A DNA stretch of 64,000 nt from a virus. The notes under the pieces are model-generated. The model did no database searches. It had not been told where the DNA came from and was given only the letters and a program-made list of their open reading frames with translations. Positions 1-64,000 of the stretch are shown here, piece by piece. Both the position numbers and the translations under genes were made by a program. The stretch's first letter is position 1, and every line of letters begins with the position of its first letter. The DNA lies in the IMG/VR virus record IMGVR_UViG_3300017971_000001, positions 124,001 to 188,000 of that record; one strand, 5' to 3'.

Positions 1-166
1 GCTTCAAGAGCCTCTCTGCCCAGGCCTCCCACGCCTCTTCGACCGTGGGGTAGAACTTCGTCGACGGGCTCGCGTTGGGAAACGTTTCCTTTTCCGACTC
101 CTCAAAAGGAACGAAACCCCCGGAGGCGGAATAGGTAATTGCCCAGCGACGGACCTTGCCGCTCAT
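1..166 (-). CDS. Partial hypothetical protein (C-terminus cut by window edge)
   Basis: The reading frame starts at an ATG at 166-164 and stays open to base 1, so 55 codons are visible. The N-terminus begins MSGKVRRWAITYS and contains PTVEEAWEAWAERLLK, a helical stretch. The ATG overlaps the TGA of the upstream gene (ATGA), which suggests translational coupling. No family is recognised. Confidence 0.6.
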   Translation of the reverse strand, partial: MSGKVRRWAITYSASGGFVPFEESEKETFPNASPSTKFYPTVEEAWEAWAERLLK

Positions 167-753
167 GCTCCACCCACTCCACGCTCGATCCGAACGCAGT
201 TCCACTTGATCGAGGTGCGGTCGGAAAACGGGTTCGAGACGAGCTCGCTTCGATACACCCCGTTGTTGTCGAGCACGAGGCACGAGGCACCCGATCGAAC
301 GTTGAGGGCGTCTCGCTCGGCCAGGGTCTTGACGACCATGAAGGGATAGCCGGGGGGAGACGAGGACAGGCGGGCAACCGCATGCCAGCGGTGATCTTCG
401 CCGTAGCGGAACACGCGGCGTTGCTGCTGGGCGTAGATCGTCAGACCCGGCTCGCGGATCTCGCGCGGGACCGTGTGCAAACTGTCCGCGTCCGCGACCT
501 CCCGAAAGAGCGCGCGGAGCGAGGTCAGCTGCTCCTCGCTCAACGACCTTCCCTCCTGGCGCAGCCAGTTGATCTTGTCCCAGACCCCAGGAATGCGCCC
601 GTCCTGCTGAATCGTCAAGACGGCCTCGAGCAAGCGGTCGATCACCTCGCCGCCGTCATTGAGGCGCAGCAGCGACCAGTAGAGCTCTTCGGTGGCCTCG
701 TAGTCGCCCTCCTTGGCGGCGCGCTCGAGTCGCCGAATTCGCTCGTCGCTCAC
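163..753 (-). CDS. Hypothetical protein with N-terminal R-x-R-x-L-E-R module
   Basis: 196 aa from a GTG (753-751) that overlaps the TGA of the dNMP kinase gene. Residues 1-30 (SDERIRRLERAAKEGD) are one copy of a helical module that recurs in at least ten genes here. The rest, with YAQQQRRVFRYGEDHRW and PFMVVKTLAERDALN, looks like a globular domain of unknown function. A longer upstream reading exists but has no ribosome binding site and would bury the kinase C-terminus. Confidence 0.75.
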   Translation of the reverse strand: MSDERIRRLERAAKEGDYEATEELYWSLLRLNDGGEVIDRLLEAVLTIQQDGRIPGVWDKINWLRQEGRSLSEEQLTSLRALFREVADADSLHTVPREIREPGLTIYAQQQRRVFRYGEDHRWHAVARLSSSPPGYPFMVVKTLAERDALNVRSGASCLVLDNNGVYRSELVSNPFSDRTSIKWNCVRIERGVGGA

Positions 754-1304
754 AGCAAGAGGAACCGCTTGACCGCTTCCGCGGCCTTCGCCCCTAACTC
801 CTGAGGCGTTCCGTCGTTGACGAGGACTTCGTGCCAGGGGTAGTCCTCGGGGATCATGTGATCGAGGGCCTGGGTCGAAGGTGCGTCGGGGCGGACGATC
901 TTCAACAAGAGGCCGCCACGCTCGCGAATGGCCTCGGCTTCGTTCACTCCACGGACGTCGGTGAAGATACAGAGCCCCTTGTCGGGCAGATCGTCGAGGG
1001 CCTGATCGCGCCATACGTGCTCGTGAATCTCGCGCCCCTTGCCGCCAACTTCGATCATGAGCTCGAGCGGCGTCTTACCGATCCCGGGGAGCGGCTTGGA
1101 TCGCTCTTCTCTGTGCTGCTCGTAGTAGTCCGGCGGCTGCATGCCGTAGCACTTGAACATGAGGTAGGTGATGTACTTCAGGTCGTAGGCGAACTTGCGC
1201 ACCTCGACGCTGATCCAGGGGAGGTAGGCGCGGATCCCGCGCGCGGCGGTGTCCTTGCCTACCCCCGTCTGGTGCCCCATTCCGATCAGGACGAGCTTGG
1301 ACAC
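750..1304 (-). CDS. Deoxynucleoside monophosphate kinase
   Basis: 184 aa, GTG start. The N-terminal P-loop GMGHQTGVGKDT and the layout with an internal FTDVRGVNEAEAI (Walker B-like strand followed by DVR) match phage dNMP kinases of the T4 gp1 type, which phosphorylate dNMPs for phage DNA synthesis. Length fits the family (about 180-240 aa). Coupled by GTGA overlap to the next leftward gene. The exact nucleotide substrate cannot be told from sequence. Confidence 0.85.
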   Translation of the reverse strand: MSKLVLIGMGHQTGVGKDTAARGIRAYLPWISVEVRKFAYDLKYITYLMFKCYGMQPPDYYEQHREERSKPLPGIGKTPLELMIEVGGKGREIHEHVWRDQALDDLPDKGLCIFTDVRGVNEAEAIRERGGLLLKIVRPDAPSTQALDHMIPEDYPWHEVLVNDGTPQELGAKAAEAVKRFLLL

Positions 1305-1305
1305 G

Positions 1306-1743
1306 CTACCGCCGGGGCGTCTTGGGGAGGACGTCCTTCTCGCAGCCAGCGACCCGCTTCTTGGCGGGGTTCGCGACCTCGCACATGTAGTGGTAGCTGT
1401 CGGGGTCGTAGTTGGAGTGCTTCTTGAGCGCCGTCGAGAAGACCCCGTCGTAGTTCTCCTCGCCGTCCTGGAAGTTGTCGTAGACCGCGATCACGTTGGC
1501 GAGCGTCTTGCCGCCCTGACCAGGAATCCAGATCTGGTCGCCGACCTTGTAGAGGGGCTTGGGCTTCACCGGGCGGATCGGCTTGGGGGGCTTCGGAGGG
1601 CTGACCGGCTTCGGCAGATCGGCGACGGTGGGCGTCTCGGCCGCAGGAGCAGGGGCGTCCGCCGGAGCAGGAGGGGAAGCGTCGATCACCTCGCCCTCGA
1701 TCTCCTCGGGGTCAATGGGGGTCGGATCGTTTTCGTTCGTCAT
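1306..1743 (-). CDS. Hypothetical protein with Pro/Ala-rich N-terminus and SH3-like C-terminus
   Basis: 145 aa from ATG at 1743. Residues 1-70 are acidic then rich in Pro, Ala and Lys (PPKPPKPIRPVKPKP), probably disordered. After that, LYKVGDQIWIPGQGG and VIAVYDNFQDGEENYDGV look like a small beta-barrel of the KOW/SH3 kind. A longer frame reading from 1800 would overlap the neighbouring gene, so the internal ATG was chosen. Function unknown. Confidence 0.7.
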   Translation of the reverse strand: MTNENDPTPIDPEEIEGEVIDASPPAPADAPAPAAETPTVADLPKPVSPPKPPKPIRPVKPKPLYKVGDQIWIPGQGGKTLANVIAVYDNFQDGEENYDGVFSTALKKHSNYDPDSYHYMCEVANPAKKRVAGCEKDVLPKTPRR

Positions 1744-1751
1744 GACGGGTC

Positions 1752-2099
1752 CTAGCAGTTGAATGTGCAGCTGGCACGGTTGGCGTTCCAGAGCATGCAC
1801 TTCTCGCGCACGCAGGGAACCTTGATCGTATCCGCTACGAGCGGCGGATTTGGGTTTTCCTTGGTCGGCTGGGTCTTGGCGTTGTAGCCGAGACCACCCT
1901 GAACCTCGTAGACCGGGACCTCGCGCCCGCCCGCCTGGGGTAGCTGGAGCGCCGACTTGAGATCCGCTGTGTTCAGCTGGGGCCCCATTTGTGCCATGCC
2001 GACGGGAGTAACCCGCACGGCCAGGGTTCTGGGGATCAGCTGCATTCCGGTCATGAAGGGACAGACCTTGACGTCCTCGGACTGATTTTCCTGGGTCAC
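1752..2099 (-). CDS. Hypothetical small protein with paired cysteines
   Basis: 115 aa from a GTG. Cysteines occur near the N-terminus (VCPF) and in the C-terminal VPCVREKCMLW and ASCTFNC, which could bind a metal or form disulphides. No family recognised. Confidence 0.65.
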   Translation of the reverse strand: MTQENQSEDVKVCPFMTGMQLIPRTLAVRVTPVGMAQMGPQLNTADLKSALQLPQAGGREVPVYEVQGGLGYNAKTQPTKENPNPPLVADTIKVPCVREKCMLWNANRASCTFNC

Positions 2100-2127
2100 G
2101 CGGATTCCTCTCGCACGACCCCTCCTG

Positions 2128-2433
2128 CTAGAGAACGACGGGGCCGTATCCGTTCATGACTTGGCAGAGCGCGAAGAGGTCTTGCTGGAGTCCGCCGCAG
2201 CGAGCTCGAGCTTGATCCGGCCCCGCATTGAGCTCGCGCTGGAGCTCAGCAAGCCACTTTCGATTGTCCGTCACTTGGTAGAACGGCCCGCCGCGGAAGA
2301 AACCGCTGCCGATCTGCTGTGACTTAGACACTTTGAGAGGCCAGGGCGCTTCTGGCAAGTCCTCGGGACGAAGTGAAAGTGCGTAGGACGCTGCGAGGGC
2401 GACTTGAGGGTCGCCCCAAGCATTGAGGCTCAT
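2128..2433 (-). CDS. Hypothetical protein
   Basis: 101 aa from an ATG overlapping the TGA of the acidic-repeat gene (ATGA). Sequence MSLNAWGDPQVALAASYALSLRP suggests a helical N-terminus. No recognisable motif. Confidence 0.6.
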   Translation of the reverse strand: MSLNAWGDPQVALAASYALSLRPEDLPEAPWPLKVSKSQQIGSGFFRGGPFYQVTDNRKWLAELQRELNAGPDQARARCGGLQQDLFALCQVMNGYGPVVL

Positions 2434-2801
2434 TCCTCGTCCTCGTCGTCGAGGTCTTCGTCGTCGTCGAGATCCTCGTCGTCGTCGAGGTCTTCGTCGT
2501 CGTCGAGGTCTTCGTCGTCGTCGAGGTCTTCGTCGTCGAGGCCTTCGTCGTCGAGGCCCTCGTCCGGCTCGAGTTCCTCGTCCGGCTCGAGTTCCTCGGG
2601 GAAGAGGTCGATCGTGTTCCTGACGAGATCGAAGTCCTCGTCCTCGTCTTCGTCGAGCTCGTCCAGGTCGAGGAGCTCGTCCACGGCCGTCATGACTCGG
2701 TCGAGCAGCATGCGCCCCTTGCGGTCCAAGGACGAGTCCTCGAGAAACGTCTTCACGTCACTCAGGAGCTCAAGGGTCTGGTGCTCTTCAGGGCTCAACA
2801 T
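2430..2801 (-). CDS. Highly acidic Asp/Glu repeat protein
   Basis: 123 aa. The first 50 residues are a normal helical region (SPEEHQTLELLSDVKTFLED). From about residue 50 to the end it is almost entirely Leu, Asp and Glu, with tandem LDDDED and ELEPDE blocks encoded by an 18-bp DNA repeat. Such tails are typical of DNA-mimic or charge-shield proteins, but that role is only a guess. The ATG overlaps the end of the upstream gene. Confidence 0.75.
   Translation of the reverse strand: MLSPEEHQTLELLSDVKTFLEDSSLDRKGRMLLDRVMTAVDELLDLDELDEDEDEDFDLVRNTIDLFPEELEPDEELEPDEGLDDEGLDDEDLDDDEDLDDDEDLDDDEDLDDDEDLDDEDEE
2443..2595. repeat. 18-bp coding minisatellite (LDDDED repeats)
   Basis: Tandem copies of about gtcgtcgtcgaggtcttc, slightly diverged, followed by two copies of a ctcgtccggctcgagtt-type unit. 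They encode the acidic repeats of the overlapping gene; copy number is likely to vary by slippage. Confidence 0.85.
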
Positions 2802-3034
2802 GAGCTCTCCACTCGGCTGTAGCCGCGCTTGGTGCCGTTGAATCGGCTCAGCTTGGCGTAGAAATATTCGCGCTGGTTGGGGTGCGGGTCTTTGATCTTG
2901 CAGCGAGCTCGACCATGGGGGCCGTAGTCTTCTTCGACCTCAATGACTTCGAATGTGCGCTTGCCAAAGGTCTGGCGCGGATCGTTGTCGATCCATACTT
3001 GACCCTTGCTCACTTGGTGCGGATTCTTGCTCAC
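2795..3034 (-). CDS. Small DUF6354-like protein
   Basis: 79 aa from a GTG. The pattern GQVWIDNDPRQTFGKRTFEVIEV ... CKIKD ... KLSRFNGTKRGYSRV resembles a small family found in phages and actinobacteria (DUF6354 type; W-x-D-x-D-P-R near the start and a basic tail). Function unknown. The family assignment is from memory of the pattern. Confidence 0.65.
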   Translation of the reverse strand: MSKNPHQVSKGQVWIDNDPRQTFGKRTFEVIEVEEDYGPHGRARCKIKDPHPNQREYFYAKLSRFNGTKRGYSRVESSC

Positions 3035-3086
3035 AGCGACCCCGATCGATCTACCCAGTATATGCCTGCCGTCTTGGCTTTGGAGG

Positions 3087-3443
3087 TCAGCCGATCGCCT
3101 TCAGCAAGATCAAGTGAAAGCGGGCGTCGCCCTTGTGAGCCTTGTCGTGATCTTGGAACGTCTGCAGGAGCCGCTCCGAAGCGTCGCGGAAATCCTTCTC
3201 GCGATCCCTGGCAGCCCAGACGCGGAGGGCGTGCTTGTTGAAGGTCTCGGTCGCGATCTCGAAGGCGCCAGTGGGCACCGAGCGCTTCTTGCAGTTATCG
3301 AGGTAGCGGATAATCTTCCGCGCCTCGCCCAACTGATCGCGCATGTCCCTGCGCCCGCACGTGTCGGCGAGCAGGCGCAGGGACTTGATCGCTGCCTCAA
3401 CGAGATAGCGAGGGACCGCAACCTCGTTCGGCTCCTGACCCAC
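3087..3443 (-). CDS. Hypothetical helical protein
   Basis: 118 aa from a GTG that overlaps the TAG of the upstream gene (TAGTG). Mostly predicted helix with many charged residues (LGEARKIIRYLDNCKKR; ASERLLQTFQDHDKAHKGDARF). No family recognised. Confidence 0.65.
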   Translation of the reverse strand: MGQEPNEVAVPRYLVEAAIKSLRLLADTCGRRDMRDQLGEARKIIRYLDNCKKRSVPTGAFEIATETFNKHALRVWAARDREKDFRDASERLLQTFQDHDKAHKGDARFHLILLKAIG

Positions 3444-3841
3444 TAGAAGCCAGCGGCAGCGGCGGCGGCCTCCTGCTGAGCCGGAACCGAGGGCTCAGTC
3501 GAGACAGGATCCGACGGAGCGGTCGGAGCGGTCGGGGACTTCGTCGCCTGGGGATCCGAATCGCCGGGAGGAGTCGCGAGCGCCTCCTCGTCCGAGAAGA
3601 CCGCGGCCATGTTGATCTTGTTGCGCCCGCTCGCGATCACGCGACCGACCACGTCGTTGACCGTGGGAGGGTTGACGGTGTCGATCGCCTTGGGGAGTCC
3701 GGTCTCGATCAGATCGATCACGCCAGTGAAGAACTGGACCGAAGCGGTCTTGATCTCAGGGGGCTGGCTGCCCTCCTCGAGAATCTTGATCTGCTTCTGG
3801 AGGTTCTTGATCGCGAGCTTGAAAGGGGGAGTCTTGGCCAT
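3443..3841 (-). CDS. Hypothetical protein with disordered Pro/Ala tail
   Basis: 132 aa from ATG at 3841, with a clear AAGGAG ribosome binding site about 9 nt upstream. Residues 1-75 are amphipathic helices (KLAIKNLQKQIKILEEG); 80-132 is low-complexity Pro/Ser/Ala ending in a run of Ala. It is the first gene after the terminator of the tRNA-Gly transcript, so it probably has its own promoter in 3842-3911, which I could not define. Confidence 0.7.
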   Translation of the reverse strand: MAKTPPFKLAIKNLQKQIKILEEGSQPPEIKTASVQFFTGVIDLIETGLPKAIDTVNPPTVNDVVGRVIASGRNKINMAAVFSDEEALATPPGDSDPQATKSPTAPTAPSDPVSTEPSVPAQQEAAAAAAGF

Positions 3842-3911
3842 GTGTTTGTTCTCCTTGCGCGGCGGAACTGCCGTCGCGAAGAGAAACTAACAAGCCGATC
3901 CGACAACAACC

Positions 3912-3951
3912 AAAAAGAATCGGCGCGGAGGTCGTGTCCCCGCGCCGATTC
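3912..3951 (-). terminator. Intrinsic terminator after tRNA-Gly
   Basis: Perfect 12-bp stem (3917-3928 with 3940-3951, GAATCGGCGCGG type) and 11-nt loop, followed on the minus strand by TTTTT. It ends the leftward transcript that carries the tmRNA and tRNA-Gly. Confidence 0.85.
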
Positions 3952-3996
3952 AATTCACCCAGATAGCCCAACCCACCGCACCAAGCGGAGAGTCCA

Positions 3997-4068
3997 AGCG
4001 GGCGGCGGGGATCGAACCCGCGACGAACGGGTTGGAAACCCGACGCTCTACCGCTGAGCTACGCCCGC
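3997..4068 (-). tRNA. tRNA-Gly (anticodon TCC)
   Basis: A canonical 72-nt cloverleaf: 7-bp acceptor GCGGGCG/CGCCCGC, D-arm TAGCTCAGCGGTAGAGC, anticodon loop TTTCCAA giving TCC, T-arm with GGTTCGATCC. CCA is not encoded. It sits between the tmRNA and a terminator, probably on one transcript, and unlike the cluster at 61 kb it has no structural defect. Confidence 0.95.
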
Positions 4069-4148
4069 GTTTTCAGCTGCGACACCCCACCCTCCGTGCC
4101 GCCTCACCCCGTGTCGACGAGGTCCCTGTATCTACCACTCCTGGTCAA

Positions 4149-4557
4149 TGGAGGTGCCGGGAGTCGAACCCGGGTCCGCGATAGCCTCCGACCGCGCGCT
4201 CTACGTGTGTATCCGTCTGTTTGATTTCGCTGCCCGAGCTCGAAACGGCACGATCTCGGTCAGCTATCCGTCGATTTTGCTTCGGATCGAGCTAGGCGGA
4301 CTCGCTCGAATTCCTAGTCCGTCTTTTGGCCCCGGACCCCTTCCTCACGGACGGGATGTCAGGCCGGGGTGGTCGAGCTAAGCGACCAGGGCGGGCTTGG
4401 CGGCGCCGTCGATCCACGCGTGGATCTGGGCGTCGGTCAGGCCCTGCTCGTTGCTGTTGGCAAATGAGCTTTTTGATCGGCTTTTAACGCAGCCAACCGA
4501 TCAACTGCGACACGCACGCACGACTTCGTCTAGCACGTCGAAACCAAGGTCACCCCC
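4149..4557 (-). ncRNA. ssrA: Transfer-messenger RNA (tmRNA)
   Basis: 409 nt. The 5' end GGGGGTGACCTTGGTTTCGA and the 3' end GGTTCGACTCCCGGCACCTCCA match the conserved tRNA-like domain; GGGGGTG pairs with CACCTCC (one G-U), and the T-arm is typical. Between them lies a resume codon GCC at 4461-4459 and a tag frame ending at a TAG. tmRNA rescues stalled ribosomes by trans-translation with SmpB, which is not seen in this window. CCA is not encoded. Confidence 0.95.
4378..4461 (-). other. tmRNA tag peptide reading frame
   Basis: 27 sense codons followed by TAG. The peptide starts ANSNEQG, has TDAQIHAW in the middle and ends KPALVA. The hydrophobic end (ALVA) fits the ClpXP/ClpAP degron of ssrA tags, while the length is far above the roughly 10 residues of most bacterial tags. 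The frame is inferred from the alanine resume codon and the stop. Confidence 0.85.
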
Positions 4558-4570
4558 TTGTTGTGGAGGA

Positions 4571-4599
4571 AGACTACCAAGGCGGGCCTGCGTGGTCAA
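4571..4599 (-). promoter_or_regulatory. Sigma70-type promoter for tmRNA
   Basis: TTGACC (4599-4594), 17-nt spacer, TAGTCT (4576-4571). It lies 13 nt upstream of the mature tmRNA 5' end, so a short leader would be removed by RNase P. It starts inside the gap after the upstream gene's stop. Confidence 0.75.
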
Positions 4600-4604
4600 G
4601 AAAA

Positions 4605-5834
4605 TCACAACCCTAGATTTGCCAGGATCATGTTCAGCGCCGACTCGTTTTCGGCGGTCCCGACGAACACGTCCGGCTCGTCCGGGTTGAATGTCGTTCC
4701 CAAGTGGACCGAGTACGGCTCGGCGCCCTGGACCCACTCCTCGGAATCAGCCTGGTTCAACGCCATGCACCGGACGATCACAGCTACCTCCTCGTCCGGC
4801 CAGAGCGGGTTCCCCGCTTCGTCGAGCTCGAAGTTGATCCCGCTCGGATCCCACTCGATCCTCAGGTTCGGAGGCCTCCCGACGGGAAGCACAGCCGTCG
4901 CCCAAGGATCAAGGTTGCTGCTTTCGTCTTCGAACCCGAACTCTCGCAGGAGGTGGGGGAACGGAACCAAGGGCTGGTAGTCGAACCCATGAAGCGGGAG
5001 CACGCTGTGGTCGCGGCCGGGATCGGCCGTTCTCATGCTCGAGTCGACGTAGTCGACCGCTCGACGCTGATCGCGCTCGATAGGGATCCAGGCCCGATAG
5101 AACAGCGGCTGCATGATCTCCTGATAGGCGTAATCCGGATCCTCGTCGACCGCGAACCCCTCCTCGGTTGCGAGGTAGTCAACGAACCAGTTCACCGGAA
5201 ACAGAGCGCGTGGGTAGTGCCCCAGGTCCATGTGCCAGGCCATGACGCCCAGTAGGCGAGGTCCAGGCTCGACGAGCGCTCGGGCCGCGGCGAGCAGGTA
5301 TTCGACCTGATCTTCACCCCGGATCATGCGATTGACCGCGGGTGGCATGCGAAACTCGCCCTCACCGTATAGGTAAACCTTTCCACCGCGGCCGCCGAAG
5401 TTCCACGGCCTCCTTTCCGCAGGAAGATCGAGCCAGGAAGCGTCGAGGGTAGCGAAGCAGGCGACCTGGTCCTCCCCTTCGACGTCCGACCAATCCACCG
5501 GTCGATCGCTCAGCAAATCAGGCCAGCCGATCAGCAGCAGCGCGTCACCAGGCAACAACCTGCCGAGAATGAAGTTCGGGGCCTTGGGGTAGGGAACCAG
5601 GAACCAGTCCGAACCGAGCTCCTGAGCGGCGAGCACGAAAGGTTCGAAGGCCTCGTCGACCTGGCCCGCGCGCAGGAGCGCGGTGGCGTAGGCGAGCACG
5701 TCTTCGCTCGAGCCGGTCTCCTCGGCGCGGCGCTCAAGGTCTCGGAGGCGTCCTGCTGGGTTTCGCTTCACCGAATCGTGTCCGCTGCGCTCACGCCAGC
5801 GCCGGCCCTCGTCGCTGTTGCGTCGGTATCTCAT
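4605..5834 (-). CDS. Hypothetical protein with NP motif and R-L-R-x-L-E-R module
   Basis: 409 aa from ATG at 5834, which overlaps the TGA of the upstream gene. Near residue 24 is KRNPAGRLRDLERRAEETGS, i.e. the basic-x-NP junction followed by the recurring helical module. The remaining 330 residues are rich in aromatic and acidic residues (PYPKAPNFILGRLLPGDALLLIGWPD; GTTFNPDEPDVFVGTAENE) and do not match a family I know. A longer frame extends to 6050 but runs through the neighbouring gene. Confidence 0.75.
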   Translation of the reverse strand: MRYRRNSDEGRRWRERSGHDSVKRNPAGRLRDLERRAEETGSSEDVLAYATALLRAGQVDEAFEPFVLAAQELGSDWFLVPYPKAPNFILGRLLPGDALLLIGWPDLLSDRPVDWSDVEGEDQVACFATLDASWLDLPAERRPWNFGGRGGKVYLYGEGEFRMPPAVNRMIRGEDQVEYLLAAARALVEPGPRLLGVMAWHMDLGHYPRALFPVNWFVDYLATEEGFAVDEDPDYAYQEIMQPLFYRAWIPIERDQRRAVDYVDSSMRTADPGRDHSVLPLHGFDYQPLVPFPHLLREFGFEDESSNLDPWATAVLPVGRPPNLRIEWDPSGINFELDEAGNPLWPDEEVAVIVRCMALNQADSEEWVQGAEPYSVHLGTTFNPDEPDVFVGTAENESALNMILANLGL

Positions 5835-6325
5835 TCGAACTCCACGTCCCCCTGGAGTCGCCAGGTAGCACCGCAGTCCGAACACGAAAGGAGGTTTGTC
5901 CAACCTCCCGTAATGTCGTGGTCCTCGTAACCGATCGTCGCGCGGTCCTCGTAGATCGTAGGAGAGGAAACGATTCCGTAGTTGTTCTCGAGCGTAAAGT
6001 ATGTATCTCCGCTGGAGTGGTAGTAATCGGGGTCGTCTTCGTCTCGCCAAAACTGAAACGCGGCGTGACCCCTCGGGCAGACGAGGTTGTTCTCCCAGTC
6101 AGGGAACCAGTTTCCGTTGCGGCGCTCCCACCGAATGAGGTGCTCTTCGTCGCTGACGTAATTGGGCAGCGCGTCCATGACCGCCCGGTAAAGCGCGACC
6201 TGGTCTTCGAGCGAGAGCGCTTCGATCATGCCCTGCCGAAGCCGCAGCGCGATCAACGACGTCCGGGCGTCCAGGTCACCCTGGCCGGCGCGGCGCTCGA
6301 GCTCGCGGGCGCGCGGGTCAGTCAC
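5831..6325 (-). CDS. Hypothetical protein with zinc-ribbon-like cysteines
   Basis: 164 aa from a GTG. Starts with the recurring module (DPRARELERRAGQGDLDA). Later a pair CPRGH and a C-terminal CSDCGATWRLQG could form a zinc ribbon. Function unknown. Confidence 0.7.
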   Translation of the reverse strand: MTDPRARELERRAGQGDLDARTSLIALRLRQGMIEALSLEDQVALYRAVMDALPNYVSDEEHLIRWERRNGNWFPDWENNLVCPRGHAAFQFWRDEDDPDYYHSSGDTYFTLENNYGIVSSPTIYEDRATIGYEDHDITGGWTNLLSCSDCGATWRLQGDVEFE

Positions 6326-6711
6326 TCAGACCCTTCGATCCATACACCAGATCGAAGATCCTCCGGCATGAGCTCGCCGCGATCGACCAATTCCTTGGCA
6401 GCTTCAAAGACGTAGCTCGGAGAGGCGTGCCCGCCAGTCAACCGCTTCTCCAAAAGAATCTCGTAGTGGAAGTCATAGAGCTCGTCGTCTGCGTGTTCAA
6501 CCGAAGTGATAAACCCAGCGTCTTCTAGATTATTCAACTCCTCTCTCCACCTCTCGATTGAACCCTCGAACGTGCGAAGGTCGCCGTCATGGTCGTAAAA
6601 CTCAACCCGGACCACAGCTTCGACCCCCAGGCTCGCAAGGAACTCGCGCTGCAGGCCGGGTGTGTTGCGCAGGATAGCTGACGCGCGAGCGAGGATTTCG
6701 TCCGGGCTCAC
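6322..6711 (-). CDS. Hypothetical protein
   Basis: 129 aa from a GTG overlapping the TGA of the upstream gene (GTGA). Mixed alpha/beta composition, acidic (VVRVEFYDHDGDLRTFEG; DDELYDFHYEILLEK). No family recognised. Confidence 0.65.
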   Translation of the reverse strand: MSPDEILARASAILRNTPGLQREFLASLGVEAVVRVEFYDHDGDLRTFEGSIERWREELNNLEDAGFITSVEHADDELYDFHYEILLEKRLTGGHASPSYVFEAAKELVDRGELMPEDLRSGVWIEGSE

Positions 6712-7046
6712 TCGAGGAACTCCTCGATCTTGTAGCCCACGTAGGTCGAGACCATGTCGGTCAGCACGTTCGCCGCAGACTCAGGGCTCCCCCAGAGCAG
6801 GTCCGGCCGCGTTACCCGCACGCCGAACTCAACCGCCTCGTTGAGCGTGGTCAAGACCAAAACCTCATGCTCCGTGACGCCCATGCGCCGGCCGATCATG
6901 CCCCAGATCACATGCGTCGCCGTCCAGCCGTCCACGGCCTTACCGGGACGCTCTTCCTTCCAGCGCCTCCAGGGGCCGTCGATTGCGTGCAACGCCGCCA
7001 CGTAAGCTGCGTAGAGGGCGCAGTAAGCAATAAGGTTCTTGGACAC
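6708..7046 (-). CDS. VanZ/DUF2585-like small protein (tentative)
   Basis: 112 aa from a GTG. The pattern HVIWGMIGRRMG ... LNEAVEFGVR ... SAANVLTDMVSTYVGY (E-x2-E, then N-x3-D and a final G) recalls small membrane families such as VanZ or DUF2585. The hydrophobic stretches are short, so membrane insertion is uncertain. Confidence 0.65.
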   Translation of the reverse strand: MSKNLIAYCALYAAYVAALHAIDGPWRRWKEERPGKAVDGWTATHVIWGMIGRRMGVTEHEVLVLTTLNEAVEFGVRVTRPDLLWGSPESAANVLTDMVSTYVGYKIEEFLE

Positions 7047-7050
7047 AGGA

Positions 7051-7383
7051 CTAGGCGATCTTCTTGATCTTGCGGTAGATGTACGTGCCCGTCAGCCCGA
7101 GCGCCATGCCCGCCACGCCGATCGCAAGGATCCGCGAAAGAGGGCCAGGCTCGCCGTAGGGCGCGACCGTCACCGTGCCCGCGATCGTGTTCACGTCGAA
7201 GGTCGGCTTGAGCGCAGCCAGGAAGAACTCACCGATTCCGGGAGTGCGACTGCTCTGGCCGGTCAGATCGGCTCCGGTGTAGGTGACCGAAGGACTCAAC
7301 GTTGAGCGGAAGGTGACGGAACGGATCGGGTTCGCCGCGGCACCGCTGATCGCGCTCGAGACAACGCGGGTAAGGTCAGACAT
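7051..7383 (-). CDS. Small protein with C-terminal transmembrane segment
   Basis: 110 aa from ATG with an AGGAG-type ribosome binding site upstream. Residues 1-75 are Ser/Thr-rich and beta-like; residues about 84-103 (ILAIGVAGMALGLTGTYIY) form one membrane helix followed by RKIKKIA. That predicts an N-out, tail-anchored or bitopic protein. Function unknown. Confidence 0.7.
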   Translation of the reverse strand: MSDLTRVVSSAISGAAANPIRSVTFRSTLSPSVTYTGADLTGQSSRTPGIGEFFLAALKPTFDVNTIAGTVTVAPYGEPGPLSRILAIGVAGMALGLTGTYIYRKIKKIA

Positions 7384-7442
7384 AGCTTGACTCCTCTTTC
7401 CTTCAGTTTAGCGGAGTTACAGGGGCCTGCCGTACAGCAGAC

Positions 7443-7465
7443 GACCCCCGGACGAACCGGGGGTC
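7443..7465 (-). terminator. Intergenic 9-bp hairpin, possible terminator
   Basis: Perfect stem GACCCCCGG/CCGGGGGTC with a 5-nt loop, in the gap between the genes ending at 7488 and starting at 7383. There is no T-run after it on the minus strand, so it may instead be a processing or stability hairpin. Confidence 0.4.
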
Positions 7466-7487
7466 TACTGTCGATCCGGGGGCTGCG

Positions 7488-7967
7488 TTACGACGTCGGG
7501 GGGCGGAACTTCTTCTTCTCGCCCTTGGGCTTGGTCCCGCGGACCTGCTCCTTGAAGTTCTCGGCCTGAATGGCGGAGACCTCCTCCTCGAACAGCTGGG
7601 CCTGCGCGGCCTGAAGTTGCTGCTGAGCGGCGAAGAGGTTCTCGGACGCGTCGAGCAAGGCGTCCATGCGCTCCACGATTCCGTCGAAGGCCTCGATCTC
7701 GGGGACGTTGAGGTTTTCGCCCCAGCCGAAGCTACGGACCTCCTTCGAGTCCACCACGACCTTGTTCAGCACGAAGGCCGCGCCGGTCTCCTTGGCCTGG
7801 CAGAACTTCGTGAAGACCTCGTCATGAGTCGGGCCGTCGTCGGGGTGCTCGATCGTCTGAAAGCGACCGTCCTTGAACATGATCGCCCAGAAGTTGTCGT
7901 CCCCGTCGGAGTCGGAGTCGTCTTCGTCAATGTCCGGCAGAGCCGGGTCCAGCACTTCGGTCGTCAT
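7488..7967 (-). CDS. Hypothetical protein with coiled coil
   Basis: 159 aa. Acidic N-terminus (DIDEDDSDSDGDDNF), then a compact domain, then a Gln/Ala-rich coiled coil (ENLFAAQQQLQAAQAQLFEEE) and a basic tail (KPKGEKKKFRPP). ATG with AGGAGAA upstream. No family recognised. Confidence 0.7.
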   Translation of the reverse strand: MTTEVLDPALPDIDEDDSDSDGDDNFWAIMFKDGRFQTIEHPDDGPTHDEVFTKFCQAKETGAAFVLNKVVVDSKEVRSFGWGENLNVPEIEAFDGIVERMDALLDASENLFAAQQQLQAAQAQLFEEEVSAIQAENFKEQVRGTKPKGEKKKFRPPTS

Positions 7968-7977
7968 TCTCTTCTCC

Positions 7978-9003
7978 TCAGAGATCGGGGGTTTGGGTCG
8001 GACTGCTCAGGTCCGGGGTTTGAGAGGCGCCCAGATCCGAATTGATCGAGACCTGCGGCCGCGCCTTGAATTCCTTCTGGGCCCAGTCAGGCGCCTCGCG
8101 GCGCAGTTCCTCGCCGGCATACTGCAGGACGTGAAGCTTCTGCTGGAGCTCAGGGACCTGGTCGCAGTACTCGAGCATGCGCTGCAGGCCCTCGTAGGTC
8201 AGCTTGAAGCCGATCGTGAATCCTGCCTCGTCTTCCCAGACCAGGTCAGACATTTCCCGGTCGTTGGGGTTGATCGGGCGCTTGTCGAAATACCCCCGCT
8301 CGGCGAGTTCGTGGATCTTGCGCTTGATCTGGAACGCGTTGGCCTCGACGGCCTCGAACTCTTCGGGCTTCCAGTTGGGCTTGCTGCCCTTCCCTCCACA
8401 GACGCCGCAGGTCACCAGAATCGGATTCCCCTTAAACAGAGTCTGGACCTTGCCGCGCCCCTGGCAGTCGGGGCAGGGGATCTCCTTCGGCTTGTAGGCG
8501 AGGGCCTGCCAGTGCTCGAGCTCGTTCCCCCAAGTCTCGCTGTTCTCGTCCATGGGGCACGGCGGCAACCAGGTCGTCGTGGCCGCAGCCAGATCCTCGG
8601 GGGGAATGATCGCGCCCAGGCACAGCTGGGCGCCGCTGACGATCCCACGGCCCGAGGCGAGGTCGTTCGCCGTCTGGGGGAGTCCAGTCCCGGCGTGCAG
8701 GACGCCGGAGAGGTCCGCGTCGGCGGCCACCTGTCCGCGGAGATCGTCCGTGATCCCCTTGTAGTGGTCCTCCTGCTTGCTCGTCGTGAACCAGCGGCTG
8801 ACCTGCTTCTGGACCTTGGACCAGAGTCCGATCTGCTGCTCCTCGCGTTGCCGGAGCTCGTGGCGCTCCTCTTCGCTCAGCGTGTCGCCGGGCTCGGATC
8901 GAATCGGCGCCGTGCGGCGGTCGCGGCTGTGATACAGCTGCCAGTAGAAGGCCCAGACCGCGCGCTCGGCGTCGTCGGGGCTCATATAGCCTTCGCGGCT
9001 CAT
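7978..9003 (-). CDS. Hypothetical protein with DnaJ-type zinc motif
   Basis: 341 aa from ATG with GAGGAGT upstream. The middle carries CPDCQGRGK and CGVCGGKGS, two CxxCxGxG motifs as in the DnaJ cysteine-rich domain, separated by 15 residues. No J-domain is present. The C-terminal end has a repeated QTPDL/TPDL. A zinc-binding role is likely; the partner is unknown. Confidence 0.75.
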   Translation of the reverse strand: MSREGYMSPDDAERAVWAFYWQLYHSRDRRTAPIRSEPGDTLSEEERHELRQREEQQIGLWSKVQKQVSRWFTTSKQEDHYKGITDDLRGQVAADADLSGVLHAGTGLPQTANDLASGRGIVSGAQLCLGAIIPPEDLAAATTTWLPPCPMDENSETWGNELEHWQALAYKPKEIPCPDCQGRGKVQTLFKGNPILVTCGVCGGKGSKPNWKPEEFEAVEANAFQIKRKIHELAERGYFDKRPINPNDREMSDLVWEDEAGFTIGFKLTYEGLQRMLEYCDQVPELQQKLHVLQYAGEELRREAPDWAQKEFKARPQVSINSDLGASQTPDLSSPTQTPDL

Positions 9004-9057
9004 AGTGGAACTCCTCGCACTAACAAGTAGTGAAGCACGAGAAGCAAGTCTGTCCAG

Positions 9058-11136
9058 CTATCGGGACTTGCGCTTTTTCAGCGCGCCTCCTGCCAGCGCC
9101 GCGGCTCCCGCCGCCCCGGCCGCGGTTGCGACCGCCGTCGTGACGCAGACTGGGCAGGGGTTGCTGCGAACCCGCCGCTGAGCAAACGCGTGATCGCTCA
9201 AGGTCAGTTGATCGCTGGCAATCTCGCCGTCGGCCCACAGCGTGCTCAGCCACTCCCAGGCGAGATCGGCTTCGATCACTCGCTCGTAGTTGGGTTCGAG
9301 TCCGTTCTCGCCCCCGATCGCCGTTACGGTCGCCAGGTGATTGGCCGTTTGGATCGGCTCGCCCTCGTAGAGGCTCACGACGTAGTAGAAATCTTCGTAG
9401 TTCTCCATGTGCGACAGCGACCAGTCGTATTCAACCCCGAAGACCCAGCCCCTTTCTTCCGCCTCGCGCTCCGCCCAGGCCAGGTCGACCGCGTTGCGCA
9501 CACGGTGCTCGATCTGCTCAATCGCGTCCGCGCCAGCAGGGTGCGACCAGCCTGCCCACTCATACATGTATCGCTCGGCTTCGTTGAGGTTGAAGCGAGC
9601 GAGGACCGTCTCCTCAAGCTTGCCGTGAAGTTCAAGCAGGCGAATGTATTCCTCCTGCTCCTCGGGCGTGCGCTGCTTGCGCTCGAGCTCTCGGATCCGC
9701 TGGTCGCCGCGGGGTGGATTGAAGCCGATCCTCCTCCTGAGAATGGCCTGGCGAATCGACTCGATTCCGATCTTGTCCCAAGGCGACCCGCACCTGCCCT
9801 GCATGACGAACGCATGAAGTTCGTGAGGGGCGTAGTACCTCAGCAGCATGTCGGCTCGGAGCAATCGAGGCTCCTGGGCCTGTGAAGTCGGGGCGTCCCG
9901 CTCAAGGACGATCTGGCCGTCGCGGGTCAGAGCGCAATCAACAAGATCCTCGCTCATGACCTCAACGACTTCGAACTTTATTCCGTGAGCGTCCCCCAGG
10001 GCCTCAGCACATGCCAGCATTTTCGCGTTCTGGATCCGAGCTTCGATTCGAGCCATTTCACCGCGGCGGCGTTCGTCAAAAGCGGACCACCCGTAGCCAG
10101 ATCGCTCGTAGAAGTAACGCTCGGCAGGAGTGAGCGTCTGCGGGATCACGTGCTCCTCCAAGCGCCCGAGCTCGCCATGAAGTTCAAGCAGGCGAATGTA
10201 CTCTTCCTGCTCTTCCGGCGAGCGCTCGATCCGCTCGAGCTCGCGAATCCGCTCGTCCCCGCGAGGCGGGTTGAGCATGACGACGTCGTGCCCCTCGGCC
10301 GCCAACTCCCGCAGGAGTCGCTTCAGACTCGTGAGCGCGTTCTTCCAGGATCGCGGGTCACTGGCCGTCTTGGGAAAACCGATCGTCTTGCCCTTGATCT
10401 TGTAGATCAAGTGCTTCTTGCTGCGAACTAGCTTGGCGTCGTTCTGCTCGAGCAGCCACTTGACCTGGGAGAGCGCGTCACTGGAGCGCCCCTTCTTCTT
10501 GCCCTTCTTCCTCTTCTTCTTGGGATTCCTGCGCACGATCACGCTCCATTGCCGTTCGTTCAATCGCCCCAGGAACTGGTCCAGCGCGAGCTCGAGATCG
10601 TCGGTCGGGGCCGTGCTCCCGTAGCTCATGAGGCCCGGCGTCGCGTCCCGGACCGCCCAGCGCAGCGCAGACGGATCGCCCTGCTCGAGCCAGGCACGCA
10701 GCAACTCCTTGCGCCAGGGCTCGGCGCGCCGCTCGGCGAGCGTCCCCCAGAACGGGGTCAGCGAAATCGTATCAACGCGAAGGAAGTCCCCCGCCGCGGC
10801 CCGCGCCTGAGGCGTCGAGCGGGACAGGCGCCTTATGCGGGCCTCTACGTGATCCAGGAGCTCGTCGTCCAGAACGCGTTCGCCGGACGTAAAGGGCGAG
10901 GCGATCGGGTTGCTCATGACGCCCTCAAACAGAGGTCCTGGGCCCTCGTCTTCACGCGGGTCGTAGATCGGCGGAGGTTCAATTCCGACGCGATCTCGCT
11001 TCTGCTTGGCGTCGAGCCAACTCTGGTAGCTCTTCTCGAGCTCTTCGCGCCGGGCTCGCCGATCTTTGATCGCGCGAATGCGGGCGCGCTCTCGCTCGCT
11101 CGAGATCCACCAGGCCCAGTCTTCCCATTCGCTCAT
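9058..11136 (-). CDS. NP-linked multi-module protein (HicA-like module, two helical modules, hydrophobic tail)
   Basis: 692 aa from ATG at 11136 with GAGGG upstream. Basic or hydrophobic-x-NP junctions (RRNPKK, VMLNPPRGD, IGFNPPRGD, VRSNPCPVC) cut it into modules. After RRNP comes a very basic stretch and SKKHLIYKIKGKTIGFP...SDPRSW, which recalls the HicA/YcfA RNA-binding fold. Then two tandem copies start RIRELER and share EEQEEYIRLLELHG. The tail after the last NP is Ala/Gly-rich and hydrophobic, ending KKRKSR. The end of the third module (IGIESIRQAILRRR) recurs exactly in the gene at 47641. Function unknown. Confidence 0.75.
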   Translation of the reverse strand: MSEWEDWAWWISSERERARIRAIKDRRARREELEKSYQSWLDAKQKRDRVGIEPPPIYDPREDEGPGPLFEGVMSNPIASPFTSGERVLDDELLDHVEARIRRLSRSTPQARAAAGDFLRVDTISLTPFWGTLAERRAEPWRKELLRAWLEQGDPSALRWAVRDATPGLMSYGSTAPTDDLELALDQFLGRLNERQWSVIVRRNPKKKRKKGKKKGRSSDALSQVKWLLEQNDAKLVRSKKHLIYKIKGKTIGFPKTASDPRSWKNALTSLKRLLRELAAEGHDVVMLNPPRGDERIRELERIERSPEEQEEYIRLLELHGELGRLEEHVIPQTLTPAERYFYERSGYGWSAFDERRRGEMARIEARIQNAKMLACAEALGDAHGIKFEVVEVMSEDLVDCALTRDGQIVLERDAPTSQAQEPRLLRADMLLRYYAPHELHAFVMQGRCGSPWDKIGIESIRQAILRRRIGFNPPRGDQRIRELERKQRTPEEQEEYIRLLELHGKLEETVLARFNLNEAERYMYEWAGWSHPAGADAIEQIEHRVRNAVDLAWAEREAEERGWVFGVEYDWSLSHMENYEDFYYVVSLYEGEPIQTANHLATVTAIGGENGLEPNYERVIEADLAWEWLSTLWADGEIASDQLTLSDHAFAQRRVRSNPCPVCVTTAVATAAGAAGAAALAGGALKKRKSR
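9730..9772 (-). repeat. 43-nt exact dispersed repeat, copy 1
   Basis: Identical, on the opposite strand, to 48027-48069. Encodes IGIESIRQAILRR within a module of this gene, just before an NP junction. Evidence of recent duplication or gene conversion. Confidence 0.9.
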
Positions 11137-11143
11137 GCTGCCC

Positions 11144-13975
11144 TCAGAACAAGTAGGCCTGGCGGGGATCGTCGAGCAGCCGGCCGCAGCGAACGATAAT
11201 GTTCGCCCCGAGTTTGCTGAGGTAGATCTCACCCCCCTCGTAGAGAGTGCGCAACGCCTCGGCCGCCTCAGCGCCCAGCCTACCCAGCACGAAGTGCTCG
11301 TGACCGAAAGCGTGAACCATGCGGCACCAGGTCCGCAGCAACGCTCGCAGTTCGTTCAGGTCCGAAAAGATCACGTCGTAGAGCACGAGCGACTTACCGA
11401 GCCGGGCGACCAGGCCCCCTCCGCGCTCGCTCGCGCCGCGCCCCCCAAAGCGACCGGCGACGATCGCGCCCGAGAACGGGTCCATGGGCAGGTAGCCGAT
11501 CTCGACAACCGACTCTTGCCCCCAGCCCGACCGCATGCTGATCTCGAGCCCGCTCTCTGCGTCGCGCCAGCTGTACTCCTTCGGATTCTCGACCGGCCGG
11601 AGCACATACTTCCGCCCTTCCTTGCCGAGCTCGGCACGCAAGGCGTCGAAGGAGCGATCGAAGACACGATCAGAGAACAGGACTGGAGGTGCCCCGGCGC
11701 TCAAGGACGCGTCGATCTGCTCCGGGGTCAGATCCGTCGATCGGTCGTTCGCCCGTCCCAAGGCGTCGACAAGGACCTCGCGCGACAAGGCGACGTTGCC
11801 CTCCAAGAGCTCGCGACGGACACCGGGAGCCATGCGGCGGAACGCCGTGACGAGCTCGGCGCGCAGGGCGTTGCTTCGGTCCTGCTTGGTCTCGCGCCGC
11901 TTCTTGGCACGCTTCTTGGTCTTGGCGCGCTTCTCCTCCAGGCGCTCGACGGCTCCGCCGCCCTCGTAGCGCTGCCGAGCGGCAGCGAGGAGTTCCTCGC
12001 CCCGCTTCTTCATGGACCCGCCGCTCGCCTTGTGCCAGTTGCCGGGCTTGCCCTTGAGCAACTCGTAGCTGCGCTTCTTGAACTTGATCCGCCGGTTGCC
12101 GTCGGGGTGGCGCAACCCGCCCCACTGATCGCGCGTCCAGCCTCGGCCCAGGTAGTAGGCAGAGATCAGATCGGCGCCCAGGTCCGTCGTGACCTTCTTC
12201 TTGCGGCCGGCAACCTTGAGCACTTCAGCGTCGCCGGGCTCGAGTCCGAGCGCTAGTCGAGCAACCTCGTCCTTGTTCGCAGCCTGAGTGAGCACGCGAC
12301 CCTTGTCGGCCTCACCGATCCGCAACCGCTCGCGCAGCAAGTTCGCCTCAGCCTCAGGCGTCGGCGATTCCTGGAACTCCCGTTCGGCGCGGGCAAAGCG
12401 ATCGTCGGGGTTCATTTGCCGGGGCGGCCCGGAACGCTGGTAAGGGCGAGGTGGCCAGTTGTCCGCAAACTCTTCGATCGAAGCCATGGCGTAATCGACG
12501 CTGGCCTTCGCTTCTTCGATATGGCCGTTTTCGATTTGGTGGACCGCGGAAACGACCGCGGACAGAGGCCCGCGCAGTTCTTCTTGGTGACCGCTTTGGA
12601 CGTAGAGGTCGTCCGTTCGACTCAAGAGCCTGCGGAGATCGGCGCCTGCGTACTGCGCGTACCGATCCGGATCGGTGTGCAGTCCCTCCCAAACGTCCAG
12701 GAGTCGATCAGAGAGGTTCTTAGCGATCCAGGCCTGGTAATCACTTCGGGCAGGATTTCCGCGCGCAGGCCAAACCGGGCGCCCGTCGCGCGGCGGCGGC
12801 TCGTGCAGGTAGGCCCACATGATCAATCCGAGGTGCTGGCGCGTCGGGATCCAAGCGCCTCGCTTCGCGCTCCACTCCCAAAACGGACGGCCGCTCTCTT
12901 CCATTTGGGTGACGTGCCGGGCAATGAACTCGCCGCGGCGATCCCACCAGGACGTCTTCGCTGTCGCCTTGCGCTTCTTGAGCGCTGACTTCTTTCCTTT
13001 GACCGCCTTGTAGGCCTGAAGGAATCCTTCGCCTGTGACCTTGCTGCTTCCCTTGCGAGCCACCTCGCTGACACCACGCTCCTCAGCCAACGGCTCCCAC
13101 TTCCTGACCTCGGCCAGGGAGAGGTAGGGACGAGCGGCGCCCCACCTCTTCGTACGGCTTGGGTTTGCCTTGACGAGCTTCCGAGCCGCTCCAGCCGCGT
13201 CCCTGGCAGCGCCAACGGCTCCCTCGCCTGCTTTGGTGATCGCGCCCTCGGCGAGGTCGGTCACAGGCTGGGTAATCCACTTGTCGATCCGGTTGGTCAC
13301 GAGCTCGGCAGCAGCACCCGAAGCCGTCCAGCCGATCAATTTGCCCACGAGCTCGGTCCCCGAAAGGCCGAACGGATTGTCTCGATAACGGCGCTGGAGC
13401 GTGCGCTCGTGCTCCGCCTCGTCGAAGTATGCGTCGATCGCGTCCTGGATCTCGCCCAGCGAGACCTCCGAGGGCTCCATGTCGGCACGCAGGTAGCCCA
13501 CGCGCTGCAACTCACGGGCGAGCTCGGTCAGCAGGCGCGCATATCGCTCTCCGCTCGAGGCGTGCAGCTGCCGGTAGAGCAAGCGCATGCGCTCGTCCCG
13601 GCTCGGGTTCCTCTTCGCCTTGGAGGGCTTGTCCTTGGGGGTCATTTCGTTTGCCTCGCGAACGAGCTCGGCGATCTCAGGGGGGTAGGGGACGCGTTGA
13701 CCCTTTTTGGCCTTGACCTTCTTCTTGACCTGCTTGAGCAAGATCGAGCGACCCTGCTTGGTCTTGTTGAGCTCTCTGATTGCGTGAATCGGCAGGCAGA
13801 GCGGCGGGCGATCGCCTGAGAGACGGGTGCCCTTCGCGCCGCACTTGTGCGACCAGTCCAGGTCCTTGTTGTATTGTCCCTTCTTCAGCGGCGTGCTGTC
13901 GCGATTCTTGCGCAGCAAGATCGAGCGCCAGTCTTGCTGGGTCCACTGCCACGACTGGTATCCAGGCGCTCCCAC
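11144..13975 (-). CDS. NP-linked multi-module protein, 943 aa
   Basis: GTG start overlaps the TAG of the upstream gene. Junctions AKRNPSRDERM, YRDNPFGLSG, KANPSRTKRWG, ARGNPARSDYQ and RQMNPDDRF split it into about six parts. Two parts open with the recurring R-x-R/F-x-x-x-x-R helical module. The second part has Gly/Ala amphipathic helices (GKLIGWTASGAAAELVT). A lysine-rich block (KRAKTKKRAKKRRETKQDR) precedes the C-terminal domain, which has EISMRSGWGQESVVEIGYLPMDPFSG. No catalytic motif recognised. Either a virion or ejected protein that is cut at NP sites, or a fusion of formerly separate genes. Confidence 0.75.
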   Translation of the reverse strand: MGAPGYQSWQWTQQDWRSILLRKNRDSTPLKKGQYNKDLDWSHKCGAKGTRLSGDRPPLCLPIHAIRELNKTKQGRSILLKQVKKKVKAKKGQRVPYPPEIAELVREANEMTPKDKPSKAKRNPSRDERMRLLYRQLHASSGERYARLLTELARELQRVGYLRADMEPSEVSLGEIQDAIDAYFDEAEHERTLQRRYRDNPFGLSGTELVGKLIGWTASGAAAELVTNRIDKWITQPVTDLAEGAITKAGEGAVGAARDAAGAARKLVKANPSRTKRWGAARPYLSLAEVRKWEPLAEERGVSEVARKGSSKVTGEGFLQAYKAVKGKKSALKKRKATAKTSWWDRRGEFIARHVTQMEESGRPFWEWSAKRGAWIPTRQHLGLIMWAYLHEPPPRDGRPVWPARGNPARSDYQAWIAKNLSDRLLDVWEGLHTDPDRYAQYAGADLRRLLSRTDDLYVQSGHQEELRGPLSAVVSAVHQIENGHIEEAKASVDYAMASIEEFADNWPPRPYQRSGPPRQMNPDDRFARAEREFQESPTPEAEANLLRERLRIGEADKGRVLTQAANKDEVARLALGLEPGDAEVLKVAGRKKKVTTDLGADLISAYYLGRGWTRDQWGGLRHPDGNRRIKFKKRSYELLKGKPGNWHKASGGSMKKRGEELLAAARQRYEGGGAVERLEEKRAKTKKRAKKRRETKQDRSNALRAELVTAFRRMAPGVRRELLEGNVALSREVLVDALGRANDRSTDLTPEQIDASLSAGAPPVLFSDRVFDRSFDALRAELGKEGRKYVLRPVENPKEYSWRDAESGLEISMRSGWGQESVVEIGYLPMDPFSGAIVAGRFGGRGASERGGGLVARLGKSLVLYDVIFSDLNELRALLRTWCRMVHAFGHEHFVLGRLGAEAAEALRTLYEGGEIYLSKLGANIIVRCGRLLDDPRQAYLF

Positions 13976-14397
13976 TAGGACGGCTCCTTCGCAAGCACGA
14001 CCGCGCGCTCTCCGAATCCGTCGTAGACCTTGAGGAGGACAACCTCGGCGGCCCCCTCGAACGTCTCCTCGGTGTCACGATAGAAGAAGTGCGGACCGTG
14101 GGTCATGCAGTTGTAGCGAAGCTCGCGCCAGGGGCCCGGCGGGACCTCCTTGACCTCGCCGTCGATCTCTCCGTCCAGGTAAGCGTGAACGTTGCGCTGA
14201 CCCTTCTCGCGAGCCCGCTCCCAGCCCGAGCAAACGACATGAGGCTTGCAGCCCCTCAAGCGCAGCCCGCGGGCGTACCCTTCGACCTTTCCGTCACGCG
14301 TAACCGCAAAGCAGAGGTTGTGCAGGTTGTAGTGGACGCGCGCCTTGCCCGAAAAGTTGGTCAGCGGGCGGTCGATCGGATCGCAGCAGCGGATCAT
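13975..14397 (-). CDS. Conserved phage hypothetical (YNLHN...KNVHA family)
   Basis: 140 aa. KARVHYNLHNLCFAVTRDGKV with a later QRNVHAYLDGEI matches a widespread small phage family with the pattern YNLH-x-CFSV ... GRKNVHAF. Function unknown in the family. ATG overlaps the TGA of the upstream gene. Confidence 0.75.
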   Translation of the reverse strand: MIRCCDPIDRPLTNFSGKARVHYNLHNLCFAVTRDGKVEGYARGLRLRGCKPHVVCSGWERAREKGQRNVHAYLDGEIDGEVKEVPPGPWRELRYNCMTHGPHFFYRDTEETFEGAAEVVLLKVYDGFGERAVVLAKEPS

Positions 14398-16637
14398 GAT
14401 CCCTCCACGGGGTCCGGAAGGCCGTCGAACGGATCCTCCTCCAGGCCGAAGAATCGCTGCATGAACGAACGGTGCTCGAGGGGAACGTGGTTCACGTTAT
14501 AGGGGTCATACTCTTCGACTCGAACCTGAAAGCTCCCAAGGCGGTATACCCAGCCAGGAACGAAGTCAGGGTCGACGCCGTATCCTCCAGAGTTCAGAGG
14601 CCACAGCCGGATTCCCCCCGCCCCGCCCCCTGGGAAGCGAAAGTCGACGTGCGGAATCAAAAAGACCGGAGGGCCCTCGTCTTCACCAGTGAAAGCGAAC
14701 TCGAAATAGACGCGGTCGACGACGACAACAGACCGGTCATTGTCAAGCCACTCTTCGGTCGTGTATCCATGACCGCTCGGAAAATTCCCCGCACGAAAAG
14801 CTCGGCGCGCCTGAACAGGCGACCAACGAAGCGTGATCTTCTCTCCGGGACTGGGCAGAAATCCGAGCTCCTGAAGGATCGCGAGGTCCTCCGCGAGCTC
14901 CCTGCTCGTCGGGATATCAAGTTCCCCCAAAGGACTGGCTCCCTCTGGAACGAAATGGTAGAGCGGGGGGCGTGGCTCGACCCCGCGACGGATACGCTCG
15001 ATCCGAGCGGCGATCGGATCGCGACCGCGCTCGAGCCGCCGCATGCGCTCGTCGGGGTTGTTGCGGACGCGCCCCGGCCAGTCAATTTCAATTTCTTCGC
15101 CAATACGTGGCGCCTTCCAGGCGCCGCCGGCCAGCCTAGCGTCTATGTAAAACCTCGAGCCGCTTACCTCAAAATAGATCGTAGGCCGAAGCCAGTCTCC
15201 AGGGACAACCTCGCAAGGGTCTGGAAATTCATACCTCAGGTCAGCGCACTTCGTGACCACTTCTCCGTTCAAACCGCGGGACCAACGAGGCCTAAACGAC
15301 GGATAGCCCAACGAGGGATCCCAGCTAATCCTGATCTCTGAATCGAACTGAGGAAGCAGGCCGAGCTCCTGCTGAATCGAAATGATCTCTTGGATCTCTT
15401 CCCGAGAGGGGATTCCGCCTCGGCCGAAAGCGTCTATGCCTGGGTAGCAGCGGCGGAGATCAACGTAACTCTCTTCCGCCGGGACGTTGTCGAACTTGAA
15501 CTCGAGCGGAGGCACCGGCTCGACCCCGCGGCGAATTCGCTCGATTCGGGCAGCGATCGGATCGTCGCTGCGCCCGAGTCGGCGCATGCGCTCGTCGGGG
15601 TTGCTGCGGACGCGTCGCTTGAGGTAAGACCGGTAGCTCTTGGTGGTCGGGCGGACGTGCCCGGTCGGGCAAGACCCGTCTTCGAGACAGGCTCCCAGGC
15701 CGACGTCGGTGATCTTGGTCGGCACGGGATCAAAGCGTGCCAGCGCGTCGTTCACCAGGCGGAGGTGGTGGCCCGGCAGCGCCAGGTAGACCTCCTGATA
15801 CTTGGGCGCGACCAGGCAGAACCAGTCCCCAATTCGATCGACGAGCTCAGCACGAGCCGCGCCGCGGAGGTGCTTGGGCGGGAAGTCGTAACCCGTCTGG
15901 GGGTATTCGCGCGACCATGCGTAGGGAACGATTCCGAGCGGCTCGCTGACCACGAACAGGTCGAGCTTCTTGCCCTTGAGCCCCTTGAGGTAGCCGTGCT
16001 TGTGGCTCGGCGCCTCAGGGAAGGGTTTGGTCCCAGCACAGGGGACGAGGACAGCCTTCTTGTGCTTCGGCTTGAAGCGGTGCGCCTTCTTACGGTTCTT
16101 GACGATCAGCGGGTGCTTGATCGCGCGCAGGCCCTGACGCGGCGAGCGGACGCGGAAGTAAGGCGGGTTCTTCCGGAACGACTGACGCGACTTGTAGACC
16201 ACGATCGGGATCATGTATCCGAACGCGCGCTCGAGGTCCACGTAGAGGTCGCCCTGTCGACTCCGGCGCCCCAGGTGTCGCAAACGGAGCTCCCCGGATT
16301 CACCTCCGAAGTCGAACAGGACGTCGATTACCTTGTAGCGCTCGCCGCGGCGATCGACCACGAACACGTCAGCCGTCCCGGCTCCGGCCGCGGCCAGAAG
16401 ATCCTCCCAGGTGTTGGGGTTGGTGATCCCCATGACCGGTCCGACGGTCAGCATGCTCTGCAGCGCCTGGGTGATCGCCGGCTTCTCGTAGGTCCCCTCA
16501 GGCTGATAGATCAGCGGCGCCTCGCCCGAAGCGAGGTCGGCAAAGACGAGGCCGCGAGGCGGAGTCGTCATGGTCTTGGGTGCCGGCATGGGCAGGAACG
16601 CCTCGGCGGACGCCGGCAGGAGCGGCTCTTCGCTCAC
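14394..16637 (-). CDS. Multi-module protein with DUF5591-like domain and duplicated NP modules
   Basis: 747 aa, GTG start (GTGA overlap). After an N-terminal region of about 190 residues comes VLVPCAGTKPFPEAPSHKHGY ... VSEPLGIVPYAWSREYPQTGYDF, close to the DUF5591 domain shared by archaeosine synthase and arcTGT (PCS-x2-KPY-x2-S-x-SH ... PLG-VP ... YP-x2-YD). Two tandem modules then each begin NPDERMRRL and share DPIAARIERIRRGVEP, each followed by a roughly 170-residue beta-rich domain; they are clear duplicates. A link to 7-deazaguanine modification is an inference from the first domain only. Confidence 0.7.
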   Translation of the reverse strand: MSEEPLLPASAEAFLPMPAPKTMTTPPRGLVFADLASGEAPLIYQPEGTYEKPAITQALQSMLTVGPVMGITNPNTWEDLLAAAGAGTADVFVVDRRGERYKVIDVLFDFGGESGELRLRHLGRRSRQGDLYVDLERAFGYMIPIVVYKSRQSFRKNPPYFRVRSPRQGLRAIKHPLIVKNRKKAHRFKPKHKKAVLVPCAGTKPFPEAPSHKHGYLKGLKGKKLDLFVVSEPLGIVPYAWSREYPQTGYDFPPKHLRGAARAELVDRIGDWFCLVAPKYQEVYLALPGHHLRLVNDALARFDPVPTKITDVGLGACLEDGSCPTGHVRPTTKSYRSYLKRRVRSNPDERMRRLGRSDDPIAARIERIRRGVEPVPPLEFKFDNVPAEESYVDLRRCYPGIDAFGRGGIPSREEIQEIISIQQELGLLPQFDSEIRISWDPSLGYPSFRPRWSRGLNGEVVTKCADLRYEFPDPCEVVPGDWLRPTIYFEVSGSRFYIDARLAGGAWKAPRIGEEIEIDWPGRVRNNPDERMRRLERGRDPIAARIERIRRGVEPRPPLYHFVPEGASPLGELDIPTSRELAEDLAILQELGFLPSPGEKITLRWSPVQARRAFRAGNFPSGHGYTTEEWLDNDRSVVVVDRVYFEFAFTGEDEGPPVFLIPHVDFRFPGGGAGGIRLWPLNSGGYGVDPDFVPGWVYRLGSFQVRVEEYDPYNVNHVPLEHRSFMQRFFGLEEDPFDGLPDPVEGS

Positions 16638-18046
16638 CCTTCACCTCGCAGGTAGCGCGTCAGGAGACCGTCGTCTCCGTAGAGGAGGTCCATACAGAAA
16701 GAGTCAAAGGCCTCCGAGTCCAATTCAAGGCGAACCAGAAAGTCGGCTTCATACGCGTCGCCGGCCGGGTGAACCTCCAAGAAGCCAACGACGCCATGCG
16801 CGCGATCGGCCAAGAGGTCCCAGTAGCCCTCGCGGCTCAGGTGCCCTTCGAGGAACTCGAGCCATATGTCCCACGGCCCAAGCGGCTCCTCGAGCGGAAG
16901 ATCCCACTCAGAACGGAAGGCCGCGGCCGCGGCCGCAATGTCCCCCTGCTTGACCTCCACGAAAGGACTCAAAACGTCCAACAAGAGATTACGAAGCGAA
17001 GCAAGAGGGCTCAGCATTCCGGAGATCTCTTCGTAGTAAAGAGACTCCCCTTCGCTCCGAGACTCCCTTGAATAGACGGCAAGATAGGGCGCGACGCCGT
17101 AGCCGCTCACGCTTGGCCCGAGGGACGGCCAGTCTACGAAGAGACGAGCGTCCTCTCGCTGCGCTTCGTCCCGCGCGTTCTCGACCAACCACTCGGACAG
17201 CGCGCCGACGACCCCCAATCTCGCCGCCTGCAGCCGGCGCTCCAGGCGCTCAGCAGGAATCTCGCGGCCAGCTTGCGACTCGCGCGAAATGTCGTAGCAG
17301 AACAAAGCGACGAACGCCCAGAGCGGCGGGCCAGACAAGTTGTCGACATAGGTCTGCTCGGCCAGCGTGCCGTCGAAGAGCAGTCGGAACGCGTCGTCGT
17401 CCAAGTCCTCGAGCAAAACGAATTCCGCTCGCTGACGGGGCGTCGCGTGGCACCCGCGGTCGACCAGGACCTTTGGGGCCGCCAACAGCCCGAGCAGGTA
17501 GGCGTCCGCCGGGTGGATCACGCCCCGACGTGTTGCCTCACGCGTGTACCGCTCCCAGGCCTCTTGGGTGTTGTCTTCTTGAGCGCGCCTCAGAACTTCG
17601 CGCAGGCGCTCGCGACGGGGGTTCAGCGCCACCTGGAGTCCCTTTGCACGCTTGGTGCTGGGCCAGCGCAGGTCGTAACCGATCTTGACGCCCGTGACTG
17701 CCGACCCCGCTCGATCCGCCCCCGGCTCGTCCGCCTCAGGGTCGGCGACGTGACCGATCTCGTGCGCGAACAGCGCCTTGCGGTTCTTCCTGGGCAGCCA
17801 GCGCGTCTGCTCGGCGAGTTCGAAGATCGGTGGCTCTTCTCCGACGCGAACCTGGGCGTAACGGCGCGCGTTCTCCTCATGCGTCTGCGTGAGCTCTCGC
17901 GGCCAACGGAGCACGAAGGGCCCCTTGAAGCCCGCCTTGCGGTAGAGGGCCTCATACTCCCTGCGGATCTGATCGCGCGATACAGGCCGCTTGAGCTTTG
18001 GGTGCTTATGTCTCCGGCAGAACTCTCGGCCGCTGGACCTGCTCAT
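16634..18046 (-). CDS. Zincin-like metallopeptidase fused to NP module
   Basis: 470 aa from ATG. Residues about 88-105 read LFAHEIGHVADPEADEPGADR: HExxH with a downstream acidic residue, the signature of a zinc metallopeptidase fold. The N-terminal part is basic. At about residue 140 ALNPRRERLREVLRR starts a second module of the kind seen in neighbouring genes, here followed by HPADAYLLGLLAAP. The C-terminal 250 residues are helical and acidic. Activity and substrate unknown. Overlaps the upstream gene by 41 nt. Confidence 0.7.
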   Translation of the reverse strand: MSRSSGREFCRRHKHPKLKRPVSRDQIRREYEALYRKAGFKGPFVLRWPRELTQTHEENARRYAQVRVGEEPPIFELAEQTRWLPRKNRKALFAHEIGHVADPEADEPGADRAGSAVTGVKIGYDLRWPSTKRAKGLQVALNPRRERLREVLRRAQEDNTQEAWERYTREATRRGVIHPADAYLLGLLAAPKVLVDRGCHATPRQRAEFVLLEDLDDDAFRLLFDGTLAEQTYVDNLSGPPLWAFVALFCYDISRESQAGREIPAERLERRLQAARLGVVGALSEWLVENARDEAQREDARLFVDWPSLGPSVSGYGVAPYLAVYSRESRSEGESLYYEEISGMLSPLASLRNLLLDVLSPFVEVKQGDIAAAAAAFRSEWDLPLEEPLGPWDIWLEFLEGHLSREGYWDLLADRAHGVVGFLEVHPAGDAYEADFLVRLELDSEAFDSFCMDLLYGDDGLLTRYLRGEG

Positions 18047-18455
18047 TCTTCGATCCTAGCGGATTATCCGGCCCCTTCCGCCGCAGCACGAGCCTGCCCA
18101 TGGGGAAGCGGCGCATGTCGTCCTGCTCGAATAGAAAGACCTCGGGGCAGGAGAAGCTCAGCCATTCGACGTACTTGCTGTTGCAGCGCGGACAGGCTCC
18201 GTAGGGACAGCTGGGGTCCTTGGCGAGACAGAGCTCGCAGAACGGATCTCGGCAAGGGTGCTGGGGCGGCTGAACGCCTTCCTTGCGATTCGTCCGCTCG
18301 TGCCACTCGGACCCGCACTTCATGCACTCGTAGGACTCGCGCTTCCCTGGCTTCTTGCAGCGGCTCGAAGCGTCCGAGAAGTCCAGGCGCGCTACCTTCT
18401 TGCAGCGATCGCAGCCGTTGTACCAGCCAAGGTCAAGGCAGCGATCGCACGTCAT
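18006..18455 (-). CDS. Cysteine-rich zinc-finger protein
   Basis: 149 aa from ATG coupled (ATGA) to the tiny membrane gene upstream. Five CxxC-type pairs (CDRC, CDRC, CMKC, CELC, CPRC) suggest two or three zinc ribbons. The basic C-terminus overlaps the start of the next gene. No family recognised. Confidence 0.7.
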   Translation of the reverse strand: MTCDRCLDLGWYNGCDRCKKVARLDFSDASSRCKKPGKRESYECMKCGSEWHERTNRKEGVQPPQHPCRDPFCELCLAKDPSCPYGACPRCNSKYVEWLSFSCPEVFLFEQDDMRRFPMGRLVLRRKGPDNPLGSKNEQVQRPRVLPET

Positions 18456-18559
18456 GGGAAAAGGCCCCTCAAGAACGGGAAGGTGGCGGCGCAGAAGGCG
18501 GCCAGGAAGAGCGCGACGGTAACAAAATCCACCCAGTGATAGGGATCCTTTTCGCTCAC
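18452..18559 (-). CDS. Tiny membrane protein (35 aa)
   Basis: GTG at 18559 overlaps the TGA of the upstream gene and its own TGA overlaps the ATG of the next, so the spacing fits a real coupled gene. The protein is VSEKDPYHW followed by a single hydrophobic helix (VDFVTVALFLAAFCAATFPF). Confidence 0.6.
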   Translation of the reverse strand: MSEKDPYHWVDFVTVALFLAAFCAATFPFLRGLFP

Positions 18560-19194
18560 CGGGTGTGCCGCCTCAGCGCCTGCTGGTAGCTCCGCTGAAT
18601 GCCGGCGCGCACGAGCGCCTTGGCCTGATCGTCACTTAGCTGCCTTGTTGCCTGCTGCAGCTGGCGATTCCCTGCCGTGGCCCGATAGAGCATGGCGCGG
18701 GCCGCACGGGGATTCTTGGCTCGCTCCCGCGCCTGCATAGCCCGATAGCGAATGTAACTCCGCTTCCAGTCGTTGACCTTCTTCTCGGCCTGAGCCGCAG
18801 CGACAGACCCAACAGCCCGAGCAGCCGACACGCCCATACGAAGACGCTGGAGGAGGCTGAGGTCGCGATTCGGCTGCGACGCTGGGGCCGAGCGAGCCCG
18901 CTGATACCGAGCCGGAATCCTCAGCGTCGGTGGCTGACGAGGCTGGGTTCGGAACTGGACTGGGGCCGAGCCCGCAGGCTTTGCGGCGCGAGCCGGCGCA
19001 AACTTGGACGTCGTTCCGACCCTGGAGGGAGCGGTTCGACCGGCAGTCGGGCGATACTGGATCGGGTCCGGCCGAATCGGCATGCGGACCTGGGTCGCCT
19101 GGCGTGCGTACCCTCCAGCTGGGAAGCCCTGGGGGAGCGCTGCCCCGGCGGGCGTAAAGATCGAGGGCGGATTGCCCAGCTGCAGCATGCTCAC
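18556..19194 (-). CDS. Basic, partly disordered protein
   Basis: 212 aa from GTG. Residues 1-110 are rich in Pro, Ala, Arg and Gln (TRTAPSRV; RQPPTLRIPARYQRAR); the C-terminal half is a basic helical region (EKKVNDWKRSYIRYRAMQARERAKNPRAARA). Contains one NP after basic residues. Nucleic-acid binding is plausible from charge only. Confidence 0.65.
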   Translation of the reverse strand: MSMLQLGNPPSIFTPAGAALPQGFPAGGYARQATQVRMPIRPDPIQYRPTAGRTAPSRVGTTSKFAPARAAKPAGSAPVQFRTQPRQPPTLRIPARYQRARSAPASQPNRDLSLLQRLRMGVSAARAVGSVAAAQAEKKVNDWKRSYIRYRAMQARERAKNPRAARAMLYRATAGNRQLQQATRQLSDDQAKALVRAGIQRSYQQALRRHTR

Positions 19195-19289
19195 GTTTCC
19201 CGCTCCATTGCGTCCTTCATGATCTCCTCGAACTCAACGAGGGCTCTCTCCTTCCATTCTATCTCCTTTCGCAGGCGCTCCTCTTCCAT
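19191..19289 (-). CDS. Tiny charged coiled-coil ORF (32 aa)
   Basis: From ATG at 19289; MEEERLRKEIEWKERALVEF is a strong heptad-like helix. Its TGA overlaps the GTG of the next gene. No clear ribosome binding site, and a start further upstream is possible. With the ORF above it, it resembles a small membrane plus coiled-coil pair. Confidence 0.45.
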   Translation of the reverse strand: MEEERLRKEIEWKERALVEFEEIMKDAMERET

Positions 19290-19296
19290 TCGGAGG

Positions 19297-19398
19297 TCAA
19301 GGAGTCTCCGCTGAGCACGGCCCGCCCCCCCTCCAGGAGATCCAGACGAAGATCGGTAGCAAGATCAGTGAGATCGGACCGAAGACTTCAATGAACAC
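19297..19398 (-). CDS. Tiny membrane protein (33 aa)
   Basis: GTG at 19398 directly follows the helicase stop. One hydrophobic helix (ISLILLPIFVWISW) then RGGG. Too small to classify; position right behind a stop codon supports coupling. Confidence 0.45.
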   Translation of the reverse strand: MFIEVFGPISLILLPIFVWISWRGGGPCSAETP

Positions 19399-19400
19399 GG

Positions 19401-22400
19401 CTAGATCCGCTCCTCTTCGTCCCACTCGAGCGAATCAAGCAGGCTCTCTTTCTCGCGCAACGTGTCGAGAACCAGCTTGTCGACAACGTGCTTCGCGACG
19501 AAGCGCACAATCAAGATCGAGTCGTGCCCCTCGGCGCCAATGCGGATCAGGCGACTCTCGGCCTGCTGGTTCTTGGCGGGGTTCCAGCTGAGATCGATAA
19601 AGCCGGCGACCTTGGCGCGGGTGAGCGTGATCCCCTCACCGCCGGCACCGATCGAGACCGCGAGCCCGCGCTCGATCTCGCCGGACTGGAAGGCCTCAAC
19701 GATCTTCTGCCGCTTCTTGGCGGCGACGCCGCCGTGGAACACGTCCCAACCCGGCCGCCCGTCGAGGTAGCTCTCGCCTGCGAGCTTCTTGAGGATCGAG
19801 ACGTGCTGGGAGAAGAGGACGACCGGCTCGTTCTCCTCCTCGCACTCTTCGATCCAGGCCTTGACCGCGGCGAACTTCGCCTGACTCAGCATGGACCGAA
19901 TTCGGCTGAGCTCGTCGATTGTCGGCATTTGCGTGCGGCTGAGCAGGGCCTCCTGCACGGCCTCGAGGATCTCTTCGTCCTTGTTCCAGGGCCGCTCCTG
20001 GAAGTAGTACTCGACCCGCTCGTCGTAGATCAGACGGCGGCGATCGCGCTCGTCCGGGCTGAGGTGGGGCTCGAAGGGGCTGAGGATCTTATGGGGGCCA
20101 CTGTCTGCGGTGACGTCCTGCCACGACCGCTTGACCGCGAGCATGTGGTGGACAGCCTCTTCGACCTCCCGGCGCGTCTTGTCATTGATCTCGACCTCAA
20201 TGATCTTCTCGACACGCGGAGGCAGCTGCGAGAGGACGTCCTTGCGGCGACGGTTGATCTGCACTCGGCGCAGACGAGCGTGAAGCTCGTCACGAAGTTC
20301 GGCCGTCGGAGGCCGGCGACTCCCCTTCGGGTTCTCATACCAGTGCCGGAAGATTCGGAAGTAGTTGTCCCAGCTGCCGAATGCCGCCCGCTCGAGCCCG
20401 AGCGACTTCAGCACCTCCCAGAACTCGCTCGGCTTGCCCTCGCACGGCGTGCCCGAGAGCCCGTAGACGAAGCCGTTCATGGCCCAGACGCGATCGCGCA
20501 TGGCGCGCCAGCGCTGCGTGCGGAAACTGCTCGGGTTCTTGAACGCGTGGCATTCGTCAGCCAGCAGAACCATGGGCCCGGTGATCTCGGGGTAAGGGTT
20601 GGCCTGGTGGCAGGTGCGATCGATCGGCTCGCCGTGCTTGTCGTGCCCGCAGATCTTGACGGGGTCCGGATCGTCCACCCACTCTTCGTACTTTCCGCCG
20701 TAGTGATACGGGATCACGCGACGGCGCCCGTCGACGACGAGCTCGAACGTGCGCGGGTGCTGAAAGTCTATGTGCGTGTGCTCGCAGCGCGGCAGGATCA
20801 GATTCCCAATCCGGCGCTCTTTGCGCAGATACCTCAGCAGACCGCGGAGGCGCTTGCAGCCCTTGCAGGGCTCGCCCGGCAAGACGCCGAACGAAGCAAG
20901 CAGGACGTCGCCCGGGGAAAGCGCCTTGAACTTCAAGGCGTAGTTCTTCATGGACGTCGCCATTTTCGGGCGAAGGTCCGGGCGCCACTTCTTGATTTCC
21001 TTCTGCCAGTTGTAGCGGACCGAGCTCGGGCTGAAGACGAGGTTCGGCATGTCGCTGCGCAGGGCGCCGAAACTCGAGATCACGGTGTTGTGGCAGAGGA
21101 TCCCCTCGGCCACATAGTTGTGATCCCTCTCGATCTCGAGATCGTAGACCCAGTCGTCGTAGTCGACCTCTTCGACCGAGACGACGGTGGCGTAGTGGAC
21201 CTCCTGCTCGATCAACCGCCAGGCCCGGTCGCGCGTGACCCGAAGGTCGTCATAGTCAAGTCGACGGAGTGCCTCGTCGATCCTCTCGCGGCGATACTTC
21301 CCGGCGAGATACTCCTCGGCAGCCTGGCCACTCAGCATGTTGTCCATGGCTTCAACGACAACCGCAAGCGACTCGCGCGAAAACTCCTGCTTGCCCTTGA
21401 GGTAAACCGTCGAGAGCTTGTATTTCGGATCCAAGTGCCACCATGAGGCAGGGAGTCCCGCGCGATCGAAGGCGGCCCTTATCAGATCAGAGGCCGGGAG
21501 GCCTTCGGTGTTGCTGTTGACCTTCTTCGCGCAGGCCCTCTCCAACTGCTCAGTCTTGTAGCCAACGGAGAACCCAACCTCGTCTCGATATCGACGAAGA
21601 CTCGCTCCGCTGATCGTTCCTACCCAGTAGTCACGGTAGGGGCAGTTGGGGCTATTCGTTGCGCGGGCTCGCTTGCTGCGAACTCGCACCCAGATACCAA
21701 AGCGACGGAAGAGGTGGACGAGCTCCTTGACGAGCAGCTGACTCGCGCTCGAGAACTCAACAATGCTCCCCCTCTTGGGGCAGGATCCCTCCGCGTCCAT
21801 GTAGGCGCGCAGGAAGGTTCGAACGACCTCTGCATTTCCCTGCATGACCGGGAGCGGAACGCGGCGATCACGGGAGCGTGTGCCCCAGGGGTAGTCGAAG
21901 CGCAGCATGAATTCACGTAGGCCTGGATCAGAAACCAGGTCAAAAGCCAAGTGAGTGGCACGCGGCTCGTTAATAGACGGCTCGAATCCAAGGCGGGCAA
22001 GAATGCCGGCCAGTCGTTCGCAAACCATTCGATCTTTCTGGGTAAAGACCGAGCGACCGGACTCCTCGCGCCCGTCGCCAATCAACCACCCCATGAGCTC
22101 TGCGAGCTCAAGGTCTAGATCGCCGCTCTCATGCAAGAGTCGGGCGGGAACGCAAATCCGGTCGCCAGGCCTGATCTCGTTCGTCCACACCTCAGGCCCG
22201 CGTAGCTTATGGGCCTTAGTGATCGTCGTCTCGCTGCCGTCATTCAGACGGACGCGGACGAGCTTCTCCCTGACCCTCTGGCGGTAGAGGCGCTTGACCG
22301 GGCGGCGAACGATCCTGCCCGTCGCGTCGTCGATCGAGTTGACGAAGAGAGGCTCGGTCGGTTCAGACCAATAACCCTCTCCGTCGAATTCAATGTTAGG

Positions 22401-22778
22401 ACTCGCGTATTCATTCCAGGTGAATTCTGCAGTCTGAAGCTCGCCGTTGATTTGAGCTAAGTCCTTATATGATCGACACTTGCCGCAGCCCATTTGATGC
22501 CCGACCAGTAATGCACGCGTATTGCTAATCCTGCGCGCGTCGGTCTCCTGGAACCCCATGAGCGAGAGGCCGAGGTCAGGCAACTCCCTGAGCCGGCGAT
22601 CAAAGCCGTTGTCGGTGATCCCGTCGACCATGACGCACAAGGCGCAGCACAGCCGTAGCGGCGCCTGGACGAACTCGCCCTCGCCGGGATTAAGCGCCAC
22701 GCCGCAGCGATAGCAGGTGCCCAGGTGCCGGTTGGGAAAGGGCTTGATTCGCTGGTGCAGTCGCTTCTTCTTGGCCAT
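19401..22778 (-). CDS. SNF2-type DNA helicase interrupted by an intein
   Basis: 1125 aa from ATG at 22778 (a TTG 9 nt upstream is an alternative). An N-terminal zinc ribbon (CYRCG ... LCCALC) precedes the Walker A site GHQMGCGK-T, which is split by a 464-residue intein. The extein continues with VFSPSSVRYNW, the DECH box LLADECHAFKNP, YGLSGTP and the helicase C-lobe ending GAGGEGITLTRA ... QAESRLIRIGAEG. This is a superfamily 2 SNF2-like ATPase of the kind used in phage replication or recombination. Two tiny genes follow it on the same transcript. Confidence 0.9.
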   Translation of the reverse strand: MAKKKRLHQRIKPFPNRHLGTCYRCGVALNPGEGEFVQAPLRLCCALCVMVDGITDNGFDRRLRELPDLGLSLMGFQETDARRISNTRALLVGHQMGCGKCRSYKDLAQINGELQTAEFTWNEYASPNIEFDGEGYWSEPTEPLFVNSIDDATGRIVRRPVKRLYRQRVREKLVRVRLNDGSETTITKAHKLRGPEVWTNEIRPGDRICVPARLLHESGDLDLELAELMGWLIGDGREESGRSVFTQKDRMVCERLAGILARLGFEPSINEPRATHLAFDLVSDPGLREFMLRFDYPWGTRSRDRRVPLPVMQGNAEVVRTFLRAYMDAEGSCPKRGSIVEFSSASQLLVKELVHLFRRFGIWVRVRSKRARATNSPNCPYRDYWVGTISGASLRRYRDEVGFSVGYKTEQLERACAKKVNSNTEGLPASDLIRAAFDRAGLPASWWHLDPKYKLSTVYLKGKQEFSRESLAVVVEAMDNMLSGQAAEEYLAGKYRRERIDEALRRLDYDDLRVTRDRAWRLIEQEVHYATVVSVEEVDYDDWVYDLEIERDHNYVAEGILCHNTVISSFGALRSDMPNLVFSPSSVRYNWQKEIKKWRPDLRPKMATSMKNYALKFKALSPGDVLLASFGVLPGEPCKGCKRLRGLLRYLRKERRIGNLILPRCEHTHIDFQHPRTFELVVDGRRRVIPYHYGGKYEEWVDDPDPVKICGHDKHGEPIDRTCHQANPYPEITGPMVLLADECHAFKNPSSFRTQRWRAMRDRVWAMNGFVYGLSGTPCEGKPSEFWEVLKSLGLERAAFGSWDNYFRIFRHWYENPKGSRRPPTAELRDELHARLRRVQINRRRKDVLSQLPPRVEKIIEVEINDKTRREVEEAVHHMLAVKRSWQDVTADSGPHKILSPFEPHLSPDERDRRRLIYDERVEYYFQERPWNKDEEILEAVQEALLSRTQMPTIDELSRIRSMLSQAKFAAVKAWIEECEEENEPVVLFSQHVSILKKLAGESYLDGRPGWDVFHGGVAAKKRQKIVEAFQSGEIERGLAVSIGAGGEGITLTRAKVAGFIDLSWNPAKNQQAESRLIRIGAEGHDSILIVRFVAKHVVDKLVLDTLREKESLLDSLEWDEEERI
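21087..22478 (-). other. Intein with LAGLIDADG endonuclease in helicase Walker A
   Basis: Runs from Cys (CRSYKDL) directly after GCGK to the terminal HN before Thr, 464 aa. Splicing blocks: TITKAH (block B), VYDLEIERDHNYVAEGILCHN-like end (blocks F and G). LAGLIDADG-type helices LAELMGWLIGDG and FLRAYMDAEGS indicate a homing endonuclease. Block A is atypical (CRSYKDL instead of C-L-x-x-D-T). Splicing restores GKT. Confidence 0.9.
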
Positions 22779-22831
22779 TTGGGCCAAGATACGAACGCCC
22801 TACGACGTCTAGCGGGCCAGAAGGCGCTCGA

Positions 22832-23014
22832 TCACAAGCGGTTGGGAAGGCGGTTGCGCCGGGCCGTGCAACCCACGTAGCTAAGGCTCAAACCTCGAGC
22901 CCTGGACGTCCAGCGCAGGCCGAGTCCCCATAGACCGAGCTCGGAGAACCCGGCTTCCACCAGCAATCCGTAGCCGCACTCATACGACAAACGAAGGCGT
23001 CGGCGCCGCCTCAA
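22832..23014 (-). CDS. Small Arg/Gly-rich protein (60 aa), tentative
   Basis: Frame open from a TTG that overlaps the preceding TGA (TTGA), the same coupling seen elsewhere here. Begins with five Arg, then LRLSYECGYGLLVEAGFSEL. The composition resembles the tiny basic proteins at 51.9-52.4 kb. Start uncertain. Confidence 0.4.
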   Translation of the reverse strand: MRRRRRLRLSYECGYGLLVEAGFSELGLWGLGLRWTSRARGLSLSYVGCTARRNRLPNRL

Positions 23015-23250
23015 CGAAACAGCCCTTTCCCGAAGCTGCGAGAAGGACCCTCTCCCATGCCCCGGCCGGTGGCCCGGCGGTCGAGGGGCTGCGACCCGGA
23101 TCGAGAGAACCCATACCCCCTGCCGCCGCAGCCAATGCCCATGCTCCCGCAGCCAATGCCCATGCTCCCGTAGAGAGCAGGGCCGCCTAAGCCGATCGCC
23201 CGAAAGCCGCCGCGGTTGTAAGCGGCCCTCCTTTTCCGCTTGCGCCTCAT
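23011..23250 (-). CDS. Small Gly/Arg-rich protein
   Basis: 79 aa from ATG (ATGA overlap with the gene before). Starts MRRKRKRRAAYNRGGFR and contains a tandem repeat SMGIGCG SMGIGCG encoded by an 18-21 bp DNA duplication. Low complexity; function unknown. Confidence 0.55.
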   Translation of the reverse strand: MRRKRKRRAAYNRGGFRAIGLGGPALYGSMGIGCGSMGIGCGGRGYGFSRSGSQPLDRRATGRGMGEGPSRSFGKGLFR

Positions 23251-23444
23251 TTCTTCCAGGCGTGGCACGGACAGCGACACGGCCCTTGGAGGAACCGGTT
23301 CTCGCCCCACTGAGAGTTCGAGCACTCGTGGGCCCTTCCGGACGTCGTCGTGCAGCGGAGCAGCGATCCGTCCTGAACTTCGCAGCGAGTGTAGTCGTCG
23401 TCCAGCACCTGAGGCTGATCGTCCTGAAGCTCTTCACCGGACAC
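23247..23444 (-). CDS. Small Cys/His protein
   Basis: 65 aa from GTG. C-terminal ECSNSQWGENRFLQGPCRCPCHAW supplies a CxCxCH cluster likely to bind zinc. Overlaps its upstream neighbour by 11 nt. Confidence 0.55.
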   Translation of the reverse strand: MSGEELQDDQPQVLDDDYTRCEVQDGSLLRCTTTSGRAHECSNSQWGENRFLQGPCRCPCHAWKK

Positions 23445-23838
23445 GCAGCGCCTCCTTGATCTCCGCGAGCTCGCGGCGATAGATCTCGTTCAATAACTGC
23501 TGGCCCTGCCAGCCAGGCCATGCCGCCTTGCAGCCCTGGCAGCGCACATGAAACACGGTCGGCGTCGTCGACTCGATCTTCAGCCAGGCGAGGTAGTGCG
23601 TGCATTCCCCCGCTATCCTCTGCGCGGGCCTCTTGGCTGGCGGCGGGACCGATCTCCCGCCAAGGGACTTCCAGATCGACTCGATCTCGTTACGGAGGCC
23701 TTCATTGACCTGGGCTTGGGCAGACCACGACCCAGACTGCTTCCCGCAAGCCCGGCAGCGAAACGCGAAGGTCGAAGGCGTGCTGCGGAACTCGAGCTCG
23801 AGCAAAGGGCAGCCGTCAGCTTCGCAGTCCTGGGTCAA
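23434..23838 (-). CDS. Zinc-ribbon protein with duplicated halves
   Basis: 134 aa from a TTG (TTGA overlap with the upstream stop); a longer version from a TTG at 23907 is possible. Two similar halves each carry a Cys pair before and after an F-x-V/F-R-C segment: DCEADGC ... FAFRCRACGK and GECTHYLAWL ... FHVRCQGCK. Probably a duplicated zinc ribbon. Function unknown. Confidence 0.65.
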   Translation of the reverse strand: MTQDCEADGCPLLELEFRSTPSTFAFRCRACGKQSGSWSAQAQVNEGLRNEIESIWKSLGGRSVPPPAKRPAQRIAGECTHYLAWLKIESTTPTVFHVRCQGCKAAWPGWQGQQLLNEIYRRELAEIKEALRVR

Positions 23839-24113
23839 GACCTTCTCCGATCGATCACACTCTGCAGGCGAGATCGCTTGGCCCTCAAGTCTTCGTAGAC
23901 CTTCCAAGCCGCTTGGTTCGCCTCGGGAATCCCAAGGTCGCCGACGAGCTCCATGCGTTCAATCCCTGAAGCGACGACCTGAACCAATCCGGCGACCTCG
24001 TACGTGCTCATTCCCTCCGTGTACTCATTGATATCGAGAACGAACCAAGCGTCCTCAAGGCGCTCGAGGTCTTCGCCTACAGCGATCGCGCGCAGGTCGT
24101 CACGCGTCAGCAA
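23835..24113 (-). CDS. Hypothetical small acidic protein
   Basis: 92 aa from TTG, overlapping the end of the methyltransferase gene by 14 nt. Acidic helical N-terminus (LTRDDLRAIAVGEDLERLED). No family recognised. Start chosen as the first in-frame initiator after the methyltransferase core. Confidence 0.5.
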   Translation of the reverse strand: MLTRDDLRAIAVGEDLERLEDAWFVLDINEYTEGMSTYEVAGLVQVVASGIERMELVGDLGIPEANQAAWKVYEDLRAKRSRLQSVIDRRRS

Positions 24114-24900
24114 CGGACGCCTCCTCCCAGCGGGCTCGAGCCGTGGCCGCGGTATCCGGGTCCACCTCGATTCCGTAAGCGCTCGCGCCCATGCGCTTAG
24201 CGACGCAGGCGACCGTTCCCCCTCCCAAGAAGGGGTCGCAGACCACGCTCCCGGCCATGACCCCGCTGACCTTGAGGCAGCGCTCGGCGAGCTCCTCAGG
24301 AAACTCGTAGGCCTTCTTGTGCCCTGACGTGTACTTCTTGGTCTTGGCGCCAGTGGTCTTGTAAGGAATGAACCACACGTCTCCGGCGCAATGAAGGTCA
24401 CCGTTCTTCCCTCGAGTCCCTCGCTTGAGGTTGCTCTTGTCGGCGAACGGAACGCCGACAGCGAGTCGATCGAGTGACTCGGGCGGCTTGAACCAGGTCC
24501 AGACGAACTCCCAGCCGTAGTTCAGCGTCGGGGAGCGGGGGTGGATCGGCGTGTAGTGGCCGCGGGTCTTGCCGTCGATTGCGAGCGACTTGACCCATAT
24601 GATCGTCTGGCCCGTCTTCAGCCGAGGGGCCTCGCGCTCGATTTCCTCGCGAGCGTCGTAGGGCTTGGAGAATCCCTCGGTTCGCAGCTGGGCAAAGTTG
24701 ACGAACAGGCGACCGCCAGGGCGAAGGACGCGACTCGAGAACCTGCCCAACGCGGCGCAGAGCTCGAGGGTTAGTCCGTCGCGCCTCTTGTAAGGGGGCG
24801 AGGTGACGATCGCGTCAACCGATTCGTCGGGAACGTAATCGCTGTCGTCGTAGATCCCGCGCAGATCGGCCCCACCGATCTTGAGCCAAGGCTTTTCCAT
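24100..24900 (-). CDS. DNA amino-methyltransferase (N4-cytosine or N6-adenine)
   Basis: 266 aa. Motif IV TSPPY at about residues 34-38 and the SAM-binding motif DPFLGGGTV near the C-terminus give the order of the beta class, shared by N4-cytosine and some N6-adenine enzymes. VLRPGGRLFVNFAQL is the conserved strand after motif IV. No restriction partner is adjacent, so host-evasion or epigenetic use is likelier than restriction. The ATG lies only 8 nt from a good -10 box, suggesting a leaderless mRNA. Confidence 0.88.
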   Translation of the reverse strand: MEKPWLKIGGADLRGIYDDSDYVPDESVDAIVTSPPYKRRDGLTLELCAALGRFSSRVLRPGGRLFVNFAQLRTEGFSKPYDAREEIEREAPRLKTGQTIIWVKSLAIDGKTRGHYTPIHPRSPTLNYGWEFVWTWFKPPESLDRLAVGVPFADKSNLKRGTRGKNGDLHCAGDVWFIPYKTTGAKTKKYTSGHKKAYEFPEELAERCLKVSGVMAGSVVCDPFLGGGTVACVAKRMGASAYGIEVDPDTAATARARWEEASVADA

Positions 24901-24908
24901 GCGGGGAA

Positions 24909-24937
24909 ATTATCAGGAAGCCCGGACCACTTTCCAA
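24909..24937 (-). promoter_or_regulatory. Promoter of methyltransferase operon (leaderless)
   Basis: TTGGAA (24937-24932), 17-nt spacer, GATAAT (24914-24909), then 8 nt to the ATG. No ribosome binding site lies before that ATG, which fits leaderless initiation. Confidence 0.6.
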
Positions 24938-24963
24938 GATTTTCCAGAGGTTCCCTGGAGTAC

Positions 24964-25413
24964 CTAGGAGGGATCTTCTTCCTTTTCAGGCACTTGCGGA
25001 AAATCTCGTCCCTTGGTCCGCTCGCTATCGAAGGCTCGCTCGATTCCCAGGCGATCGCATTCGACCCGGAGCTCGAGCAGCATGGTCGTCCGATCGACTT
25101 GCTCCCCGTAGCTGGCCAGGTCAACCTTGCGGACCCCGCGCAGGCGGCGCCGGCGCGCCTCCTTCAGCATGGCGAGGTAGTGAGGAGAGGTGTGATCAGC
25201 CCACGTCTGCCTGTACACCTGCTGCGCAGCTTGATCGACGTCGTCATACCCTGAGGCCTGGGTCGCCCGAAGCATGTCGAGGGCCTCGGTTGCTCGTTTG
25301 AGGCTGGCGACCCGGATCAGAAGCCTGATCGTATGAACCAGGTGATCGTCGTCCATGTCCTTGATCGAATGCCGGCGGCCGTCCTTACTGGTCCACGTCT
25401 TGGGCAAGCTCAC
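24964..25413 (-). CDS. Hypothetical protein
   Basis: 149 aa from GTG overlapping the TGA of the SEC-C gene. Starts [24 protein letters not shown], then a long helical region rich in Arg ([14 protein letters not shown]) with a Glu/Lys tail. Resembles phage proteins with a W-T-x2-DG-x3-I-x2-M-x3-H-L pattern; function unknown. Confidence 0.7.
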
Positions 25414-25709
25414 TGGATCCCCCAGCAGCAACGCTTGTACTTCTGACCGCTCCCGCAGAGGCATGGATCGTTGCGGCCAATCTTCGGTCCGCGGCGGCGG
25501 AGCATGTAGACGGGAGCCGTCTTCTCTGGGCCGCGGACGCCGTTGACGCCGTCTTCGAGGTCTTCGTCCTCGTCCTCGTCCAACTCGTCAAGCTCGGCTT
25601 CGGTGTAGATCGGCTTCACGCCGACCTGGACGAGCTCAGCCTCCGTGCTCTTGATCTTGTGGCGGTTCGCCGCCTTGCGAAGAAGCGCTCGCCTTCGCTC
25701 TCTGCTCAT
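25410..25709 (-). CDS. SEC-C motif protein
   Basis: 99 aa from ATG. The C-terminus [20 protein letters not shown] is the SEC-C zinc motif first seen at the end of SecA and common in many proteins as a stand-alone tag. The N-terminal half is basic then acidic ([15 protein letters not shown]). Its partner is unknown. Confidence 0.8.
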
Positions 25710-26373
25710 GGTAATCCTCTTGAAACCGAATCTTCTCCACGTCGATCTTGAACGGGAGATCCAGGTCTGCAAGGCGAGTAAACAGAGAATCGGCGCAGCG
25801 TAGCTCCCGGCGAGAGAGCAGCGGCTTGATCCGACGCTGGTATCTCGCCCAGGCCGACGACCAGTCCGTAACCTCCGCGAGCCAGCCAACCACGAAGTGA
25901 TCGCTGATCCCCAGCAGGCTGAACACGATCGCGTCGAGCGTCGAGGTCACCGCCTCCTCTCGGTTGGAGTAAGCGTCCGTAACGACACGCTTGTTGCGCC
26001 ACCTCGGATCGAGCACCCCTTCCCACTTCTGAGCCTGAGCGAGCTCGAACATGTACGGAGCGGCGCCGAGGCCGAACTCGGGCAACTTCCTTCGACTCGG
26101 GGGAGTCACCCTCCAGTGGTTCACGTCATGCGCGAGGTGGAGGCTCCAGTCAAAATGACTGGCGCCGGGAGGCGCGTCCAGCGAGACCGACTTCCCGTCC
26201 CAGCGATACGGGATCGAGCGGAAGCGCCGGCGCGGGATCCCGGACCTGCGAACGTAGGCCAGCACCCGACGCCTGAGGAGGAGGTCCTGCCGCCTCCTCC
26301 TCAGCAGGCGGCAATGCGCGGCCCAGATCGCCTCCGCTCGAATCTCTTGGATCTTCTCTTCGCGAGACTTCAC
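25636..26373 (-). CDS. Hypothetical Arg-rich protein
   Basis: 245 aa from GTG, 3 nt after the upstream stop. N-terminus is highly basic ([21 protein letters not shown]). [12 protein letters not shown] could hold a metal site (H-x2-H-x3-H) and the last 25 residues are Gln/Glu-rich. Overlaps the next gene by 74 nt. No family recognised. Confidence 0.6.
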
Positions 26374-26375
26374 GC

Positions 26376-26735
26376 CTAGATCAACTCCTCCAGGAGATTG
26401 GGGTCGATCTCGACCTGGACGTCCAGATCCGCCTCCTCCCAGCACCCGACGAGATCGTCCACGACGACGCCGGACTCGGGGTGGAGGCGCCAGCCCTCGC
26501 CGTCGCTCAGGACGAGGTCCGTCTCAGCGGGTTCGGACTCGGTGTAGTCGAAGTCGTGGTACTCCCCCTCGTGGTAGCGGTGGATCGCGTGCTCAGGCGA
26601 GTAGGCCTCGACCTCGACCCGAATCACCCCTTCGAGCTCGAACTCCGCACAGTCAAAGAGAACGAAGTTTCGGGTCAGGCCGGGAATGAAATCCTGCGCA
26701 GGAAGGGCAGGCACACCCTCAGTCGAAACGGTCAA
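26376..26735 (-). CDS. Hypothetical acidic protein
   Basis: 119 aa from a TTG overlapping the TGA of the gene before. NFVLFDCAEFELEGVIRVEVEAYSP and repeated acidic stretches. No family recognised. A longer frame from 26816 would run inside the neighbouring gene. Confidence 0.55.
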   Translation of the reverse strand: MTVSTEGVPALPAQDFIPGLTRNFVLFDCAEFELEGVIRVEVEAYSPEHAIHRYHEGEYHDFDYTESEPAETDLVLSDGEGWRLHPESGVVVDDLVGCWEEADLDVQVEIDPNLLEELI

Positions 26736-27649
26736 TGGAGATCCACCAGTTCGCAGAGAATGGGGCTCTGGGACAAGCGACGCCTCTGCTCCGCCGAAAG
26801 TCCGTTTAAGAAACATTGGCCATGCTCGACCTCGAGCCTGGCGTCCGAGTTGCCGCGTGAGAGGTATCCGACCTCACGGGCATGACCGACGAACTCTTCG
26901 ATCTCGTCCGACCAGTCGTAGAGAACGGCGCGTGGATCTCCTTCGTGGTCCTGAATCAACTGCTCGAGCCGGCTGTGCAGATCCCACGAGCGAATGGCGA
27001 GCGAAGGCGACAGGAGCCCGTCCAAAAGCTCGTCCTCGTCTTCGCGCTCCTGCTCCTCGTCGCCCCGGCCTTCACCGCCGAGGTAATCAAGGACGACCTG
27101 AGGCACCTCGCCCTGCAAGAGCTCGGGCTCGTCGCAGGTCTCACGGCACCAGGCGCAGAAGCGAACGCGTCCGATCCACTCGCAGCCCTGATTGACGAGG
27201 ATCTGGCGCTGGCGACACGTCGGCTCCGCGTGATCGTTGTAGAGGTGAAAAGGCGTGTGAGCGATCCGGCAGAACCCGTCGCTGTGCGAGGGGATCTGGA
27301 AGACGTCCACGTTGTCGCTACCCGCCCAATTCTTCCAGTAGCGAAGGCGGGTTTGCTTCACGCGCTTCACGGCCTTGAAGGGATCGCAGTACTTGACGAC
27401 CGCCTCGCCCGAAGGGTCGGTCGAGATCGATTCGACATATCGAGAGGCAGACGCTCCCCAGGGGTAGGTGCAGAACAGGTCGCCCGGCTGAGGGTCCGTG
27501 CGCGGATTACGCCGGCCACTCTGGATCTTCTGCATGGCCGAGAGCGCCGCGTTCTGCAGGGCGTGCAGTTGGTCGAGACCCAGGCCGAAGTCGCCGAGGC
27601 CCTCGGTCAGGATCACATTGATTGCACGGCGGACGTTGAGATCAGCCAC
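26732..27649 (-). CDS. Hypothetical protein with cysteine pairs and one NP junction
   Basis: 305 aa from GTG. Residues 1-45 form helices, then GRRNPRTDPQPGDLF, an NP junction followed by a domain with CRQRQ ... CEW ... CAWCRETC, a possible zinc site. C-terminal 130 residues are acidic and helical. Function unknown. Confidence 0.65.
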   Translation of the reverse strand: MADLNVRRAINVILTEGLGDFGLGLDQLHALQNAALSAMQKIQSGRRNPRTDPQPGDLFCTYPWGASASRYVESISTDPSGEAVVKYCDPFKAVKRVKQTRLRYWKNWAGSDNVDVFQIPSHSDGFCRIAHTPFHLYNDHAEPTCRQRQILVNQGCEWIGRVRFCAWCRETCDEPELLQGEVPQVVLDYLGGEGRGDEEQEREDEDELLDGLLSPSLAIRSWDLHSRLEQLIQDHEGDPRAVLYDWSDEIEEFVGHAREVGYLSRGNSDARLEVEHGQCFLNGLSAEQRRRLSQSPILCELVDLH

Positions 27650-27890
27650 GGCGCCCGACCTCCTCGCTGAGCTTGAGGTAGCGAGCCATGAGTTGATCGT
27701 GCTGCATGTTGACCCGCGCCTGATCCTCGGGGGTTCCGACGTAGTCGGTGCTCTGGATCGCGCGGATTCCGTCCGCGATCTCCTCCATGCGGCGGCGGAG
27801 ATCCTCGCCGCTCATGGAGGACGGGTCCAGGTTGGTCAAGCTCATGTAGGCAGTCGCTCCGTCGCGGAGCCGCCTCTTCTGCTGACTCAC
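27642..27890 (-). CDS. Small helical protein
   Basis: 82 aa from GTG (GTGA overlap with the GHKL gene stop); another GTG lies 6 nt upstream. DLRRRMEEIADGIRAIQSTDYVG and LMARYLKLSEEVG suggest a helical hairpin. No family recognised. Confidence 0.6.
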   Translation of the reverse strand: MSQQKRRLRDGATAYMSLTNLDPSSMSGEDLRRRMEEIADGIRAIQSTDYVGTPEDQARVNMQHDQLMARYLKLSEEVGRRG

Positions 27891-29488
27891 TCCCACTCCT
27901 CCTTATCGAACTGGCCCAACTGGTACATCAGCAGGCGACGAAGTTCGCTCAGGTCACCCGCCGCTTCAGCAGGGACCGCCTTGAACTTCTCCGAGATTCG
28001 ATCTACAAGATCGAGGCAGTCCATGGCATTCGCCCGGGTGTGATTAATTCCAACAGAAATGCACTCTGCGCTAAACGCGTCGCTGAGGTGATCGCTGACC
28101 GTCTCGTGAGCGAACTCGTGGATCAGAAGCCGAAGTACTGGATCTGAGTGGGGGTGCTGCTCGAACCACTTCTTCCCCAACCTGGCGACGTTGAACGTGA
28201 CCCGGTGCGGGCCACTCGAGTAGCACGCCCGGTAGCTGCCCGTGAAGTCGTTGACCAGTTCGGCGTGGACGGGAACGTTGAGCAGCTTGGTGCCCAGGCG
28301 CCCAGTGAAGCGAACGATCCGCTTCATTCCGTCGGTCCACTTCTCCAGCGGGTAACTCACGTCCTCGCCGTCAGCACCGAACTGAACCCGGTGGCTCGGC
28401 GTGACCTTCGACGAGCTCTGGATCAGGCCTTCGTCGCGAGCTCGCGCCCAGACCTCCTTCGGGAGGTCTCGGCTGTAGATCAGCGTGTAGCCAGCGGCAA
28501 CGGCGCGCTTGTTCGCCTCCGGGTCCGCCGGGTTCGCGCTGACGTGCTTCGGTCCGTGCCGCACGCCGAGGAACGCCTTGACCGTCTCGGTCGGCGTGTC
28601 CTTGCGCTTCATGGCGTCGAGGATCCACTGCTCCTGCACCGTGTCTTCGGTCAGGTAGTCGTCGTGCTCGACGATCCAGTCGAGCAGCGCGGCGCGCAGC
28701 AGCTTGAGGATCGAGGGGCGGATCGAGCAGCGCTCGAGGTCCACCGGGAGCCGGGCCTGAACGTCGAGGTGATAGGGCTCATTTCCAGGCAGCGGGACGA
28801 CCGGAAGTCCGAGGCAGTAGAGCGTCGGGTCCTCGCTCTCCTCCAGGTCGTGGACGTTGACCTTCACCTTTCGAGGACGCTCGACGAGCGCCTGGCGCTC
28901 CTCGTCCCAGGCCATGATCTTCAGCCGACGCACCTCGAGTTCCGCCCGAGGCTCACGCGAAGAAATCAGCCTCCCGTTGTGGAACGTGCTGACGCCGGGG
29001 GGAGGGATCAAGGACATGAGCCCGAGCTCGACCTCCGCCTGCTCTTCGCGCGTCATGCGCAGGTTGCCGCGGAAGTAGCTGCCGCGGGGCGTCGTGATCG
29101 TGCGGCGCCGACGCGTGTTGCGCTCCAGGTCGAACTCGATCGTTCCGGTCGTGGAGCCGATCACGGCCCGGCCGGACATGCTGGCGAGCACGAGCTTCTC
29201 GCCCAGGTTGAACATGCCGCGCTTCGCCTCGTCCTCGACCTTGGTCGAGCGGGCGAAGAGCGTGTAAGCGTGGCTGAGGTCCATAAAGCCGCCAGGACTG
29301 TCGTCGCTGACGAAGACCTCGACCAACGGGCTGTTGCTCCGCCGGATCAGGTCAACATGGACTTCGCGGACCCCGTCCGCGTCCCACGCGTTCTGCACGA
29401 GCTCGAGCAGGATCCAGAGTCGACTGGGCCGACGGGCTTGAAGCTCGCGCAGGCCCTTCAGGTCCACTTCGAGGGCAGGCTTGCTCAT
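27887..29488 (-). CDS. GHKL ATPase with C-terminal HExxH site
   Basis: 533 aa. Bergerat-fold motifs: ELVQNAWDAD (N box), VSDDSPGGF (G1) and RGMFNLGEKLVLASM (G2), as in MORC, HSP90 and phage rIIA-like ATPases. The C-terminal third has LLIHEFAHETVSDHLSDAF, a HExxH zinc-protease-like motif inside VLRLLIHEFAH. The fusion suggests an ATP-driven switch joined to a metallopeptidase fold. Whether the site is active cannot be told. Confidence 0.8.
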   Translation of the reverse strand: MSKPALEVDLKGLRELQARRPSRLWILLELVQNAWDADGVREVHVDLIRRSNSPLVEVFVSDDSPGGFMDLSHAYTLFARSTKVEDEAKRGMFNLGEKLVLASMSGRAVIGSTTGTIEFDLERNTRRRRTITTPRGSYFRGNLRMTREEQAEVELGLMSLIPPPGVSTFHNGRLISSREPRAELEVRRLKIMAWDEERQALVERPRKVKVNVHDLEESEDPTLYCLGLPVVPLPGNEPYHLDVQARLPVDLERCSIRPSILKLLRAALLDWIVEHDDYLTEDTVQEQWILDAMKRKDTPTETVKAFLGVRHGPKHVSANPADPEANKRAVAAGYTLIYSRDLPKEVWARARDEGLIQSSSKVTPSHRVQFGADGEDVSYPLEKWTDGMKRIVRFTGRLGTKLLNVPVHAELVNDFTGSYRACYSSGPHRVTFNVARLGKKWFEQHPHSDPVLRLLIHEFAHETVSDHLSDAFSAECISVGINHTRANAMDCLDLVDRISEKFKAVPAEAAGDLSELRRLLMYQLGQFDKEEWE

Positions 29489-29820
29489 TGACCGAGCGCC
29501 CGCTTCAGCCAGCCGTCGATCGCGAGTCCGAACTGCTCGACGCTGGAGAGCATGATCGCGGCAGGCTTGCCGTTCCCCATGGTCATGCAGGACCCGGGCT
29601 CAGGTCCCTGACGGCCCCAGTCGCCCACGCGCACGAGCGGGTCGAACCAGAGGGCAGTTCCGTTGCCCGAAGACTGGACGCTGACCAGCTTGCCGACGTA
29701 GTTCATGCGAGCCCCTTCGATATAGATCTCCTCGCCCATGAAAACGTTGCGCAGCGTGCTCTCGAACGCGTCCGGGGCAGTCGGCTCCCTGCTGGGATCA
29801 AACGAATTACTCTTCGCCAT
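29485..29820 (-). CDS. Hypothetical small protein
   Basis: 111 aa from ATG at 29820, overlapping its upstream neighbour by 14 nt. GEEIYIEGARMNYVGKLVSVQSSGNGTALWFDPLVRV looks like a small beta-barrel. No family recognised. Confidence 0.65.
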   Translation of the reverse strand: MAKSNSFDPSREPTAPDAFESTLRNVFMGEEIYIEGARMNYVGKLVSVQSSGNGTALWFDPLVRVGDWGRQGPEPGSCMTMGNGKPAAIMLSSVEQFGLAIDGWLKRALGQ

Positions 29821-30112
29821 TGGTGTCACCTTGCTTCCTGGCAGTTCGAGTGAGTCGCAGCGACGAGGCCAGGTCCTCGGCGAGCGACGCCGCCAGCATG
29901 GGCGGCAGGGTGTCGGGAACCTGAGCGTGAACGGTCAGGCTGACCGAGAGGTAGTGCTCTCGGTCGTGTTTGTCGTAGACCTCGATCGCGAAGTCTCCCT
30001 CGGGGCGCTGCCGGAGCACGATCTGCACGGCGCCGTCGCCGGCTGCGACGTCCAGTTCAGACATGCGCTGCCTGTCAAGGCCCTCGCGGAAGTGGGCGTA
30101 GTCGATCCCCAT
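29807..30112 (-). CDS. Hypothetical small protein
   Basis: 101 aa from ATG in a TAATG overlap. Contains VQIVLRQRPEGDFAIEVYDKHDREHYLSV, probably beta strands, then helices. No family recognised. Confidence 0.65.
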   Translation of the reverse strand: MGIDYAHFREGLDRQRMSELDVAAGDGAVQIVLRQRPEGDFAIEVYDKHDREHYLSVSLTVHAQVPDTLPPMLAASLAEDLASSLRLTRTARKQGDTNGEE

Positions 30113-30297
30113 TACGACCCCTCCCTCAGAGGGCGCGTGCGGACCTCGAGTCCCTCGTGCATGGCCCACCACGCCGTCTTGGCGAGGTTCTGGCGCCCGC
30201 TCCGGGTCAAGAAGTCCAAGCGCTTGCGCTGAACCTCGTTCCCCTCACGGTCATGGACCGTGAGATCGATCCACAGGCTCTTGTGCTCGTCGCTCAC
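30112..30297 (-). CDS. Small hypothetical protein (61 aa)
   Basis: GTG at 30297 overlaps the TGA of the upstream gene; its TAA overlaps the ATG of the next. SLWIDLTVHDREGNEVQRKRLDF then a helical end. No family recognised. Confidence 0.6.
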   Translation of the reverse strand: MSDEHKSLWIDLTVHDREGNEVQRKRLDFLTRSGRQNLAKTAWWAMHEGLEVRTRPLREGS

Positions 30298-30599
30298 TCG
30301 CCCTCCCGGTCGTCCCTGGAACGGAGCCCGAGTTCGGCGCCGGCCAGGACGGCTCGCACCATGTTCGAGCTCGACTCCTCCGACTGCCGGAAGCGCTCGG
30401 CGATGTACTGACCCTCGCACTCGGAAAAGGCCCTGTTCAGCGCCTCGCGAACGTTGTGGTCCAGGAAGAGCTCGAGCTCCGGGCCGACCAGCCTCATACC
30501 GGCCGGCCCGAACACGTAGAACGCCTCCTCCCGAAGCTTCTTCAGGATCTCGGTCGGATCGAACGTATCCCGCAGAAGCTTTCCCTCGATCTCGCTCAT
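30294..30599 (-). CDS. Hypothetical helical protein
   Basis: 101 aa from ATG with an AGGAGG-type ribosome binding site upstream. DPTEILKKLREEAFYVFGPAGM and AFSECEGQYIAERFRQSEES are helical. No family recognised. Confidence 0.65.
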   Translation of the reverse strand: MSEIEGKLLRDTFDPTEILKKLREEAFYVFGPAGMRLVGPELELFLDHNVREALNRAFSECEGQYIAERFRQSEESSSNMVRAVLAGAELGLRSRDDREGE

Positions 30600-30608
30600 G
30601 CTGACCTC

Positions 30609-31031
30609 CTAGATCCGGGCCCCGGGGAACATGGACGAGAGGACGATCTTGCTCGCCTCCTCCTTCGTGAGCCCGAGGCGCTTGTTGAGCGCGGCAGCGA
30701 TCTCCTGCGCCTGCTCGTAGCTCTCGTAGGTGCCGCCGAGGTCGGCCTCGTCCTTGATCGGGCTGTAGCCGGGCCTGTTGCGCTCGGCGACCCCCATGCG
30801 CACGTCGCCGCTCGTATCGATCACAGCCGTGTATGCCATGTCGATCTTCTTCGGCTCGATCTCTTCGGTGATTCCCTCCATGTTCAACTCCGACTCTTTC
30901 AGGCAGGTCGTGCAGACCTGGTGGTGGATCTTGTGCGACGAGCCCGTCCGTCGGGATCGCGCGCGAATGATTACGTCGGCCTCTACAGGGCGACCGTCGC
31001 GCCACTCGCATTGGCTTCTCAGGTGGATCAC
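30609..31031 (-). CDS. Hypothetical protein with CxxC
   Basis: 140 aa from GTG (GTGA overlap). N-terminal half VIHLRSQCEWRDGRPVEADVIIRARS ... QVCTTC suggests a small beta domain with a metal-binding CTTC; C-terminal half is helical (YEQAQEIAAALNKRLGLTKEEA). Function unknown. Confidence 0.6.
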   Translation of the reverse strand: MIHLRSQCEWRDGRPVEADVIIRARSRRTGSSHKIHHQVCTTCLKESELNMEGITEEIEPKKIDMAYTAVIDTSGDVRMGVAERNRPGYSPIKDEADLGGTYESYEQAQEIAAALNKRLGLTKEEASKIVLSSMFPGARI

Positions 31032-31432
31032 TCTTCCTTCAGGTGGACCTCGGTGATCGCCTCGAACCTGCGCCCGTCCGGCGTGTCGATCCAGACCTGA
31101 ACCTGAGCCCGCAGGTAGAGCTCGCCCTTCTTGGCGTAGATCGTCGGGGACCCGCACTTCCACTCCAGGCCGGAGACGACGCAGCCCTCGTCCTGGATCT
31201 CAGGAGGCTCCGGCTTGTCGACACGGCGCAGCAGGTGGCAGGCCACCGATCGCTCGTTGCCGTCCTCCTCCAGGTCGAACTCGACTCGAGCGCGCACTCG
31301 GCCCAGTCCGACCACCGTCCCCTCCGACCCGGGGCCTGCGAGCCAGAGCGGCACGCCGACCCCTGAGGCAACCGCGGTCACCCGGTCGCCGACGCGCAGA
31401 GGGAACCCGTCACGGTCCTTGAGCTCGCTCAC
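31028..31432 (-). CDS. Hypothetical protein with KOW/SH3-like barrel
   Basis: 134 aa from GTG. GFPLRVGDRVTAVASGVG ... EGTVVGLGRVRARVEFD has the look of a small beta-barrel of the KOW type. C-terminus is beta-rich (GELYLRAQVQVWIDTPDGRRFEAITEV). Function unknown. Confidence 0.65.
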   Translation of the reverse strand: MSELKDRDGFPLRVGDRVTAVASGVGVPLWLAGPGSEGTVVGLGRVRARVEFDLEEDGNERSVACHLLRRVDKPEPPEIQDEGCVVSGLEWKCGSPTIYAKKGELYLRAQVQVWIDTPDGRRFEAITEVHLKEE

Positions 31433-31677
31433 TTCTTCGCTCCTGCGTTCGTCATGACAATGGGTGAGGCGTAGGGGCACGCCGGGCAGCCCATGTAGAT
31501 CCCGTGCCCCTCGCCACCCTCGAGCAGCTTGTGCCCGACCAGCACCCGGACCTCCATGAGGTCGCAGCCGCAGTTCGGGCAGTCAGTTGGCGTGTCGGAC
31601 TGCCTGGCCTTCGGGCTGCCGATCACCTCGGGGCGGACTCCCTGAGGGCCGCTGAAGTAGCTGCGCAGGTTGCTCAC
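31429..31677 (-). CDS. Small zinc-ribbon protein
   Basis: 82 aa from GTG (GTGA overlap). CPNCGCDL and a later GCPACPYA give a four-cysteine zinc site. No family recognised. Confidence 0.65.
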   Translation of the reverse strand: MSNLRSYFSGPQGVRPEVIGSPKARQSDTPTDCPNCGCDLMEVRVLVGHKLLEGGEGHGIYMGCPACPYASPIVMTNAGAKK

Positions 31678-31973
31678 CGAAGCACCGCCTTCTGCCCGTT
31701 GCAGGACTGGCAGGTGACCGCGCTCGGGCAGCGCTGCTGGTGATCGTGCGTCTCGCAGCGCTTGCTGCGCCCGCTGCACTCCCACCCCTCGCCGTCGCAG
31801 TCCCCGCACCGGACGAGCGGGGAAGCGCGGTCGTACTTGATCACGAGGTCGAGCAGCTGCTGCTCGAAGGTCGAGCGGTGGATCGGATCGATCTCGTGGA
31901 GGCGGTAGACGTGGTCCAGGATCACGTCGATCGAGAAGTCGGAGAGGCGGGGCTTGGTCGCGGAATTGCTCAC
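31674..31973 (-). CDS. Small zinc-ribbon protein
   Basis: 99 aa from GTG. Helical N-terminus then CGDCDGEGWECSGRSKRC and CPSAVTCQSCNG, a DnaJ-like pair of CxxC-x-G motifs. Function unknown. Confidence 0.65.
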   Translation of the reverse strand: MSNSATKPRLSDFSIDVILDHVYRLHEIDPIHRSTFEQQLLDLVIKYDRASPLVRCGDCDGEGWECSGRSKRCETHDHQQRCPSAVTCQSCNGQKAVLR

Positions 31974-32437
31974 TGGGTCTCCTCCAAGCTCACCTCGAAG
32001 GTGAGGCAGTCGGCTGCGTCCAGGGCGACTGGCCTACCGTTCACGTCGCTCACGGCGACGTTGGCACCCTCGTTGTGCTCGATCCCCAAGAGGGTCAGCA
32101 GCGCTGAGACGGGAACGACCGCCTTGCTCGTGCGCTGCACGATCAGCTTCTCCGAAACGTCCAGGTGGACGCCGAGGGACTCGATATCTGGCATGGGACC
32201 TTCCTCTTCTTGGGTCGGTGTCGGCTCCTCCGCCGACTTGAAAGCGCGGACCGCACGGCGCGTGTCTGCGAGTGTGTTTTTCCAGGCACGGGGCTCGCGG
32301 CTGCCGTCCCCCTCTCGGTAGACGACAACGCGCTGGTCCCCGATCGCCCAGAGGTCTCCGTGACGAACCTGACGGACGAACCTCCCGTGCTCCTTGAGCA
32401 GCCGACGCGTCTCGCGCTCTTCCTGGGTCTGGCCCAC
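31970..32437 (-). CDS. Hypothetical protein
   Basis: 155 aa from GTG at 32437, 2 nt after the upstream stop. Two parts: a basic region (RRLLKEHGRFVRQVRHGDLWAIGDQRVVVYREG) and an acidic hinge (SAEEPTPTQEEEGP) followed by a beta-rich domain (VDLDAADCLTFEVSLEE type). No family recognised. Confidence 0.6.
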   Translation of the reverse strand: MGQTQEERETRRLLKEHGRFVRQVRHGDLWAIGDQRVVVYREGDGSREPRAWKNTLADTRRAVRAFKSAEEPTPTQEEEGPMPDIESLGVHLDVSEKLIVQRTSKAVVPVSALLTLLGIEHNEGANVAVSDVNGRPVALDAADCLTFEVSLEETQ

Positions 32438-32438
32438 G

Positions 32439-32696
32439 TCAATGACCCAGCATGCGGAAGAGTTCACGGATCTCGGCCGCGTCGAGCTCGCCGTCCGCAC
32501 CGAACTTGTTCTCGAGTTCGCAGATCCGATCGTCGTCGTCGCGGATCGACTGGATCAGGCGACCGACCTCTTCGTAGAGCGACTCTGCCGACTTGAGTGA
32601 ACTCTGTGCTCGCTGCGCCGCTTCTACGGCAGCGCGCCGGACCTCGAGCGCGGTCGTGTCGATCTCCATGAGCCGCCGGCGCTGGTGCCTGTTCAC
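32439..32696 (-). CDS. Small coiled-coil protein
   Basis: 85 aa from GTG. Almost entirely helical with heptad-like spacing (VRRAAVEAAQRAQSSLKSAE; SLYEEVGRLIQSIRDDDDRI). Function unknown. Confidence 0.6.
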   Translation of the reverse strand: MNRHQRRRLMEIDTTALEVRRAAVEAAQRAQSSLKSAESLYEEVGRLIQSIRDDDDRICELENKFGADGELDAAEIRELFRMLGH

Positions 32697-33055
32697 GCTT
32701 CCTCCCTCGCGAGTCGATAGCCCTTGCGGGCGCAGGCTGCGCCAAGACGAGCAGCGCAGCGCAACGTGCAGAACGGATACTCGTCGTCGCCGACGCCGCG
32801 GTAGCGCTCGTAGCGACCGAACCAGACCTGGTGCGTCGGGTTAAGCCAGCCGCTGCCCCGCTTGTCGCGCACGAGCCTGACGACCCCCTCACCGCCAAAG
32901 TAGAGCGAGACCCGCTGTCCTACGCGCGGCTCGAAAGTCTCGTGGCGTTCGTAGTGAGCCTGGCCGTCGGTCGCGTCCGCCTTGAGGCGGATCGCGTCCA
33001 ACCACTCTCGGTTGAGCTTCTTGCCACAGCTGCAGCAGATGTCACGCCGAATCAT
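32693..33055 (-). CDS. Small zinc-finger protein
   Basis: 120 aa from ATG. CCSCGKKLN near the N-terminus and FCTLRCAARLG near the C-terminus form a four-cysteine pair. Middle segment RVGQRVSLYFGGEGVVRLV looks like a small beta-barrel. Overlaps the nucleotidyltransferase gene by 14 nt. Confidence 0.65.
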   Translation of the reverse strand: MIRRDICCSCGKKLNREWLDAIRLKADATDGQAHYERHETFEPRVGQRVSLYFGGEGVVRLVRDKRGSGWLNPTHQVWFGRYERYRGVGDDEYPFCTLRCAARLGAACARKGYRLAREEA

Positions 33056-33473
33056 TCGGTGCCTTCTCGGGCCAGTCCCAAGGCTGGCTGTGGCAGACGA
33101 AGTGAACGCCGTAGATCACGCGCGTCGAGAGCGCGTCGGGCTCGTGCTCGATCCAACCGGTGTCCATGACCTCGACCGGGCGCGGTAGCGTATCCAGGTC
33201 GCGAGGGCTCGAGATCGCTCCGATCACGGCGCTCTCCCAAGGGACGCCGAAGCGATCGAAGACGGCGATCGCCTGCTCCATGGGCGTCGGGTGAACCGTA
33301 TCTCCGGTCCAGTCGTCCTGACGCGGGTGCAGAACGACCAGGTCGATATCGCTCACGAACCCAGGACGCGCGTCCTCGCCGTGGAGCGCGAAGCTGCCGC
33401 CGAGCCGGGCGCCGGCCTCGTCGCGCAGAGCGCGCAGGAAGGCCTCGAAGGTAGCCTCGTCCATATCGCTCAT
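33042..33473 (-). CDS. Nucleotidyltransferase-fold protein
   Basis: 143 aa from ATG. LGGSFALHGEDARPGFVSDIDLVVLHP contains the GGS ... SDIDLVV pattern of the DNA polymerase beta superfamily (catalytic Asp pair DID). The length suits a minimal nucleotidyltransferase. Substrate unknown; the antitoxin-type MNT family is one possibility, but no HEPN partner is adjacent. Confidence 0.65.
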   Translation of the reverse strand: MSDMDEATFEAFLRALRDEAGARLGGSFALHGEDARPGFVSDIDLVVLHPRQDDWTGDTVHPTPMEQAIAVFDRFGVPWESAVIGAISSPRDLDTLPRPVEVMDTGWIEHEPDALSTRVIYGVHFVCHSQPWDWPEKAPNDSA

Positions 33474-34426
33474 ACACGGCTCACGATCTGCTCGCCCAGC
33501 CAGCGCGCGACCGCCGGGACGACCGCGTTGCCCAGCAGCTTGACGCTGGTCGTCACGCTCGGCTCGAGCTCGGAGACGTATCCCTCGGGGAAGCCCATGG
33601 CACGCTCGTATTCCGCCACCGTCCAGGGCCGATACTCGCGCCGGTCCCAGCGCCCGCGACCACGGACCCAGCCCATTTGGTGCTTGGTCGTCACGGTCGG
33701 CGCTGGCCGATCGAGCCCGCGCCCCTTGTGCCCGCTGACGCTCTGGGTGAAGAACGCGCCGGAGTAGCCGCGGGCCTCAATCGACTGGCGCACGCGCCTC
33801 TGCACGCCCGAGCGGCAGCGGCTGACGCGCGACCAGCGCCCGCCCCGATCGTCCATGACGTCAGCGAGGGTCTTGCGGCCCTCGGTCTGAGGGAGCGGGA
33901 GGTCCAGCGGCGTCTCACCCTGGACCGCGACCACGAACAGGCGCTCGCGGTCCTGCGGGACGCCCAGGCCGGCGCTGTTGACGACGTGCTCGCTGAGCGC
34001 GTAGCCGAGCGCCTCCCAGGCTGAGCGCCAGGCCGCGTAGAGCGGCCAGCGACGAAACGAGGTCACGTTCTCGATCACCGCCACCTCGGGCTGGTTCACC
34101 TCGGCCGCGGTCACCGCAGCCCAGGCCGTCGAGCGGAGATAGTCGTGAACCGGCGCCCGGCCACGGCGCTCGTGGCGCCCTCCGCCCGAGGCGGCCTGGC
34201 TGTGGCCCTGGCAGGCCGGCGAGGCCCAGAGCACGTCGTGCAGCGGCAGCGTGCTGAAGTCGGCCTGCTGGAGATCCTGCTGCTCGTGCTCGACGCCCGG
34301 GTGCCGAGCGCTGTGGAGCTTGACGGCCGAGCCCCAGTGGTTCGCCGCCCAGACGACGTCGAGGCCGGCGCGGGTCAGGCCAAGGGTAGCGCCCCCGGCC
34401 CCCGCGAAGAGGTCGACCGCCTTCAC
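33470..34426 (-). CDS. C5-cytosine DNA methyltransferase
   Basis: 318 aa. Motif I DLFAGAGGATLG, motif IV SPACQGHS with the catalytic Cys (PxCQ where PPCQ or PCQ is usual), motif VI ENV, motif VIII QDRERLFVVA, and C-terminal motif X LLGNAVVPAVARWLG. The target-recognition region is short. Probably protects phage DNA from host nucleases. ATG overlaps the upstream gene's stop region. Confidence 0.92.
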   Translation of the reverse strand: MKAVDLFAGAGGATLGLTRAGLDVVWAANHWGSAVKLHSARHPGVEHEQQDLQQADFSTLPLHDVLWASPACQGHSQAASGGGRHERRGRAPVHDYLRSTAWAAVTAAEVNQPEVAVIENVTSFRRWPLYAAWRSAWEALGYALSEHVVNSAGLGVPQDRERLFVVAVQGETPLDLPLPQTEGRKTLADVMDDRGGRWSRVSRCRSGVQRRVRQSIEARGYSGAFFTQSVSGHKGRGLDRPAPTVTTKHQMGWVRGRGRWDRREYRPWTVAEYERAMGFPEGYVSELEPSVTTSVKLLGNAVVPAVARWLGEQIVSRV

Positions 34427-34641
34427 GACGACGCCTCCTGCTCGGGCGGACGCGCGACGGGATCGCGCTGGAACGCCACGATCAGCGCGCGGGTCACGTC
34501 GGCCGCAGCCTCCTGGTGAGTCGGGTAGTAGACAGGGGCCTGCCCGCCGCCCGGCTTGACCAGGTATCCGTTGCTGATCGGGGTCACGCGCACCTGCACG
34601 GACCCGTCCTCGTAGTGCTTGAGGTAGAGCTTGTTGGTCAC
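34423..34641 (-). CDS. Small hypothetical protein (72 aa)
   Basis: GTG (GTGA overlap). KLYLKHYEDGSVQVRVTPISNGYLVKPG is beta-like, then helices. No family recognised. Confidence 0.6.
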   Translation of the reverse strand: MTNKLYLKHYEDGSVQVRVTPISNGYLVKPGGGQAPVYYPTHQEAAADVTRALIVAFQRDPVARPPEQEASS

Positions 34642-35003
34642 TGGATCACCTCCGGCTCCCGGCCTCCGCCGAGGTCGCGGGCGAGGTCGATCGCGTCCGC
34701 CAGGGCGCGGTGGTAGGCCGAGCGTCGGGTCTTGCCGACGTTGAGTCCGTCCCAGGTCTCGACGACCTCGACGCAGCCGCGAGCGCGGTCCGAGATCATG
34801 GCCGGGACCGGGGCGTCCGGCTCCATGCACATGACGGCCACGCGGTTCCGCCGGCGCCCGTACTTGACGGGCTTGTCGGCGCTGACGCGCACGACGTAGC
34901 GGAAGAGGTCCGCGCGCTGCGCGGCGCGCTCGAGCCGGGACTCAGCCTCGGCGTCTCCCAGCGCCGCGTCGCGGCGCAGGGTCCGGAGATCGCGGTCACT
35001 CAC
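34638..35003 (-). CDS. Hypothetical protein with R-x-L-R-R module
   Basis: 121 aa from GTG. N-terminal SDRDLRTLRRDAALGDAEAESRLERA is a copy of the recurring module; the rest (YVVRVSADKPVKYGRRRNRVAVMCMEP) is beta-like. Function unknown. Confidence 0.65.
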   Translation of the reverse strand: MSDRDLRTLRRDAALGDAEAESRLERAAQRADLFRYVVRVSADKPVKYGRRRNRVAVMCMEPDAPVPAMISDRARGCVEVVETWDGLNVGKTRRSAYHRALADAIDLARDLGGGREPEVIQ

Positions 35004-35278
35004 AGACCCACCTCCGTCTCGCTCAACGGGAGCGGCCGGCCCTTCGGGTCGAAGTGCTCGGGCCAGCAGAGGATCGGCCGGACCTCGAAGGTCCCGATCG
35101 CCTGCGCGCCGAACACGGACGCGAGGTCGTTGGACGGGTTGTGGAGCATGGCGAGCATGAACCGCCGAGCCTCAGCCGGGGTCGCGTAGGTGTAGCGACC
35201 CTGGCGCGCCGGAGCGGACATGCGCCGCTCGCCGTGCTGGTTGAGGTGGGTGACCACGTAGCGCGTGACGCTGCTCAC
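35000..35278 (-). CDS. Small hypothetical protein
   Basis: 92 aa from GTG (GTGA overlap). SSVTRYVVTHLNQHGERRM and ATPAEARRFMLAMLHNPS; no family recognised. Confidence 0.6.
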   Translation of the reverse strand: MSSVTRYVVTHLNQHGERRMSAPARQGRYTYATPAEARRFMLAMLHNPSNDLASVFGAQAIGTFEVRPILCWPEHFDPKGRPLPLSETEVGL

Positions 35279-35784
35279 TGGATCCACCCCTTCCACTCGA
35301 CCCCCGGGGCCGGGTGATCGCGGATCAACTTCTCGGCCAGCTGCTCGGCGTCGTAGGCCGACCGGCAGGATCCCTGCAGGACGATCCCGCCCTGCCCCCA
35401 GGACCAGCAGCCGTCGCCGCCTTCGAGGGTGTCGCCGAGGCGCGGCCGCGCCCAGCCGCTGAGCCAGCGACCGCTCTCAGGGACGCCGTCCCTGACGACG
35501 AGGAAGCGGTAGACGACACCGCCGGGAGCGTCGCCGCGGTGCGGGCCCTCGTCGGCCCGCTGGCTCTGGAGGTAGACGTGGACCGACTCGCGCTGCTGGA
35601 CAGCGAGCTCCTCGGCGCGCTTCTCCTGCGCTCGGCGCAGGAGGCCGAGCGGGCTGTGGGGGTTGCCGGCGTCGCCGGCCTCGGGGTGGTCCGCGACCAG
35701 CGTCTCCGCGACGCTGAGCGCGGTGTACACGAGCTCGGTCTTGATTCGGTTGCCGGCGCTCTGCACGCCGCCTGGGGTCGTCAT
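35275..35784 (-). CDS. Hypothetical protein, first gene of leftward operon
   Basis: 169 aa from ATG with GGAGGA ribosome binding site 4-5 nt upstream, downstream of a consensus promoter at 35.86-35.89 kb. Helical N-terminal half, then beta-rich (VVYRFLVVRDGVPESGRWLSG). No family recognised. Being promoter-proximal, it is probably highly expressed. Confidence 0.7.
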   Translation of the reverse strand: MTTPGGVQSAGNRIKTELVYTALSVAETLVADHPEAGDAGNPHSPLGLLRRAQEKRAEELAVQQRESVHVYLQSQRADEGPHRGDAPGGVVYRFLVVRDGVPESGRWLSGWARPRLGDTLEGGDGCWSWGQGGIVLQGSCRSAYDAEQLAEKLIRDHPAPGVEWKGWIQ

Positions 35785-35858
35785 GGTTCCTCCGGCGCGT
35801 CCGCGCCAGTTTCGGGACTCTCTACACCTAGGCGGGAACTCCCCCGCAAGGTCCCCAA

Positions 35859-35887
35859 ACGATACAGGTGACCGCCCTGACTGTCAA
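35859..35887 (-). promoter_or_regulatory. Strong sigma70 promoter (leftward)
   Basis: TTGACA (35887-35882), 17-nt spacer, TATCGT (35864-35859). Likely drives the leftward operon from 35784. An inverted repeat CGTAAGTC/GACTTACG lies just upstream of the -35 box. Confidence 0.85.
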
Positions 35888-35894
35888 GCACTTC

Positions 35895-35905
35895 GTAAGT
35901 CCTTT
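35895..35905 (-). promoter_or_regulatory. Candidate operator AAAGGACTTAC, copy 1
   Basis: Exact 11-nt match to 36686-36696. Located 7 nt upstream of the -35 box and forms part of an 8-bp inverted repeat (CGTAAGTC/GACTTACG). Suggests one regulator acting on both sides of this divergent region. Confidence 0.4.
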
Positions 35906-35970
35906 GGCTGCAACGACTTACGTCAGCCTCGCTCGAGAGGCTTGCTGGCTCCGTGCCGCAGCAAACGCAG

Positions 35971-36005
35971 CGCGCCCCCTGCGGCTCTGGGCGGCAGGGG
36001 GCGCG
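35971..36005 (-). terminator. Strong GC hairpin after gene 36024
   Basis: 12-bp perfect stem (35971-35982 with 35994-36005) and 11-nt loop, right after the leftward gene ending at 36024. The downstream bases lack a T-run (GCTGCGTTTG), so termination may be partial. Confidence 0.55.
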
Positions 36006-36023
36006 TAGAGGGCGTCGCGCGCC

Positions 36024-36560
36024 TTAGGACGCGGGCTGGAGCTCGGGGTGGGCCTCGACGTGGCAGCGGTCGCAGCGCCGCGCCTTCGCCTCCCAGACGT
36101 GCCCGCTCGGGACGCGGTGGCGGTGCCCGCACTCGAGCACCTGGATCCTGGTCGACTCGTCGACCGAGACGACCGCCTTCGGCGCGATCGACCGGCGATC
36201 GGCCTCGAGGTTGACGATCGGGCTGTCAGCCCCGTCTTGCCCGATCCAGCGCGCCTGGAGCGTCTTGGCGGCCGGGGAGAGCTCGGGGACGGAGTCGGTG
36301 TGCGTCACGACCTGGCCCTCCTCTTCGTCGAAGCGGTCACGACGCGCGCGGGCCGCCTCCACCTGAGCCACGACCTCGGGGTCTCCGGCCGCGGCCATGG
36401 CCTGCCACTTCTCCTCGACCTCGTGCCCGACCTCGCGGATCAGGACGTAGCTGAGGCGGGAAAGGGTGGCTGCGAGTTCGGCCCGGTTCATGTCGGCGGG
36501 GCACTCGATCACGAGGCCCTCGGCGCGCAGGTAGCGCTTCATTTCGGTCTGGATCTCCAC
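36024..36560 (-). CDS. Hypothetical protein with C-terminal zinc motif
   Basis: 178 aa from GTG at 36560, with AAGGAG 8 nt upstream and a consensus promoter behind it. Helical N-terminal half (AELAATLSRLSYVLIREVGHEVEEKWQAM); C-terminal half has LECGHRHRVPSG ... RRCDRCHVEAHP, a CGH ... CDRC zinc finger. First gene of its own short transcript, bounded by the hairpin at 35.97-36.0 kb. A regulator role is possible. Confidence 0.7.
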   Translation of the reverse strand: MEIQTEMKRYLRAEGLVIECPADMNRAELAATLSRLSYVLIREVGHEVEEKWQAMAAAGDPEVVAQVEAARARRDRFDEEEGQVVTHTDSVPELSPAAKTLQARWIGQDGADSPIVNLEADRRSIAPKAVVSVDESTRIQVLECGHRHRVPSGHVWEAKARRCDRCHVEAHPELQPAS

Positions 36561-36592
36561 GGCAGTTACTCCTTGCTGGGTGTGGACTGGGG

Positions 36593-36621
36593 ACTCTACG
36601 CACCTCTCTTGCAAGTGTCAA
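36593..36621 (-). promoter_or_regulatory. Strong sigma70 promoter for gene 36024
   Basis: TTGACA (36621-36616), 17-nt spacer, TAGAGT (36598-36593), with the GTG start of the next gene 33 nt downstream. Confidence 0.85.
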
Positions 36622-36685
36622 CGGCCCCTCGGGAAGTCTTCGTGAACCTCCCTGCTAGGTATACCAACGTAAACGCCTTTCGCTG

Positions 36686-36696
36686 AAAGGACTTAC
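36686..36696 (+). promoter_or_regulatory. Candidate operator AAAGGACTTAC, copy 2
   Basis: Exact match to 35895-35905 on the other strand. Here it lies 50 nt before the first rightward gene, next to a small hairpin CTTTC/GAAAG and 20 nt after a GGTATACC palindrome at 36658-36665. A rightward promoter must lie here, but no clear -10 box is visible. Confidence 0.4.
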
Positions 36697-36746
36697 AGCA
36701 CCTGTCGGAGGGCCCTCATACGGTCTGGCCAGCAACGGAGACGCAG

Positions 36747-36950
36747 GTGCCGCGACCGAAGAAGAGCAAGAAACTGAAGCGGGTCCAGAAGCAGGTCTAC
36801 GTCCTGCCGGCCGACCTGGAGCGCGCCGAGAAGAGCCGTCAGCGGCGGTTCGAAGAGCTCAAGACCCTACACGGAATCAACAACTGGACGATCGCCCAAG
36901 AGCTCAACGCCTTGATCGTCGAGTCCCTGAACGCACAGGAGGTGGAGTGA
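36747..36950 (+). CDS. Small basic protein (67 aa), first rightward gene
   Basis: GTG with GGAG 8 nt upstream. RPKKSKKLKRVQKQVYVLPADLERAEKSRQRR ... INNWTIAQELNALIVESL has the length and the basic strand-then-two-helices layout of a ribbon-helix-helix DNA-binding protein, though no key residue proves it. Its position at the head of the recombination operon suits a regulator. Confidence 0.6.
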   Translation: MPRPKKSKKLKRVQKQVYVLPADLERAEKSRQRRFEELKTLHGINNWTIAQELNALIVESLNAQEVE

Positions 36951-38584
36951 CGTTCCCGACCCAAGCAAGCAAGCCGACCGCGGGGCCGCCCCCTGCGCCG
37001 GTCTTCCCGACCCCTACGACGCCGCTGGGCATGAAGGACCCCAGCGTCAAGTTCTGGACCGCTCTCCTGAACGCGCAGCAAGCTGCGCAGAAGCTGGCGA
37101 AGAAGCACCCCGGGCCGCCGAACAAGCGCGCCCCCAAGATCGAGGTCACGGACCCGATCACGGGGCAGCGGTCCATGGCTCACCCTCCCATGTGGACCTT
37201 CGTCAGCGCTGAGGACTTCATTGAGGAGGCGCGTCGCGTCCTCCACCCTGAGGGTCTCGTGCTCGTTCCTACTGGGATCATGGGCGAGCTCGACGCGCAG
37301 TTCGGGCGTCGCAACCGAATCGCCCTCTGGTTCCTGCTCGTCCACGCCCCCTCGGGTGAGGGCGCCTTCCTCCCCATGGAGTTCCCCTACCAGACCAACG
37401 ATCGCTCGACGCACGTCCAGGCCGCTGCGAACAGCTACACGCAGGGCCTGGCGTACTTCCTCCGCGGCCTGCTCATGATCCCGCGCGTGTCGCCTCGGGA
37501 CGAGGACTACCACGAGGTCCTCAACAGCGACGCCCCGCCCCCTCGACAGCAGCCGCAGCAAGGTTTCCAGCAGCCTGCGCCGGCCCAGCAGCAGATCTTC
37601 CAGCAGCCTCCGGCTCAGAACTTCCAGCCGCGGCCGGTCACGCCGCTGTATCAAGGGCCCCAGGGAACCATGATCGGGCACTACGCCGGACCTCCTCCCG
37701 GGCCCCAGGGGACGACCGGAGGCCCCGCGAACTTCGCGCCTCAGCCGACGACGGGCCAGCCGCCCATGCAGCGCCCCTCCCAGACGGCGCAGCGCCCTCA
37801 GCCGCAGCAACCGCAGCAGTTCCCGGGCCAGCAGCCCCTCCCTCGGCAGGGAGGTGGCGCGCAGCCCACCTTTCGCCAGGGCGCGCCGGTCCAGTCGAAC
37901 GGAAACGGAAGCTTTCCTGGTGGCGCTCCGCACGCTCACGGACAGGTTCCGCAAGGGAACGGCTTCGGCGGCGGAGGCGGCCCTGGCGGAGGAGCTCAGC
38001 GCATGGTGGGAGCACCGGGAGCGACTGCGGTCGCGCCGCTTCCGCCGCTCATGAACAGCACCCTGGTTCAGGGCATGGTTCAGCAGACGGGCGCCGTGCC
38101 CGCGTCGCCTGCTCAGGACCAGGCCCAGGCTCAGCAGACCTTCCAGGTCGGACCGCCTCCGCCTCAGGCGATCAAGCCCGAAGACCTGACCGAAATGCCC
38201 TCGGCGGTGCCCCCGCCCAAGGAGCAGAAGATCGAAGGTGTGCGCGAGGACGAGCCTCAGACCAGCGACGACTGGTTCGAGGCCCTGCTCGAGAAGGGCT
38301 GGGATCCGATCGTCGCGACCGAGGTCGCCAACCACCCGCCGAACCTCGTGATCAACGACGCCGTCCGCAACGAGATCTCCTCGAGGGCCATGAGCAAGTT
38401 CGCCACGGACGAGATCCTCAAGGCCTGGAAAGACACGGGCTTCGTCCCCGACCCCAAGGCCGGCGCCAACCGGCCCAAGCCGACCGGGCTCCAGTTGCTC
38501 CGGTTCTGCAACAACCTCAACTTCAACGACCCCTCCCCGAAGCCGGAAGGCGAGAAGCCGGCCGCTCAAACCACTAGCTCGTGA
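36947..38584 (+). CDS. ERF-family single-strand annealing protein with Q/P-rich tail
   Basis: 545 aa from GTG (GTGA overlap). Residues about 60-190 fit the ERF recombinase core: FVSAEDFIEEARRVLHPEGL, LVHAPSGEGAFLPMEF and QAAANSYTQGLAYFLRGLLMIPR ending in acidic DEDY. Residues 195-430 are low-complexity Pro/Gln/Gly, and a small helical domain closes the protein (WFEALLEKGWDPIVATEVA). ERF proteins pair complementary single strands during phage recombination. The following gene is SSB-like, a usual partner. Confidence 0.8.
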   Translation: MTFPTQASKPTAGPPPAPVFPTPTTPLGMKDPSVKFWTALLNAQQAAQKLAKKHPGPPNKRAPKIEVTDPITGQRSMAHPPMWTFVSAEDFIEEARRVLHPEGLVLVPTGIMGELDAQFGRRNRIALWFLLVHAPSGEGAFLPMEFPYQTNDRSTHVQAAANSYTQGLAYFLRGLLMIPRVSPRDEDYHEVLNSDAPPPRQQPQQGFQQPAPAQQQIFQQPPAQNFQPRPVTPLYQGPQGTMIGHYAGPPPGPQGTTGGPANFAPQPTTGQPPMQRPSQTAQRPQPQQPQQFPGQQPLPRQGGGAQPTFRQGAPVQSNGNGSFPGGAPHAHGQVPQGNGFGGGGGPGGGAQRMVGAPGATAVAPLPPLMNSTLVQGMVQQTGAVPASPAQDQAQAQQTFQVGPPPPQAIKPEDLTEMPSAVPPPKEQKIEGVREDEPQTSDDWFEALLEKGWDPIVATEVANHPPNLVINDAVRNEISSRAMSKFATDEILKAWKDTGFVPDPKAGANRPKPTGLQLLRFCNNLNFNDPSPKPEGEKPAAQTTSS

Positions 38585-38601
38585 AAGAAGGACTCTGAAC
38601 C

Positions 38602-39585
38602 ATGAACATGCCTTACCAGCAGCCCGGATACGGCGGGCAGCCCATGCAACCCGCTTACGGACAGCCCATGCAGCAGGGCTACGGACAGCCGCAGCCGGGC
38701 TACGGACAGCCGCAGCCGGGCTACGGACAGCCGCAGCCGGGCTACGGACAACCCATGCAGCCGGGTTACGCGCCCAACCCCTACGGACAGCCCTACCAGG
38801 CCGCTCCCCAGCAGCCCGAGCCGGACGTGAGCAACGCCACGTTCAACATTCCGGTGCCGGGTGAGAACCAGGACGACGTCGATCGCGCCTATTGGGAGAA
38901 CGTGCAGACGACCAACGAGGTCCCCTTCACGCCCGACATGGCCGGCCAGTTCTACAACGCCCAGATCCTGTTCGCCAAGGGCATGGTCGACACGGACAAG
39001 AACGGAGCTCAGCGGGGAACCAAGCTCTTCTTCATTATCGGGCTCAACACGCCCACCGGCCCCCGCAAGGTCCTCGACTCCCTGAACCCCGAGGTCTCCC
39101 ACCAGGCCAAGGTCTTCGCGGCCTTCTGCAAGGCCGCCGTGCCCGAGAAGACCGGCAAGGCGAGCGCCCTCGACTTCCGCGGCCGAAAGATCGTGGTCAA
39201 GGTCGACTACGGCAAGGGCAAGTACGCCGCGGACGGCGAGTCCCCCGACATTCGGATTCGGGGCTACTACCCCGCCGACTACAACCCGCAGGGCGCGCGC
39301 CCGCAGCAGCAGCACCAGCAGGCACGTCCGCAGCAGCCCCAGCAGCCTCAGCAGGGCTACGGCCAGCCGCCCCAGCAGCAGGGCTACCAGCAGCCGCAGC
39401 AGGGCTACCAGCAGCCGCAACAGGTCCAGCAGCAGCCGCAGCAGGGCTTCCAGGGCGGCATGCAGGGCCAGCCTCCCGTCCAGGCGCAGCAGGGCTACGG
39501 CCAGACCTACGGCCAGCCGCCCCAGCAGCAGCCTCAGGGCATGGCCGCGGCCATGGGCGTTCCTGATCAGGACGTTCCCTTCTAG
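38602..39585 (+). CDS. SSB-like protein with prion-like N- and C-terminal tails
   Basis: 327 aa from ATG with GAAGGA upstream. A central domain (residues about 75-220; SNATFNIPVPGE ... TPTGPRKVL ... YGKGKYAADGESPDIRIRGYYP) is flanked by a YGQPQPG repeat N-terminus and a Gln/Gly-rich C-terminus. The last residues DQDVPF match the acidic SSB tail (DDDIPF) that recruits partner proteins. It follows the annealing protein directly, which supports ssDNA binding. Confidence 0.75.
   Translation: MNMPYQQPGYGGQPMQPAYGQPMQQGYGQPQPGYGQPQPGYGQPQPGYGQPMQPGYAPNPYGQPYQAAPQQPEPDVSNATFNIPVPGENQDDVDRAYWENVQTTNEVPFTPDMAGQFYNAQILFAKGMVDTDKNGAQRGTKLFFIIGLNTPTGPRKVLDSLNPEVSHQAKVFAAFCKAAVPEKTGKASALDFRGRKIVVKVDYGKGKYAADGESPDIRIRGYYPADYNPQGARPQQQHQQARPQQPQQPQQGYGQPPQQQGYQQPQQGYQQPQQVQQQPQQGFQGGMQGQPPVQAQQGYGQTYGQPPQQQPQGMAAAMGVPDQDVPF
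38677..38750 (+). repeat. 21-bp tandem repeats encoding YGQPQPG
   Basis: Three to four near-identical copies of ggctacggacagccgcagcc in the SSB-like gene; copy number may be unstable. Confidence 0.85.
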
Positions 39586-39612
39586 CCCTCCGGCTCGAGG
39601 CCTCTCAACCAC

Positions 39613-39652
39613 GCCCGCACGGCTTGCGAATTTCCTGGCCGTGCGGGCTTCT
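39613..39652 (+). terminator. Intrinsic terminator after SSB-like gene
   Basis: 10-bp stem GCCCGCACGG/CCGTGCGGGC, 16-nt loop, followed by TTCTATAAGG. The T-run is interrupted, so read-through into the nuclease gene is likely. Confidence 0.55.
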
Positions 39653-39665
39653 ATAAGGCATTTTC

Positions 39666-41021
39666 ATGGACGACGACAACCAGATCGACCCGGCCGTCAT
39701 GGATCAACCCACCGAGGCGGAGGAGTTCCCCTTGGGCGTTGGCACTGCGACCGAGCCGTATCCGACGAACGCTCCATGGCTCAGCCTCCCTCCGCCCAAG
39801 AAGATCAATCGTCTCTCGCGCTGGCCCCGTGGCGCCAAGTCCCCCTCGTGGTTCAAGAAGCTCGCGACCTGTCCCAAGCAGCACGCCGAGCGCTACCGAC
39901 ACCGCAAGAAGGATCCCAGCGGCCTCGACGCGCTGATCGGAAACGCGATCCACGGCGCGTACGAAGACGCCGGTATGATCCGCATGAAGCCGGGTCGACG
40001 AGGCGCCGTCAATCCCGTGGTGACGCCTGAGGAGTTGATCCACCTCCTCGAGTTCCAGGAAGAGATACGCGAGGGCGTCGAGGTCTACAACCGCTCGCGC
40101 GACATTCTCCAGAACACCAAGCCGTTCTCGCTCGACAACATTTACGACGTCGAGCACCTGTGGAACTTCTACGTCACCCCGTCCCTGCAGGTCGCCGGGT
40201 TCGCCGACCTGATCCAAGCGGTCCCCCACCCCACTAACCCCAGCCTCCCGCCGGTCATGATCGTGGTCAGCGACTACAAAACCGGCCTCGGGCAACTCCC
40301 TTCCCCCGAAGAGCTCGAGACGGACCCCCAGTGCCAACTCGAGCTCGCCTGGGCGCGCCGTAAATTCCCCCAGACCCCCAGGATTCGCTTCCGGATCGTC
40401 AACGTTCAGCTGAACAAAGAGGTCTGGTGCGACTGGACGCCGCACCACCACGAGCGCGCGCTTGGCTTTGCTCGCGCCCTCAGCAACCGCTGGCATTCGC
40501 GGGACGAAACCGCGGTCGTCGGCAATCACTGCAAGTGGTGCCCTTACCGAGCCGGCTGCAGCGCGTTCGAGAAATCGCTCAAGAAGATCACCTTCACGCC
40601 GCTGTCCGAGCTCGACGACCTGTCGCTCGAGGACATGATCCGCGAGTGGAAGACCATGAAGCTCGCTCAAGACCTGACCGAGCGGCGCAGGATCGATCTC
40701 GGCAACAAGATCATGGAGCAGATCCCCTCCGACCAGCGCAGCTACCGCGTCAATCACCTGCTCGCCATGAAGAAGAGCCGCAAGGTCACCAACTACGCGA
40801 GCACGGCCGAGCTCGTCAACGACCTCACCAGCCTTACGGGCACCGTCCCTGACGCGCTGATCGACAGCGTGACCAAGATCCGCAAAAAGCAACTCGAGAA
40901 TTGGATCAAGACCCTTCCGGACCACCTCCAGAAGCCCGCCATGATCATTCTTGAGAAGCACGCAATCGAGAGCGAGACCTCGCCCTGGCTCGAGGTTCAC
41001 GATCGGAAGCCGTTATGGTAG
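39666..41021 (+). CDS. Cas4/RecB-like PD-(D/E)XK nuclease
   Basis: 451 aa. Motif III VSDYKTG and QLELAWARRKFP give the RecB-type catalytic core; LATCPKQ near the N-terminus and HCKWCPYRAGC near residue 300 supply the four cysteines of an iron-sulphur cluster as in Cas4/AddB-type exonucleases. ALIGNAIHGAYE is the conserved GN-x2-H helix. Acts in DNA end processing beside the annealing protein and RusA. The ATG at 39666 gives the full nuclease core. Confidence 0.85.
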   Translation: MDDDNQIDPAVMDQPTEAEEFPLGVGTATEPYPTNAPWLSLPPPKKINRLSRWPRGAKSPSWFKKLATCPKQHAERYRHRKKDPSGLDALIGNAIHGAYEDAGMIRMKPGRRGAVNPVVTPEELIHLLEFQEEIREGVEVYNRSRDILQNTKPFSLDNIYDVEHLWNFYVTPSLQVAGFADLIQAVPHPTNPSLPPVMIVVSDYKTGLGQLPSPEELETDPQCQLELAWARRKFPQTPRIRFRIVNVQLNKEVWCDWTPHHHERALGFARALSNRWHSRDETAVVGNHCKWCPYRAGCSAFEKSLKKITFTPLSELDDLSLEDMIREWKTMKLAQDLTERRRIDLGNKIMEQIPSDQRSYRVNHLLAMKKSRKVTNYASTAELVNDLTSLTGTVPDALIDSVTKIRKKQLENWIKTLPDHLQKPAMIILEKHAIESETSPWLEVHDRKPLW

Positions 41022-41668
41022 CCGAGACCCCGCCCCTGGTCGCCGACCTCGTCCCGCTGACCGTCCTGGACTTCGGCTGGAAGCTCGGCGTCACGCAGCA
41101 CGACGAAGAACTCGAGCGCGAGCTATCGGTCTGCGAGCTCAGCGAACGCGAGGCGCGAGAGCTCCGCGACGGGCTCACGCTCTGGCTGCAGCAGAAGGTC
41201 GCTGATCGAGTTGGCCTGCAGCCGGTCGAGTTCACGATCCCCGGCAAGCCCAAGCCCAAGGGAAACGCGAAGCGGATCGCGAAGCTCTTCGGCAGCAAGA
41301 CGCCGACGATCATTAACGACCGAGACGTGCAGCGAAAGCAGCGCGACTTCTCGGTCGCGGCCATGAAGTTTCGGCCCGAGGTGAACGGGATCTGGGAGTG
41401 CCCGATCCGGCTCGAGGTCACCTTCGTGTTCAAGGCGCCGCAGAAGCCCAAGTGGAAATGGGCCGCTGCGCTCAAGGGGATCTTGCTTCACGTCGTGCGG
41501 CCCGACACCGACAATCTGACGAAGTTCGTCAAGGACGCCCTCGAAGAGATCTTCTACGTGGACGACAAGCAGGTCTGCGAAGAATACGTGCGCAAGATCT
41601 ATGGACCTCAGGCGGAGACGAGGATCAAGCTGATCCCGCTCGAGCAGGCTACGAAGGACATGGTTTGA
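41015..41668 (+). CDS. rusA: RusA-type Holliday junction resolvase
   Basis: 217 aa, overlapping the nuclease stop. The core FTIPGKPKPKGNAKR ... VVRPDTDNLTKFVKDALE ... VDDKQVCEEYVRKIY has the conserved aspartates of RusA (DTDN, DD). Residues 1-65 are an N-terminal extension not in E. coli RusA. Resolves recombination junctions or branched replication forms. Confidence 0.92.
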   Translation: MVAETPPLVADLVPLTVLDFGWKLGVTQHDEELERELSVCELSEREARELRDGLTLWLQQKVADRVGLQPVEFTIPGKPKPKGNAKRIAKLFGSKTPTIINDRDVQRKQRDFSVAAMKFRPEVNGIWECPIRLEVTFVFKAPQKPKWKWAAALKGILLHVVRPDTDNLTKFVKDALEEIFYVDDKQVCEEYVRKIYGPQAETRIKLIPLEQATKDMV

Positions 41669-42252
41669 CCCGGAAGAAAGCGATCCCGAAGACGCTCGTC
41701 CAAGACCCCCTCCCCTACGACAGCCCGAACGAACTCCTTGACGTCATGTCGTTCGACCAACTGCTCGCTCACTACGAAGGCAATCACGCCGACTACGTTC
41801 GACGCGGCAACGAACTACTCAAGAAGAAGGCCAAGCGCCGGCTCGGCAACTACGACAACGCGCGCCTGACCTTTGAGATCAACGGCGCCCAGCTGCACAA
41901 CCTGTGGTGGGAAAACCTCAAGAGCCCCTACGATCAAAGCAATCCGCCCGCTGCGGTGACGGATCTGTTTGGGGGGTCCGCCGCGGCCCTCCGCAAGGAA
42001 ATCCTCAGCGAGGGCTCCAAGCTCATGGGGAGCGGCTGGGTCGCGCTCAGCCAACTGAAGCGCAAGCCGAAGCAAGCTGACGTTCACGTCGTCACGAACC
42101 ACGACTACAACTGGTCGCTCTACCGACCGCTCCTGCTGATCGACCTGTGGGAACACGCCTTCTACCTCGACTACGAACACGAGCGCGACGAATACGCCCA
42201 GAGGATCTACGAATGCGTCAACTGGGACGTGGTCGGGGAGCGCATTCAATGA
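41665..42252 (+). CDS. Iron/manganese superoxide dismutase
   Basis: 195 aa from TTG (TTGA overlap with the RusA stop). All four metal ligands are visible: His in LLAHYEGNHADYV, His in GAQLHNLWW, and Asp and His in LIDLWEHAFYLDY. GSGWVALSQLK, TNHDYN and YECVNWDVVGERI also fit the family; Tyr of HADYV is present. Converts superoxide to peroxide. Placed inside a recombination operon, which is unusual. Confidence 0.9.
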   Translation: MTRKKAIPKTLVQDPLPYDSPNELLDVMSFDQLLAHYEGNHADYVRRGNELLKKKAKRRLGNYDNARLTFEINGAQLHNLWWENLKSPYDQSNPPAAVTDLFGGSAAALRKEILSEGSKLMGSGWVALSQLKRKPKQADVHVVTNHDYNWSLYRPLLLIDLWEHAFYLDYEHERDEYAQRIYECVNWDVVGERIQ

Positions 42253-42611
42253 GCAAGCTCAGGTGTCCGCTCTGTAACCGAGTCCGCGGGAAGCCGGTGC
42301 TCGAGGTGAAGCGCGAATGTGGCGAGCAGGTTTTCGTCGGGTGCGCGGACTGCTTGATCCACCTGATCGACCAATACAACCGCCGGGTCCTCGATTCAAC
42401 GTGCTACCTGTGCGGGTCCAAGAAAGAGCAAACGATCTTCGCGGGAGGGAGCCAGCGCCTCGAGTGCTCGCTTCACTATCAGGCGCGCTTCCTCCTCGGG
42501 CAGGCGCTCCAGCACATGAGTAAAGCCCTGGGTGAACAGGAGCTCGATCGGCGCCAGGTCGAAAACTGGTGCCTCAACGCCGCCGCCGCGCTCGGCGCAA
42601 CGGAGATCTAA
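42249..42611 (+). CDS. Hypothetical protein with three cysteine pairs
   Basis: 120 aa from ATG (ATGA overlap). CPLCNRVR, GCADCLI and CYLCGSKK suggest zinc binding. No family recognised. Confidence 0.65.
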   Translation: MSKLRCPLCNRVRGKPVLEVKRECGEQVFVGCADCLIHLIDQYNRRVLDSTCYLCGSKKEQTIFAGGSQRLECSLHYQARFLLGQALQHMSKALGEQELDRRQVENWCLNAAAALGATEI

Positions 42612-42985
42612 TGAACGAGATCGAACGCAAGCAGAAGTTGTGGATCGAGTCCAAGCCTCAAACCCCGAACCTCTATGAAGCCTTCGAGGCGGGCTGGAAA
42701 GCTGCCCAGGAAGCTACGAGCGCGGAAAACCGCAAGGGCTCGTCCCTGCGTGGCCGGGTGATCGTTCAGTTCCGCACGCTCTTCTCCAACGAGCTCGCGA
42801 ACGAGAATCCGAAGTTCTCGTCTCAAGTCGCCTGGCCCTGCCTCGAGCTCGACGACGGAACGCTCGTCTACGCGGGCAAGAAGCTGCCCGACGGGCTGCA
42901 CGGACCGGCGAGACTGCTCGGCGTCCAGGGCGATCAGAAGGTCATGTTCACGGCGAGTCATGCCACGATCGCCAAGAAGGTGTAG
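42611..42985 (+). CDS. Hypothetical protein
   Basis: 124 aa from ATG in a TAATG overlap. Helical N-terminus (NLYEAFEAGWKAAQEA), then beta-like (GRVIVQFRTLF ... CLELDDGTLVYAGKKLPDG). The first part resembles a short helix common in phage proteins. Function unknown. Confidence 0.65.
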   Translation: MNEIERKQKLWIESKPQTPNLYEAFEAGWKAAQEATSAENRKGSSLRGRVIVQFRTLFSNELANENPKFSSQVAWPCLELDDGTLVYAGKKLPDGLHGPARLLGVQGDQKVMFTASHATIAKKV

Positions 42986-43257
42986 TGGACTTCCACCGCT
43001 CAGAGAGTTTACGCGAAGTCGTCGGACTCAAGGTGTATCGTCACCGCGTCGAGTGCGAGGAGTTCGGGCAACGCGAATTCACGTTCATGGTCAAGGACGG
43101 ACTCGTTCGCGTGATCGAGTCCTACGGGAACACGTCCCGGGAACTCGGCAGCAACATTCCCCTGGACGGCCTGATCGCCTGCGCGGTCAGCTGGCTCAGC
43201 GAACCCACGGCAAGCAGCAAGCATGAAGCCAACCGTCGAGCAGCAAGCGGTCATTGA
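42985..43257 (+). CDS. Small hypothetical protein
   Basis: 90 aa from GTG (TAGTG overlap); runs 35 nt into the helicase gene. VYRHRVECEEFGQREFTFMVKDGLVRVIE looks beta-rich. No family recognised. Confidence 0.55.
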   Translation: MDFHRSESLREVVGLKVYRHRVECEEFGQREFTFMVKDGLVRVIESYGNTSRELGSNIPLDGLIACAVSWLSEPTASSKHEANRRAASGH

Positions 43258-46200
43258 GCACGGCACGGGTCCGGCGCTCGTCCTCGCTGACGCCGGCAGC
43301 GGCAAGACGACCACGATCCTGCTGCGGATCAAGAACCTGATCCGGCGCGGCGTTCCTGCCAACCAGATCCTTATGATCACGTTCAGCCGCGCCGGCACCG
43401 AGGACATGATCCGCCGCGCCCGCGAATTGGGCGTCCCTCGAGGCGTGCAGTACCGAACGCTGCACAGCGTCGGTAAGGAAATGATCAAACGAGGATTCCC
43501 GCTGCAGGAGGAACGGACCTTCCGCTGGCCGCGCGAGGACTCGTCGGAAGACGAAGGCGGGAGCATGACTTTCTCGATCCCGACCGAGGGCGAGGAGGCG
43601 AAGAAGGAACCGGCCTTCGGTCAGCGGGTCGGGCGGAAGCAGTCGCTCGATATCGATATCGAAAAGCTCATGAAGGCCACGCTGCTCAACTACAAGGACG
43701 AGCTCGAAGCGAAAGGCCCCGTCAGCCGCGCGCACCTCGCCCCCAAGGTCAGTGAGGTCATGAAGCTGATCGACTTCAGCAAGTCCAATCTGATCTTTCC
43801 GGACCTGATCGACGAAACGACCGGCGAGCTCTTCTGCGAAGGGGCCTGGAGCAGCAGCGACGGAACGAAGTTCCCCTGTTTCATGGACTGGGCCTGGGAG
43901 AACCTGAGGATCTCTGAGGACGAGAACGAGCCCGGCCGGATCCCGGTCGTGATCGAGGCCGTGCAGCGCTGCTACATGAAGCTGCAAATGGCCTCGGCCT
44001 GCCCAGAGTATCACTCGTCGAACGAGTACTACGCTCTGCACGCCCACCGCTGGATCACGTTTTCCGACATGATCGCGCTGCCGGCGCAGGCGATCCTCAT
44101 GGGCCTTCCCTGGGTCTCGCCGTGGTGGGGCAGGTTCTCGTTCGTGATCGTGGACGAGGTCCAGGACAACAACCTTGGCCAATGGGCCATGGTCCGTCAC
44201 CTCGCCCGAGACAACAACCTCATGGCGGTCGGCGACGACTCGCAATCCATTTTCAGCTTCCGCGGCGCCCGGCCTGAACTCATGGGCTTCTTCAGGCAGG
44301 AGCTCATGAACTCGCAGGTCTACGGGCTCTCGGTGAACTTCAGGTGTCCGCACGAGGTCGTCAATCAGGCGAACAACCTGCTCAGCCACGCGCCGAACAA
44401 GCTAAAGGAAAAGCCCGCCCAGGCGCTCGAGTCTGCCTTGCCGGGACGGATCACGGTCACGTCTTACGCCGAACCCCTGAGGGAGGCGCGCGGCGTCGTC
44501 AAGAAGATCCAGGGCTATCAGGCGGCTGGGTTCCCCTCGCATGAGATCGCTGTGATCTACCGCACGCATGCCAGCGCTGGCGCGGTCGAGATCGAACTGA
44601 TCCGCAACCGAATCCCCTACCGCGTTCAGGGCTCTCCGTTCTTCAGCAAACCGATCGTCGCGGCCACGATCGGTTACCTCGGTCTCGCACTCGAACCCGG
44701 AGATCGGGAGTGGCTCAAGGCCTGCTACTGCAAGCCGCTGAGGAGTCTCAACCGAGCCTTCTTGAACACGTACGACAACTACGCTGCAGCGGTCAACGCC
44801 TTCGAGAACGACGAGGTCAAGCAGTGGCGCTGGAAGCGAGGTATTCCCAACCTTCGCAAGGCGGTCACCGAAACCCGGAAGGCGCTCAAGGAAAAGGGGG
44901 TGGGGGACGCGATCCGCCATGTGCTGTGGAAGCTTGAACTCGTCAAGTTCTTCGTCAATCGAGCCTCGGGCGACGGGAAGATCGAGATCGAGGACTACGC
45001 AAGAAACCTGGAGGACCTAGGGGATTGCTACGACAGCGCAGAGGATCTCCTGCGATACGTCCGGCTCATGCGCGACGACGATATCGCCGAGGCCGACCAC
45101 GACAACACCTACCTGAACAAGAAGTCCGCTCCGGGTCGCGTGGTGTTGAGCACCATTCACCGCTGCGTCCACCCGGACACTCTTATCGAAACAGGCGAGG
45201 GCCTGATTCCGATCAAGCTAGCCTCGAAATCCGGTCTTATCGGAACCCCGAAAGGGCCCCTCCGCTACAAAAACCTTGTTCGCAATCCGAGCAGAATTGG
45301 GATAAAGGTCACGACCGAAAGAGGGTACGAGCTCACCATGACGCCGGACCACGGAATCCAGGCATGGGGAGGAAATGGATACCGACGGCACCGCGCAGAC
45401 GAATTAAAGGAAGGCCAATTCGTTCGCTTGAAGCTGGGCGTGAATTGCCCTGCTGGAGAGGTTCCTAGCCTTCCAAGTCCAGGAGTCGGTGATATCCGTG
45501 AGCACGTCTGCAAAATTCCGCAGCGAATGAGCAGCGAGCTAGCTGAATTCCTGGGTTTGATAGTTGGCGACGGAACTTGCTACAAGCGAGGCGTCAGGCT
45601 GAAGAAGCGCCACGAAGAGGTTGTAAACCGCTTCTGCGCGCTAGGGAAATCGCTTTTTGGGCTAAACGCTATCCGAAAGAAAGAACAGGCGAAGAAGCCC
45701 GGCTACAACCTGACTGGAGAATTCGTCCACTACGCAGAAATCAACAGCACCAAGCTTTGCAGGTGGCTTGAAATCCTCGGAGGCACCTCCCCTCAGGAGA
45801 AGTCGATCCCCGAGTGCGTCCTGAGGAGCCCGGCAATCATTCAGGCCTCATTTCTCAGAGGACTGTTTGAAGACGGAACTGTAAATGTGAAAAAGGGGAA
45901 ACTCGATCATATCGACTGGTCCAACAAAAGCGAAGAAATGGCCAAGCAGGTTCAGGTCATGCTTCTGAGATTTGGGGTCGCCTGCAAGCGCAGGAGGGTC
46001 GAACACCAAGGAAGGAATAATACGCACATTTACATTTACGGAGAATTTGCCTCCAAGTTCGGAAGGTCGATCGGAATGATCAGCAAGGTCAAACAAGACC
46101 GCCTTTCGTGCGCCCCTGGCCGCCAAATGTATCCGGTCCCTATAGCCAAAAACGAACTTCGCTTCCTGAGGAACCAGGACAGAGCAAACGCCAGCCACAG

Positions 46201-46627
46201 AGGGAGGGTAAGCCGTTGGAAAGCAGCCCTCGTCCCCGATTTGATCGGGAAGCTGGGTTTCTTTCACGACCCGATTAAGAGTATTGAAATCGTAGAGTGC
46301 GAGTCCATGTGCGTCGAGGTTCCTGAAATGGGGAGGTTCCTTCAGAACGGATTCGACGGGCATAATTGCAAAGGCCTAGAGTACGGAACCGTTTTTTTGA
46401 TTCGGGCGAACGAGGGGGTCGTTCCGCACCGCCTGGCGGACCTGTCCGAAGAGCGCCGCCTGTTCTACGTCGCGGTCACCCGGACCAAATCGACCTGCGA
46501 GATCAGCTACGTGCAGGAGACCACCTTAGGCCCGGCGTTCCAGAGCCAGTTCATTCAGGAGCTCAAGCAGCGAAAGGAGGTGCGGATTGGACGAAAAGCT
46601 GACGAAAGCTTGGCGAGCTTGGCGTAG
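43223..46627 (+). CDS. UvrD/Rep-type superfamily 1 helicase interrupted by an intein
   Basis: 1134 aa. Walker A LADAGSGKTTT, MITFSRAGTEDM (motif Ia), IVDEVQDNN (II), GDDSQSIFSFRG (III), VNFRCPHEV (IV), and after the intein CKGLEYGTVFLI (V) and FYVAVTRTKS (VI). Motif V, TIHR-CKGLE, is split by a 401-residue intein. A 3'-5' SF1A helicase for replication or repair. The 2A-type insert between motifs Ia and II is long. The ribosome binding site of the next gene lies inside its 3' end. Confidence 0.92.
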   Translation: MKPTVEQQAVIEHGTGPALVLADAGSGKTTTILLRIKNLIRRGVPANQILMITFSRAGTEDMIRRARELGVPRGVQYRTLHSVGKEMIKRGFPLQEERTFRWPREDSSEDEGGSMTFSIPTEGEEAKKEPAFGQRVGRKQSLDIDIEKLMKATLLNYKDELEAKGPVSRAHLAPKVSEVMKLIDFSKSNLIFPDLIDETTGELFCEGAWSSSDGTKFPCFMDWAWENLRISEDENEPGRIPVVIEAVQRCYMKLQMASACPEYHSSNEYYALHAHRWITFSDMIALPAQAILMGLPWVSPWWGRFSFVIVDEVQDNNLGQWAMVRHLARDNNLMAVGDDSQSIFSFRGARPELMGFFRQELMNSQVYGLSVNFRCPHEVVNQANNLLSHAPNKLKEKPAQALESALPGRITVTSYAEPLREARGVVKKIQGYQAAGFPSHEIAVIYRTHASAGAVEIELIRNRIPYRVQGSPFFSKPIVAATIGYLGLALEPGDREWLKACYCKPLRSLNRAFLNTYDNYAAAVNAFENDEVKQWRWKRGIPNLRKAVTETRKALKEKGVGDAIRHVLWKLELVKFFVNRASGDGKIEIEDYARNLEDLGDCYDSAEDLLRYVRLMRDDDIAEADHDNTYLNKKSAPGRVVLSTIHRCVHPDTLIETGEGLIPIKLASKSGLIGTPKGPLRYKNLVRNPSRIGIKVTTERGYELTMTPDHGIQAWGGNGYRRHRADELKEGQFVRLKLGVNCPAGEVPSLPSPGVGDIREHVCKIPQRMSSELAEFLGLIVGDGTCYKRGVRLKKRHEEVVNRFCALGKSLFGLNAIRKKEQAKKPGYNLTGEFVHYAEINSTKLCRWLEILGGTSPQEKSIPECVLRSPAIIQASFLRGLFEDGTVNVKKGKLDHIDWSNKSEEMAKQVQVMLLRFGVACKRRRVEHQGRNNTHIYIYGEFASKFGRSIGMISKVKQDRLSCAPGRQMYPVPIAKNELRFLRNQDRANASHRGRVSRWKAALVPDLIGKLGFFHDPIKSIEIVECESMCVEVPEMGRFLQNGFDGHNCKGLEYGTVFLIRANEGVVPHRLADLSEERRLFYVAVTRTKSTCEISYVQETTLGPAFQSQFIQELKQRKEVRIGRKADESLASLA
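45164..46366 (+). other. Intein with LAGLIDADG endonuclease in helicase motif V
   Basis: From Cys648 (CVHPDTLIETGEG, a classic block A) to HN1048, followed by extein Cys1049. Block B is LTMTPDHGI; block G is the NGFDGHN end. SSELAEFLGLIVGDGT and FLRGLFEDGTV are the two LAGLIDADG helices. Its DNA looks richer in A and T than the extein on both sides, which fits recent acquisition. Confidence 0.92.
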
Positions 46628-47312
46628 TGACCCTACGCCCGAGAACGCCATGGAGTGGGCCGTGCTCCAGGCCCGCACGCAGAGCGTAGGACCGTCGGAG
46701 ACGCCGCTCCATGAAGTTCAATGGGTCAAATACAGACCCACTAGCGGAAGTCACATACTGCGGGATCACGTCGAAGCCGCGGTCAACGTCTACTTCGGTC
46801 GGGACATGGAGGACGTTGTCGTCGGAGAGCTCAGCTGGTTGACCCAGTGCCACTACTGGCTGCTCGGAACTCGGCCTGGGCCCGCTGCGATCTCACTGCT
46901 CGGAAAGTTCTATCAAGACCACGACATGGAACTCGTGGTCGGCGACGAGGACCGAGCCAACAAGGACTACGAGCAGGCGACCGAGGAGGGATCCGTCGCT
47001 CAGCTGAGGCGGGAGATCGCTCGCCTTCGCCAGGACCTCAATAAAGCTCGGGCCGAAAGCGCTCAGGGCGCCCGCGCTCAGCTGAAGAAGTCTCAAGCAG
47101 AAGTCGCCAAGCTGAAAACGGAACTCGAAAACAAGAAGTCGTTTCTCGACCTGAGGAATTCTGAACTCAAGCGCCTGCGGAAAGAGGTTCAGGAGAGCAA
47201 GGAGCTCAAGGCCGACCTGTGCAAGCTCGCCAACCTGGAAAAGAGCAACAGCATTCTGCGGGAAGAGAACAACCGCCTGGCGAAACTGCTGCAGGCGAAG
47301 GCGAAGCCGTGA
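46587..47312 (+). CDS. Coiled-coil protein
   Basis: 241 aa from TTG, preceded by AAAGGAGG (46573-46580) at a 6-nt spacing, which decides this start although it overlaps the helicase by 41 nt. Residues 1-125 are globular; 130-235 are an uninterrupted coiled coil (LRREIARLRQDLNKARAESA ... LREENNRLAKLLQ). Function unknown. Confidence 0.75.
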   Translation: MDEKLTKAWRAWRSDPTPENAMEWAVLQARTQSVGPSETPLHEVQWVKYRPTSGSHILRDHVEAAVNVYFGRDMEDVVVGELSWLTQCHYWLLGTRPGPAAISLLGKFYQDHDMELVVGDEDRANKDYEQATEEGSVAQLRREIARLRQDLNKARAESAQGARAQLKKSQAEVAKLKTELENKKSFLDLRNSELKRLRKEVQESKELKADLCKLANLEKSNSILREENNRLAKLLQAKAKP

Positions 47313-47644
47313 AGCGCTGGGAGTTCCTCGAAAAGGGCGATATGGTCGTCGACCCCACGGGGCGAGTCGGGACCGTGGTCTACGGGCCGGTCAAGGAGAA
47401 CTGGTTGTTCACCAAGATCCCGACGGGTCGAGCGACCTACTACGTCGAGTTCAGCCGAGAGGCGACTGACCTACGCGGGATCCGCCGCGCCAAGAAGGCG
47501 CGCGAAAAGGGGAAGTGGGTCACGGGCGAGGTCTGGAAGAGTCAGGAGCTTAGGCGATTGAGTCGCGAGCTCCAGCAAATGGCCGATAAGCTCCAGCGAA
47601 TGGCGGGGGAGAGCGACGACTACCCCTACGGGAGAGGCGCATGA
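47309..47644 (+). CDS. Hypothetical small protein with KOW-like start
   Basis: 111 aa from GTG (GTGA overlap). FLEKGDMVVDPTGRVGTVVYGPVKENW suggests a small SH3/KOW barrel; C-terminus is helical (LRRLSRELQQMADKLQRMAG). Function unknown. Confidence 0.65.
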   Translation: MKRWEFLEKGDMVVDPTGRVGTVVYGPVKENWLFTKIPTGRATYYVEFSREATDLRGIRRAKKAREKGKWVTGEVWKSQELRRLSRELQQMADKLQRMAGESDDYPYGRGA

Positions 47645-48078
47645 AGAAGACCGAAGAACATGACCCGCGCACTCACCCCCGCCTCCTCGACAAGGTCTCC
47701 AAGAGCGGGCGCGAGCGCTGCGTCGAGTTCGTGAGCGCCATGGGCACGATCGTCTACTCGACCGGGACGAGCGAAAAGAAGTGCTCGCTCGAGTCCTGGC
47801 GACGCTGGGCCAAGGGGGCCGAAATCGTCCGCCGCGGCCGCGCGGACGGGAAGAGGGCGCTTGAAAACCAACTGTCCCGGGAGATCAACTTGATCCGAAA
47901 CCGACTGGGAGAGATCGGCCAAGGCACCGAGCCCAAGTTTGCGAACGAGGACGAGATCGAGCTCGCGCTGATCGATCTTTCGCTGGCGCTGTACGAACAC
48001 CACTCGACGCATTACCTGCCGACCTCGATCGGAATCGAGTCGATTCGCCAGGCCATTCTCAGGAGGAGGCTGGCGTGA
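47641..48078 (+). CDS. Hypothetical protein sharing its C-terminus with an NP module
   Basis: 145 aa from ATG (ATGA overlap). The last 16 residues (IGIESIRQAILRRRLA) are identical at the DNA level over 43 nt to the end of a module in the gene at 9058-11136. There the same peptide is followed by GFNP. So a free-standing gene and an internal module share an end, which suggests module fusion. Confidence 0.7.
   Translation: MKKTEEHDPRTHPRLLDKVSKSGRERCVEFVSAMGTIVYSTGTSEKKCSLESWRRWAKGAEIVRRGRADGKRALENQLSREINLIRNRLGEIGQGTEPKFANEDEIELALIDLSLALYEHHSTHYLPTSIGIESIRQAILRRRLA
48027..48069 (+). repeat. 43-nt exact dispersed repeat, copy 2
   Basis: Matches 9730-9772 on the other strand without mismatch and sits at the very 3' end of the gene at 47641. 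Confidence 0.9.
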
Positions 48079-48254
48079 ACTGGCTCCTCGCGTTTGGGGT
48101 CTACTACCTCACCTTCCTCCTCCTGATCTTCTCTGCGCGCTGGGCTGCTGAAGAGGACGCGAAGAAGCGGCGGGAGACGTGGCTCCTCTGCACCGGCGGC
48201 GCGGTCGTGGCCTTCTACCTGGTCGTCAAAGCCCTAACGAAAAGACAAGCATGA
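48075..48254 (+). CDS. Small two-helix membrane protein (59 aa)
   Basis: GTG (GTGA overlap) to TGA overlapping the next ATG. Two hydrophobic helices (WLLAFGVYYLTFLLLIF and TWLLCTGGAVVAFYLVV) are joined by a charged loop (AEEDAKKRRE). Holin-like topology with only this evidence; there is no lysis gene next to it. Confidence 0.6.
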   Translation: MNWLLAFGVYYLTFLLLIFSARWAAEEDAKKRRETWLLCTGGAVVAFYLVVKALTKRQA

Positions 48255-49006
48255 AGACCCACGCTCGCCTCAACGAAGACGCCAAGATCACCTTCTGCGG
48301 ACGAGAAATCGGAAGGAAGTTCCAAGGCGCCGCCGAGTCCACGCACGATCTCTGCGGATACCTCAAACTCCCGGTCGAAGAAGTGTGCGGAAACTGCCGG
48401 CCGAAGGTCGTCGTCTGGAACGACAGGGGGTACGTGCCCATGCCGGACGGAAAGCAGCAGCCGACGATCACGACGGTCTCCGGGATCCGGTTCACGCCCT
48501 TCGACCCCCAGTTGGACCAGATCAACATTCGCGATATCGCGACGGCGCTGAGTCACCTCTGTCGCTGGTCGGGCCACGTTGAGCGCTTTATATCGGTTGG
48601 AGAGCACTCGATCTGGGTCTGCAAGCTGATCGAAGAGCAAGGCCACGGTACCCGGGCCGCGCTCACGGGGCTGCTCCACGACGCCAGCGAGGCCTACCTG
48701 GCCGACCTGCCACGTCCGATCAAGTACCACAAGGGCCTCAAGGCCTACCGGACCACGGAAGACCGGATCCACGCGGCGATCGCGCGCAAGTACGACCTCG
48801 AGTGGCCCCACCCGCCCGAGGTCAAGGCGGCTGACAACAGCCTGTTGATCACGGAGGCCGTGACCCTCAAGGGGTTGGATCTTTCGATCGAGGGTTCCTC
48901 TTGTATCCCCTGGATTCAAGCTCACCTCAACGCACCGGCCCCTTCGTTCAGCGCCGTTCAAGAGGATTTCATTCAGCACTTCCGCAGGCTGAGGAACATG
49001 CTGTGA
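48251..49006 (+). CDS. HD-domain phosphohydrolase (YfbR-like)
   Basis: 251 aa. CGNC near residue 50 may bind metal. SVGEHSIWV ... TGLLHDASEAYLADLPRPIKY is the HD motif in the arrangement of YfbR/nucleotidase-type proteins that act on nucleotides. Probably part of phage nucleotide metabolism; substrate unknown. Confidence 0.8.
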   Translation: MKTHARLNEDAKITFCGREIGRKFQGAAESTHDLCGYLKLPVEEVCGNCRPKVVVWNDRGYVPMPDGKQQPTITTVSGIRFTPFDPQLDQINIRDIATALSHLCRWSGHVERFISVGEHSIWVCKLIEEQGHGTRAALTGLLHDASEAYLADLPRPIKYHKGLKAYRTTEDRIHAAIARKYDLEWPHPPEVKAADNSLLITEAVTLKGLDLSIEGSSCIPWIQAHLNAPAPSFSAVQEDFIQHFRRLRNML

Positions 49007-49704
49007 GCGACGAGCGACTTCGAAAGCTGAAGGTCGCGGCGCGGTTCGATCCCGAAGCCGATATCGACTACCTTCGCGAGCGGATCCGCGCAGGAGAGCT
49101 CAGCCCCGACCGAGTCGAGGCCGCGGCGTTGCTGGGCAGCGAGCGAGCCCAAAAGGCCCTCGGTTGGAACTTGATCGCCGAGGGTGAGGACGTACTCACC
49201 TTCGAGCGGGGAGTTCAGGAGATCTTTGTTCCGCTCGGCCCGCGCGCGCGAATCATGGGCATGAAGAAGTTCGGCTTAGAGTATGTCTTCCTCGCTTCGC
49301 GTGCCGCCTCTCGCTTCCTGCACGGAATCTGGTCGCGGGACGCCGTGAGCGCTGGGCTGTCCGCTGAACTCGTCACGCTGGGCGACGAGGTCCTCATTGC
49401 CTGCGGACCTGAAACGGTCGGCAGGTTTCCTGATTTCGACTACGACGCCTGCTCTTGGGCGAGTAGCGACGCGATTGAGCGATTCAAGGCCAGGATTGAC
49501 CACTCCTTGCTCCGGTCGGTCAATATGTGGCCCGGCCACCTGATCAGCATTTCCCGAGGAGCGTGGCTCATGAGCCGGGGTCGCGAGAGCGTTGCCTACT
49601 CGACGCTTTCTGAAGCAAACTTCCGCAACCACGGCGAAGAAAGCGCTTGCCGTGAGGCCATGAAAAGAGATACCGTCCCTGTCCTGCTAGGAGAAGACTC
49701 ATGA
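49003..49704 (+). CDS. Hypothetical protein with R-L-R module
   Basis: 233 aa from GTG (GTGA overlap). SDERLRKLKVAARFDPEADIDYLRERIRAGELSPDRVEAAALLG is the longest and best-preserved copy of the recurring module, with the helix-turn 'GELSPDRVEAAALLG' known from proteins of Myxococcales and Planctomycetes. The remaining 180 residues are unassigned. Confidence 0.7.
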   Translation: MSDERLRKLKVAARFDPEADIDYLRERIRAGELSPDRVEAAALLGSERAQKALGWNLIAEGEDVLTFERGVQEIFVPLGPRARIMGMKKFGLEYVFLASRAASRFLHGIWSRDAVSAGLSAELVTLGDEVLIACGPETVGRFPDFDYDACSWASSDAIERFKARIDHSLLRSVNMWPGHLISISRGAWLMSRGRESVAYSTLSEANFRNHGEESACREAMKRDTVPVLLGEDS

Positions 49705-50447
49705 TCGGTGAGTTCGTCCGCGCCGTACTTTCGACGAAGAACGACAAGATCGTCTTCCGGGATCTGTGTTCGACCTGCGACGACTTTCGCGCCCACCGAC
49801 TCGGAGGCAAGCCTGGATCGGCGCTGGGTATCTGCCTGCGCTGCAAGGGCGAGACTCCGTGCAGCACTCGCAGGATCGACGAGTCGAACGTAGGCAAGGC
49901 GAAAGCGTTCATGAAGCGTTGGAGCGACGCGACCGAAACGGCGAAGCGCAAGAAGGCCGCGATCGATTCGGCTCGCCCTTCCCCGCCTAGCGCCCGCGGC
50001 TCTTGGCCGCCCGCAAAGAAGAAGGCGAATTACGGAACGGAGGCGCGCAGAAGGGCCGCTGCGTCAGCCTACGACGCGCACCCTCCGAGGACCGTCGACT
50101 GCTCGTTCTGCGGCAAGGCCTTCGAAACCCGGCACCCCAAGAAGATCAACTGCTCGCGCAGTTGCACCGTGAAGCGGGCCAGCAAGAACCGAAAGGAGCG
50201 CAGAGGAAAGAAGGAGGCCGGCAACGAGGAGCGAATCGGCGTCACGGTCACCTTGAGCAAGCTCCCCTTTGCCAAGGGGGCAAACTACGGCACCCACAAA
50301 CTCGAGGAAGACTGCTCGAAAAAGAACGCCGAACTCCCCTGGCTTCTCTCGTGCCTCCAATGCGGGACCCTGAGCTACGCCAAGGGCCGAAACGTGATCG
50401 CCCGCCAAATTCCTGCCTGCACCTGCAACGAGAAGAGCGAAGCATGA
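49701..50447 (+). CDS. Zinc-finger protein with three cysteine pairs
   Basis: 248 aa. CSTCDDF ... CLRCKGE, CSFCGKAFETRHPKKINCSRSC and CLQCGTLSYA ... CTCNE. The middle motif (C-x2-C-x12-C-x3-C) resembles the MYM/HNH-neighbour zinc finger often seen in phage proteins. Basic and probably nucleic-acid binding. Confidence 0.7.
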   Translation: MIGEFVRAVLSTKNDKIVFRDLCSTCDDFRAHRLGGKPGSALGICLRCKGETPCSTRRIDESNVGKAKAFMKRWSDATETAKRKKAAIDSARPSPPSARGSWPPAKKKANYGTEARRRAAASAYDAHPPRTVDCSFCGKAFETRHPKKINCSRSCTVKRASKNRKERRGKKEAGNEERIGVTVTLSKLPFAKGANYGTHKLEEDCSKKNAELPWLLSCLQCGTLSYAKGRNVIARQIPACTCNEKSEA

Positions 50448-51190
50448 ACCGGACCCTGGACGCGCGCCCGGACGAAGCGGACTTCCGCGACTTCAAGTAT
50501 GAGCCCGGCTTGATCAACGTCTACCCGGAGATCCCGATCCGCTCATGGGAGCGACGCGGGATTGAAGTCCTGGATCAGGGCAGTGAAGGCGCCTGCACGG
50601 GCTTTGCGCTGGCGACGGTGGCGCACTACCTGTTGCGCACCCGAGCCGGGACGCTGCCGGACGACACGCCGATCAGCGCGCGGGCGTTCTACGAGAACGC
50701 TAAGGATTTCGACGCCTGGCCGGGCGACGAATACGACTGGAGTTCGTGCCGAGGCGCGGTCAAGGGCTGGTATCACCGCGGCGCTTGTTCGCGGCGCGTG
50801 TGGCCCAACAACGCCAAAGGAGAAAGCATGACGCCGGCTCGTGCGGCCGACGCCGCCAGGCGACCCCTGGGCAGCTACTACCGAGTCAACAGCAAGAACC
50901 TGAACCACATGTTCGCGGCGCTGAGCGAGGTCGGCGTGCTCTACGCCTCGGCGTGGCTGCACCCCGGCTGGAACGATCCGGGCGCCATAATCGAGGACGA
51001 CTCCATGCACGAGCGCAGCGGAGGGCACGCCTTCGCGATCGTGGGCTACGACGCGGACGGCCTCTGGATCCAGAACAGCTGGGGCAAGGACTGGGGCCGC
51101 GGCGGCTGTGCGCAGATCGGATACAGCGACTGGCTCGCCAACGGGAAAGACGTCTGGGCCCTGCGGCTCGGCGTTACGGTGAACGTGTGA
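50444..51190 (+). CDS. Papain-like cysteine peptidase (C1A)
   Basis: 248 aa from ATG. DQGSEGACTGFALATVAHYL holds the oxyanion Gln and catalytic Cys; SGGHAFAIVGYDADG the catalytic His; WIQNSWGKDWGRGG the Asn of the triad. No signal peptide. The first 35 residues (RDFKYEPG) resemble a short pro-region. Peptidase targets in phages of this kind are unknown; it could process virion or host proteins. Confidence 0.88.
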   Translation: MNRTLDARPDEADFRDFKYEPGLINVYPEIPIRSWERRGIEVLDQGSEGACTGFALATVAHYLLRTRAGTLPDDTPISARAFYENAKDFDAWPGDEYDWSSCRGAVKGWYHRGACSRRVWPNNAKGESMTPARAADAARRPLGSYYRVNSKNLNHMFAALSEVGVLYASAWLHPGWNDPGAIIEDDSMHERSGGHAFAIVGYDADGLWIQNSWGKDWGRGGCAQIGYSDWLANGKDVWALRLGVTVNV

Positions 51191-51333
51191 GCACGATCCC
51201 GGACACTTGGATCCTGAGCGGAATGACGAACCTCGTCTGCAGCCACCCTGAGAACACGGCGAACTGCCCTGGCTGCGACCCGGAGTGCGCCGATCCGATC
51301 GAGCCTGTCGAGGGGGAGTGGTGGCAGGAATGA
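51187..51333 (+). CDS. Tiny cysteine-rich protein (48 aa)
   Basis: GTG (GTGA overlap). LVCSHPENTANCPGCDPECADP could bind zinc. Coupled between the protease and the lipoprotein gene. Confidence 0.55.
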   Translation: MSTIPDTWILSGMTNLVCSHPENTANCPGCDPECADPIEPVEGEWWQE

Positions 51334-51758
51334 ATCAAACGAACCGGCAGGTCAACTGGACCACGATCGGACTCCTTGGCGTCCTGGTGGCCTCCCTGCT
51401 GCTCTGCTCCTGCGCGCCCGTGCAGACCGAGCCGGCGGCCAAGGATCCGTTGCCTGCGAAGACCGAGGCGAGTGAGCTCGAGTACACGACCACCTACACG
51501 GCCCGCGGCGTCGAGGTCGAGGTGCCCCTTCTCCTCGCGGAGGATCAGGCGCTGCTGATCGTCGCGCTCCAGGAGATCGACAACAACGGCGTCCACGTCC
51601 ACCTACCGGGCTGGCGGGTTCGGATCCTTCCCTCCGACAGCGACAAGGAGGGGCTGCGCGAGAAGCACAAGCTGATCAAGGTCCGCTGGCGCTATGACGA
51701 CGACCCGCTCAAAAGCCTCCTGCCGGGTCTGTGGGATCTGGTCCAGGGAGTTCGGTGA
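51330..51758 (+). CDS. Predicted lipoprotein
   Basis: 142 aa from ATG. NWTTIGLLGVLVASLLLCSCAP is a signal peptide ending in a lipobox-like LLLC or SLLLC, followed by Pro/Ala-rich linker and a 100-residue domain with a VHVHLPGWRVRIL strand. An outer-membrane spanin-like or surface lipoprotein is possible; no partner spanin seen. Confidence 0.65.
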   Translation: MNQTNRQVNWTTIGLLGVLVASLLLCSCAPVQTEPAAKDPLPAKTEASELEYTTTYTARGVEVEVPLLLAEDQALLIVALQEIDNNGVHVHLPGWRVRILPSDSDKEGLREKHKLIKVRWRYDDDPLKSLLPGLWDLVQGVR

Positions 51759-51988
51759 AGAAGCCCCGTCGAAAGGGAGGCTGGCGACCGGACTGGATCA
51801 TGCACGGGCGCGCGTGGGCGATCGGAACGCCTGGCTCGAATCACATGAGACGGTCGTGCATGGGACACGGCACGGGAGAACTTCGAGCCTGGGGTGGAAT
51901 GAAGATCCCGTTCTTGGGGTCCCGCGTCCGATACGCGTGGGACTGCGCCGGCATGGGACTCAGGAAATCGACCGGAGCAGGAGCGTGA
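51755..51988 (+). CDS. Small basic Gly/Met/His-rich protein (77 aa)
   Basis: GTG (GTGA overlap). KKPRRKGGWRPDWIMHGRA ... SCMGHGTGELRAWGGMK. Shares Gly-His-Met-rich pieces with the next two genes, suggesting diverged tandem copies. Confidence 0.5.
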   Translation: MKKPRRKGGWRPDWIMHGRAWAIGTPGSNHMRRSCMGHGTGELRAWGGMKIPFLGSRVRYAWDCAGMGLRKSTGAGA

Positions 51989-52203
51989 GGCGGCGTCGAG
52001 GAGGGCCTGGTTTTTGGATCCGAGGAATCGCAGGAAGAGGGCTATTCAAGGCTGCCCGCGGCTCCGGGAAGGGGCTTGGGCGCGCTATCGGTTGCGTTTG
52101 GGTAGTCCGCGACGTCAGGTCATTCATGGGCTGGAGCGGAAGGGGGATCTCCTGGTCGCACGGCATGGGCTGTCCGAATCGGTGGAGAGGAAGGGGCGTG
52201 TGA
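51985..52203 (+). CDS. Small Arg/Gly-rich protein (72 aa)
   Basis: GTG (GTGA overlap). Starts RRRRGGPGFWIRGIAGRG and contains WSHGMGCPNRW. Very basic. Likely a paralog of its neighbours. Confidence 0.5.
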   Translation: MRRRRGGPGFWIRGIAGRGLFKAARGSGKGLGRAIGCVWVVRDVRSFMGWSGRGISWSHGMGCPNRWRGRGV

Positions 52204-52397
52204 GGCGCCGGCGTCGCCACAGCTTTTGCCACTGGATCCAGGGATACATAGGGCTCGGATCAATCCCTGGTCCCCGAGTCGGAGAAAGAAAGCACTTCTC
52301 GAGGGGTATGGGGCACTCTCACGGCATGTCGACCATGATCTGGTTTTCACGGTCCGCAGGGTCCGGACAGCGCCTCGCCTGCTCGATCGGAATCTAA
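52200..52397 (+). CDS. Small Arg/His-rich protein (65 aa)
   Basis: GTG (GTGA overlap). Starts RRRRRHSFCHWIQGYIGLG and contains GMGHSHGMSTMIW. Same start and His-Gly-Met pattern as the gene before it. Confidence 0.5.
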   Translation: MRRRRRHSFCHWIQGYIGLGSIPGPRVGERKHFSRGMGHSHGMSTMIWFSRSAGSGQRLACSIGI

Positions 52398-52672
52398 TGG
52401 CCAAGCTCCAGCAATACCTCTCCGACAAGCTCAAGCTCGCCAAGACGCAGCCCGTCTGGCTAACCTATCGCAAATACCGCTACAAGGTCGAATTGCCGGA
52501 AGATATCGACGCCCTGATCCCGGACGAGGGAGCCGAGGCGTTCGCGAAGTCGAAGTTCGGGATCACGCTACTGCGCGGCCTGCACCGACACAACAACCGC
52601 CTGCGGGCCGGCTGCCGCTACCTCAACGATCAGGAGATCCTTGGGATCGTGACCGAGAAGCACGACGCATGA
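52397..52672 (+). CDS. Hypothetical protein
   Basis: 91 aa from ATG in a TAATG overlap. AKLQQYLSDKLKLAKTQPVWLTYRKYRYKVELPED is basic; HRHNNRLRAGCRYL in the middle. Ends 2 nt before the convergent VWA gene. No family recognised. Confidence 0.6.
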   Translation: MAKLQQYLSDKLKLAKTQPVWLTYRKYRYKVELPEDIDALIPDEGAEAFAKSKFGITLLRGLHRHNNRLRAGCRYLNDQEILGIVTEKHDA

Positions 52673-52674
52673 GC

Positions 52675-53496
52675 CTACCAAGGCCCCGATCGCTTCTTCC
52701 CGTGGACCCAAAGGCCGCCCCCGCCAATTCGGGCGAGCTCCTTGAGCTTCTCCCGGTGGTAGTCGCCAGCCCCCCAGACCATGAAGTTCACGGGCGGGAG
52801 CTTCTTCTCCTTGCGCCAGGCCAAGCCCTTCTTGTAGGCCTCTTCGGCCTCCTTGACGTTGACGTCGCCGTCCGTCACCAGGGCGACGGTCAAGCGATCA
52901 CACGGATCGCGCATGGCGACCCGGATCGCTCGAGCGAGATCCGTGCTCCCGTCGGCCGAGCAGGTCAGCAGGTATCGCATGAGCGAAGGGTAGTGGCTCG
53001 GCATGGACGCCCAGCCCTGGCGGACGCAATGGTCGCCGCACTTCTCCTTGGGATCGTGCTTGTGCTCGGGCTTGCCCTTCCAGCGGATCGCGTACGCGCT
53101 GTAGGTGATCAGACCCGCCTGGAATCCGTCCACGGGAGACATGAGGATCAACTGCACCGAGGCGACAGCCTGCTGGAGCAAGCCCTCCATGCTGCCGGAA
53201 GTGTCGACCACGAAGATCACGCGATCGGTCAGGCGGAAGCTCTTCTTCGCGCGCACGAGCTCGAGCGGCATGACGCTCGGCGGGGGAGGGATCTCGATCT
53301 TCTTCCTCGGTTTGGGGAGAGCCTCCTCGAACCATTCCTCCTCGAAGACATGCGGGACCGGCATGGGCGGCGGCGTGATCTTCGGCTTCGGCTGAACGAC
53401 CGGGGGCTGGGTCGGCTTGACGTTGCCCTGGGGCTTCTGCTGCGCGAGCGCAGGCGCGGCAACGAGGAGGAGAAGGGGCAGGATCAAACGCCTCAT
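52675..53496 (-). CDS. Secreted VWA-domain protein
   Basis: 273 aa from ATG. Signal peptide MRRLILPLLLLVAAPALAQQ, a Pro-rich linker (PTQPPVVQPKPKITPPPMP), then a von Willebrand A domain with the MIDAS motif DTSGSM in RVIFVVDTSGSMEG and ALVTDGDVNV. Leftward within a rightward region and so independently expressed. VWA domains bind proteins through a metal ion; an envelope or adhesion role is a guess. Confidence 0.8.
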   Translation of the reverse strand: MRRLILPLLLLVAAPALAQQKPQGNVKPTQPPVVQPKPKITPPPMPVPHVFEEEWFEEALPKPRKKIEIPPPPSVMPLELVRAKKSFRLTDRVIFVVDTSGSMEGLLQQAVASVQLILMSPVDGFQAGLITYSAYAIRWKGKPEHKHDPKEKCGDHCVRQGWASMPSHYPSLMRYLLTCSADGSTDLARAIRVAMRDPCDRLTVALVTDGDVNVKEAEEAYKKGLAWRKEKKLPPVNFMVWGAGDYHREKLKELARIGGGGLWVHGKKRSGPW

Positions 53497-53556
53497 AAGC
53501 TAGAGCTCCATACCTCCAGCCTAGCAGCGTGCCGCGGTTCCGTCTGGAAACACGAA

Positions 53557-53930
53557 GAGCCAGGGGGTGACCCTGGCTCCTCGCGTCGCTTATACAGCCT
53601 CTGCGCAAGTAGGGACTCGGCGCAGAAGACGCACTTGAAAGTGCGACTCCGGACATTGGCTGTTGCTTCTACGCTACCTCAGGACTTGGGGCCTGCAACT
53701 CGCCCAGTCGGTGGACAGGCCGGCTGGCTGTGGTGTAGAACGGAAGGTCCGTGCAGTCGCACTTCGAACTGCACTCGAACGAGGAGATCGATCACCCGTA
53801 CATGCCAACGCCTCGCAGAGCCAACTGCGAGGCGTCGTGAGTCAGAGCAACAGCTAAGACTAAGGGTCACCAACGCCCTGAATGTAGCTCGTTGCTCTGA
53901 CTCCTGGCAAGTCCAACTTGTCTGGGAGAG
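53557..53930. ncRNA. Highly structured non-coding region, candidate structured RNA
   Basis: Between the divergent VWA and zinc-ribbon genes lie about nine inverted repeats: 53557-53565/53571-53579 (9 bp), 53600-53606/53620-53626 (7), 53630-53635/53640-53645 (6), 53667-53672/53735-53740 (6), 53690-53695/53716-53721 (6), 53740-53744/53748-53752 (5), 53751-53757/53768-53774 (7), 53808-53818/53825-53835 (11) and 53840-53851/53891-53902 (12). They are mostly nested or side by side. No known RNA family is recognised. It could be a leader, an attenuator or an independent RNA; direction not settled. Confidence 0.6.
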
Positions 53931-53932
53931 TC

Positions 53933-54532
53933 ATGGAAGCCGAGTACGGCAGTAGTAAACACTTGGGACGCAATAACTTGCCTGTTCCCGAGTTTTCCGA
54001 AAAAAAGTTTCAAGAACCTCCAGGGAAGGTCGGAAAACCTCCCGAAAGGCCGCGCATGGACTCCGAATGGTACGAATTTCAACGACCCGGCTTCAGCAAT
54101 AAGAACGCGAAGCGAAGGAAGAAGGCCTGGAGAAAGCGCGCTGAGAGGCTCATGGAACACTTCGGACGGGGCGTGGAACCGGGCTGGACGATCTGCTCCA
54201 AGTGCAAAGGTGTGGGAGTCCTTCCTGACGATCTCAACTTCGACAAGCACGGCCTGAGTCTGAAGGAATCTCGATCGATTGCGGATTCAATCTTCGAGCG
54301 AGAGAAAGAGGAAATGGACAAGAGTCTGAGTAAGGAGGAGCAGAAAAGGCTCGAGCTTTCGTTCGGACCGACTTCAGGTGATTTCGTCGTCTGCCCGGAG
54401 TGCAAAAAGCTTCTCGTTTGCATTTTCGAAGAGCTCCGCGACGGCGCCTGGGCCGGCGAGAGCATTGAATTCAACTTTGCTGACGGAAAGACCTACCAAC
54501 AATCCACGTTCACTCGAGAGACGACCTCATGA
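53933..54532 (+). CDS. Zinc-ribbon protein before the primase
   Basis: 199 aa from ATG at 53933 with GGGAG 5-6 nt upstream. Basic N-terminal half, then ICSKCKGVGVLPDD and VCPECKKLLVC, a four-cysteine zinc ribbon, separated by an acidic helix. Its ATG is right after the structured region, so that region may regulate it. Confidence 0.7.
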   Translation: MEAEYGSSKHLGRNNLPVPEFSEKKFQEPPGKVGKPPERPRMDSEWYEFQRPGFSNKNAKRRKKAWRKRAERLMEHFGRGVEPGWTICSKCKGVGVLPDDLNFDKHGLSLKESRSIADSIFEREKEEMDKSLSKEEQKRLELSFGPTSGDFVVCPECKKLLVCIFEELRDGAWAGESIEFNFADGKTYQQSTFTRETTS

Positions 54533-57500
54533 GCAACACCGAAGAGAAAAGCGATAGCTGGTCGTACTGGCACCTCCCCTTCCCCCAGCAGGTCCCGCTG
54601 CTCACGCGGCAGGGGCTGTTCCACTACGGGCCGCGCAACGAGCCGGCGCCGCTGCGTCAGCTGTTCAAGCGGGCGCAGGCCCAGGCAATCCGCCTGTTCG
54701 ACAACGGGGTCTACGCGGTCCCGCGGGTGCTCGTCACCCGCAAGAAGGGGCAGCTGGACAAGCACGTGCTTAAGCAGAAGGTGCCGTACAAGAAGCGCGC
54801 GCGCTCCTGCGGGCACCCGCACTGCCGCGCTGGTGTCGACGGCGAAGGTAAGCACGTCCCGGCTCCGGAGCAGCACGCTGCCTTTGTCCGGAAGGACACC
54901 TTCCTGCGCTCCGTGCGGGTCGGCATGCCCCGCAAGGAAGCCTTGCTCGAGGCCTCGCTCGCGGCGACCGACTGCCTCCGGCGTCACCAGGACCAGCAGG
55001 GAACGCGACAGTCCTGGTACGACCACGTCCGCGGCTTCGCCAAGGGCTGGGGCTGGGAGGAGGGCCAGAGCCCCAAGCGGGGCGAAGGGCGGAGTGGGTG
55101 GTGGGAATACCACCGCGGTGCTTACTCGTACTCGCTCTACGGCGAGCGGCGGTTCGAAGTCAACTTCTTCGGAATCGACCACGACGGTGGCGTCTGGAAG
55201 AAAGGCAAGGTTAACACCGAGATCGTCAAGACCCCCGAGGAAGACCGGCGCGCGCTGGCTCAGTTCTTTCAGAGCCACGGACTGCGTGGCTACTTCGCCA
55301 ACACTTCGCACAGCGGCGGGCTCCTGCGCGACAAGGGGATCGGCGTCCACGATCGCTGCTTGATCGACGGCGGACTCCCGTCATGGTTTGCGCACAAGCT
55401 CGGCAAGGAGATCACTCGCCACGTTCTGCGCGATCGCCCCTACGTCGACGACATTGAGGTGTTCCCCAAGAGCCACGAGTTCAGCGACAACTGGGCGATC
55501 GACAGGAAGACGGCCAAGGTCAAGGCCCCTTCCGGCGACAGTCACCTCCTCAACGCGCCGCTCGCCGCTCACCTGCACCACCTCGGCAAGGCGAGCCTGA
55601 TTGACCCCTCGACCGGGCGCCCCTTCGTCTACTACGACGACTCGGTCGCCTACGCCGAATCCATTCAGGGCGACTCGGTCGAGAAGCTGTGCATGATCGC
55701 GAACATGCTCGGCTTCGATATCAACGACCCCTGGAACGCGCTCAAGGACGAGCCGAACGTCGATCTCGAGCGACTGTGGGAGACGCGACCCGTTCACGAG
55801 ATCCAGGGCAAGGAGAACCCTTACCTGGGATCGCGGCTGAAGCAGAAGACGCTGACCGTGCCCCTCAAGGGGGAGAAGCGCAGCGGTCAGAAGCGCGTGA
55901 TCGACATGGGGCAGGAGGACCCGCTCGCCCAGGCGCTCCACGAAGCCGGCGTCGACGCCCTCGAGGTCTGCAAGGCGGCGGGAACCGAGCTCAAGAAGGT
56001 CGGCGAGCGCTGGACGGGCTGCTGCCCGGTCCACAAGGGCACCAACCCGACCCAGTTCAACGTGTTTCCGGCGCGAGACGGCGTGCTCGCCGCCAAGTGC
56101 CTGAGTCCGGACTGCGCGGACGAGCACCCCCACGGCTGGAAGAACCCGATCGCGTTGCACCAGGCGGTCCACGGCTGCTCGTGGGGCGAGTCGCGCGACG
56201 CGGTCGCGGCCATGGCGGGAATCGAGAACCCCCGCGACGAGAAGTGGCAGCGGAAGAGTCGCTTCCAGGAGAAGTACGCCAGCCAGTGGAAGAACGTCTA
56301 CGAGTGGGTCGGCAAGCGGGTCGGTGAACTGCCGCGCGGCAAGTACCACAAGTTCCTGCAGGCCATGGTCAACGCGCTCGACCGACTCAACCAAGAGGAG
56401 CAGGTAATCGACCCCGAGGAGATCGCGGTTTCGATCTTTCACCACGACACCCAGCTGCTCGACGTCAAGGCCTTCTTCGACGAGACGGTCCTTCCGACGC
56501 TCAAGAAGCTGGACAAGCAGCGAGAGGACCGCAAGAAGGGCCTCAGCAAGAGCAGCGGCGTATCGGGGATCGGTTACCTGCGCCGGGAGTTCGGCGCCGT
56601 CTGCATGAACGAACTGGTGAGCGCGATCATGGCCGACACCCAGTTCAAGCTCGAGTGGGGCCGCGTCGGCCGGGCGATCACCGGCTGCGCGCCGCTCAAG
56701 TACGACCGAAAGGGCCAAGACCTCGTCTGGGACATGCACAACGACGCCAGGCACCGCGAAGAGGACCTGCTGAACTTCACGACGGTCCCGACCTCGGACC
56801 AGGCGAAACCGCTGGACGACGTCCAGATCGAGGAGCTCCAGGAGATCGTCAAGATCGATCGATATATCAGCAGGCAGGCAGGGCGCCTCGTCGGCTGCTC
56901 GATCACCAAGGAAGAGGCCTGGAACGATCTCACGGGCAAGAAGCTCTGGAGCACCTGGAAGCGCTGCGGGTCGCGCCATTGCACCAAGTGCGGCCTGCTG
57001 CACTACTCGACCATGTACAAGGCCTTGATCCGCAAGTGGCAATACCACAAGGGCCCGATCTGGGTCGCGGAGACCCGGGGCCTGACTCGAGCCCAGGTCG
57101 ACGAGGCCCGCGCCGGGCTCAGCGACATGGGCAGCATTGCCCAGCGCGTCATGTTCACGGGCTACAGGGAGGACGGGCACGTCGTCACGACCTACTCGGC
57201 CACCCAGGATCAGGCGGGATTCTGCGCCTCGGGCAAGGTGGTCGGCGGCGTAGACCGCGACCAGGAGTTCGAGTTCAAGTTCGACACGATCGAGGAAGCT
57301 GCAGCCCACGCGGTCTCTTCCATGTTCGGCCTGACGGCTTACGTCTCTGATCTGATCAAGGGCCAGGACGTCCAGGAGCTCGAGGCCGAGCTCGGGTTCC
57401 TCAAGCACCGGCGTCTGGTCGGCAAGACCCGCGAGTCCCTTGGAGGCGCGACGGTCGAGGACGTCAAGGCGATCCGCAAGGAAGAGGTCGAGGCGCTGCA

Positions 57501-57831
57501 CGAAGGCGACGGGGTCGACGAGAACGTCCTCGTCGGGGCGGGCAGCAAGGACAGCGACATGGCCGCGGCCGACGAGGAAGCCGCTGGGCTCCGACTCGAC
57601 CACGACGGCGACGTGTTCGAGATCGGCGCGCAGATCAGCTACCGGCTGATCACGCCGTTGGGCAACACGATCGCGGTCTCCGAACGGCCCTTTTCGATCG
57701 ATCGAGTCGTCAGTTTCATGCGCTTCAACCACGTCTTGAAGAACGACCTGGCGCTGCTCCGCGAGCAGGAAAACCAGGTCAGGAGCGCGGTCAACCAGAC
57801 CTTTAGCTGGTCTACGAAGGCGGCTGCCTAG
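54529..57831 (+). CDS. AEP-type primase-like replication protein
   Basis: 1100 aa, ATGA overlap with the gene before. NFFGIDHDGG (about 213-221) gives the hhhDxD motif of archaeo-eukaryotic primases; ANTSHSGGLLRDKGIGVH (about 257-274) the second motif, and YVDDIEVFPKSHEF (about 305-318) the third. GCCPVHKGTNPTQF ... KCLSPDC (498-529) is a CHC2-like zinc finger. The C-terminal 550 residues are uncharacterised, with CGSRHCTKCGLLHY near residue 815 as a second zinc motif. Probably the replicative primase. No helicase motif is present in it. Confidence 0.7.
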   Translation: MSNTEEKSDSWSYWHLPFPQQVPLLTRQGLFHYGPRNEPAPLRQLFKRAQAQAIRLFDNGVYAVPRVLVTRKKGQLDKHVLKQKVPYKKRARSCGHPHCRAGVDGEGKHVPAPEQHAAFVRKDTFLRSVRVGMPRKEALLEASLAATDCLRRHQDQQGTRQSWYDHVRGFAKGWGWEEGQSPKRGEGRSGWWEYHRGAYSYSLYGERRFEVNFFGIDHDGGVWKKGKVNTEIVKTPEEDRRALAQFFQSHGLRGYFANTSHSGGLLRDKGIGVHDRCLIDGGLPSWFAHKLGKEITRHVLRDRPYVDDIEVFPKSHEFSDNWAIDRKTAKVKAPSGDSHLLNAPLAAHLHHLGKASLIDPSTGRPFVYYDDSVAYAESIQGDSVEKLCMIANMLGFDINDPWNALKDEPNVDLERLWETRPVHEIQGKENPYLGSRLKQKTLTVPLKGEKRSGQKRVIDMGQEDPLAQALHEAGVDALEVCKAAGTELKKVGERWTGCCPVHKGTNPTQFNVFPARDGVLAAKCLSPDCADEHPHGWKNPIALHQAVHGCSWGESRDAVAAMAGIENPRDEKWQRKSRFQEKYASQWKNVYEWVGKRVGELPRGKYHKFLQAMVNALDRLNQEEQVIDPEEIAVSIFHHDTQLLDVKAFFDETVLPTLKKLDKQREDRKKGLSKSSGVSGIGYLRREFGAVCMNELVSAIMADTQFKLEWGRVGRAITGCAPLKYDRKGQDLVWDMHNDARHREEDLLNFTTVPTSDQAKPLDDVQIEELQEIVKIDRYISRQAGRLVGCSITKEEAWNDLTGKKLWSTWKRCGSRHCTKCGLLHYSTMYKALIRKWQYHKGPIWVAETRGLTRAQVDEARAGLSDMGSIAQRVMFTGYREDGHVVTTYSATQDQAGFCASGKVVGGVDRDQEFEFKFDTIEEAAAHAVSSMFGLTAYVSDLIKGQDVQELEAELGFLKHRRLVGKTRESLGGATVEDVKAIRKEEVEALHEGDGVDENVLVGAGSKDSDMAAADEEAAGLRLDHDGDVFEIGAQISYRLITPLGNTIAVSERPFSIDRVVSFMRFNHVLKNDLALLREQENQVRSAVNQTFSWSTKAAA

Positions 57832-58180
57832 CGGCGGGAAGCGGCCAGCGCGGACGATCGACGCGCTTGTCTGAGCTACGGAAAACGGTGCTCACCCGCC
57901 CAAGATTGCCACGGCCGAGAGCGAGATCGGCCACCTGAGAGGCCCAAAAATTCGTCCGAAAATTTGATCCCGCGAGCAAGCTCGGCGCAAAACGCGTTGA
58001 GCTCAAGGTATGTACTTTCACCTATGGAATAAATTACATAAGCCCATACCCGGACTCCATTTGACTCCGAGACTTTTCGTATATAGACAAACAAAAACCA
58101 CGGAGCCTGCCCGCCAGTTGTCCTACCCCCTTGATATCAATGCTTTTCGAACCAAAGAGCCCTCAACGGGGCCCGGAAGA
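57832..58180. other. 349-nt intergenic region between primase and exonuclease
   Basis: No gene seen. Contains a GGCCGA/TCGGCC hairpin at 57913-57932 and, towards the right, an AT-rich stretch with the promoter listed separately. The left part holds no other recognisable feature. Confidence 0.6.
58061..58089 (+). promoter_or_regulatory. Promoter for exonuclease/phosphatase operon
   Basis: TTGACT (58061-58066), 17-nt spacer, TAGACA (58084-58089), with an overlapping TATAGA at 58082. The region is strikingly AT-rich against its neighbours. It lies 92 nt upstream of the exonuclease start. Confidence 0.65.
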
Positions 58181-58861
58181 ATGAGCGGAAAGCACGCCAT
58201 GACCTACGCCGCGCAGCGGATTGCCTGGATCGATTTCGAGACAACTGGACTGGTCGACGTGCCCGATCAGCCGGCCTGGCCGCTCGTTTTGGAGGTCGCT
58301 CTCGTCGTCACCTGCTCGCGCTTGAAGGTCCTCGACGCGCGCGAATTTGTGATCAAGACGCCTCCCGAAAAGCTGTTTGGGGAGTGCGACGGCAAGTCCT
58401 ACCTGAACGATTTCACGCGGGAAATGCACACCAAGAACGGGCTGATCAGGGAACTCGAGGCGGGCGCCGGGAAAGGGATCGCGGAGGTCGACGTGATCCT
58501 CTACTCGATCCTGGCTGAGCACGAGGTCGAGATCGAAGTTGAGCGTGACGGGAAAACCGAGCTCAAGCCCTACAAGCCCGTCCTCGGCGGCGCCTCCCCG
58601 GGCGCGCTGGATCGGCCGATCCTCCGCAAGTATTTTCCGCTCACGAACAGCGCTCTCAGCCACCGAAGCCTGGACGTCAGCACGCTCAAGCTTGCCTTTC
58701 GCAACTGGTTCGACGGCCCTCTGGGCGAAGTCGATAGCAAGGACGAAGCTGAGCACCGGGCCATGGCGGACACGCTCGCGGCGATCCGGTTCGCCTCGAT
58801 CTACCGGGACGCGATCGGCCGGATTCCGCTGCCGGAAAGCAGCAAAGTCGCTCCGGTGTGA
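58181..58861 (+). CDS. Oligoribonuclease-like DEDD 3'-5' exonuclease
   Basis: 226 aa from ATG at 58181 with GGAAGA 2-5 nt upstream (a second ATG at 58199 is possible). DFETTGL (Exo I), EVALVVT, GALDRPILRKYFP (Exo II-like), SHRSLDVSTLKLAF, and EHRAMADTLAAI (H-x4-D, Exo III) follow Orn. Degrades short RNA or nucleotide ends. The order agrees with the family although spacing is longer, and the substrate may differ. Confidence 0.8.
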   Translation: MSGKHAMTYAAQRIAWIDFETTGLVDVPDQPAWPLVLEVALVVTCSRLKVLDAREFVIKTPPEKLFGECDGKSYLNDFTREMHTKNGLIRELEAGAGKGIAEVDVILYSILAEHEVEIEVERDGKTELKPYKPVLGGASPGALDRPILRKYFPLTNSALSHRSLDVSTLKLAFRNWFDGPLGEVDSKDEAEHRAMADTLAAIRFASIYRDAIGRIPLPESSKVAPV

Positions 58862-59094
58862 AGGACCCAGAGGTCTACGAGGTCTGCCAGAAGCGAGCCT
58901 ACCGGAGCGCTTCTTCTGCCCGAGCGGCCACGCGAAAGATCAAGAACCGCGTGGCCGTTTACCTCTGCAGCGAGTGCCATTACTACCACGTCACCAACCG
59001 AGACACCTCTCGCCGCAAGCGCTTTCGCAAGCGGCCGAAGAGTCGGAGGACGGAGCGGCAGCGCGCCGATCGTCAGCGCCGGCGCGACGGCTGA
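58858..59094 (+). CDS. Small basic zinc-finger protein, common phage family
   Basis: 78 aa from GTG (overlap with preceding TGA). KRAYRSASSARAATRKIKNRVAVYLCSECHYYHVT matches a widespread small phage family with A-Y-x-S-x2-E/SA ... Y-x-C-x2-C-x3-H-x-T. The C-terminus is extremely basic. Function unknown. Confidence 0.75.
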   Translation: MKDPEVYEVCQKRAYRSASSARAATRKIKNRVAVYLCSECHYYHVTNRDTSRRKRFRKRPKSRRTERQRADRQRRRDG

Positions 59095-59154
59095 AACGAA
59101 TTTGCTCCTCAACGCTGGGATTATTTGCAGCAGCTGATCAGAATAGAATCCAGC

Positions 59155-59298
59155 ATGGACGAACTGGCTTACCTGGGGTCGCAGCGCCGCGAAAAGCGTC
59201 GCTGCCAGCGCGCACCGCGCGAAGGGCACCACAGTGGGTCAGGACGGAAGGAGCAGCGCTGGGGCGCTGCTCGATCAGACCGAGTGGGAACGAAGTAA
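59155..59298 (+). CDS. Tiny basic ORF (47 aa), tentative
   Basis: ATG lies 5 nt after a TAGAAT box (59144-59149), so a leaderless mRNA is possible. MDELAYLGSQRREKRRCQRAP. No ribosome binding site. Overlaps the next gene by 65 nt. Confidence 0.3.
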   Translation: MDELAYLGSQRREKRRCQRAPREGHHSGSGRKEQRWGAARSDRVGTK

Positions 59299-59725
59299 CA
59301 CCTGCCGACGCATGTTCTTGGCGCTCATTGACGCCGGGGAGGACATGCAGAAAATCGTTGAGGAGCTCCTGTCTCTCGCCGATCTCTATCGGCCAGAGAG
59401 TCAGAACTCCCTCACAGCGCATTACTATTGGCGCAACGGCTTGCGAGACGGGAAGAACCCAGACAAGGAGGTCGCAGACCGAACCTACCTGGTGTTCCGC
59501 TACGTGAGCCAGGCCTTCAGTGAGCCAGTCCCCCCTGTCGTCATGGGCGGCGGCGAGCCGATCATTTGCACGGTGATCCGAAAGCACGTCCCTCAAGCGC
59601 CCCGGGGGTTCTCAAGTCTGGCCCGCCGAGTCGGCGATCCAAAGAACCCGCCTGCAGCCTCCGCGCTTAGCACCCCCTTCAAGAGCTTGGTCAGCGTCAG
59701 CGACCCAACAGAGGATTCCTGGTGA
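59234..59725 (+). CDS. Hypothetical protein
   Basis: 163 aa from GTG with AAGGG 7 nt upstream. RRMFLALIDAGEDMQKIVEELLSLADLYRPES is helical; the C-terminal half is Pro/Ser-rich. Ends by GTGA overlap with the phosphatase. Confidence 0.65.
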   Translation: MGQDGRSSAGALLDQTEWERSNTCRRMFLALIDAGEDMQKIVEELLSLADLYRPESQNSLTAHYYWRNGLRDGKNPDKEVADRTYLVFRYVSQAFSEPVPPVVMGGGEPIICTVIRKHVPQAPRGFSSLARRVGDPKNPPAASALSTPFKSLVSVSDPTEDSW

Positions 59726-60189
59726 GCGAGCCAACCCTCCTCATGACCCATGCCTCCGGTGGCGAGCTCCACCAGGGCGGCCGGCTCGAGGCGACGCGGG
59801 CTGCGGACGGGCGTCTGAAGTGCGATTTCTTGGTCCTGGCGGCCAAAGAGATTCGATTTTCAGGCGAAGGTCAGCTGAACGGAGTCGTTATTCCGCTCAC
59901 GGACGGGACTCCGCTCTCAGCGCAGGACTGGTGCTCGATCTACAAGCACGCACTCGAGACTGCGAAGGAATGCGCCGACCAGGTCTTGAACGGAAAGATC
60001 GTCTACGTGACCTGTGCTCAGGGTTGGAACCGCAGCGGCCTGATCGCCGGCATGACGCTTTGCTTGCTGGGCTGGGACGACAAGGAGGCGATCGATCGGA
60101 TCCGTGAGGTTCGTAGCTGGGGCGCACTCAGCAACCGCGCGTTCACAAGTATGGTCAGCGGAAATCGGACTGGAGTCGGCTTCGTCTGA
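59722..60189 (+). CDS. Dual-specificity protein phosphatase-like protein
   Basis: 155 aa from GTG. VYVTCAQGWNRSGLIAGMTL carries the CX5R(S) active-site loop (Cys-A-Q-G-W-N-Arg-Ser) of tyrosine and dual-specificity phosphatases, and PLTDGTPLSAQDW supplies an upstream Asp that could be the general acid. The target, protein or RNA 5' end, is unknown. Confidence 0.75.
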   Translation: MSEPTLLMTHASGGELHQGGRLEATRAADGRLKCDFLVLAAKEIRFSGEGQLNGVVIPLTDGTPLSAQDWCSIYKHALETAKECADQVLNGKIVYVTCAQGWNRSGLIAGMTLCLLGWDDKEAIDRIREVRSWGALSNRAFTSMVSGNRTGVGFV

Positions 60190-60239
60190 GCTTCAGGTTC
60201 TTTTCGTTGCTTGACTTGTGGCAAATTTCGACTTTCTGA

Positions 60240-60268
60240 TTGACCCGGGCGATCCGGTCCTCTATCTT
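60240..60268 (+). promoter_or_regulatory. Promoter upstream of PTH2 gene and tRNA array
   Basis: TTGACC (60240-60245), 17-nt spacer, TATCTT (60263-60268). A second motif, GCTTGACAGTCAGGG at 60289-60303, is identical over 15 nt to the -35 region of the leftward promoter at 35.88 kb but lacks a -10 box. Confidence 0.6.
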
Positions 60269-60384
60269 TCCGTCCATGCAGAACCGAGCTTGACAGTCAG
60301 GGACGCGCCCCAACCCAGAGGGGCAAGACGAGCGACCGCAAGGCACTCTCCACTTCGGATCGAGGGCCTCGTTTCACGCACTAC

Positions 60385-60804
60385 TTGATCGTTCGTCGCG
60401 ACCTGCCGCTCGGAGTCATTGCTGCCCAGCTTGCTCATGCCGCTCGTGAGAGTTCGCGCACGCGCTGGACGCTCCCCGAAAAGCACCTCCACTTCAAGCG
60501 CTGCAAGCGCGACCCGGACGAAGTCGTCTACGTGGTCGTGCTCTCCGTTGACTCGGGGCCCGAGCTCCGCGAGCTCGCGTCCAAGCTCGAGCGCCGGCGG
60601 ATCCCCACTTACTTGATCGAGGAGCCCGACCTGGACGGTCAGGCGACCGCGGTCGGCGTCGGCCCGGTCGATACCGGTCGAGCCTGGAAGGCTGTCCGTC
60701 GTGTGCTCGGCCAGCTTCCCCTATTCGGTCCGTCGGATCGATCAACGCTCAAGCGAGCCCATTTCAGCAAGGTGAATCGGTGGCCGAGTTCCGCAAGCTC
60801 ATGA
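60385..60804 (+). CDS. PTH2-family peptidyl-tRNA hydrolase-like protein
   Basis: 139 aa from TTG. IVRRDLPLGVIAAQLAHAARES is the N-terminal PTH2 signature (R-x-DL ... AAQ-x2-HA), and later LIEEPDLDGQATAVGVGPVDTG and LGQLPLF match the end of the fold. The family releases peptides from peptidyl-tRNA. The frame extends upstream (FTHYLIVRRD) without a standard start. Stands just before a tRNA cluster, which fits the function. Confidence 0.75.
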   Translation: MIVRRDLPLGVIAAQLAHAARESSRTRWTLPEKHLHFKRCKRDPDEVVYVVVLSVDSGPELRELASKLERRRIPTYLIEEPDLDGQATAVGVGPVDTGRAWKAVRRVLGQLPLFGPSDRSTLKRAHFSKVNRWPSSASS

Positions 60805-61082
60805 CCCAGGACCGCCTACTCGCGTTCGAGCGCCTGCTCGAAGACGGGATCGACGAGACCCTCTTCGGCCACCCGCCGGACTCCAAAGACAAGGAGGCAT
60901 GGAACCGTTACGCCCAGGGCGTGGACTTGCTCGAGCCGGCCCTCGAAGCGTTCAAGAGTTCGGTCTGCGAGGCGCTCGGCTGCGCGCCTGTGATCAACGA
61001 CTACTGCATGAGGCCGAAGTGCGATCACTGTGCATTCTGCGGCAAGTCTATGCCCGGAGAGGCGCCTAGAGAACAAGATTAA
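60780..61082 (+). CDS. Hypothetical small protein with CDHCAFC motif
   Basis: 100 aa from GTG, overlapping the PTH2 gene by 25 nt. Helical then VINDYCMRPKCDHCAFCGKSMPG, a compact four-cysteine site. Ends 4 nt before the first tRNA-like element. Confidence 0.65.
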   Translation: MAEFRKLMTQDRLLAFERLLEDGIDETLFGHPPDSKDKEAWNRYAQGVDLLEPALEAFKSSVCEALGCAPVINDYCMRPKCDHCAFCGKSMPGEAPREQD

Positions 61083-61086
61083 ACAA

Positions 61087-61161
61087 GCGCGGGTAGCTCA
61101 ACGAGGAGAGCGGCCAGTGAAATACCTGGAAGGGAGCGGCGTGCAAGTCCCGCCCCGCGCA
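61087..61161 (+). tRNA. tRNA-like element a (8-nt anticodon loop)
   Basis: 75 nt. Perfect 7-bp acceptor (GCGCGGG/CCCGCGC), D-arm TAGCTC...GAGC, T-loop-like TGCAAGT. The anticodon arm CCAG-TGAAATAC-CTGG has an 8-nt loop and the T-stem strand GCGGcG holds one unpaired base. TGAAA suggests a Phe-like GAA anticodon, but the geometry is non-standard. Confidence 0.45.
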
Positions 61162-61165
61162 ACAC

Positions 61166-61232
61166 GGTCCGGTAGCTCAATGAAGAGCGTAGCCTTCGGG
61201 CTGAGGTGGTAGGTCACACCTGCCCCGGACCA
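61166..61232 (+). pseudogene. tRNA-like element b (no anticodon loop)
   Basis: 67 nt. Acceptor GGTCCGG/CCGGACC is perfect, D-arm TAGCTCAATGAAGAGC is good, T-arm GGTAG-GTCACAC-CTGCC is fair. Where the anticodon arm should be there is AGCC-TTCG-GGCT, a UUCG tetraloop hairpin with no room for an anticodon. Four nt shorter than needed. Non-decoding remnant or a specialised RNA. Confidence 0.45.
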
Positions 61233-61240
61233 ACAACAAG

Positions 61241-61332
61241 AGCCTGTAGCTCAGAGGGCTCATGGGATACCCGCGACGGAGTGCGCACGAAGTCGTCGGT
61301 AGAGCATGGGGGCAAGGATCGTCGGTCGGGCT
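61241..61332 (+). pseudogene. tRNA-like element c (D-arm split by insert)
   Basis: AGCCTG pairs with CGGGCT at the ends. TAGCTCAGA and GGTAGAGCA look like the two halves of a D-arm separated by about 41 nt that includes a GGG-ATA-CCC hairpin. No anticodon or T-arm of normal size fits afterwards. Boundaries are uncertain. Confidence 0.3.
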
Positions 61333-61350
61333 AGCTACCCAATCGTCTCT

Positions 61351-61409
61351 TTGCTGGAGCACCTGCCTAAAAAGCAGGAGGTCGCGAGGTTCGAATCCCG
61401 CCAAGCAGG
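61351..61409 (+). pseudogene. tRNA-like element d (lacks D-arm)
   Basis: Anticodon arm CCTGC-CTAAAAA-GCAGG and T-arm GCGaGG-TTCGAAT-CCCGC are clear, but the sequence before leaves no D-arm. An imperfect acceptor TTGCTGG/CAAGCAG is possible. The loop reads AAA at the anticodon positions. The 3' end overlaps the next element by 5 nt. Confidence 0.35.
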
Positions 61410-61480
61410 AGTAGCTCAGCTACGAGAGAGCGTTCGGCCTCGAGTCGAAAGGTCGCGGCGTGCAATCCCCGCCTCCTGCA
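61405..61480 (+). tRNA. tRNA-like element e (near-canonical, possible Arg-TCG)
   Basis: 76 nt. Perfect acceptor GCAGGAG/CTCCTGC, D-arm, 5-bp anticodon stem TTCGG/TCGAA with loop CCTCGAG. Position 33 is C instead of the near-universal T, which makes the anticodon (TCG) uncertain. T-stem GCGGcG/CCCGC again has one extra base. Confidence 0.5.
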
Positions 61481-61516
61481 TTCTTCGGATCCAAGTTTCC
61501 ACGCCTCGGCGTGAGG

Positions 61517-61566
61517 AAAGACCGTAGCTCGTGCAAGGCGGGCTGGATCCATGTCGGTGGTCTTTG
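61517..61566 (+). other. Miniature tRNA-like hairpin f
   Basis: AAAGACC pairs with GGTCTTT (7 bp) around TAGCTCGTGCAAGGCGGGCT, a D-arm-like hairpin, with 15 nt left over and no anticodon or T arms. A competing hairpin (61496-61519) uses part of its 5' strand. Confidence 0.3.
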
Positions 61567-61613
61567 ATAATCTTTCCCGCGAACTAGACCTCCGGTCTTT
61601 GAAATCTGATCAA

Positions 61614-61688
61614 CCGCCAGTAGCTCAGTTGGTAGAGCGTCGCGTCTAAGCAGCGCGAAGGTCAAGGGTTCGAGTCCCTTCCGGCGGA
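61614..61688 (+). tRNA. tRNA-like element g (enlarged anticodon loop)
   Basis: 75 nt. D-arm TAGCTCAGTTGGTAGAGC and T-arm AAGGG-TTCGAGT-CCCTT are canonical. The acceptor CCGCCAG/CCGGCGG has one A-C mismatch. The anticodon hairpin TCGCG/CGCGA encloses a 9-nt loop TCTAAGCAG; reading it as T-CTA-A would give an amber-type anticodon, closing a T-G pair would give AAG (Leu). The 36-nt array follows 7 nt later. Confidence 0.5.
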
Positions 61689-61695
61689 ACACGAG

Positions 61696-62690
61696 CGAGT
61701 CCAGCAGACCGACCCGAACAGAGATCACGAGCGAGCCGACGAGCAAGACACGAACAGCGACTTCGAGCGAGCCGCTACCGACGACACGAGCATGGTATGC
61801 GAACGAGCAATGAGTTCGAATTCGATCGAAGGTGAAGAGCGAGTCGACTTTGCGGAATCGACCGTAGCAGATCAACGAGCCACCAGGTAAGAACCGACCC
61901 TAAGCAGCGAACGAGCCGCTAGAAGCGAATCGATCATGGCGAGCTAGCGAGCCATTGCCCCAGACACGAGCACCAAGGATAAGCGAGCTAAGGAACTCCG
62001 AGTCGAACATAGCCCATGAGCGAGCCCCTCATGCAGACACGATCAGAGATCGGGACCGAGCGCTCTGCGACGACACGATCAAAGCCCGCGACCGACCGAA
62101 TCTTGAGGTGAGAATCGATCCAGCATTGCGAGTGAGCCATGGACCGGGAAACGAGAAGCAAGCACAAGCGAGTCTCAGAACACGATCCGAACAACGACGA
62201 GGAACGAGCCTTAGCGCTCGACGCGAACGTCAAGAACAAGCGAGCCTCAGATCCACGACCTGACCGAAGAGGTAAAGCGAACCATGCGCCGGGAATCGAT
62301 CGCTACGAACAAGTGATCCGTAGCCTTCGAATCGAACGAAGAGAACGTGAGAGCCCCAGTTAGGGACCCGATCTAGACGAACGAGCGAGCCTTAATGTCC
62401 GACACGAGCAGCAGGAGCGGGAGCGAGTCCTGGTAGTCGAACCGACCAGACAGCCACGAACGAGCCTTTCACGTCGACGCGAGCATAGACGTGGATCGAG
62501 TCCTCAGCACAACGAATCGAGCATGGCGGAAGAGCGAGCCCTCGGCGTCGAAATGATTCATGAATCAAGAGCGAGTCGAACCCGATAACTCGAGCAGGGT
62601 TCCCGACCGAGCAGCCACTATCACCTAGACAAGATCGTGAAGAAGGAGCGAGCCTAAGCTCTGGACTTCAGCGTGACCGACAAGCGAGCC
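61696..62690 (+). repeat. Array of 27 degenerate ~36-nt hairpin units
   Basis: Linker hexamers CGAGCC or CGAGTC and variants start at 61696, 61732, 61768, 61804, 61840, 61876, 61912, 61948, 61984, 62021, 62057, 62093, 62133, 62169, 62205, 62241, 62278, 62314, 62350, 62386, 62424, 62461, 62497, 62535, 62572, 62608, 62649 and 62685. The first eight steps are exactly 36. A second hexamer (CGAGCA, CGAACA, CGATCA, CGACCA) starts 19 nt into most units. The 13-nt and 11-nt segments between vary but are often complementary to each other. T is scarce on the plus strand. No protein is encoded. Confidence 0.85.
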
Positions 62691-62725
62691 CGCCCGCCGG
62701 ACCCCGGCAGGCGGGCTTCTTTTTT
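62688..62725 (+). terminator. Strong intrinsic terminator ending the array
   Basis: 12-bp stem with one mismatch (62688-62700 with 62704-62716), 3-nt loop, then TTCTTTTTT. Shares its 5' strand with the last array linker, so the array is the 3' end of a transcript. Confidence 0.95.
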
Positions 62726-62739
62726 GCGAGAATGAAACC

Positions 62740-63813
62740 ATGACCTACCGAATCAATGCCCGCGGTGACCGCGGGCGGCGCGAGCTCGAGCGGGCAGGCG
62801 ACGTCGAGGCTCAGGCTTCCGCGCTGAACGAGCGCCGTAGGACCGGAGAGATCAGCGAGGGTGCCCTCTCTGCGCTCGTAGACCTTGGCTACGAACCTGC
62901 GTCCCTGCTCGTTGGTCGCGAAGGTGGAACGGCGCCGATCTACCGCTGGTCGAGCTTGCGCTACCCCGACCGTGAGATCTTCGACGTCGAGCGCCGGATC
63001 CATGACTACGGGAAGAAGGTGATCGCTCACTTCGCCTTCGAGTCGATCGCAACGTTGATCGGCCTGGCGAATCAGCGCGGAATGCTGGTCCACGACAGCA
63101 ACCGAGACACCGAGCTCTTCAAGTCTGGCATGCGCGCGGTCCCCTTCGGTGAGATCGGTGTCGACGAGATCGTGGTCGAATACGGACTCGCGCCGCTGGC
63201 CTATATCGACCTCTGCGCCGAGGTGCTCGAGGACCCGTCCACCATGCTTCCCAACGCAGCTGAGATTCGAGAGATCGAGACCCAACTGCGCGATATGCAG
63301 GCCCAAGAGGAAGAGGGTCGCCAGGTCGACGACGAGATCAACGAGCTCGAGGGCCGCCTCTACTACGCCCAGAACCCAGGTCAGTACGCCCGGGACATGA
63401 GGGACGCGGCTCACGTTGCCTCTGAGCACGCTCGCGACGAAGCCGAAGGGGCCGCTTTTCATTTCTCGGATCAGAGCTTGTCGCTTCCGCTGCTCTGGTA
63501 CGCGCTGGCGGAGGCGTGTGCCTCGCTGATCGATATCTTCTTCGGGTTTCGAATGCTGGAAGGAGAGAGTTTCTCGTTCACCCAGTCCGGCACGACCTAC
63601 CTGCCCAACGAGGACCTCAGCCCACGCAGTCTGCTCGAGGTCATGGCGAACTGCGCCTACGGCTACGGCTACACGAACGACCCTACGAACTTTCACCGTC
63701 CGTTCGGGGTTGCGATCGGCGGTTTCGACAGCATGTCCAAGCACTTCTGGCCGAGATTCGTCTCGGACTTTTCTCCGGACATGATCGAAACCATTCTTGA
63801 GGAGGGGTTGTGA
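62740..63813 (+). CDS. Hypothetical protein with L-E-R module
   Basis: 357 aa from ATG, 15 nt after the terminator T-run. Residues 8-55 (DRGRRELERAGDVEAQASAL ... RTGEISEGALSALVDLGYEP) are the recurring module, in the same form as the gene at 49003. The middle is acidic and helical (IRELETQLRD type coiled coil, EIETQLRDMQAQEEEGRQVDD in sequence). C-terminal domain with SFTQSGTTYLPNEDLSP. Function unknown. No ribosome binding site is visible. Confidence 0.7.
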   Translation: MTYRINARGDRGRRELERAGDVEAQASALNERRRTGEISEGALSALVDLGYEPASLLVGREGGTAPIYRWSSLRYPDREIFDVERRIHDYGKKVIAHFAFESIATLIGLANQRGMLVHDSNRDTELFKSGMRAVPFGEIGVDEIVVEYGLAPLAYIDLCAEVLEDPSTMLPNAAEIREIETQLRDMQAQEEEGRQVDDEINELEGRLYYAQNPGQYARDMRDAAHVASEHARDEAEGAAFHFSDQSLSLPLLWYALAEACASLIDIFFGFRMLEGESFSFTQSGTTYLPNEDLSPRSLLEVMANCAYGYGYTNDPTNFHRPFGVAIGGFDSMSKHFWPRFVSDFSPDMIETILEEGL

Positions 63814-64000
63814 GCGACCGGAGGGAGAGGCAGGCAGAGCGGGTAGGGGACGAGGTCGGTCGACTCAAGGCCCTGCACCGCCGCGGCGTCCTGCCGTTCT
63901 GGAAGCTCGAACTCCTCGCCTGGCTCGACTATGAGCCTGCGAAGGAACTGGCAGAAGCGCCGGGCGAAGTGCGACTCCTCGACGCGGCGGACCTCGTCGC
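63810..64000 (+). CDS. Partial hypothetical protein with L-E-R-type module
   Basis: Starts at GTG (GTGA overlap) and runs off the window after 63 codons. DRRERQAERVGDEVGRLKALHRRGVLPFWKLELLAWLDYEP is the same module as the gene upstream (compare GALSALVDLGYEP). Probably another member of the family. Confidence 0.65.
   Translation, partial: MSDRRERQAERVGDEVGRLKALHRRGVLPFWKLELLAWLDYEPAKELAEAPGEVRLLDAADLV

Follow-up and report, generated by a model that had tools for sequence, protein, structure and literature searches.

A phage Fe/Mn superoxide dismutase with a substituted gateway histidine, encoded in a recombination operon

The closest described systems include the Fe/Mn superoxide dismutases (SODs) of the SodFM3 and SodFM4 subfamilies, most of which have a C-terminal water-coordinating histidine (Sendra et al. 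2023, PMC10172142). The words ‘virus’, ‘viral’ and ‘phage’ are absent, by term search, from the available text of three SOD classification papers (PMC10172142, PMC13008324, PMC13370989); to the extent of that text, the classification omits viruses. Titles and abstract openings in the literature yielded no paper on a phage SOD of this kind. The gateway residue, His30, has been replaced by asparagine in engineered MnSODs. The human H30N enzyme has a k1 of 0.21 against 1.5 and a k4 of 480 against 120, and is the least product-inhibited of the His30 mutants (PMC9208312); the C. elegans H30N enzyme has 22% activity and more Fe, and a Gln142His substitution in the C. elegans protein leads to cambialism (PMC8190026). 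Phage genes for the iron-sulfur proteins IscA and IscU have been reported in a paper whose available text does not contain the word ‘superoxide’ (PMC5332604). In bacteriophage T4, the capsid targeting sequence is a short leader containing a [LIVFM]xE[AGSM]-type motif, which is cut after the glutamate by gp21 (PMC9026906).

The gene presented here lies in a stretch of 64,000 nucleotides (the window), taken from positions 124,001 to 188,000 of IMG/VR record IMGVR_UViG_3300017971_000001; the whole record has 245,276 bases and a single SOD gene, with no second copy. The gene occupies positions 41665–42252 of the + strand, starts with TTG, ends with TGA and encodes 195 residues. Its start overlaps the stop codon of the upstream rusA gene by 4 bp (TTGA, 41665–41668), and its stop overlaps the ATG of the following gene by another 4 bp (ATGA, 42249–42252). 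A GAAGGA sequence inside rusA (41653–41658, +), 6 nt ahead of the TTG, resembles a ribosome-binding site by consensus only.

The fold is established computationally at the levels of sequence and structure. Both SOD domains of Pfam score over their curated cut-offs (Sod_Fe_C, PF02777, 1.3e-21; Sod_Fe_N, 9.2e-7). Comparison with PDB sequences gives 158 distinct matches at E ≤ 0.001, all of them SODs among the 60 listed; the top match is a Sulfolobus FeSOD (4.1e-22), with an LTF-ING-LH stretch in common. The AlphaFold model, built from 74 aligned sequences, has a mean pLDDT of 93.0 and a pTM of 0.89, and SODs make up all 50 of its listed PDB structure matches (TMq 0.75–0.87, the highest value being with a Sulfolobus SOD). 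The protein scores far under the cut-offs of the NCBIfam equivalogs, and no SOD family was found for it in PHROGs. Among viral structure models there were two strong matches, of 182 and 501 residues, both annotated ‘superoxide dismutase [uncultured Caudovirales phage]’, so proteins of this type are already named in the databases. The preliminary description had proposed a 195-residue SOD with all four metal ligands and the catalytic tyrosine, overlapping the rusA stop within a phage recombination operon; Pfam, the PDB and a 99-row alignment confirm the enzyme assignment, the overlap and the operon are borne out, and no match to a non-SOD family appeared in Pfam or among the listed PDB matches. 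As judged from sequence and model, the protein is a genuine, well-integrated phage Fe/Mn SOD, with predicted activity.

The operon is read directly from the gene arrangement, a + strand run from 36747 to 47312 in which gaps do not exceed 80 bp and most genes overlap. Upstream of the SOD gene, all on the + strand, are genes for an Erf-like ssDNA annealing protein (36947–38584; phrog_155, 5.3e-6), a protein with Gln/Pro/Gly-rich ends and no family in Pfam or PHROGs (38602–39585), a PD-(D/E)XK exonuclease (39666–41021; PF12705, 7.7e-11; phrog_69, 1.9e-19) and the RusA-like Holliday junction resolvase (41015–41668; PF05866, 2.7e-19; phrog_140, 4.3e-32). On the downstream side are a 120-residue protein whose translation shows zinc-ribbon-like cysteines, with no Pfam family (42249–42611, +), and a UvrD-like helicase with a LAGLIDADG intein (43223–46627, +; PF00580, 5e-37; PF14528, 2.8e-17; phrog_1967, 8e-84). 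The GC3 of the SOD gene is 0.84, compared with 0.82–0.88 for its nearest neighbours; this neighbour-like composition, together with the 4-bp overlaps on both sides, indicates a settled gene rather than a fresh insertion. Promoter and terminator scans of 36500–48000 gave hits at chance level only.

The exonuclease has a four-cysteine arrangement, C69 and C289-x2-C292-x5-C298, like that of Cas4 and AddB, in which one N-terminal and three C-terminal cysteines bind an Fe-S cluster; a zinc-bearing relative is also reported (PMC3466216), and by analogy the window nuclease could hold Zn in place of an Fe-S cluster. No match to it was found in named phages or the PDB.

The viral status of the record follows from its IMG/VR classification and from its phage-type replication and integrase genes. 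When 65 chosen ORFs of the record were compared with PHROGs, the 25 families listed, of 80, comprised methyltransferases, regulators, an exonuclease and others, and included no terminase, portal or capsid; a smaller PHROGs scan (n = 10) gave a weak tail-sheath match (0.0033). Since no relatives of the helicase or of an 1100-residue protein were found in IMG/VR, the phage lineage appears to be an orphan there. Several other features of the record may be mentioned. LAGLIDADG intein-type insertions number three, in the UvrD helicase, in an SNF2 helicase (window 19401–22787, −) and in a Mom-like DNA modification protein (L181:847-2481, +). A phage-borne tmRNA gene (window 4149–4557, −), with the tag peptide ADQKAHLPTATSRA, adjoins a tRNA-Gly gene (3997–4068, −). 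A paralogous family of small proteins with many members shares, by eye, the start MSD-x-RLRELER-x-A-x-GDP (window 48901–49704, +; L179:10177-10665, −; L179:10653-11144, −; L174:7850-8371, −; and others). Elsewhere in the record are a TnpB/Cas12f1-like transposon protein (L178:13948-16071, −) and a tyrosine integrase (L178:6730-7740, −).

The active site was analyzed in an alignment of 99 rows, comprising the window protein, 36 short viral, 5 other viral and 57 cellular sequences, with the cellular and viral rows sampled from among the matches listed. The four metal ligands, H36 (codon at 41770–41772), H78 (41896–41898), D160 (42142–42144) and H164 (42154–42156), all on the + strand, are invariant in 99/99 rows. 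H36 corresponds to His26 in E. coli FeSOD numbering. The catalytic Tyr34 is present as Y44 (41794–41796, +), and the glutamate of the dimer bridge (E163) and Tyr163 (Y167) are intact. The gateway is altered: the position of His30 is occupied by N40 (41782–41784, +), whereas it is histidine in all 57 cellular and all 5 other viral rows, and leucine (35) or isoleucine (1) in the 36 short viral rows. A gateway histidine paired with Tyr34 is a conserved trait of Fe/Mn SODs, although it does not strictly define them. Two positions before the aspartate ligand (D-2) the window protein has a leucine, L158, as do 32/36 short viral rows and at most 2/57 cellular ones. The C-terminal water-coordinating histidine, at the position defined in PMC10172142, is H146 (42100–42102, +), and is likewise found in 34/36 short viral rows. 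Tyr163, retained in the window protein, is lost in 36/36 short viral rows. The combination of gateway asparagine and C-terminal histidine suggests an enzyme that would use Fe, or either Fe or Mn, with slower turnover and less product inhibition than in a canonical SOD; by analogy with the engineered enzymes, we predict that product is released faster and that metal use moves towards iron. Enzymes of a viral branch in which the gateway is naturally substituted would be material for probing the role of His30.

The short viral branch consists of SODs from PA5oct-group phages, Vibrio phage 2.275.O and IMG/VR contigs (L010–L089). SOD had been called rare in phage genomes, which holds for named records, 27 of 50,697 of which match by tblastn (several of them unannotated). 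Twelve of these are clearly phage, 11 belonging to the PA5oct group and the twelfth being Vibrio phage 2.275.O; on inspection, the SOD regions of PA5oct and of this Vibrio phage are unmistakably phage. The rarity does not extend to IMG/VR, where relatives are encoded in 311 of 373 pattern-matched stretches in a first scan and in at least 500 of 600 in a second; the best 80 loci of each scan, in overlapping sets, were read, and L116 was left out of the viral set. Exact-peptide scans with the window SOD gave no match in the viral contig collection, and 10 matched stretches in the cellular collection, none of them a relative. Among the named records, L004 (MW462191.1) and L007 (CAKLQH020000036.1) are deposited as phage, and their SOD regions resemble a bacterial chromosome. 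L006 (MT835482.1), a fecal record called phage, encodes at about 5902–6558 a divergent SOD-like protein, which may be a degenerate SOD and seems to have Gln where Tyr34 would be.

Phylogeny, which the preliminary description had looked to for a comparison with bacterial enzymes, gives a divided answer. In a 115-row tree, 35 viral SODs form one clade (support 97/96) with the window protein beside them (97/99), and in a 91-row tree the window protein again groups with viral rows (99/98); L006 was dropped from the careful trees on account of its very long branch, and the window row itself is a long branch. Placement with SodFM3/4 is not rejected, however: a constraint grouping the window protein with 23 SodFM3/4-like rows raised the likelihood by 2.46 (p-AU 0.554), and one grouping it with 21 such rows in the second sequence set lowered it by 12.43 (p 0.252). 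The tests thus allow the gene to have been captured independently from a cellular SodFM3/4 donor, an archaeal or bacterial host, with the shared residues arising by convergence and the same function in superoxide detoxification; that the best PDB sequence match is the Sulfolobus FeSOD and that Tyr163 is kept would also suit such an origin. Against it, besides the free trees, are the loss of His30, which occurs in none of the cellular rows, the leucine at D-2, which is nearly confined to viral ones, and the failure of the exact-peptide scan to find a close homologue in the cellular collection. We therefore regard independent capture as unlikely, while being the strongest of the alternatives. 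The shared gateway loss and D-2 leucine tip the balance, and the window SOD probably belongs to the virus-specific branch rather than with the cellular SodFM3/4. The 91-row tree suggests several acquisitions of SOD by phages, represented by the short His-type branch, a lineage with a C-terminal Gln, L186/L195, and L222.

In the short viral branch the SOD gene is often coupled to genes of iron-sulfur assembly. In 55/80 short-type viral loci (23/33 when redundancy is removed) the SOD has an IscA-like ORF no more than 3.5 kb away, and IscU is beside the SOD in 10/80; in the second IMG/VR scan IscA is found at 3/46 non-redundant loci, all three of the short type. A signature search places an IscA ORF downstream of the SOD in 51/82 short-type loci with enough downstream sequence, at a spacing of 20 bp or less in 26 and of exactly −4, a 4-bp overlap, in 14. 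In a Pfam analysis of the neighbours of 12 viral SODs (89/142 ORFs), Fe-S_biosyn was the most frequent family (4), with NifU_N found twice and a class-V aminotransferase, a ferritin and a ClpS once each. SOD-IscA operons, some with IscU-like genes, are seen at L013:7950-8996, L011:7932-8883, L067:7950-9502 and other short-type loci; at L067 an HNH-endonuclease-like ORF stands between the SOD and IscA. IscA was sought in the window record, PA5oct and Vibrio phage 2.275.O and found in none of them. The synteny that the preliminary description had hoped to trace in relatives is not there, as homologues of the eight queried window neighbours are near none of 160 viral SODs. Since IscA and shared neighbours are absent, the iron-sulfur link of the window SOD is one carried over from its relatives.

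The reading that we favour, with some confidence, is that the window gene encodes a cytosolic, His-type Fe/Mn SOD that is co-translated with recombination genes and protects iron-dependent enzymes. The protein, most likely descended from a virus-specific branch spread among large tailed phages, would be catalytically competent in the cytosol of the infected cell, converting superoxide to oxygen and hydrogen peroxide. As its translation would go along with that of RusA and the recombination genes, its level may rise while phage DNA is being recombined and copied, so that iron-dependent phage and host enzymes could keep working during replication; the chief beneficiaries would be Fe-S proteins, such as the adjoining Cas4/AddB-like nuclease. 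The preliminary description had considered a defence against an oxidative burst or recruitment to another use. Because IscA is operonic in 55/80 relatives and the nuclease has its four-Cys motif, a role in shielding iron-dependent enzymes against the superoxide of ordinary metabolism appears to fit better than one against a host burst. As to another use, the fold might have been turned into a structural, metal-holding or DNA-associated recombination factor with weak or no dismutase activity, as its place among recombination genes could suggest, and the replacement of the gateway histidine does lower activity in known enzymes. But the four ligands, Tyr34, the Glu-His bridge and Tyr163 are all intact, which argues against a loss of catalysis; the C. 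elegans H30N enzyme remains partly active (PMC8190026), and the window protein has no added domain. Such repurposing is in our view quite improbable.

A different fate, loading into the virion head, is suggested for relatives. A [LIVFM]xE[AGSM] motif is present in the leader ahead of the SOD domain in 25/35 short viral rows (500 shuffles: mean 3.4, maximum 10) and in 31/46 non-redundant rows of the second scan, a few of which are of the short type (shuffle mean 7.7, maximum 16); as the leaders are homologous and not independent, the shuffle test overstates the significance. Among 80 cellular rows examined, the motif occurs in 0/70 with a leader of at least 8 residues. Peptidase_S77, the T4-type prohead protease, was found in 10/20 distinct SOD-bearing records besides the window record, PA5oct and Vibrio phage 2.275.O among them, and a T4-type capsid protein in 9/12 SOD-bearing records and then in 2/3 further ones. 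An INEA/INES site near residue 58 is seen in 3/9 capsid loci read, some of the nine being in the wrong frame. In GenBank the PA5oct SOD bears the note ‘ESI-MS/MS’, which lends packaging weak support, since thymidylate synthase and DNA ligase bear it too.

The second scan shows a further form, in which more than 100 residues follow the SOD (37/80 loci; whole proteins of up to 911 residues). The linker between the SOD and the C-terminal part contains [LIVFM]xE[AGS] in 35/37 cases (shuffle mean 7.5, maximum 14); the motif is tenfold denser there than in the C-terminal part. Fusions are seen at L184, L190, L193, L194, L196, L199, L201, L214 and L219, and also at L228, L244, L246, L248 and L258–L261, and Leu-x-Glu sites of the cleavage type lie between their parts. 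From these sequences they look like head-packaged polyproteins that the prohead protease would cleave. Inspection by eye alone gives the C-terminal part a nuclease-like look; in the two fusions submitted to Pfam, no domain in that part passed its cut-off.

The motif-bearing leaders of relatives, and the T4-type protease in half of the SOD-bearing records tested, raise the question of whether the window SOD is also packaged in the virion and injected with the DNA, as proposed for the T4-like jumbo-phage relatives. This we consider very improbable, as the window protein has no leader with the motif, its record shows neither Peptidase_S77 nor a T4-type major capsid protein, and its gene sits in a recombination operon. 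Bacterial contamination or misassembly, by which a chromosomal SOD would have been placed in the record, has a counterpart in the chromosome-like L004 and L007, but is negligible in view of the tight overlaps with phage genes, the matching codon composition and the absence of a close cellular match in the exact-peptide scan.

More tentatively, and with rather more doubt than attaches to the favoured reading of the window gene, we propose that large tailed phages use a virus-specific SOD, its His30 replaced, to protect Fe-S enzymes, the T4-like jumbo form being head-loaded, protease-cut and injected and the window form unpackaged. In relatives, the pairing of SOD with IscA and the leaders resembling capsid-targeting sequences suggest active phage control of iron and superoxide as soon as infection begins. 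If this is true, T4-like jumbo phages would open infection by injecting a dose of SOD; a second head-loaded lineage, independently recruited, would be the SOD polyprotein and its further domain; and the window phage would make its unpackaged SOD from a recombination operon, beside an Fe-S-type nuclease.

Compared with the SodFM3 and SodFM4 enzymes of Sulfolobus and other archaea and bacteria, the window SOD has the same fold, four ligands, Tyr34 and C-terminal water-coordinating histidine. Homotetramer formation is a further mark of those subfamilies. The window SOD differs in reading HXXXNH in place of the HXXXHH of SodFM3 (PMC10172142), in its leucine at D-2, and in its location in a recombination operon of a phage genome; SodFM4 loses the last histidine of HXXXHH, whereas the window protein loses the first of the pair and retains the last. 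With the short viral branch it shares the lost gateway histidine, the leucine at D-2, the C-terminal histidine, a short loop before the Asp ligand and a phage record; in contrast with that branch, its gateway residue is Asn rather than Leu, Tyr163 is kept, the stretch between the first two ligand helices is longer, and both the leader and the IscA neighbour are missing. The engineered H30N MnSODs of human and C. elegans have the same asparagine at position 30, combined with a C-terminal glutamine where the window SOD has histidine. The T4 internal head proteins IPI–III (PMC9026906) resemble the viral relatives only, in their short N-terminal leader, which ends in a Glu cleavage-type site; the window SOD is set apart from them by its leaderless start and by a genome that shows no Peptidase_S77.

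Follow-up and report, generated by a model that had tools for sequence, protein, structure and literature searches.

The gap and its genomic setting

The window analysed here comprises 64,000 bases and corresponds to positions 124001-188000 of the 245,276-base virus record IMGVR_UViG_3300017971_000001. This record represents a large and unusual phage with its own tRNA and tmRNA genes and with highly divergent proteins, many of the large ones having no PHROG or Pfam family match. Within the window, two divergent genes are separated by 436 bases (53497-53932), which reach up to both start codons. To the left lies a minus-strand gene (52675-53496) whose product, 273 aa long, gives a weak VWA-domain match and shows, by inspection, a signal-peptide-like start. 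To the right is a plus-strand gene without a family match (53933-54532), which begins at ATG 53933 or possibly at ATG 54057, the coding signal being weak over its first 41 codons, up to the second of these. It is followed by a primase-like gene (54529-57831, plus strand) whose 1100-aa product weakly matches the phage primase family phrog_6444 (E 4e-4). An exonuclease-like gene is also found near the gap, and the majority of the surrounding genes are oriented rightwards.

Several other features of this genome were recorded. The plus strand of the window carries a papain-family peptidase (50003-51190) and a protein whose motifs resemble those of an HD-type phosphohydrolase (48179-49006), segments of which are about 50% identical to proteins of small phages in IMG/VR. 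Both large helicases, one UvrD-like (43223-46627, plus strand) and one SNF2-like (19401-22787, minus strand), contain LAGLIDADG-domain insertions, and the SNF2-like helicase additionally matches an intein splicing domain. These insertions therefore look like inteins. The phage tmRNA (4146-4557), with the predicted tag ADQKAHLPTATSRA, adjoins a tRNA-Gly, and the pair spans positions 3997-4557 on the minus strand. Outside the window, at genome positions 113194-116071 (L007 13194-16071), there is a CRISPR array with roughly 11 copies of the repeat GTGGCAGGTAAATAGGCCCCTGCCAGGACTTGTTGC, with isolated degenerate copies of the repeat some 4.7 kb away (L007 18677-18735). The 707-aa protein beside the array matches Cas12m in the PDB (23vw_A, E 3.5e-43) and the PADLOC Cas12u1 model (E 3e-74); judged by sequence, array and protein are a phage-encoded type V-M-like CRISPR system. 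The array region had no match among 50,697 phage records.

Folding and architecture of the element

The initial annotation described positions 53557-53930 as a structured non-coding region between divergent genes, with nine inverted repeats at a density far above that of a usual divergent promoter region. We counted perfect Watson-Crick stems of at least 8 bp inside this interval and in 500 dinucleotide shuffles of it. Six stems reach 9 bp or more, against a mean of 0.30 in the shuffles, none of which (0/500) attains six; 2 stems reach 11 bp or more, against 0.01. The annotation had reported perfect stems of 11 and 12 bp, of which the former stands (53808-53818/53825-53835) but the latter is in fact 13 bp long (53839-53851/53891-53903). 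The remaining four are a local stem of 9 bp (53557-53565/53571-53579) and three long-range stems, one of 10 bp (53639-53648/53755-53764) and two of 9 bp (53566-53574/53863-53871 and 53659-53667/53846-53854). A count of nine inverted repeats is about right, as a mismatch-tolerant repeat search lists a similar number of inverted pairs. Comparison of the folding energy with shuffled sequence, a check that had been set beforehand, placed positions 53540-53935 far below the shuffles on both strands (-184.2 on the plus strand and -185.9 on the minus strand; z -6.7 on each, with 0/100 shuffles as low). With both stems and folding energy far beyond those of shuffled sequence, the description as a structured non-coding region is borne out. 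The interval first delimited is indeed structured, but the structure is wider and occupies the whole of 53497-53932.

The gap is also extreme within its own genome. Crude gene calls, which set the gap at 53497-53917, delimit 74 intergenic regions of 150-800 nt across the record, and among these it has the lowest folding z (-7.5 on the plus strand and -7.0 on the minus strand). Other divergent gaps in this comparison lie at about -3 to +2, which agrees with the density claimed at the outset, and the phage's tmRNA lies at about -2. When the whole record is divided into 1,622 windows of 200 nt, the region ranks fifth. The lowest z of the record belongs to the 200-nt window at genome position 110801, where a very stable terminator-like hairpin pair lies between convergent genes (about 110.8 kb; L007 10827-10977), and two other windows also have very low values (L011 751-950, at genome 228.8 kb, z -7.1; L009 17551-17750, at 205.6 kb, z -5.9). 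A blastn search of the genome against itself found the element in a single copy.

On the minus strand, the preferred RNA strand, the element is predicted to fold into two domains and a terminal hairpin. In domain I (53697-53932, 236 nt), positions 53906-53932 and 53697-53721 pair in a long-range closing helix (5+5+5+3 bp). The domain holds the longest hairpin (53839-53903), in which the 13 perfect pairs are supplemented by 5 bp of AGCUA/UAGCU, a 12-bp hairpin (53807-53836) with 11 perfect pairs, one G-U on this strand and a 6-nt loop, and smaller hairpins besides. Its folding z is nearly the same on the two strands (-6.9 minus, -6.8 plus). A 4-bp hairpin (53680-53695) is predicted between this domain and domain II (53523-53678, 156 nt), which is closed by 8 bp (53671-53678/53523-53530) and contains one branch bearing two hairpins together with a 17-bp hairpin (53549-53587) with the loop UCACC. 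The latter includes 3 G-U pairs on the minus strand and is interrupted by A.C mismatches on the plus strand. Domain II has a folding z of -6.8 on the minus strand versus -3.6 for the identical bases on the plus strand, where a shorter domain (53540-53656) gives -5.4. The last hairpin (53497-53522, 9 bp) abuts the VWA start codon. Its loop contains GGAG (53506-53509), located 9 nt upstream of the ATG.

Some of the long-range complementarities compete with these local structures. The 10-bp long-range stem is an alternative to two local hairpins and is a candidate switch, and a 12-nt complementarity (53656-53667/53846-53857, with one G-U on the plus strand) competes with the longest hairpin. Exchange between long-range helices and local hairpins could thus give the element two states. 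The 9-bp complementarity between 53566-53574 and 53863-53871 includes a candidate loop-loop contact of GGUGA (53566-53570) with UCACC (53867-53871), a five-base match to which a rough count over the loops gives no significance by itself.

Searches for known families and relatives

The element had no family match in an Rfam 15 covariance-model search (cmscan), either at gathering level or at E<=10. The families covered include tmRNA, RNase P, 6S and the group I and II introns, and the best hits were at chance level and far below gathering scores. At the DNA level, blastn against 50,697 phage records and 72,556 plasmids found no relative. Two hits from an exact 16-mer scan of IMG/VR were taken as chance, there being no further similarity to the element. 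Neighbouring proteins were also used as queries, namely the 204-aa protein, the primase, UvrD, the HD hydrolase and the VWA protein against IMG/VR, and the primase and VWA protein against GTDB. These searches gave only remote, non-syntenic hits and no relative with the same gene order; they start from exact peptide matches and may leave out records very near the window, so that relatives may exist beyond those reached. A covariance model of domain II, built from the single sequence, scored 192 bits against itself and at most 20 bits, at chance level, elsewhere over 0.49 Mb; in 13 further records it found nothing below E 0.1. A mobile element or MITE was considered and rejected, as the element is single-copy and reading of the sequence around the inverted pairs revealed no target-site duplication. 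We found nothing on point in the literature on large structured RNAs in huge phages.

Strand, transcription and possible function

An important question is on which strand such an RNA would be read. The question arises because the structure reaches a start codon with a Shine-Dalgarno sequence on both sides, at the VWA start as well as at ATG 53933. The minus-strand ensemble has an entropy of 0.41 compared with 1.00 +/- 0.24 in shuffles, none of 60 being as low, and its centroid lies within 3.2 kcal/mol of the MFE. The plus-strand value is 0.57, which 6 of 60 shuffles equal or undercut. Internal wobble pairs number 6 on the plus strand and 7 on the minus strand and favour neither; a strand call from G-U versus A-C mismatches was rejected because the counts are balanced. 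Overall, we consider the minus strand about twice as probable as the plus strand.

Neither flank of the element yielded a convincing sigma-70-type promoter. The sole sigma-70-like match on the minus strand (53910-53881) lies inside it, and a search for a phage promoter motif among overrepresented intergenic 8-mers gave no clear motif. The AT-rich minimum of the area (53960-54049, GC 43-47%) is a candidate promoter region to the right of the element, in the weakly coding stretch of the plus-strand gene, which suits leftward transcription. On the left, where the VWA gene begins, neither an AT-rich stretch nor a promoter was found. Terminators with a T tract are absent from both ends, which fits a leader better than a separate RNA, while the terminator-like hairpin pair at L007 10827-10977 suggests that this phage does use intrinsic terminators. 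A leader-peptide frame of 12 codons at ATG 53802 was rejected in view of its long spacing to the nearest GAGGAG and its position inside a perfect hairpin.

The gap is strongly structured, single-copy and non-coding; everything beyond this, including transcription, its strand, a switch and control of the VWA gene, we infer. A regulatory leader or an RNA gene is the likely explanation. We regard the element as a probable functional RNA that belongs to none of the known families. The initial annotation had raised three possibilities, a leader controlling the primase operon, an origin-like structure and an independent RNA. A leader is the best supported of the three, but the evidence leans to the leftward VWA gene and away from the rightward primase operon. 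We therefore tentatively favour, at somewhat short of an even chance, a selected structured RNA that forms a long 5' leader read leftwards on the minus strand into the VWA gene. Transcription would begin at a promoter within the AT-rich stretch or close to it, and about 436 nt of the transcript would make up the leader of this putatively secreted protein's gene. Both leader domains are predicted to fold stably, and the last hairpin would offer the Shine-Dalgarno sequence of the VWA gene in its loop, so that the leader would set the level of VWA translation. This reading follows from contiguity with the start codon, the last hairpin with its GGAG loop, the strand preference and the lack of a terminator at either end. 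It shares with structured 5' leaders such as riboswitches, protein-binding leaders and thermosensors a position directly upstream of a start codon, a hairpin in or beside which the Shine-Dalgarno sequence lies, helices that compete with one another and a fold well below shuffles. Unlike them, it is unusually long and matches no leader family described in Rfam. Other points weigh against it: no good minus-strand promoter lies upstream of 53932, domain I folds equally on both strands and the wobble pairs are neutral, the Shine-Dalgarno sequence and the family of the target gene are weak matches, and no relative, hence no covariation, was found. In addition, the promoter must overlap the first codons of the plus-strand gene, or that gene must start at 54057.

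The same structure could be read rightwards, as a plus-strand leader of the gene that precedes the primase-like one, with its Shine-Dalgarno sequence covered. The closing helix of domain I would then pair ACUCGCCCAG (53698-53707) with CUGGGAGAGU (53922-53931), covering the Shine-Dalgarno sequence of ATG 53933, and a competing fold of local stems would free it, so that translation could be switched. Two plus-strand folds of near-equal energy, one with this site covered and one with it free, are indeed predicted, domain I retains its z of -6.8 on this strand and most neighbouring genes run rightwards. We nonetheless consider a rightward leader unlikely, since many shuffles have an ensemble as well defined as that of the plus strand, domain II folds less strongly there and the left side of the element lacks a promoter or AT-rich stretch. 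A free RNA of about 390-440 nt, encoded by its own gene and akin to ROOL or GOLLD, is also unlikely. ROOL and GOLLD often lie near tRNA islands and form RNA-only multimers via kissing loops; to our knowledge, few large structured phage RNAs have been described, and the function of these two is still unknown. The element resembles them in being phage-encoded, several hundred nt long and predicted to have many branched helices and possible loop-loop contacts. Its size, compact two-domain fold and branched junctions, the repertoire of tRNAs and tmRNA in the same phage and the precedent of phages encoding such RNAs (PMC12286853) would all suit a free RNA, and the phage's own tmRNA provides a structured RNA of similar length. 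On the other hand, neither end has a terminator although an intrinsic-terminator-like hairpin pair occurs elsewhere in the genome, the nearest tRNA gene is about 7.7 kb off (61614), there is no Rfam match, and the element fills the entire gap between two start codons. It is also smaller than GOLLD RNAs, of which many are more than 800 nt long (PMC12286853), and ARAGORN does not call it as a tmRNA.

Two further explanations do not require an RNA function. Perfect palindromes that fold equally strongly on both strands, balanced wobble pairs and nearby primase-like and exonuclease-like genes would be consistent with a DNA-level element, either an origin for replication or single-strand initiation or a group of palindromes near the replication genes to which proteins bind. 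The origin-like structure first suggested is not upheld, as the region contains no DnaA-box-like match (the window has a single one, at 45886), no iterons and no GC-skew turning point (genome position 177,600), and neither a well-defined global fold nor long-range closing helices would be expected of separate binding sites. We regard a DNA-level element as quite improbable. A chance or neutral cluster of hairpins without common function, such as leftover terminators or degenerate repeats, appears more improbable still. In its favour, the searches found no relative in which the pairing is kept, and the terminator-like hairpin pair elsewhere likewise reaches a very low z in 200-nt windows. Against it stand the z values, which run from -6 to -7.5 across some 400 nt and are extreme for the 74 gaps, and the many different hairpins linked by long-range helices. 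The element is, moreover, single-copy, and divergent genes need no terminators here.

It is also possible, if doubtful, that this is a new class of large structured RNA of about 390-440 nt and two domains, belonging to a jumbo-phage lineage and acting as a free RNA or an elaborate translational switch, its domains possibly joined by the loop-loop contact. For the present it is an orphan element, whose coordinates, domain limits and helices allow it to be sought in future relatives. That the phage retains some 0.4 kb of non-coding sequence with such strong folding would point either to a further class of large RNA or to an elaborate leader that controls a putatively secreted phage protein.
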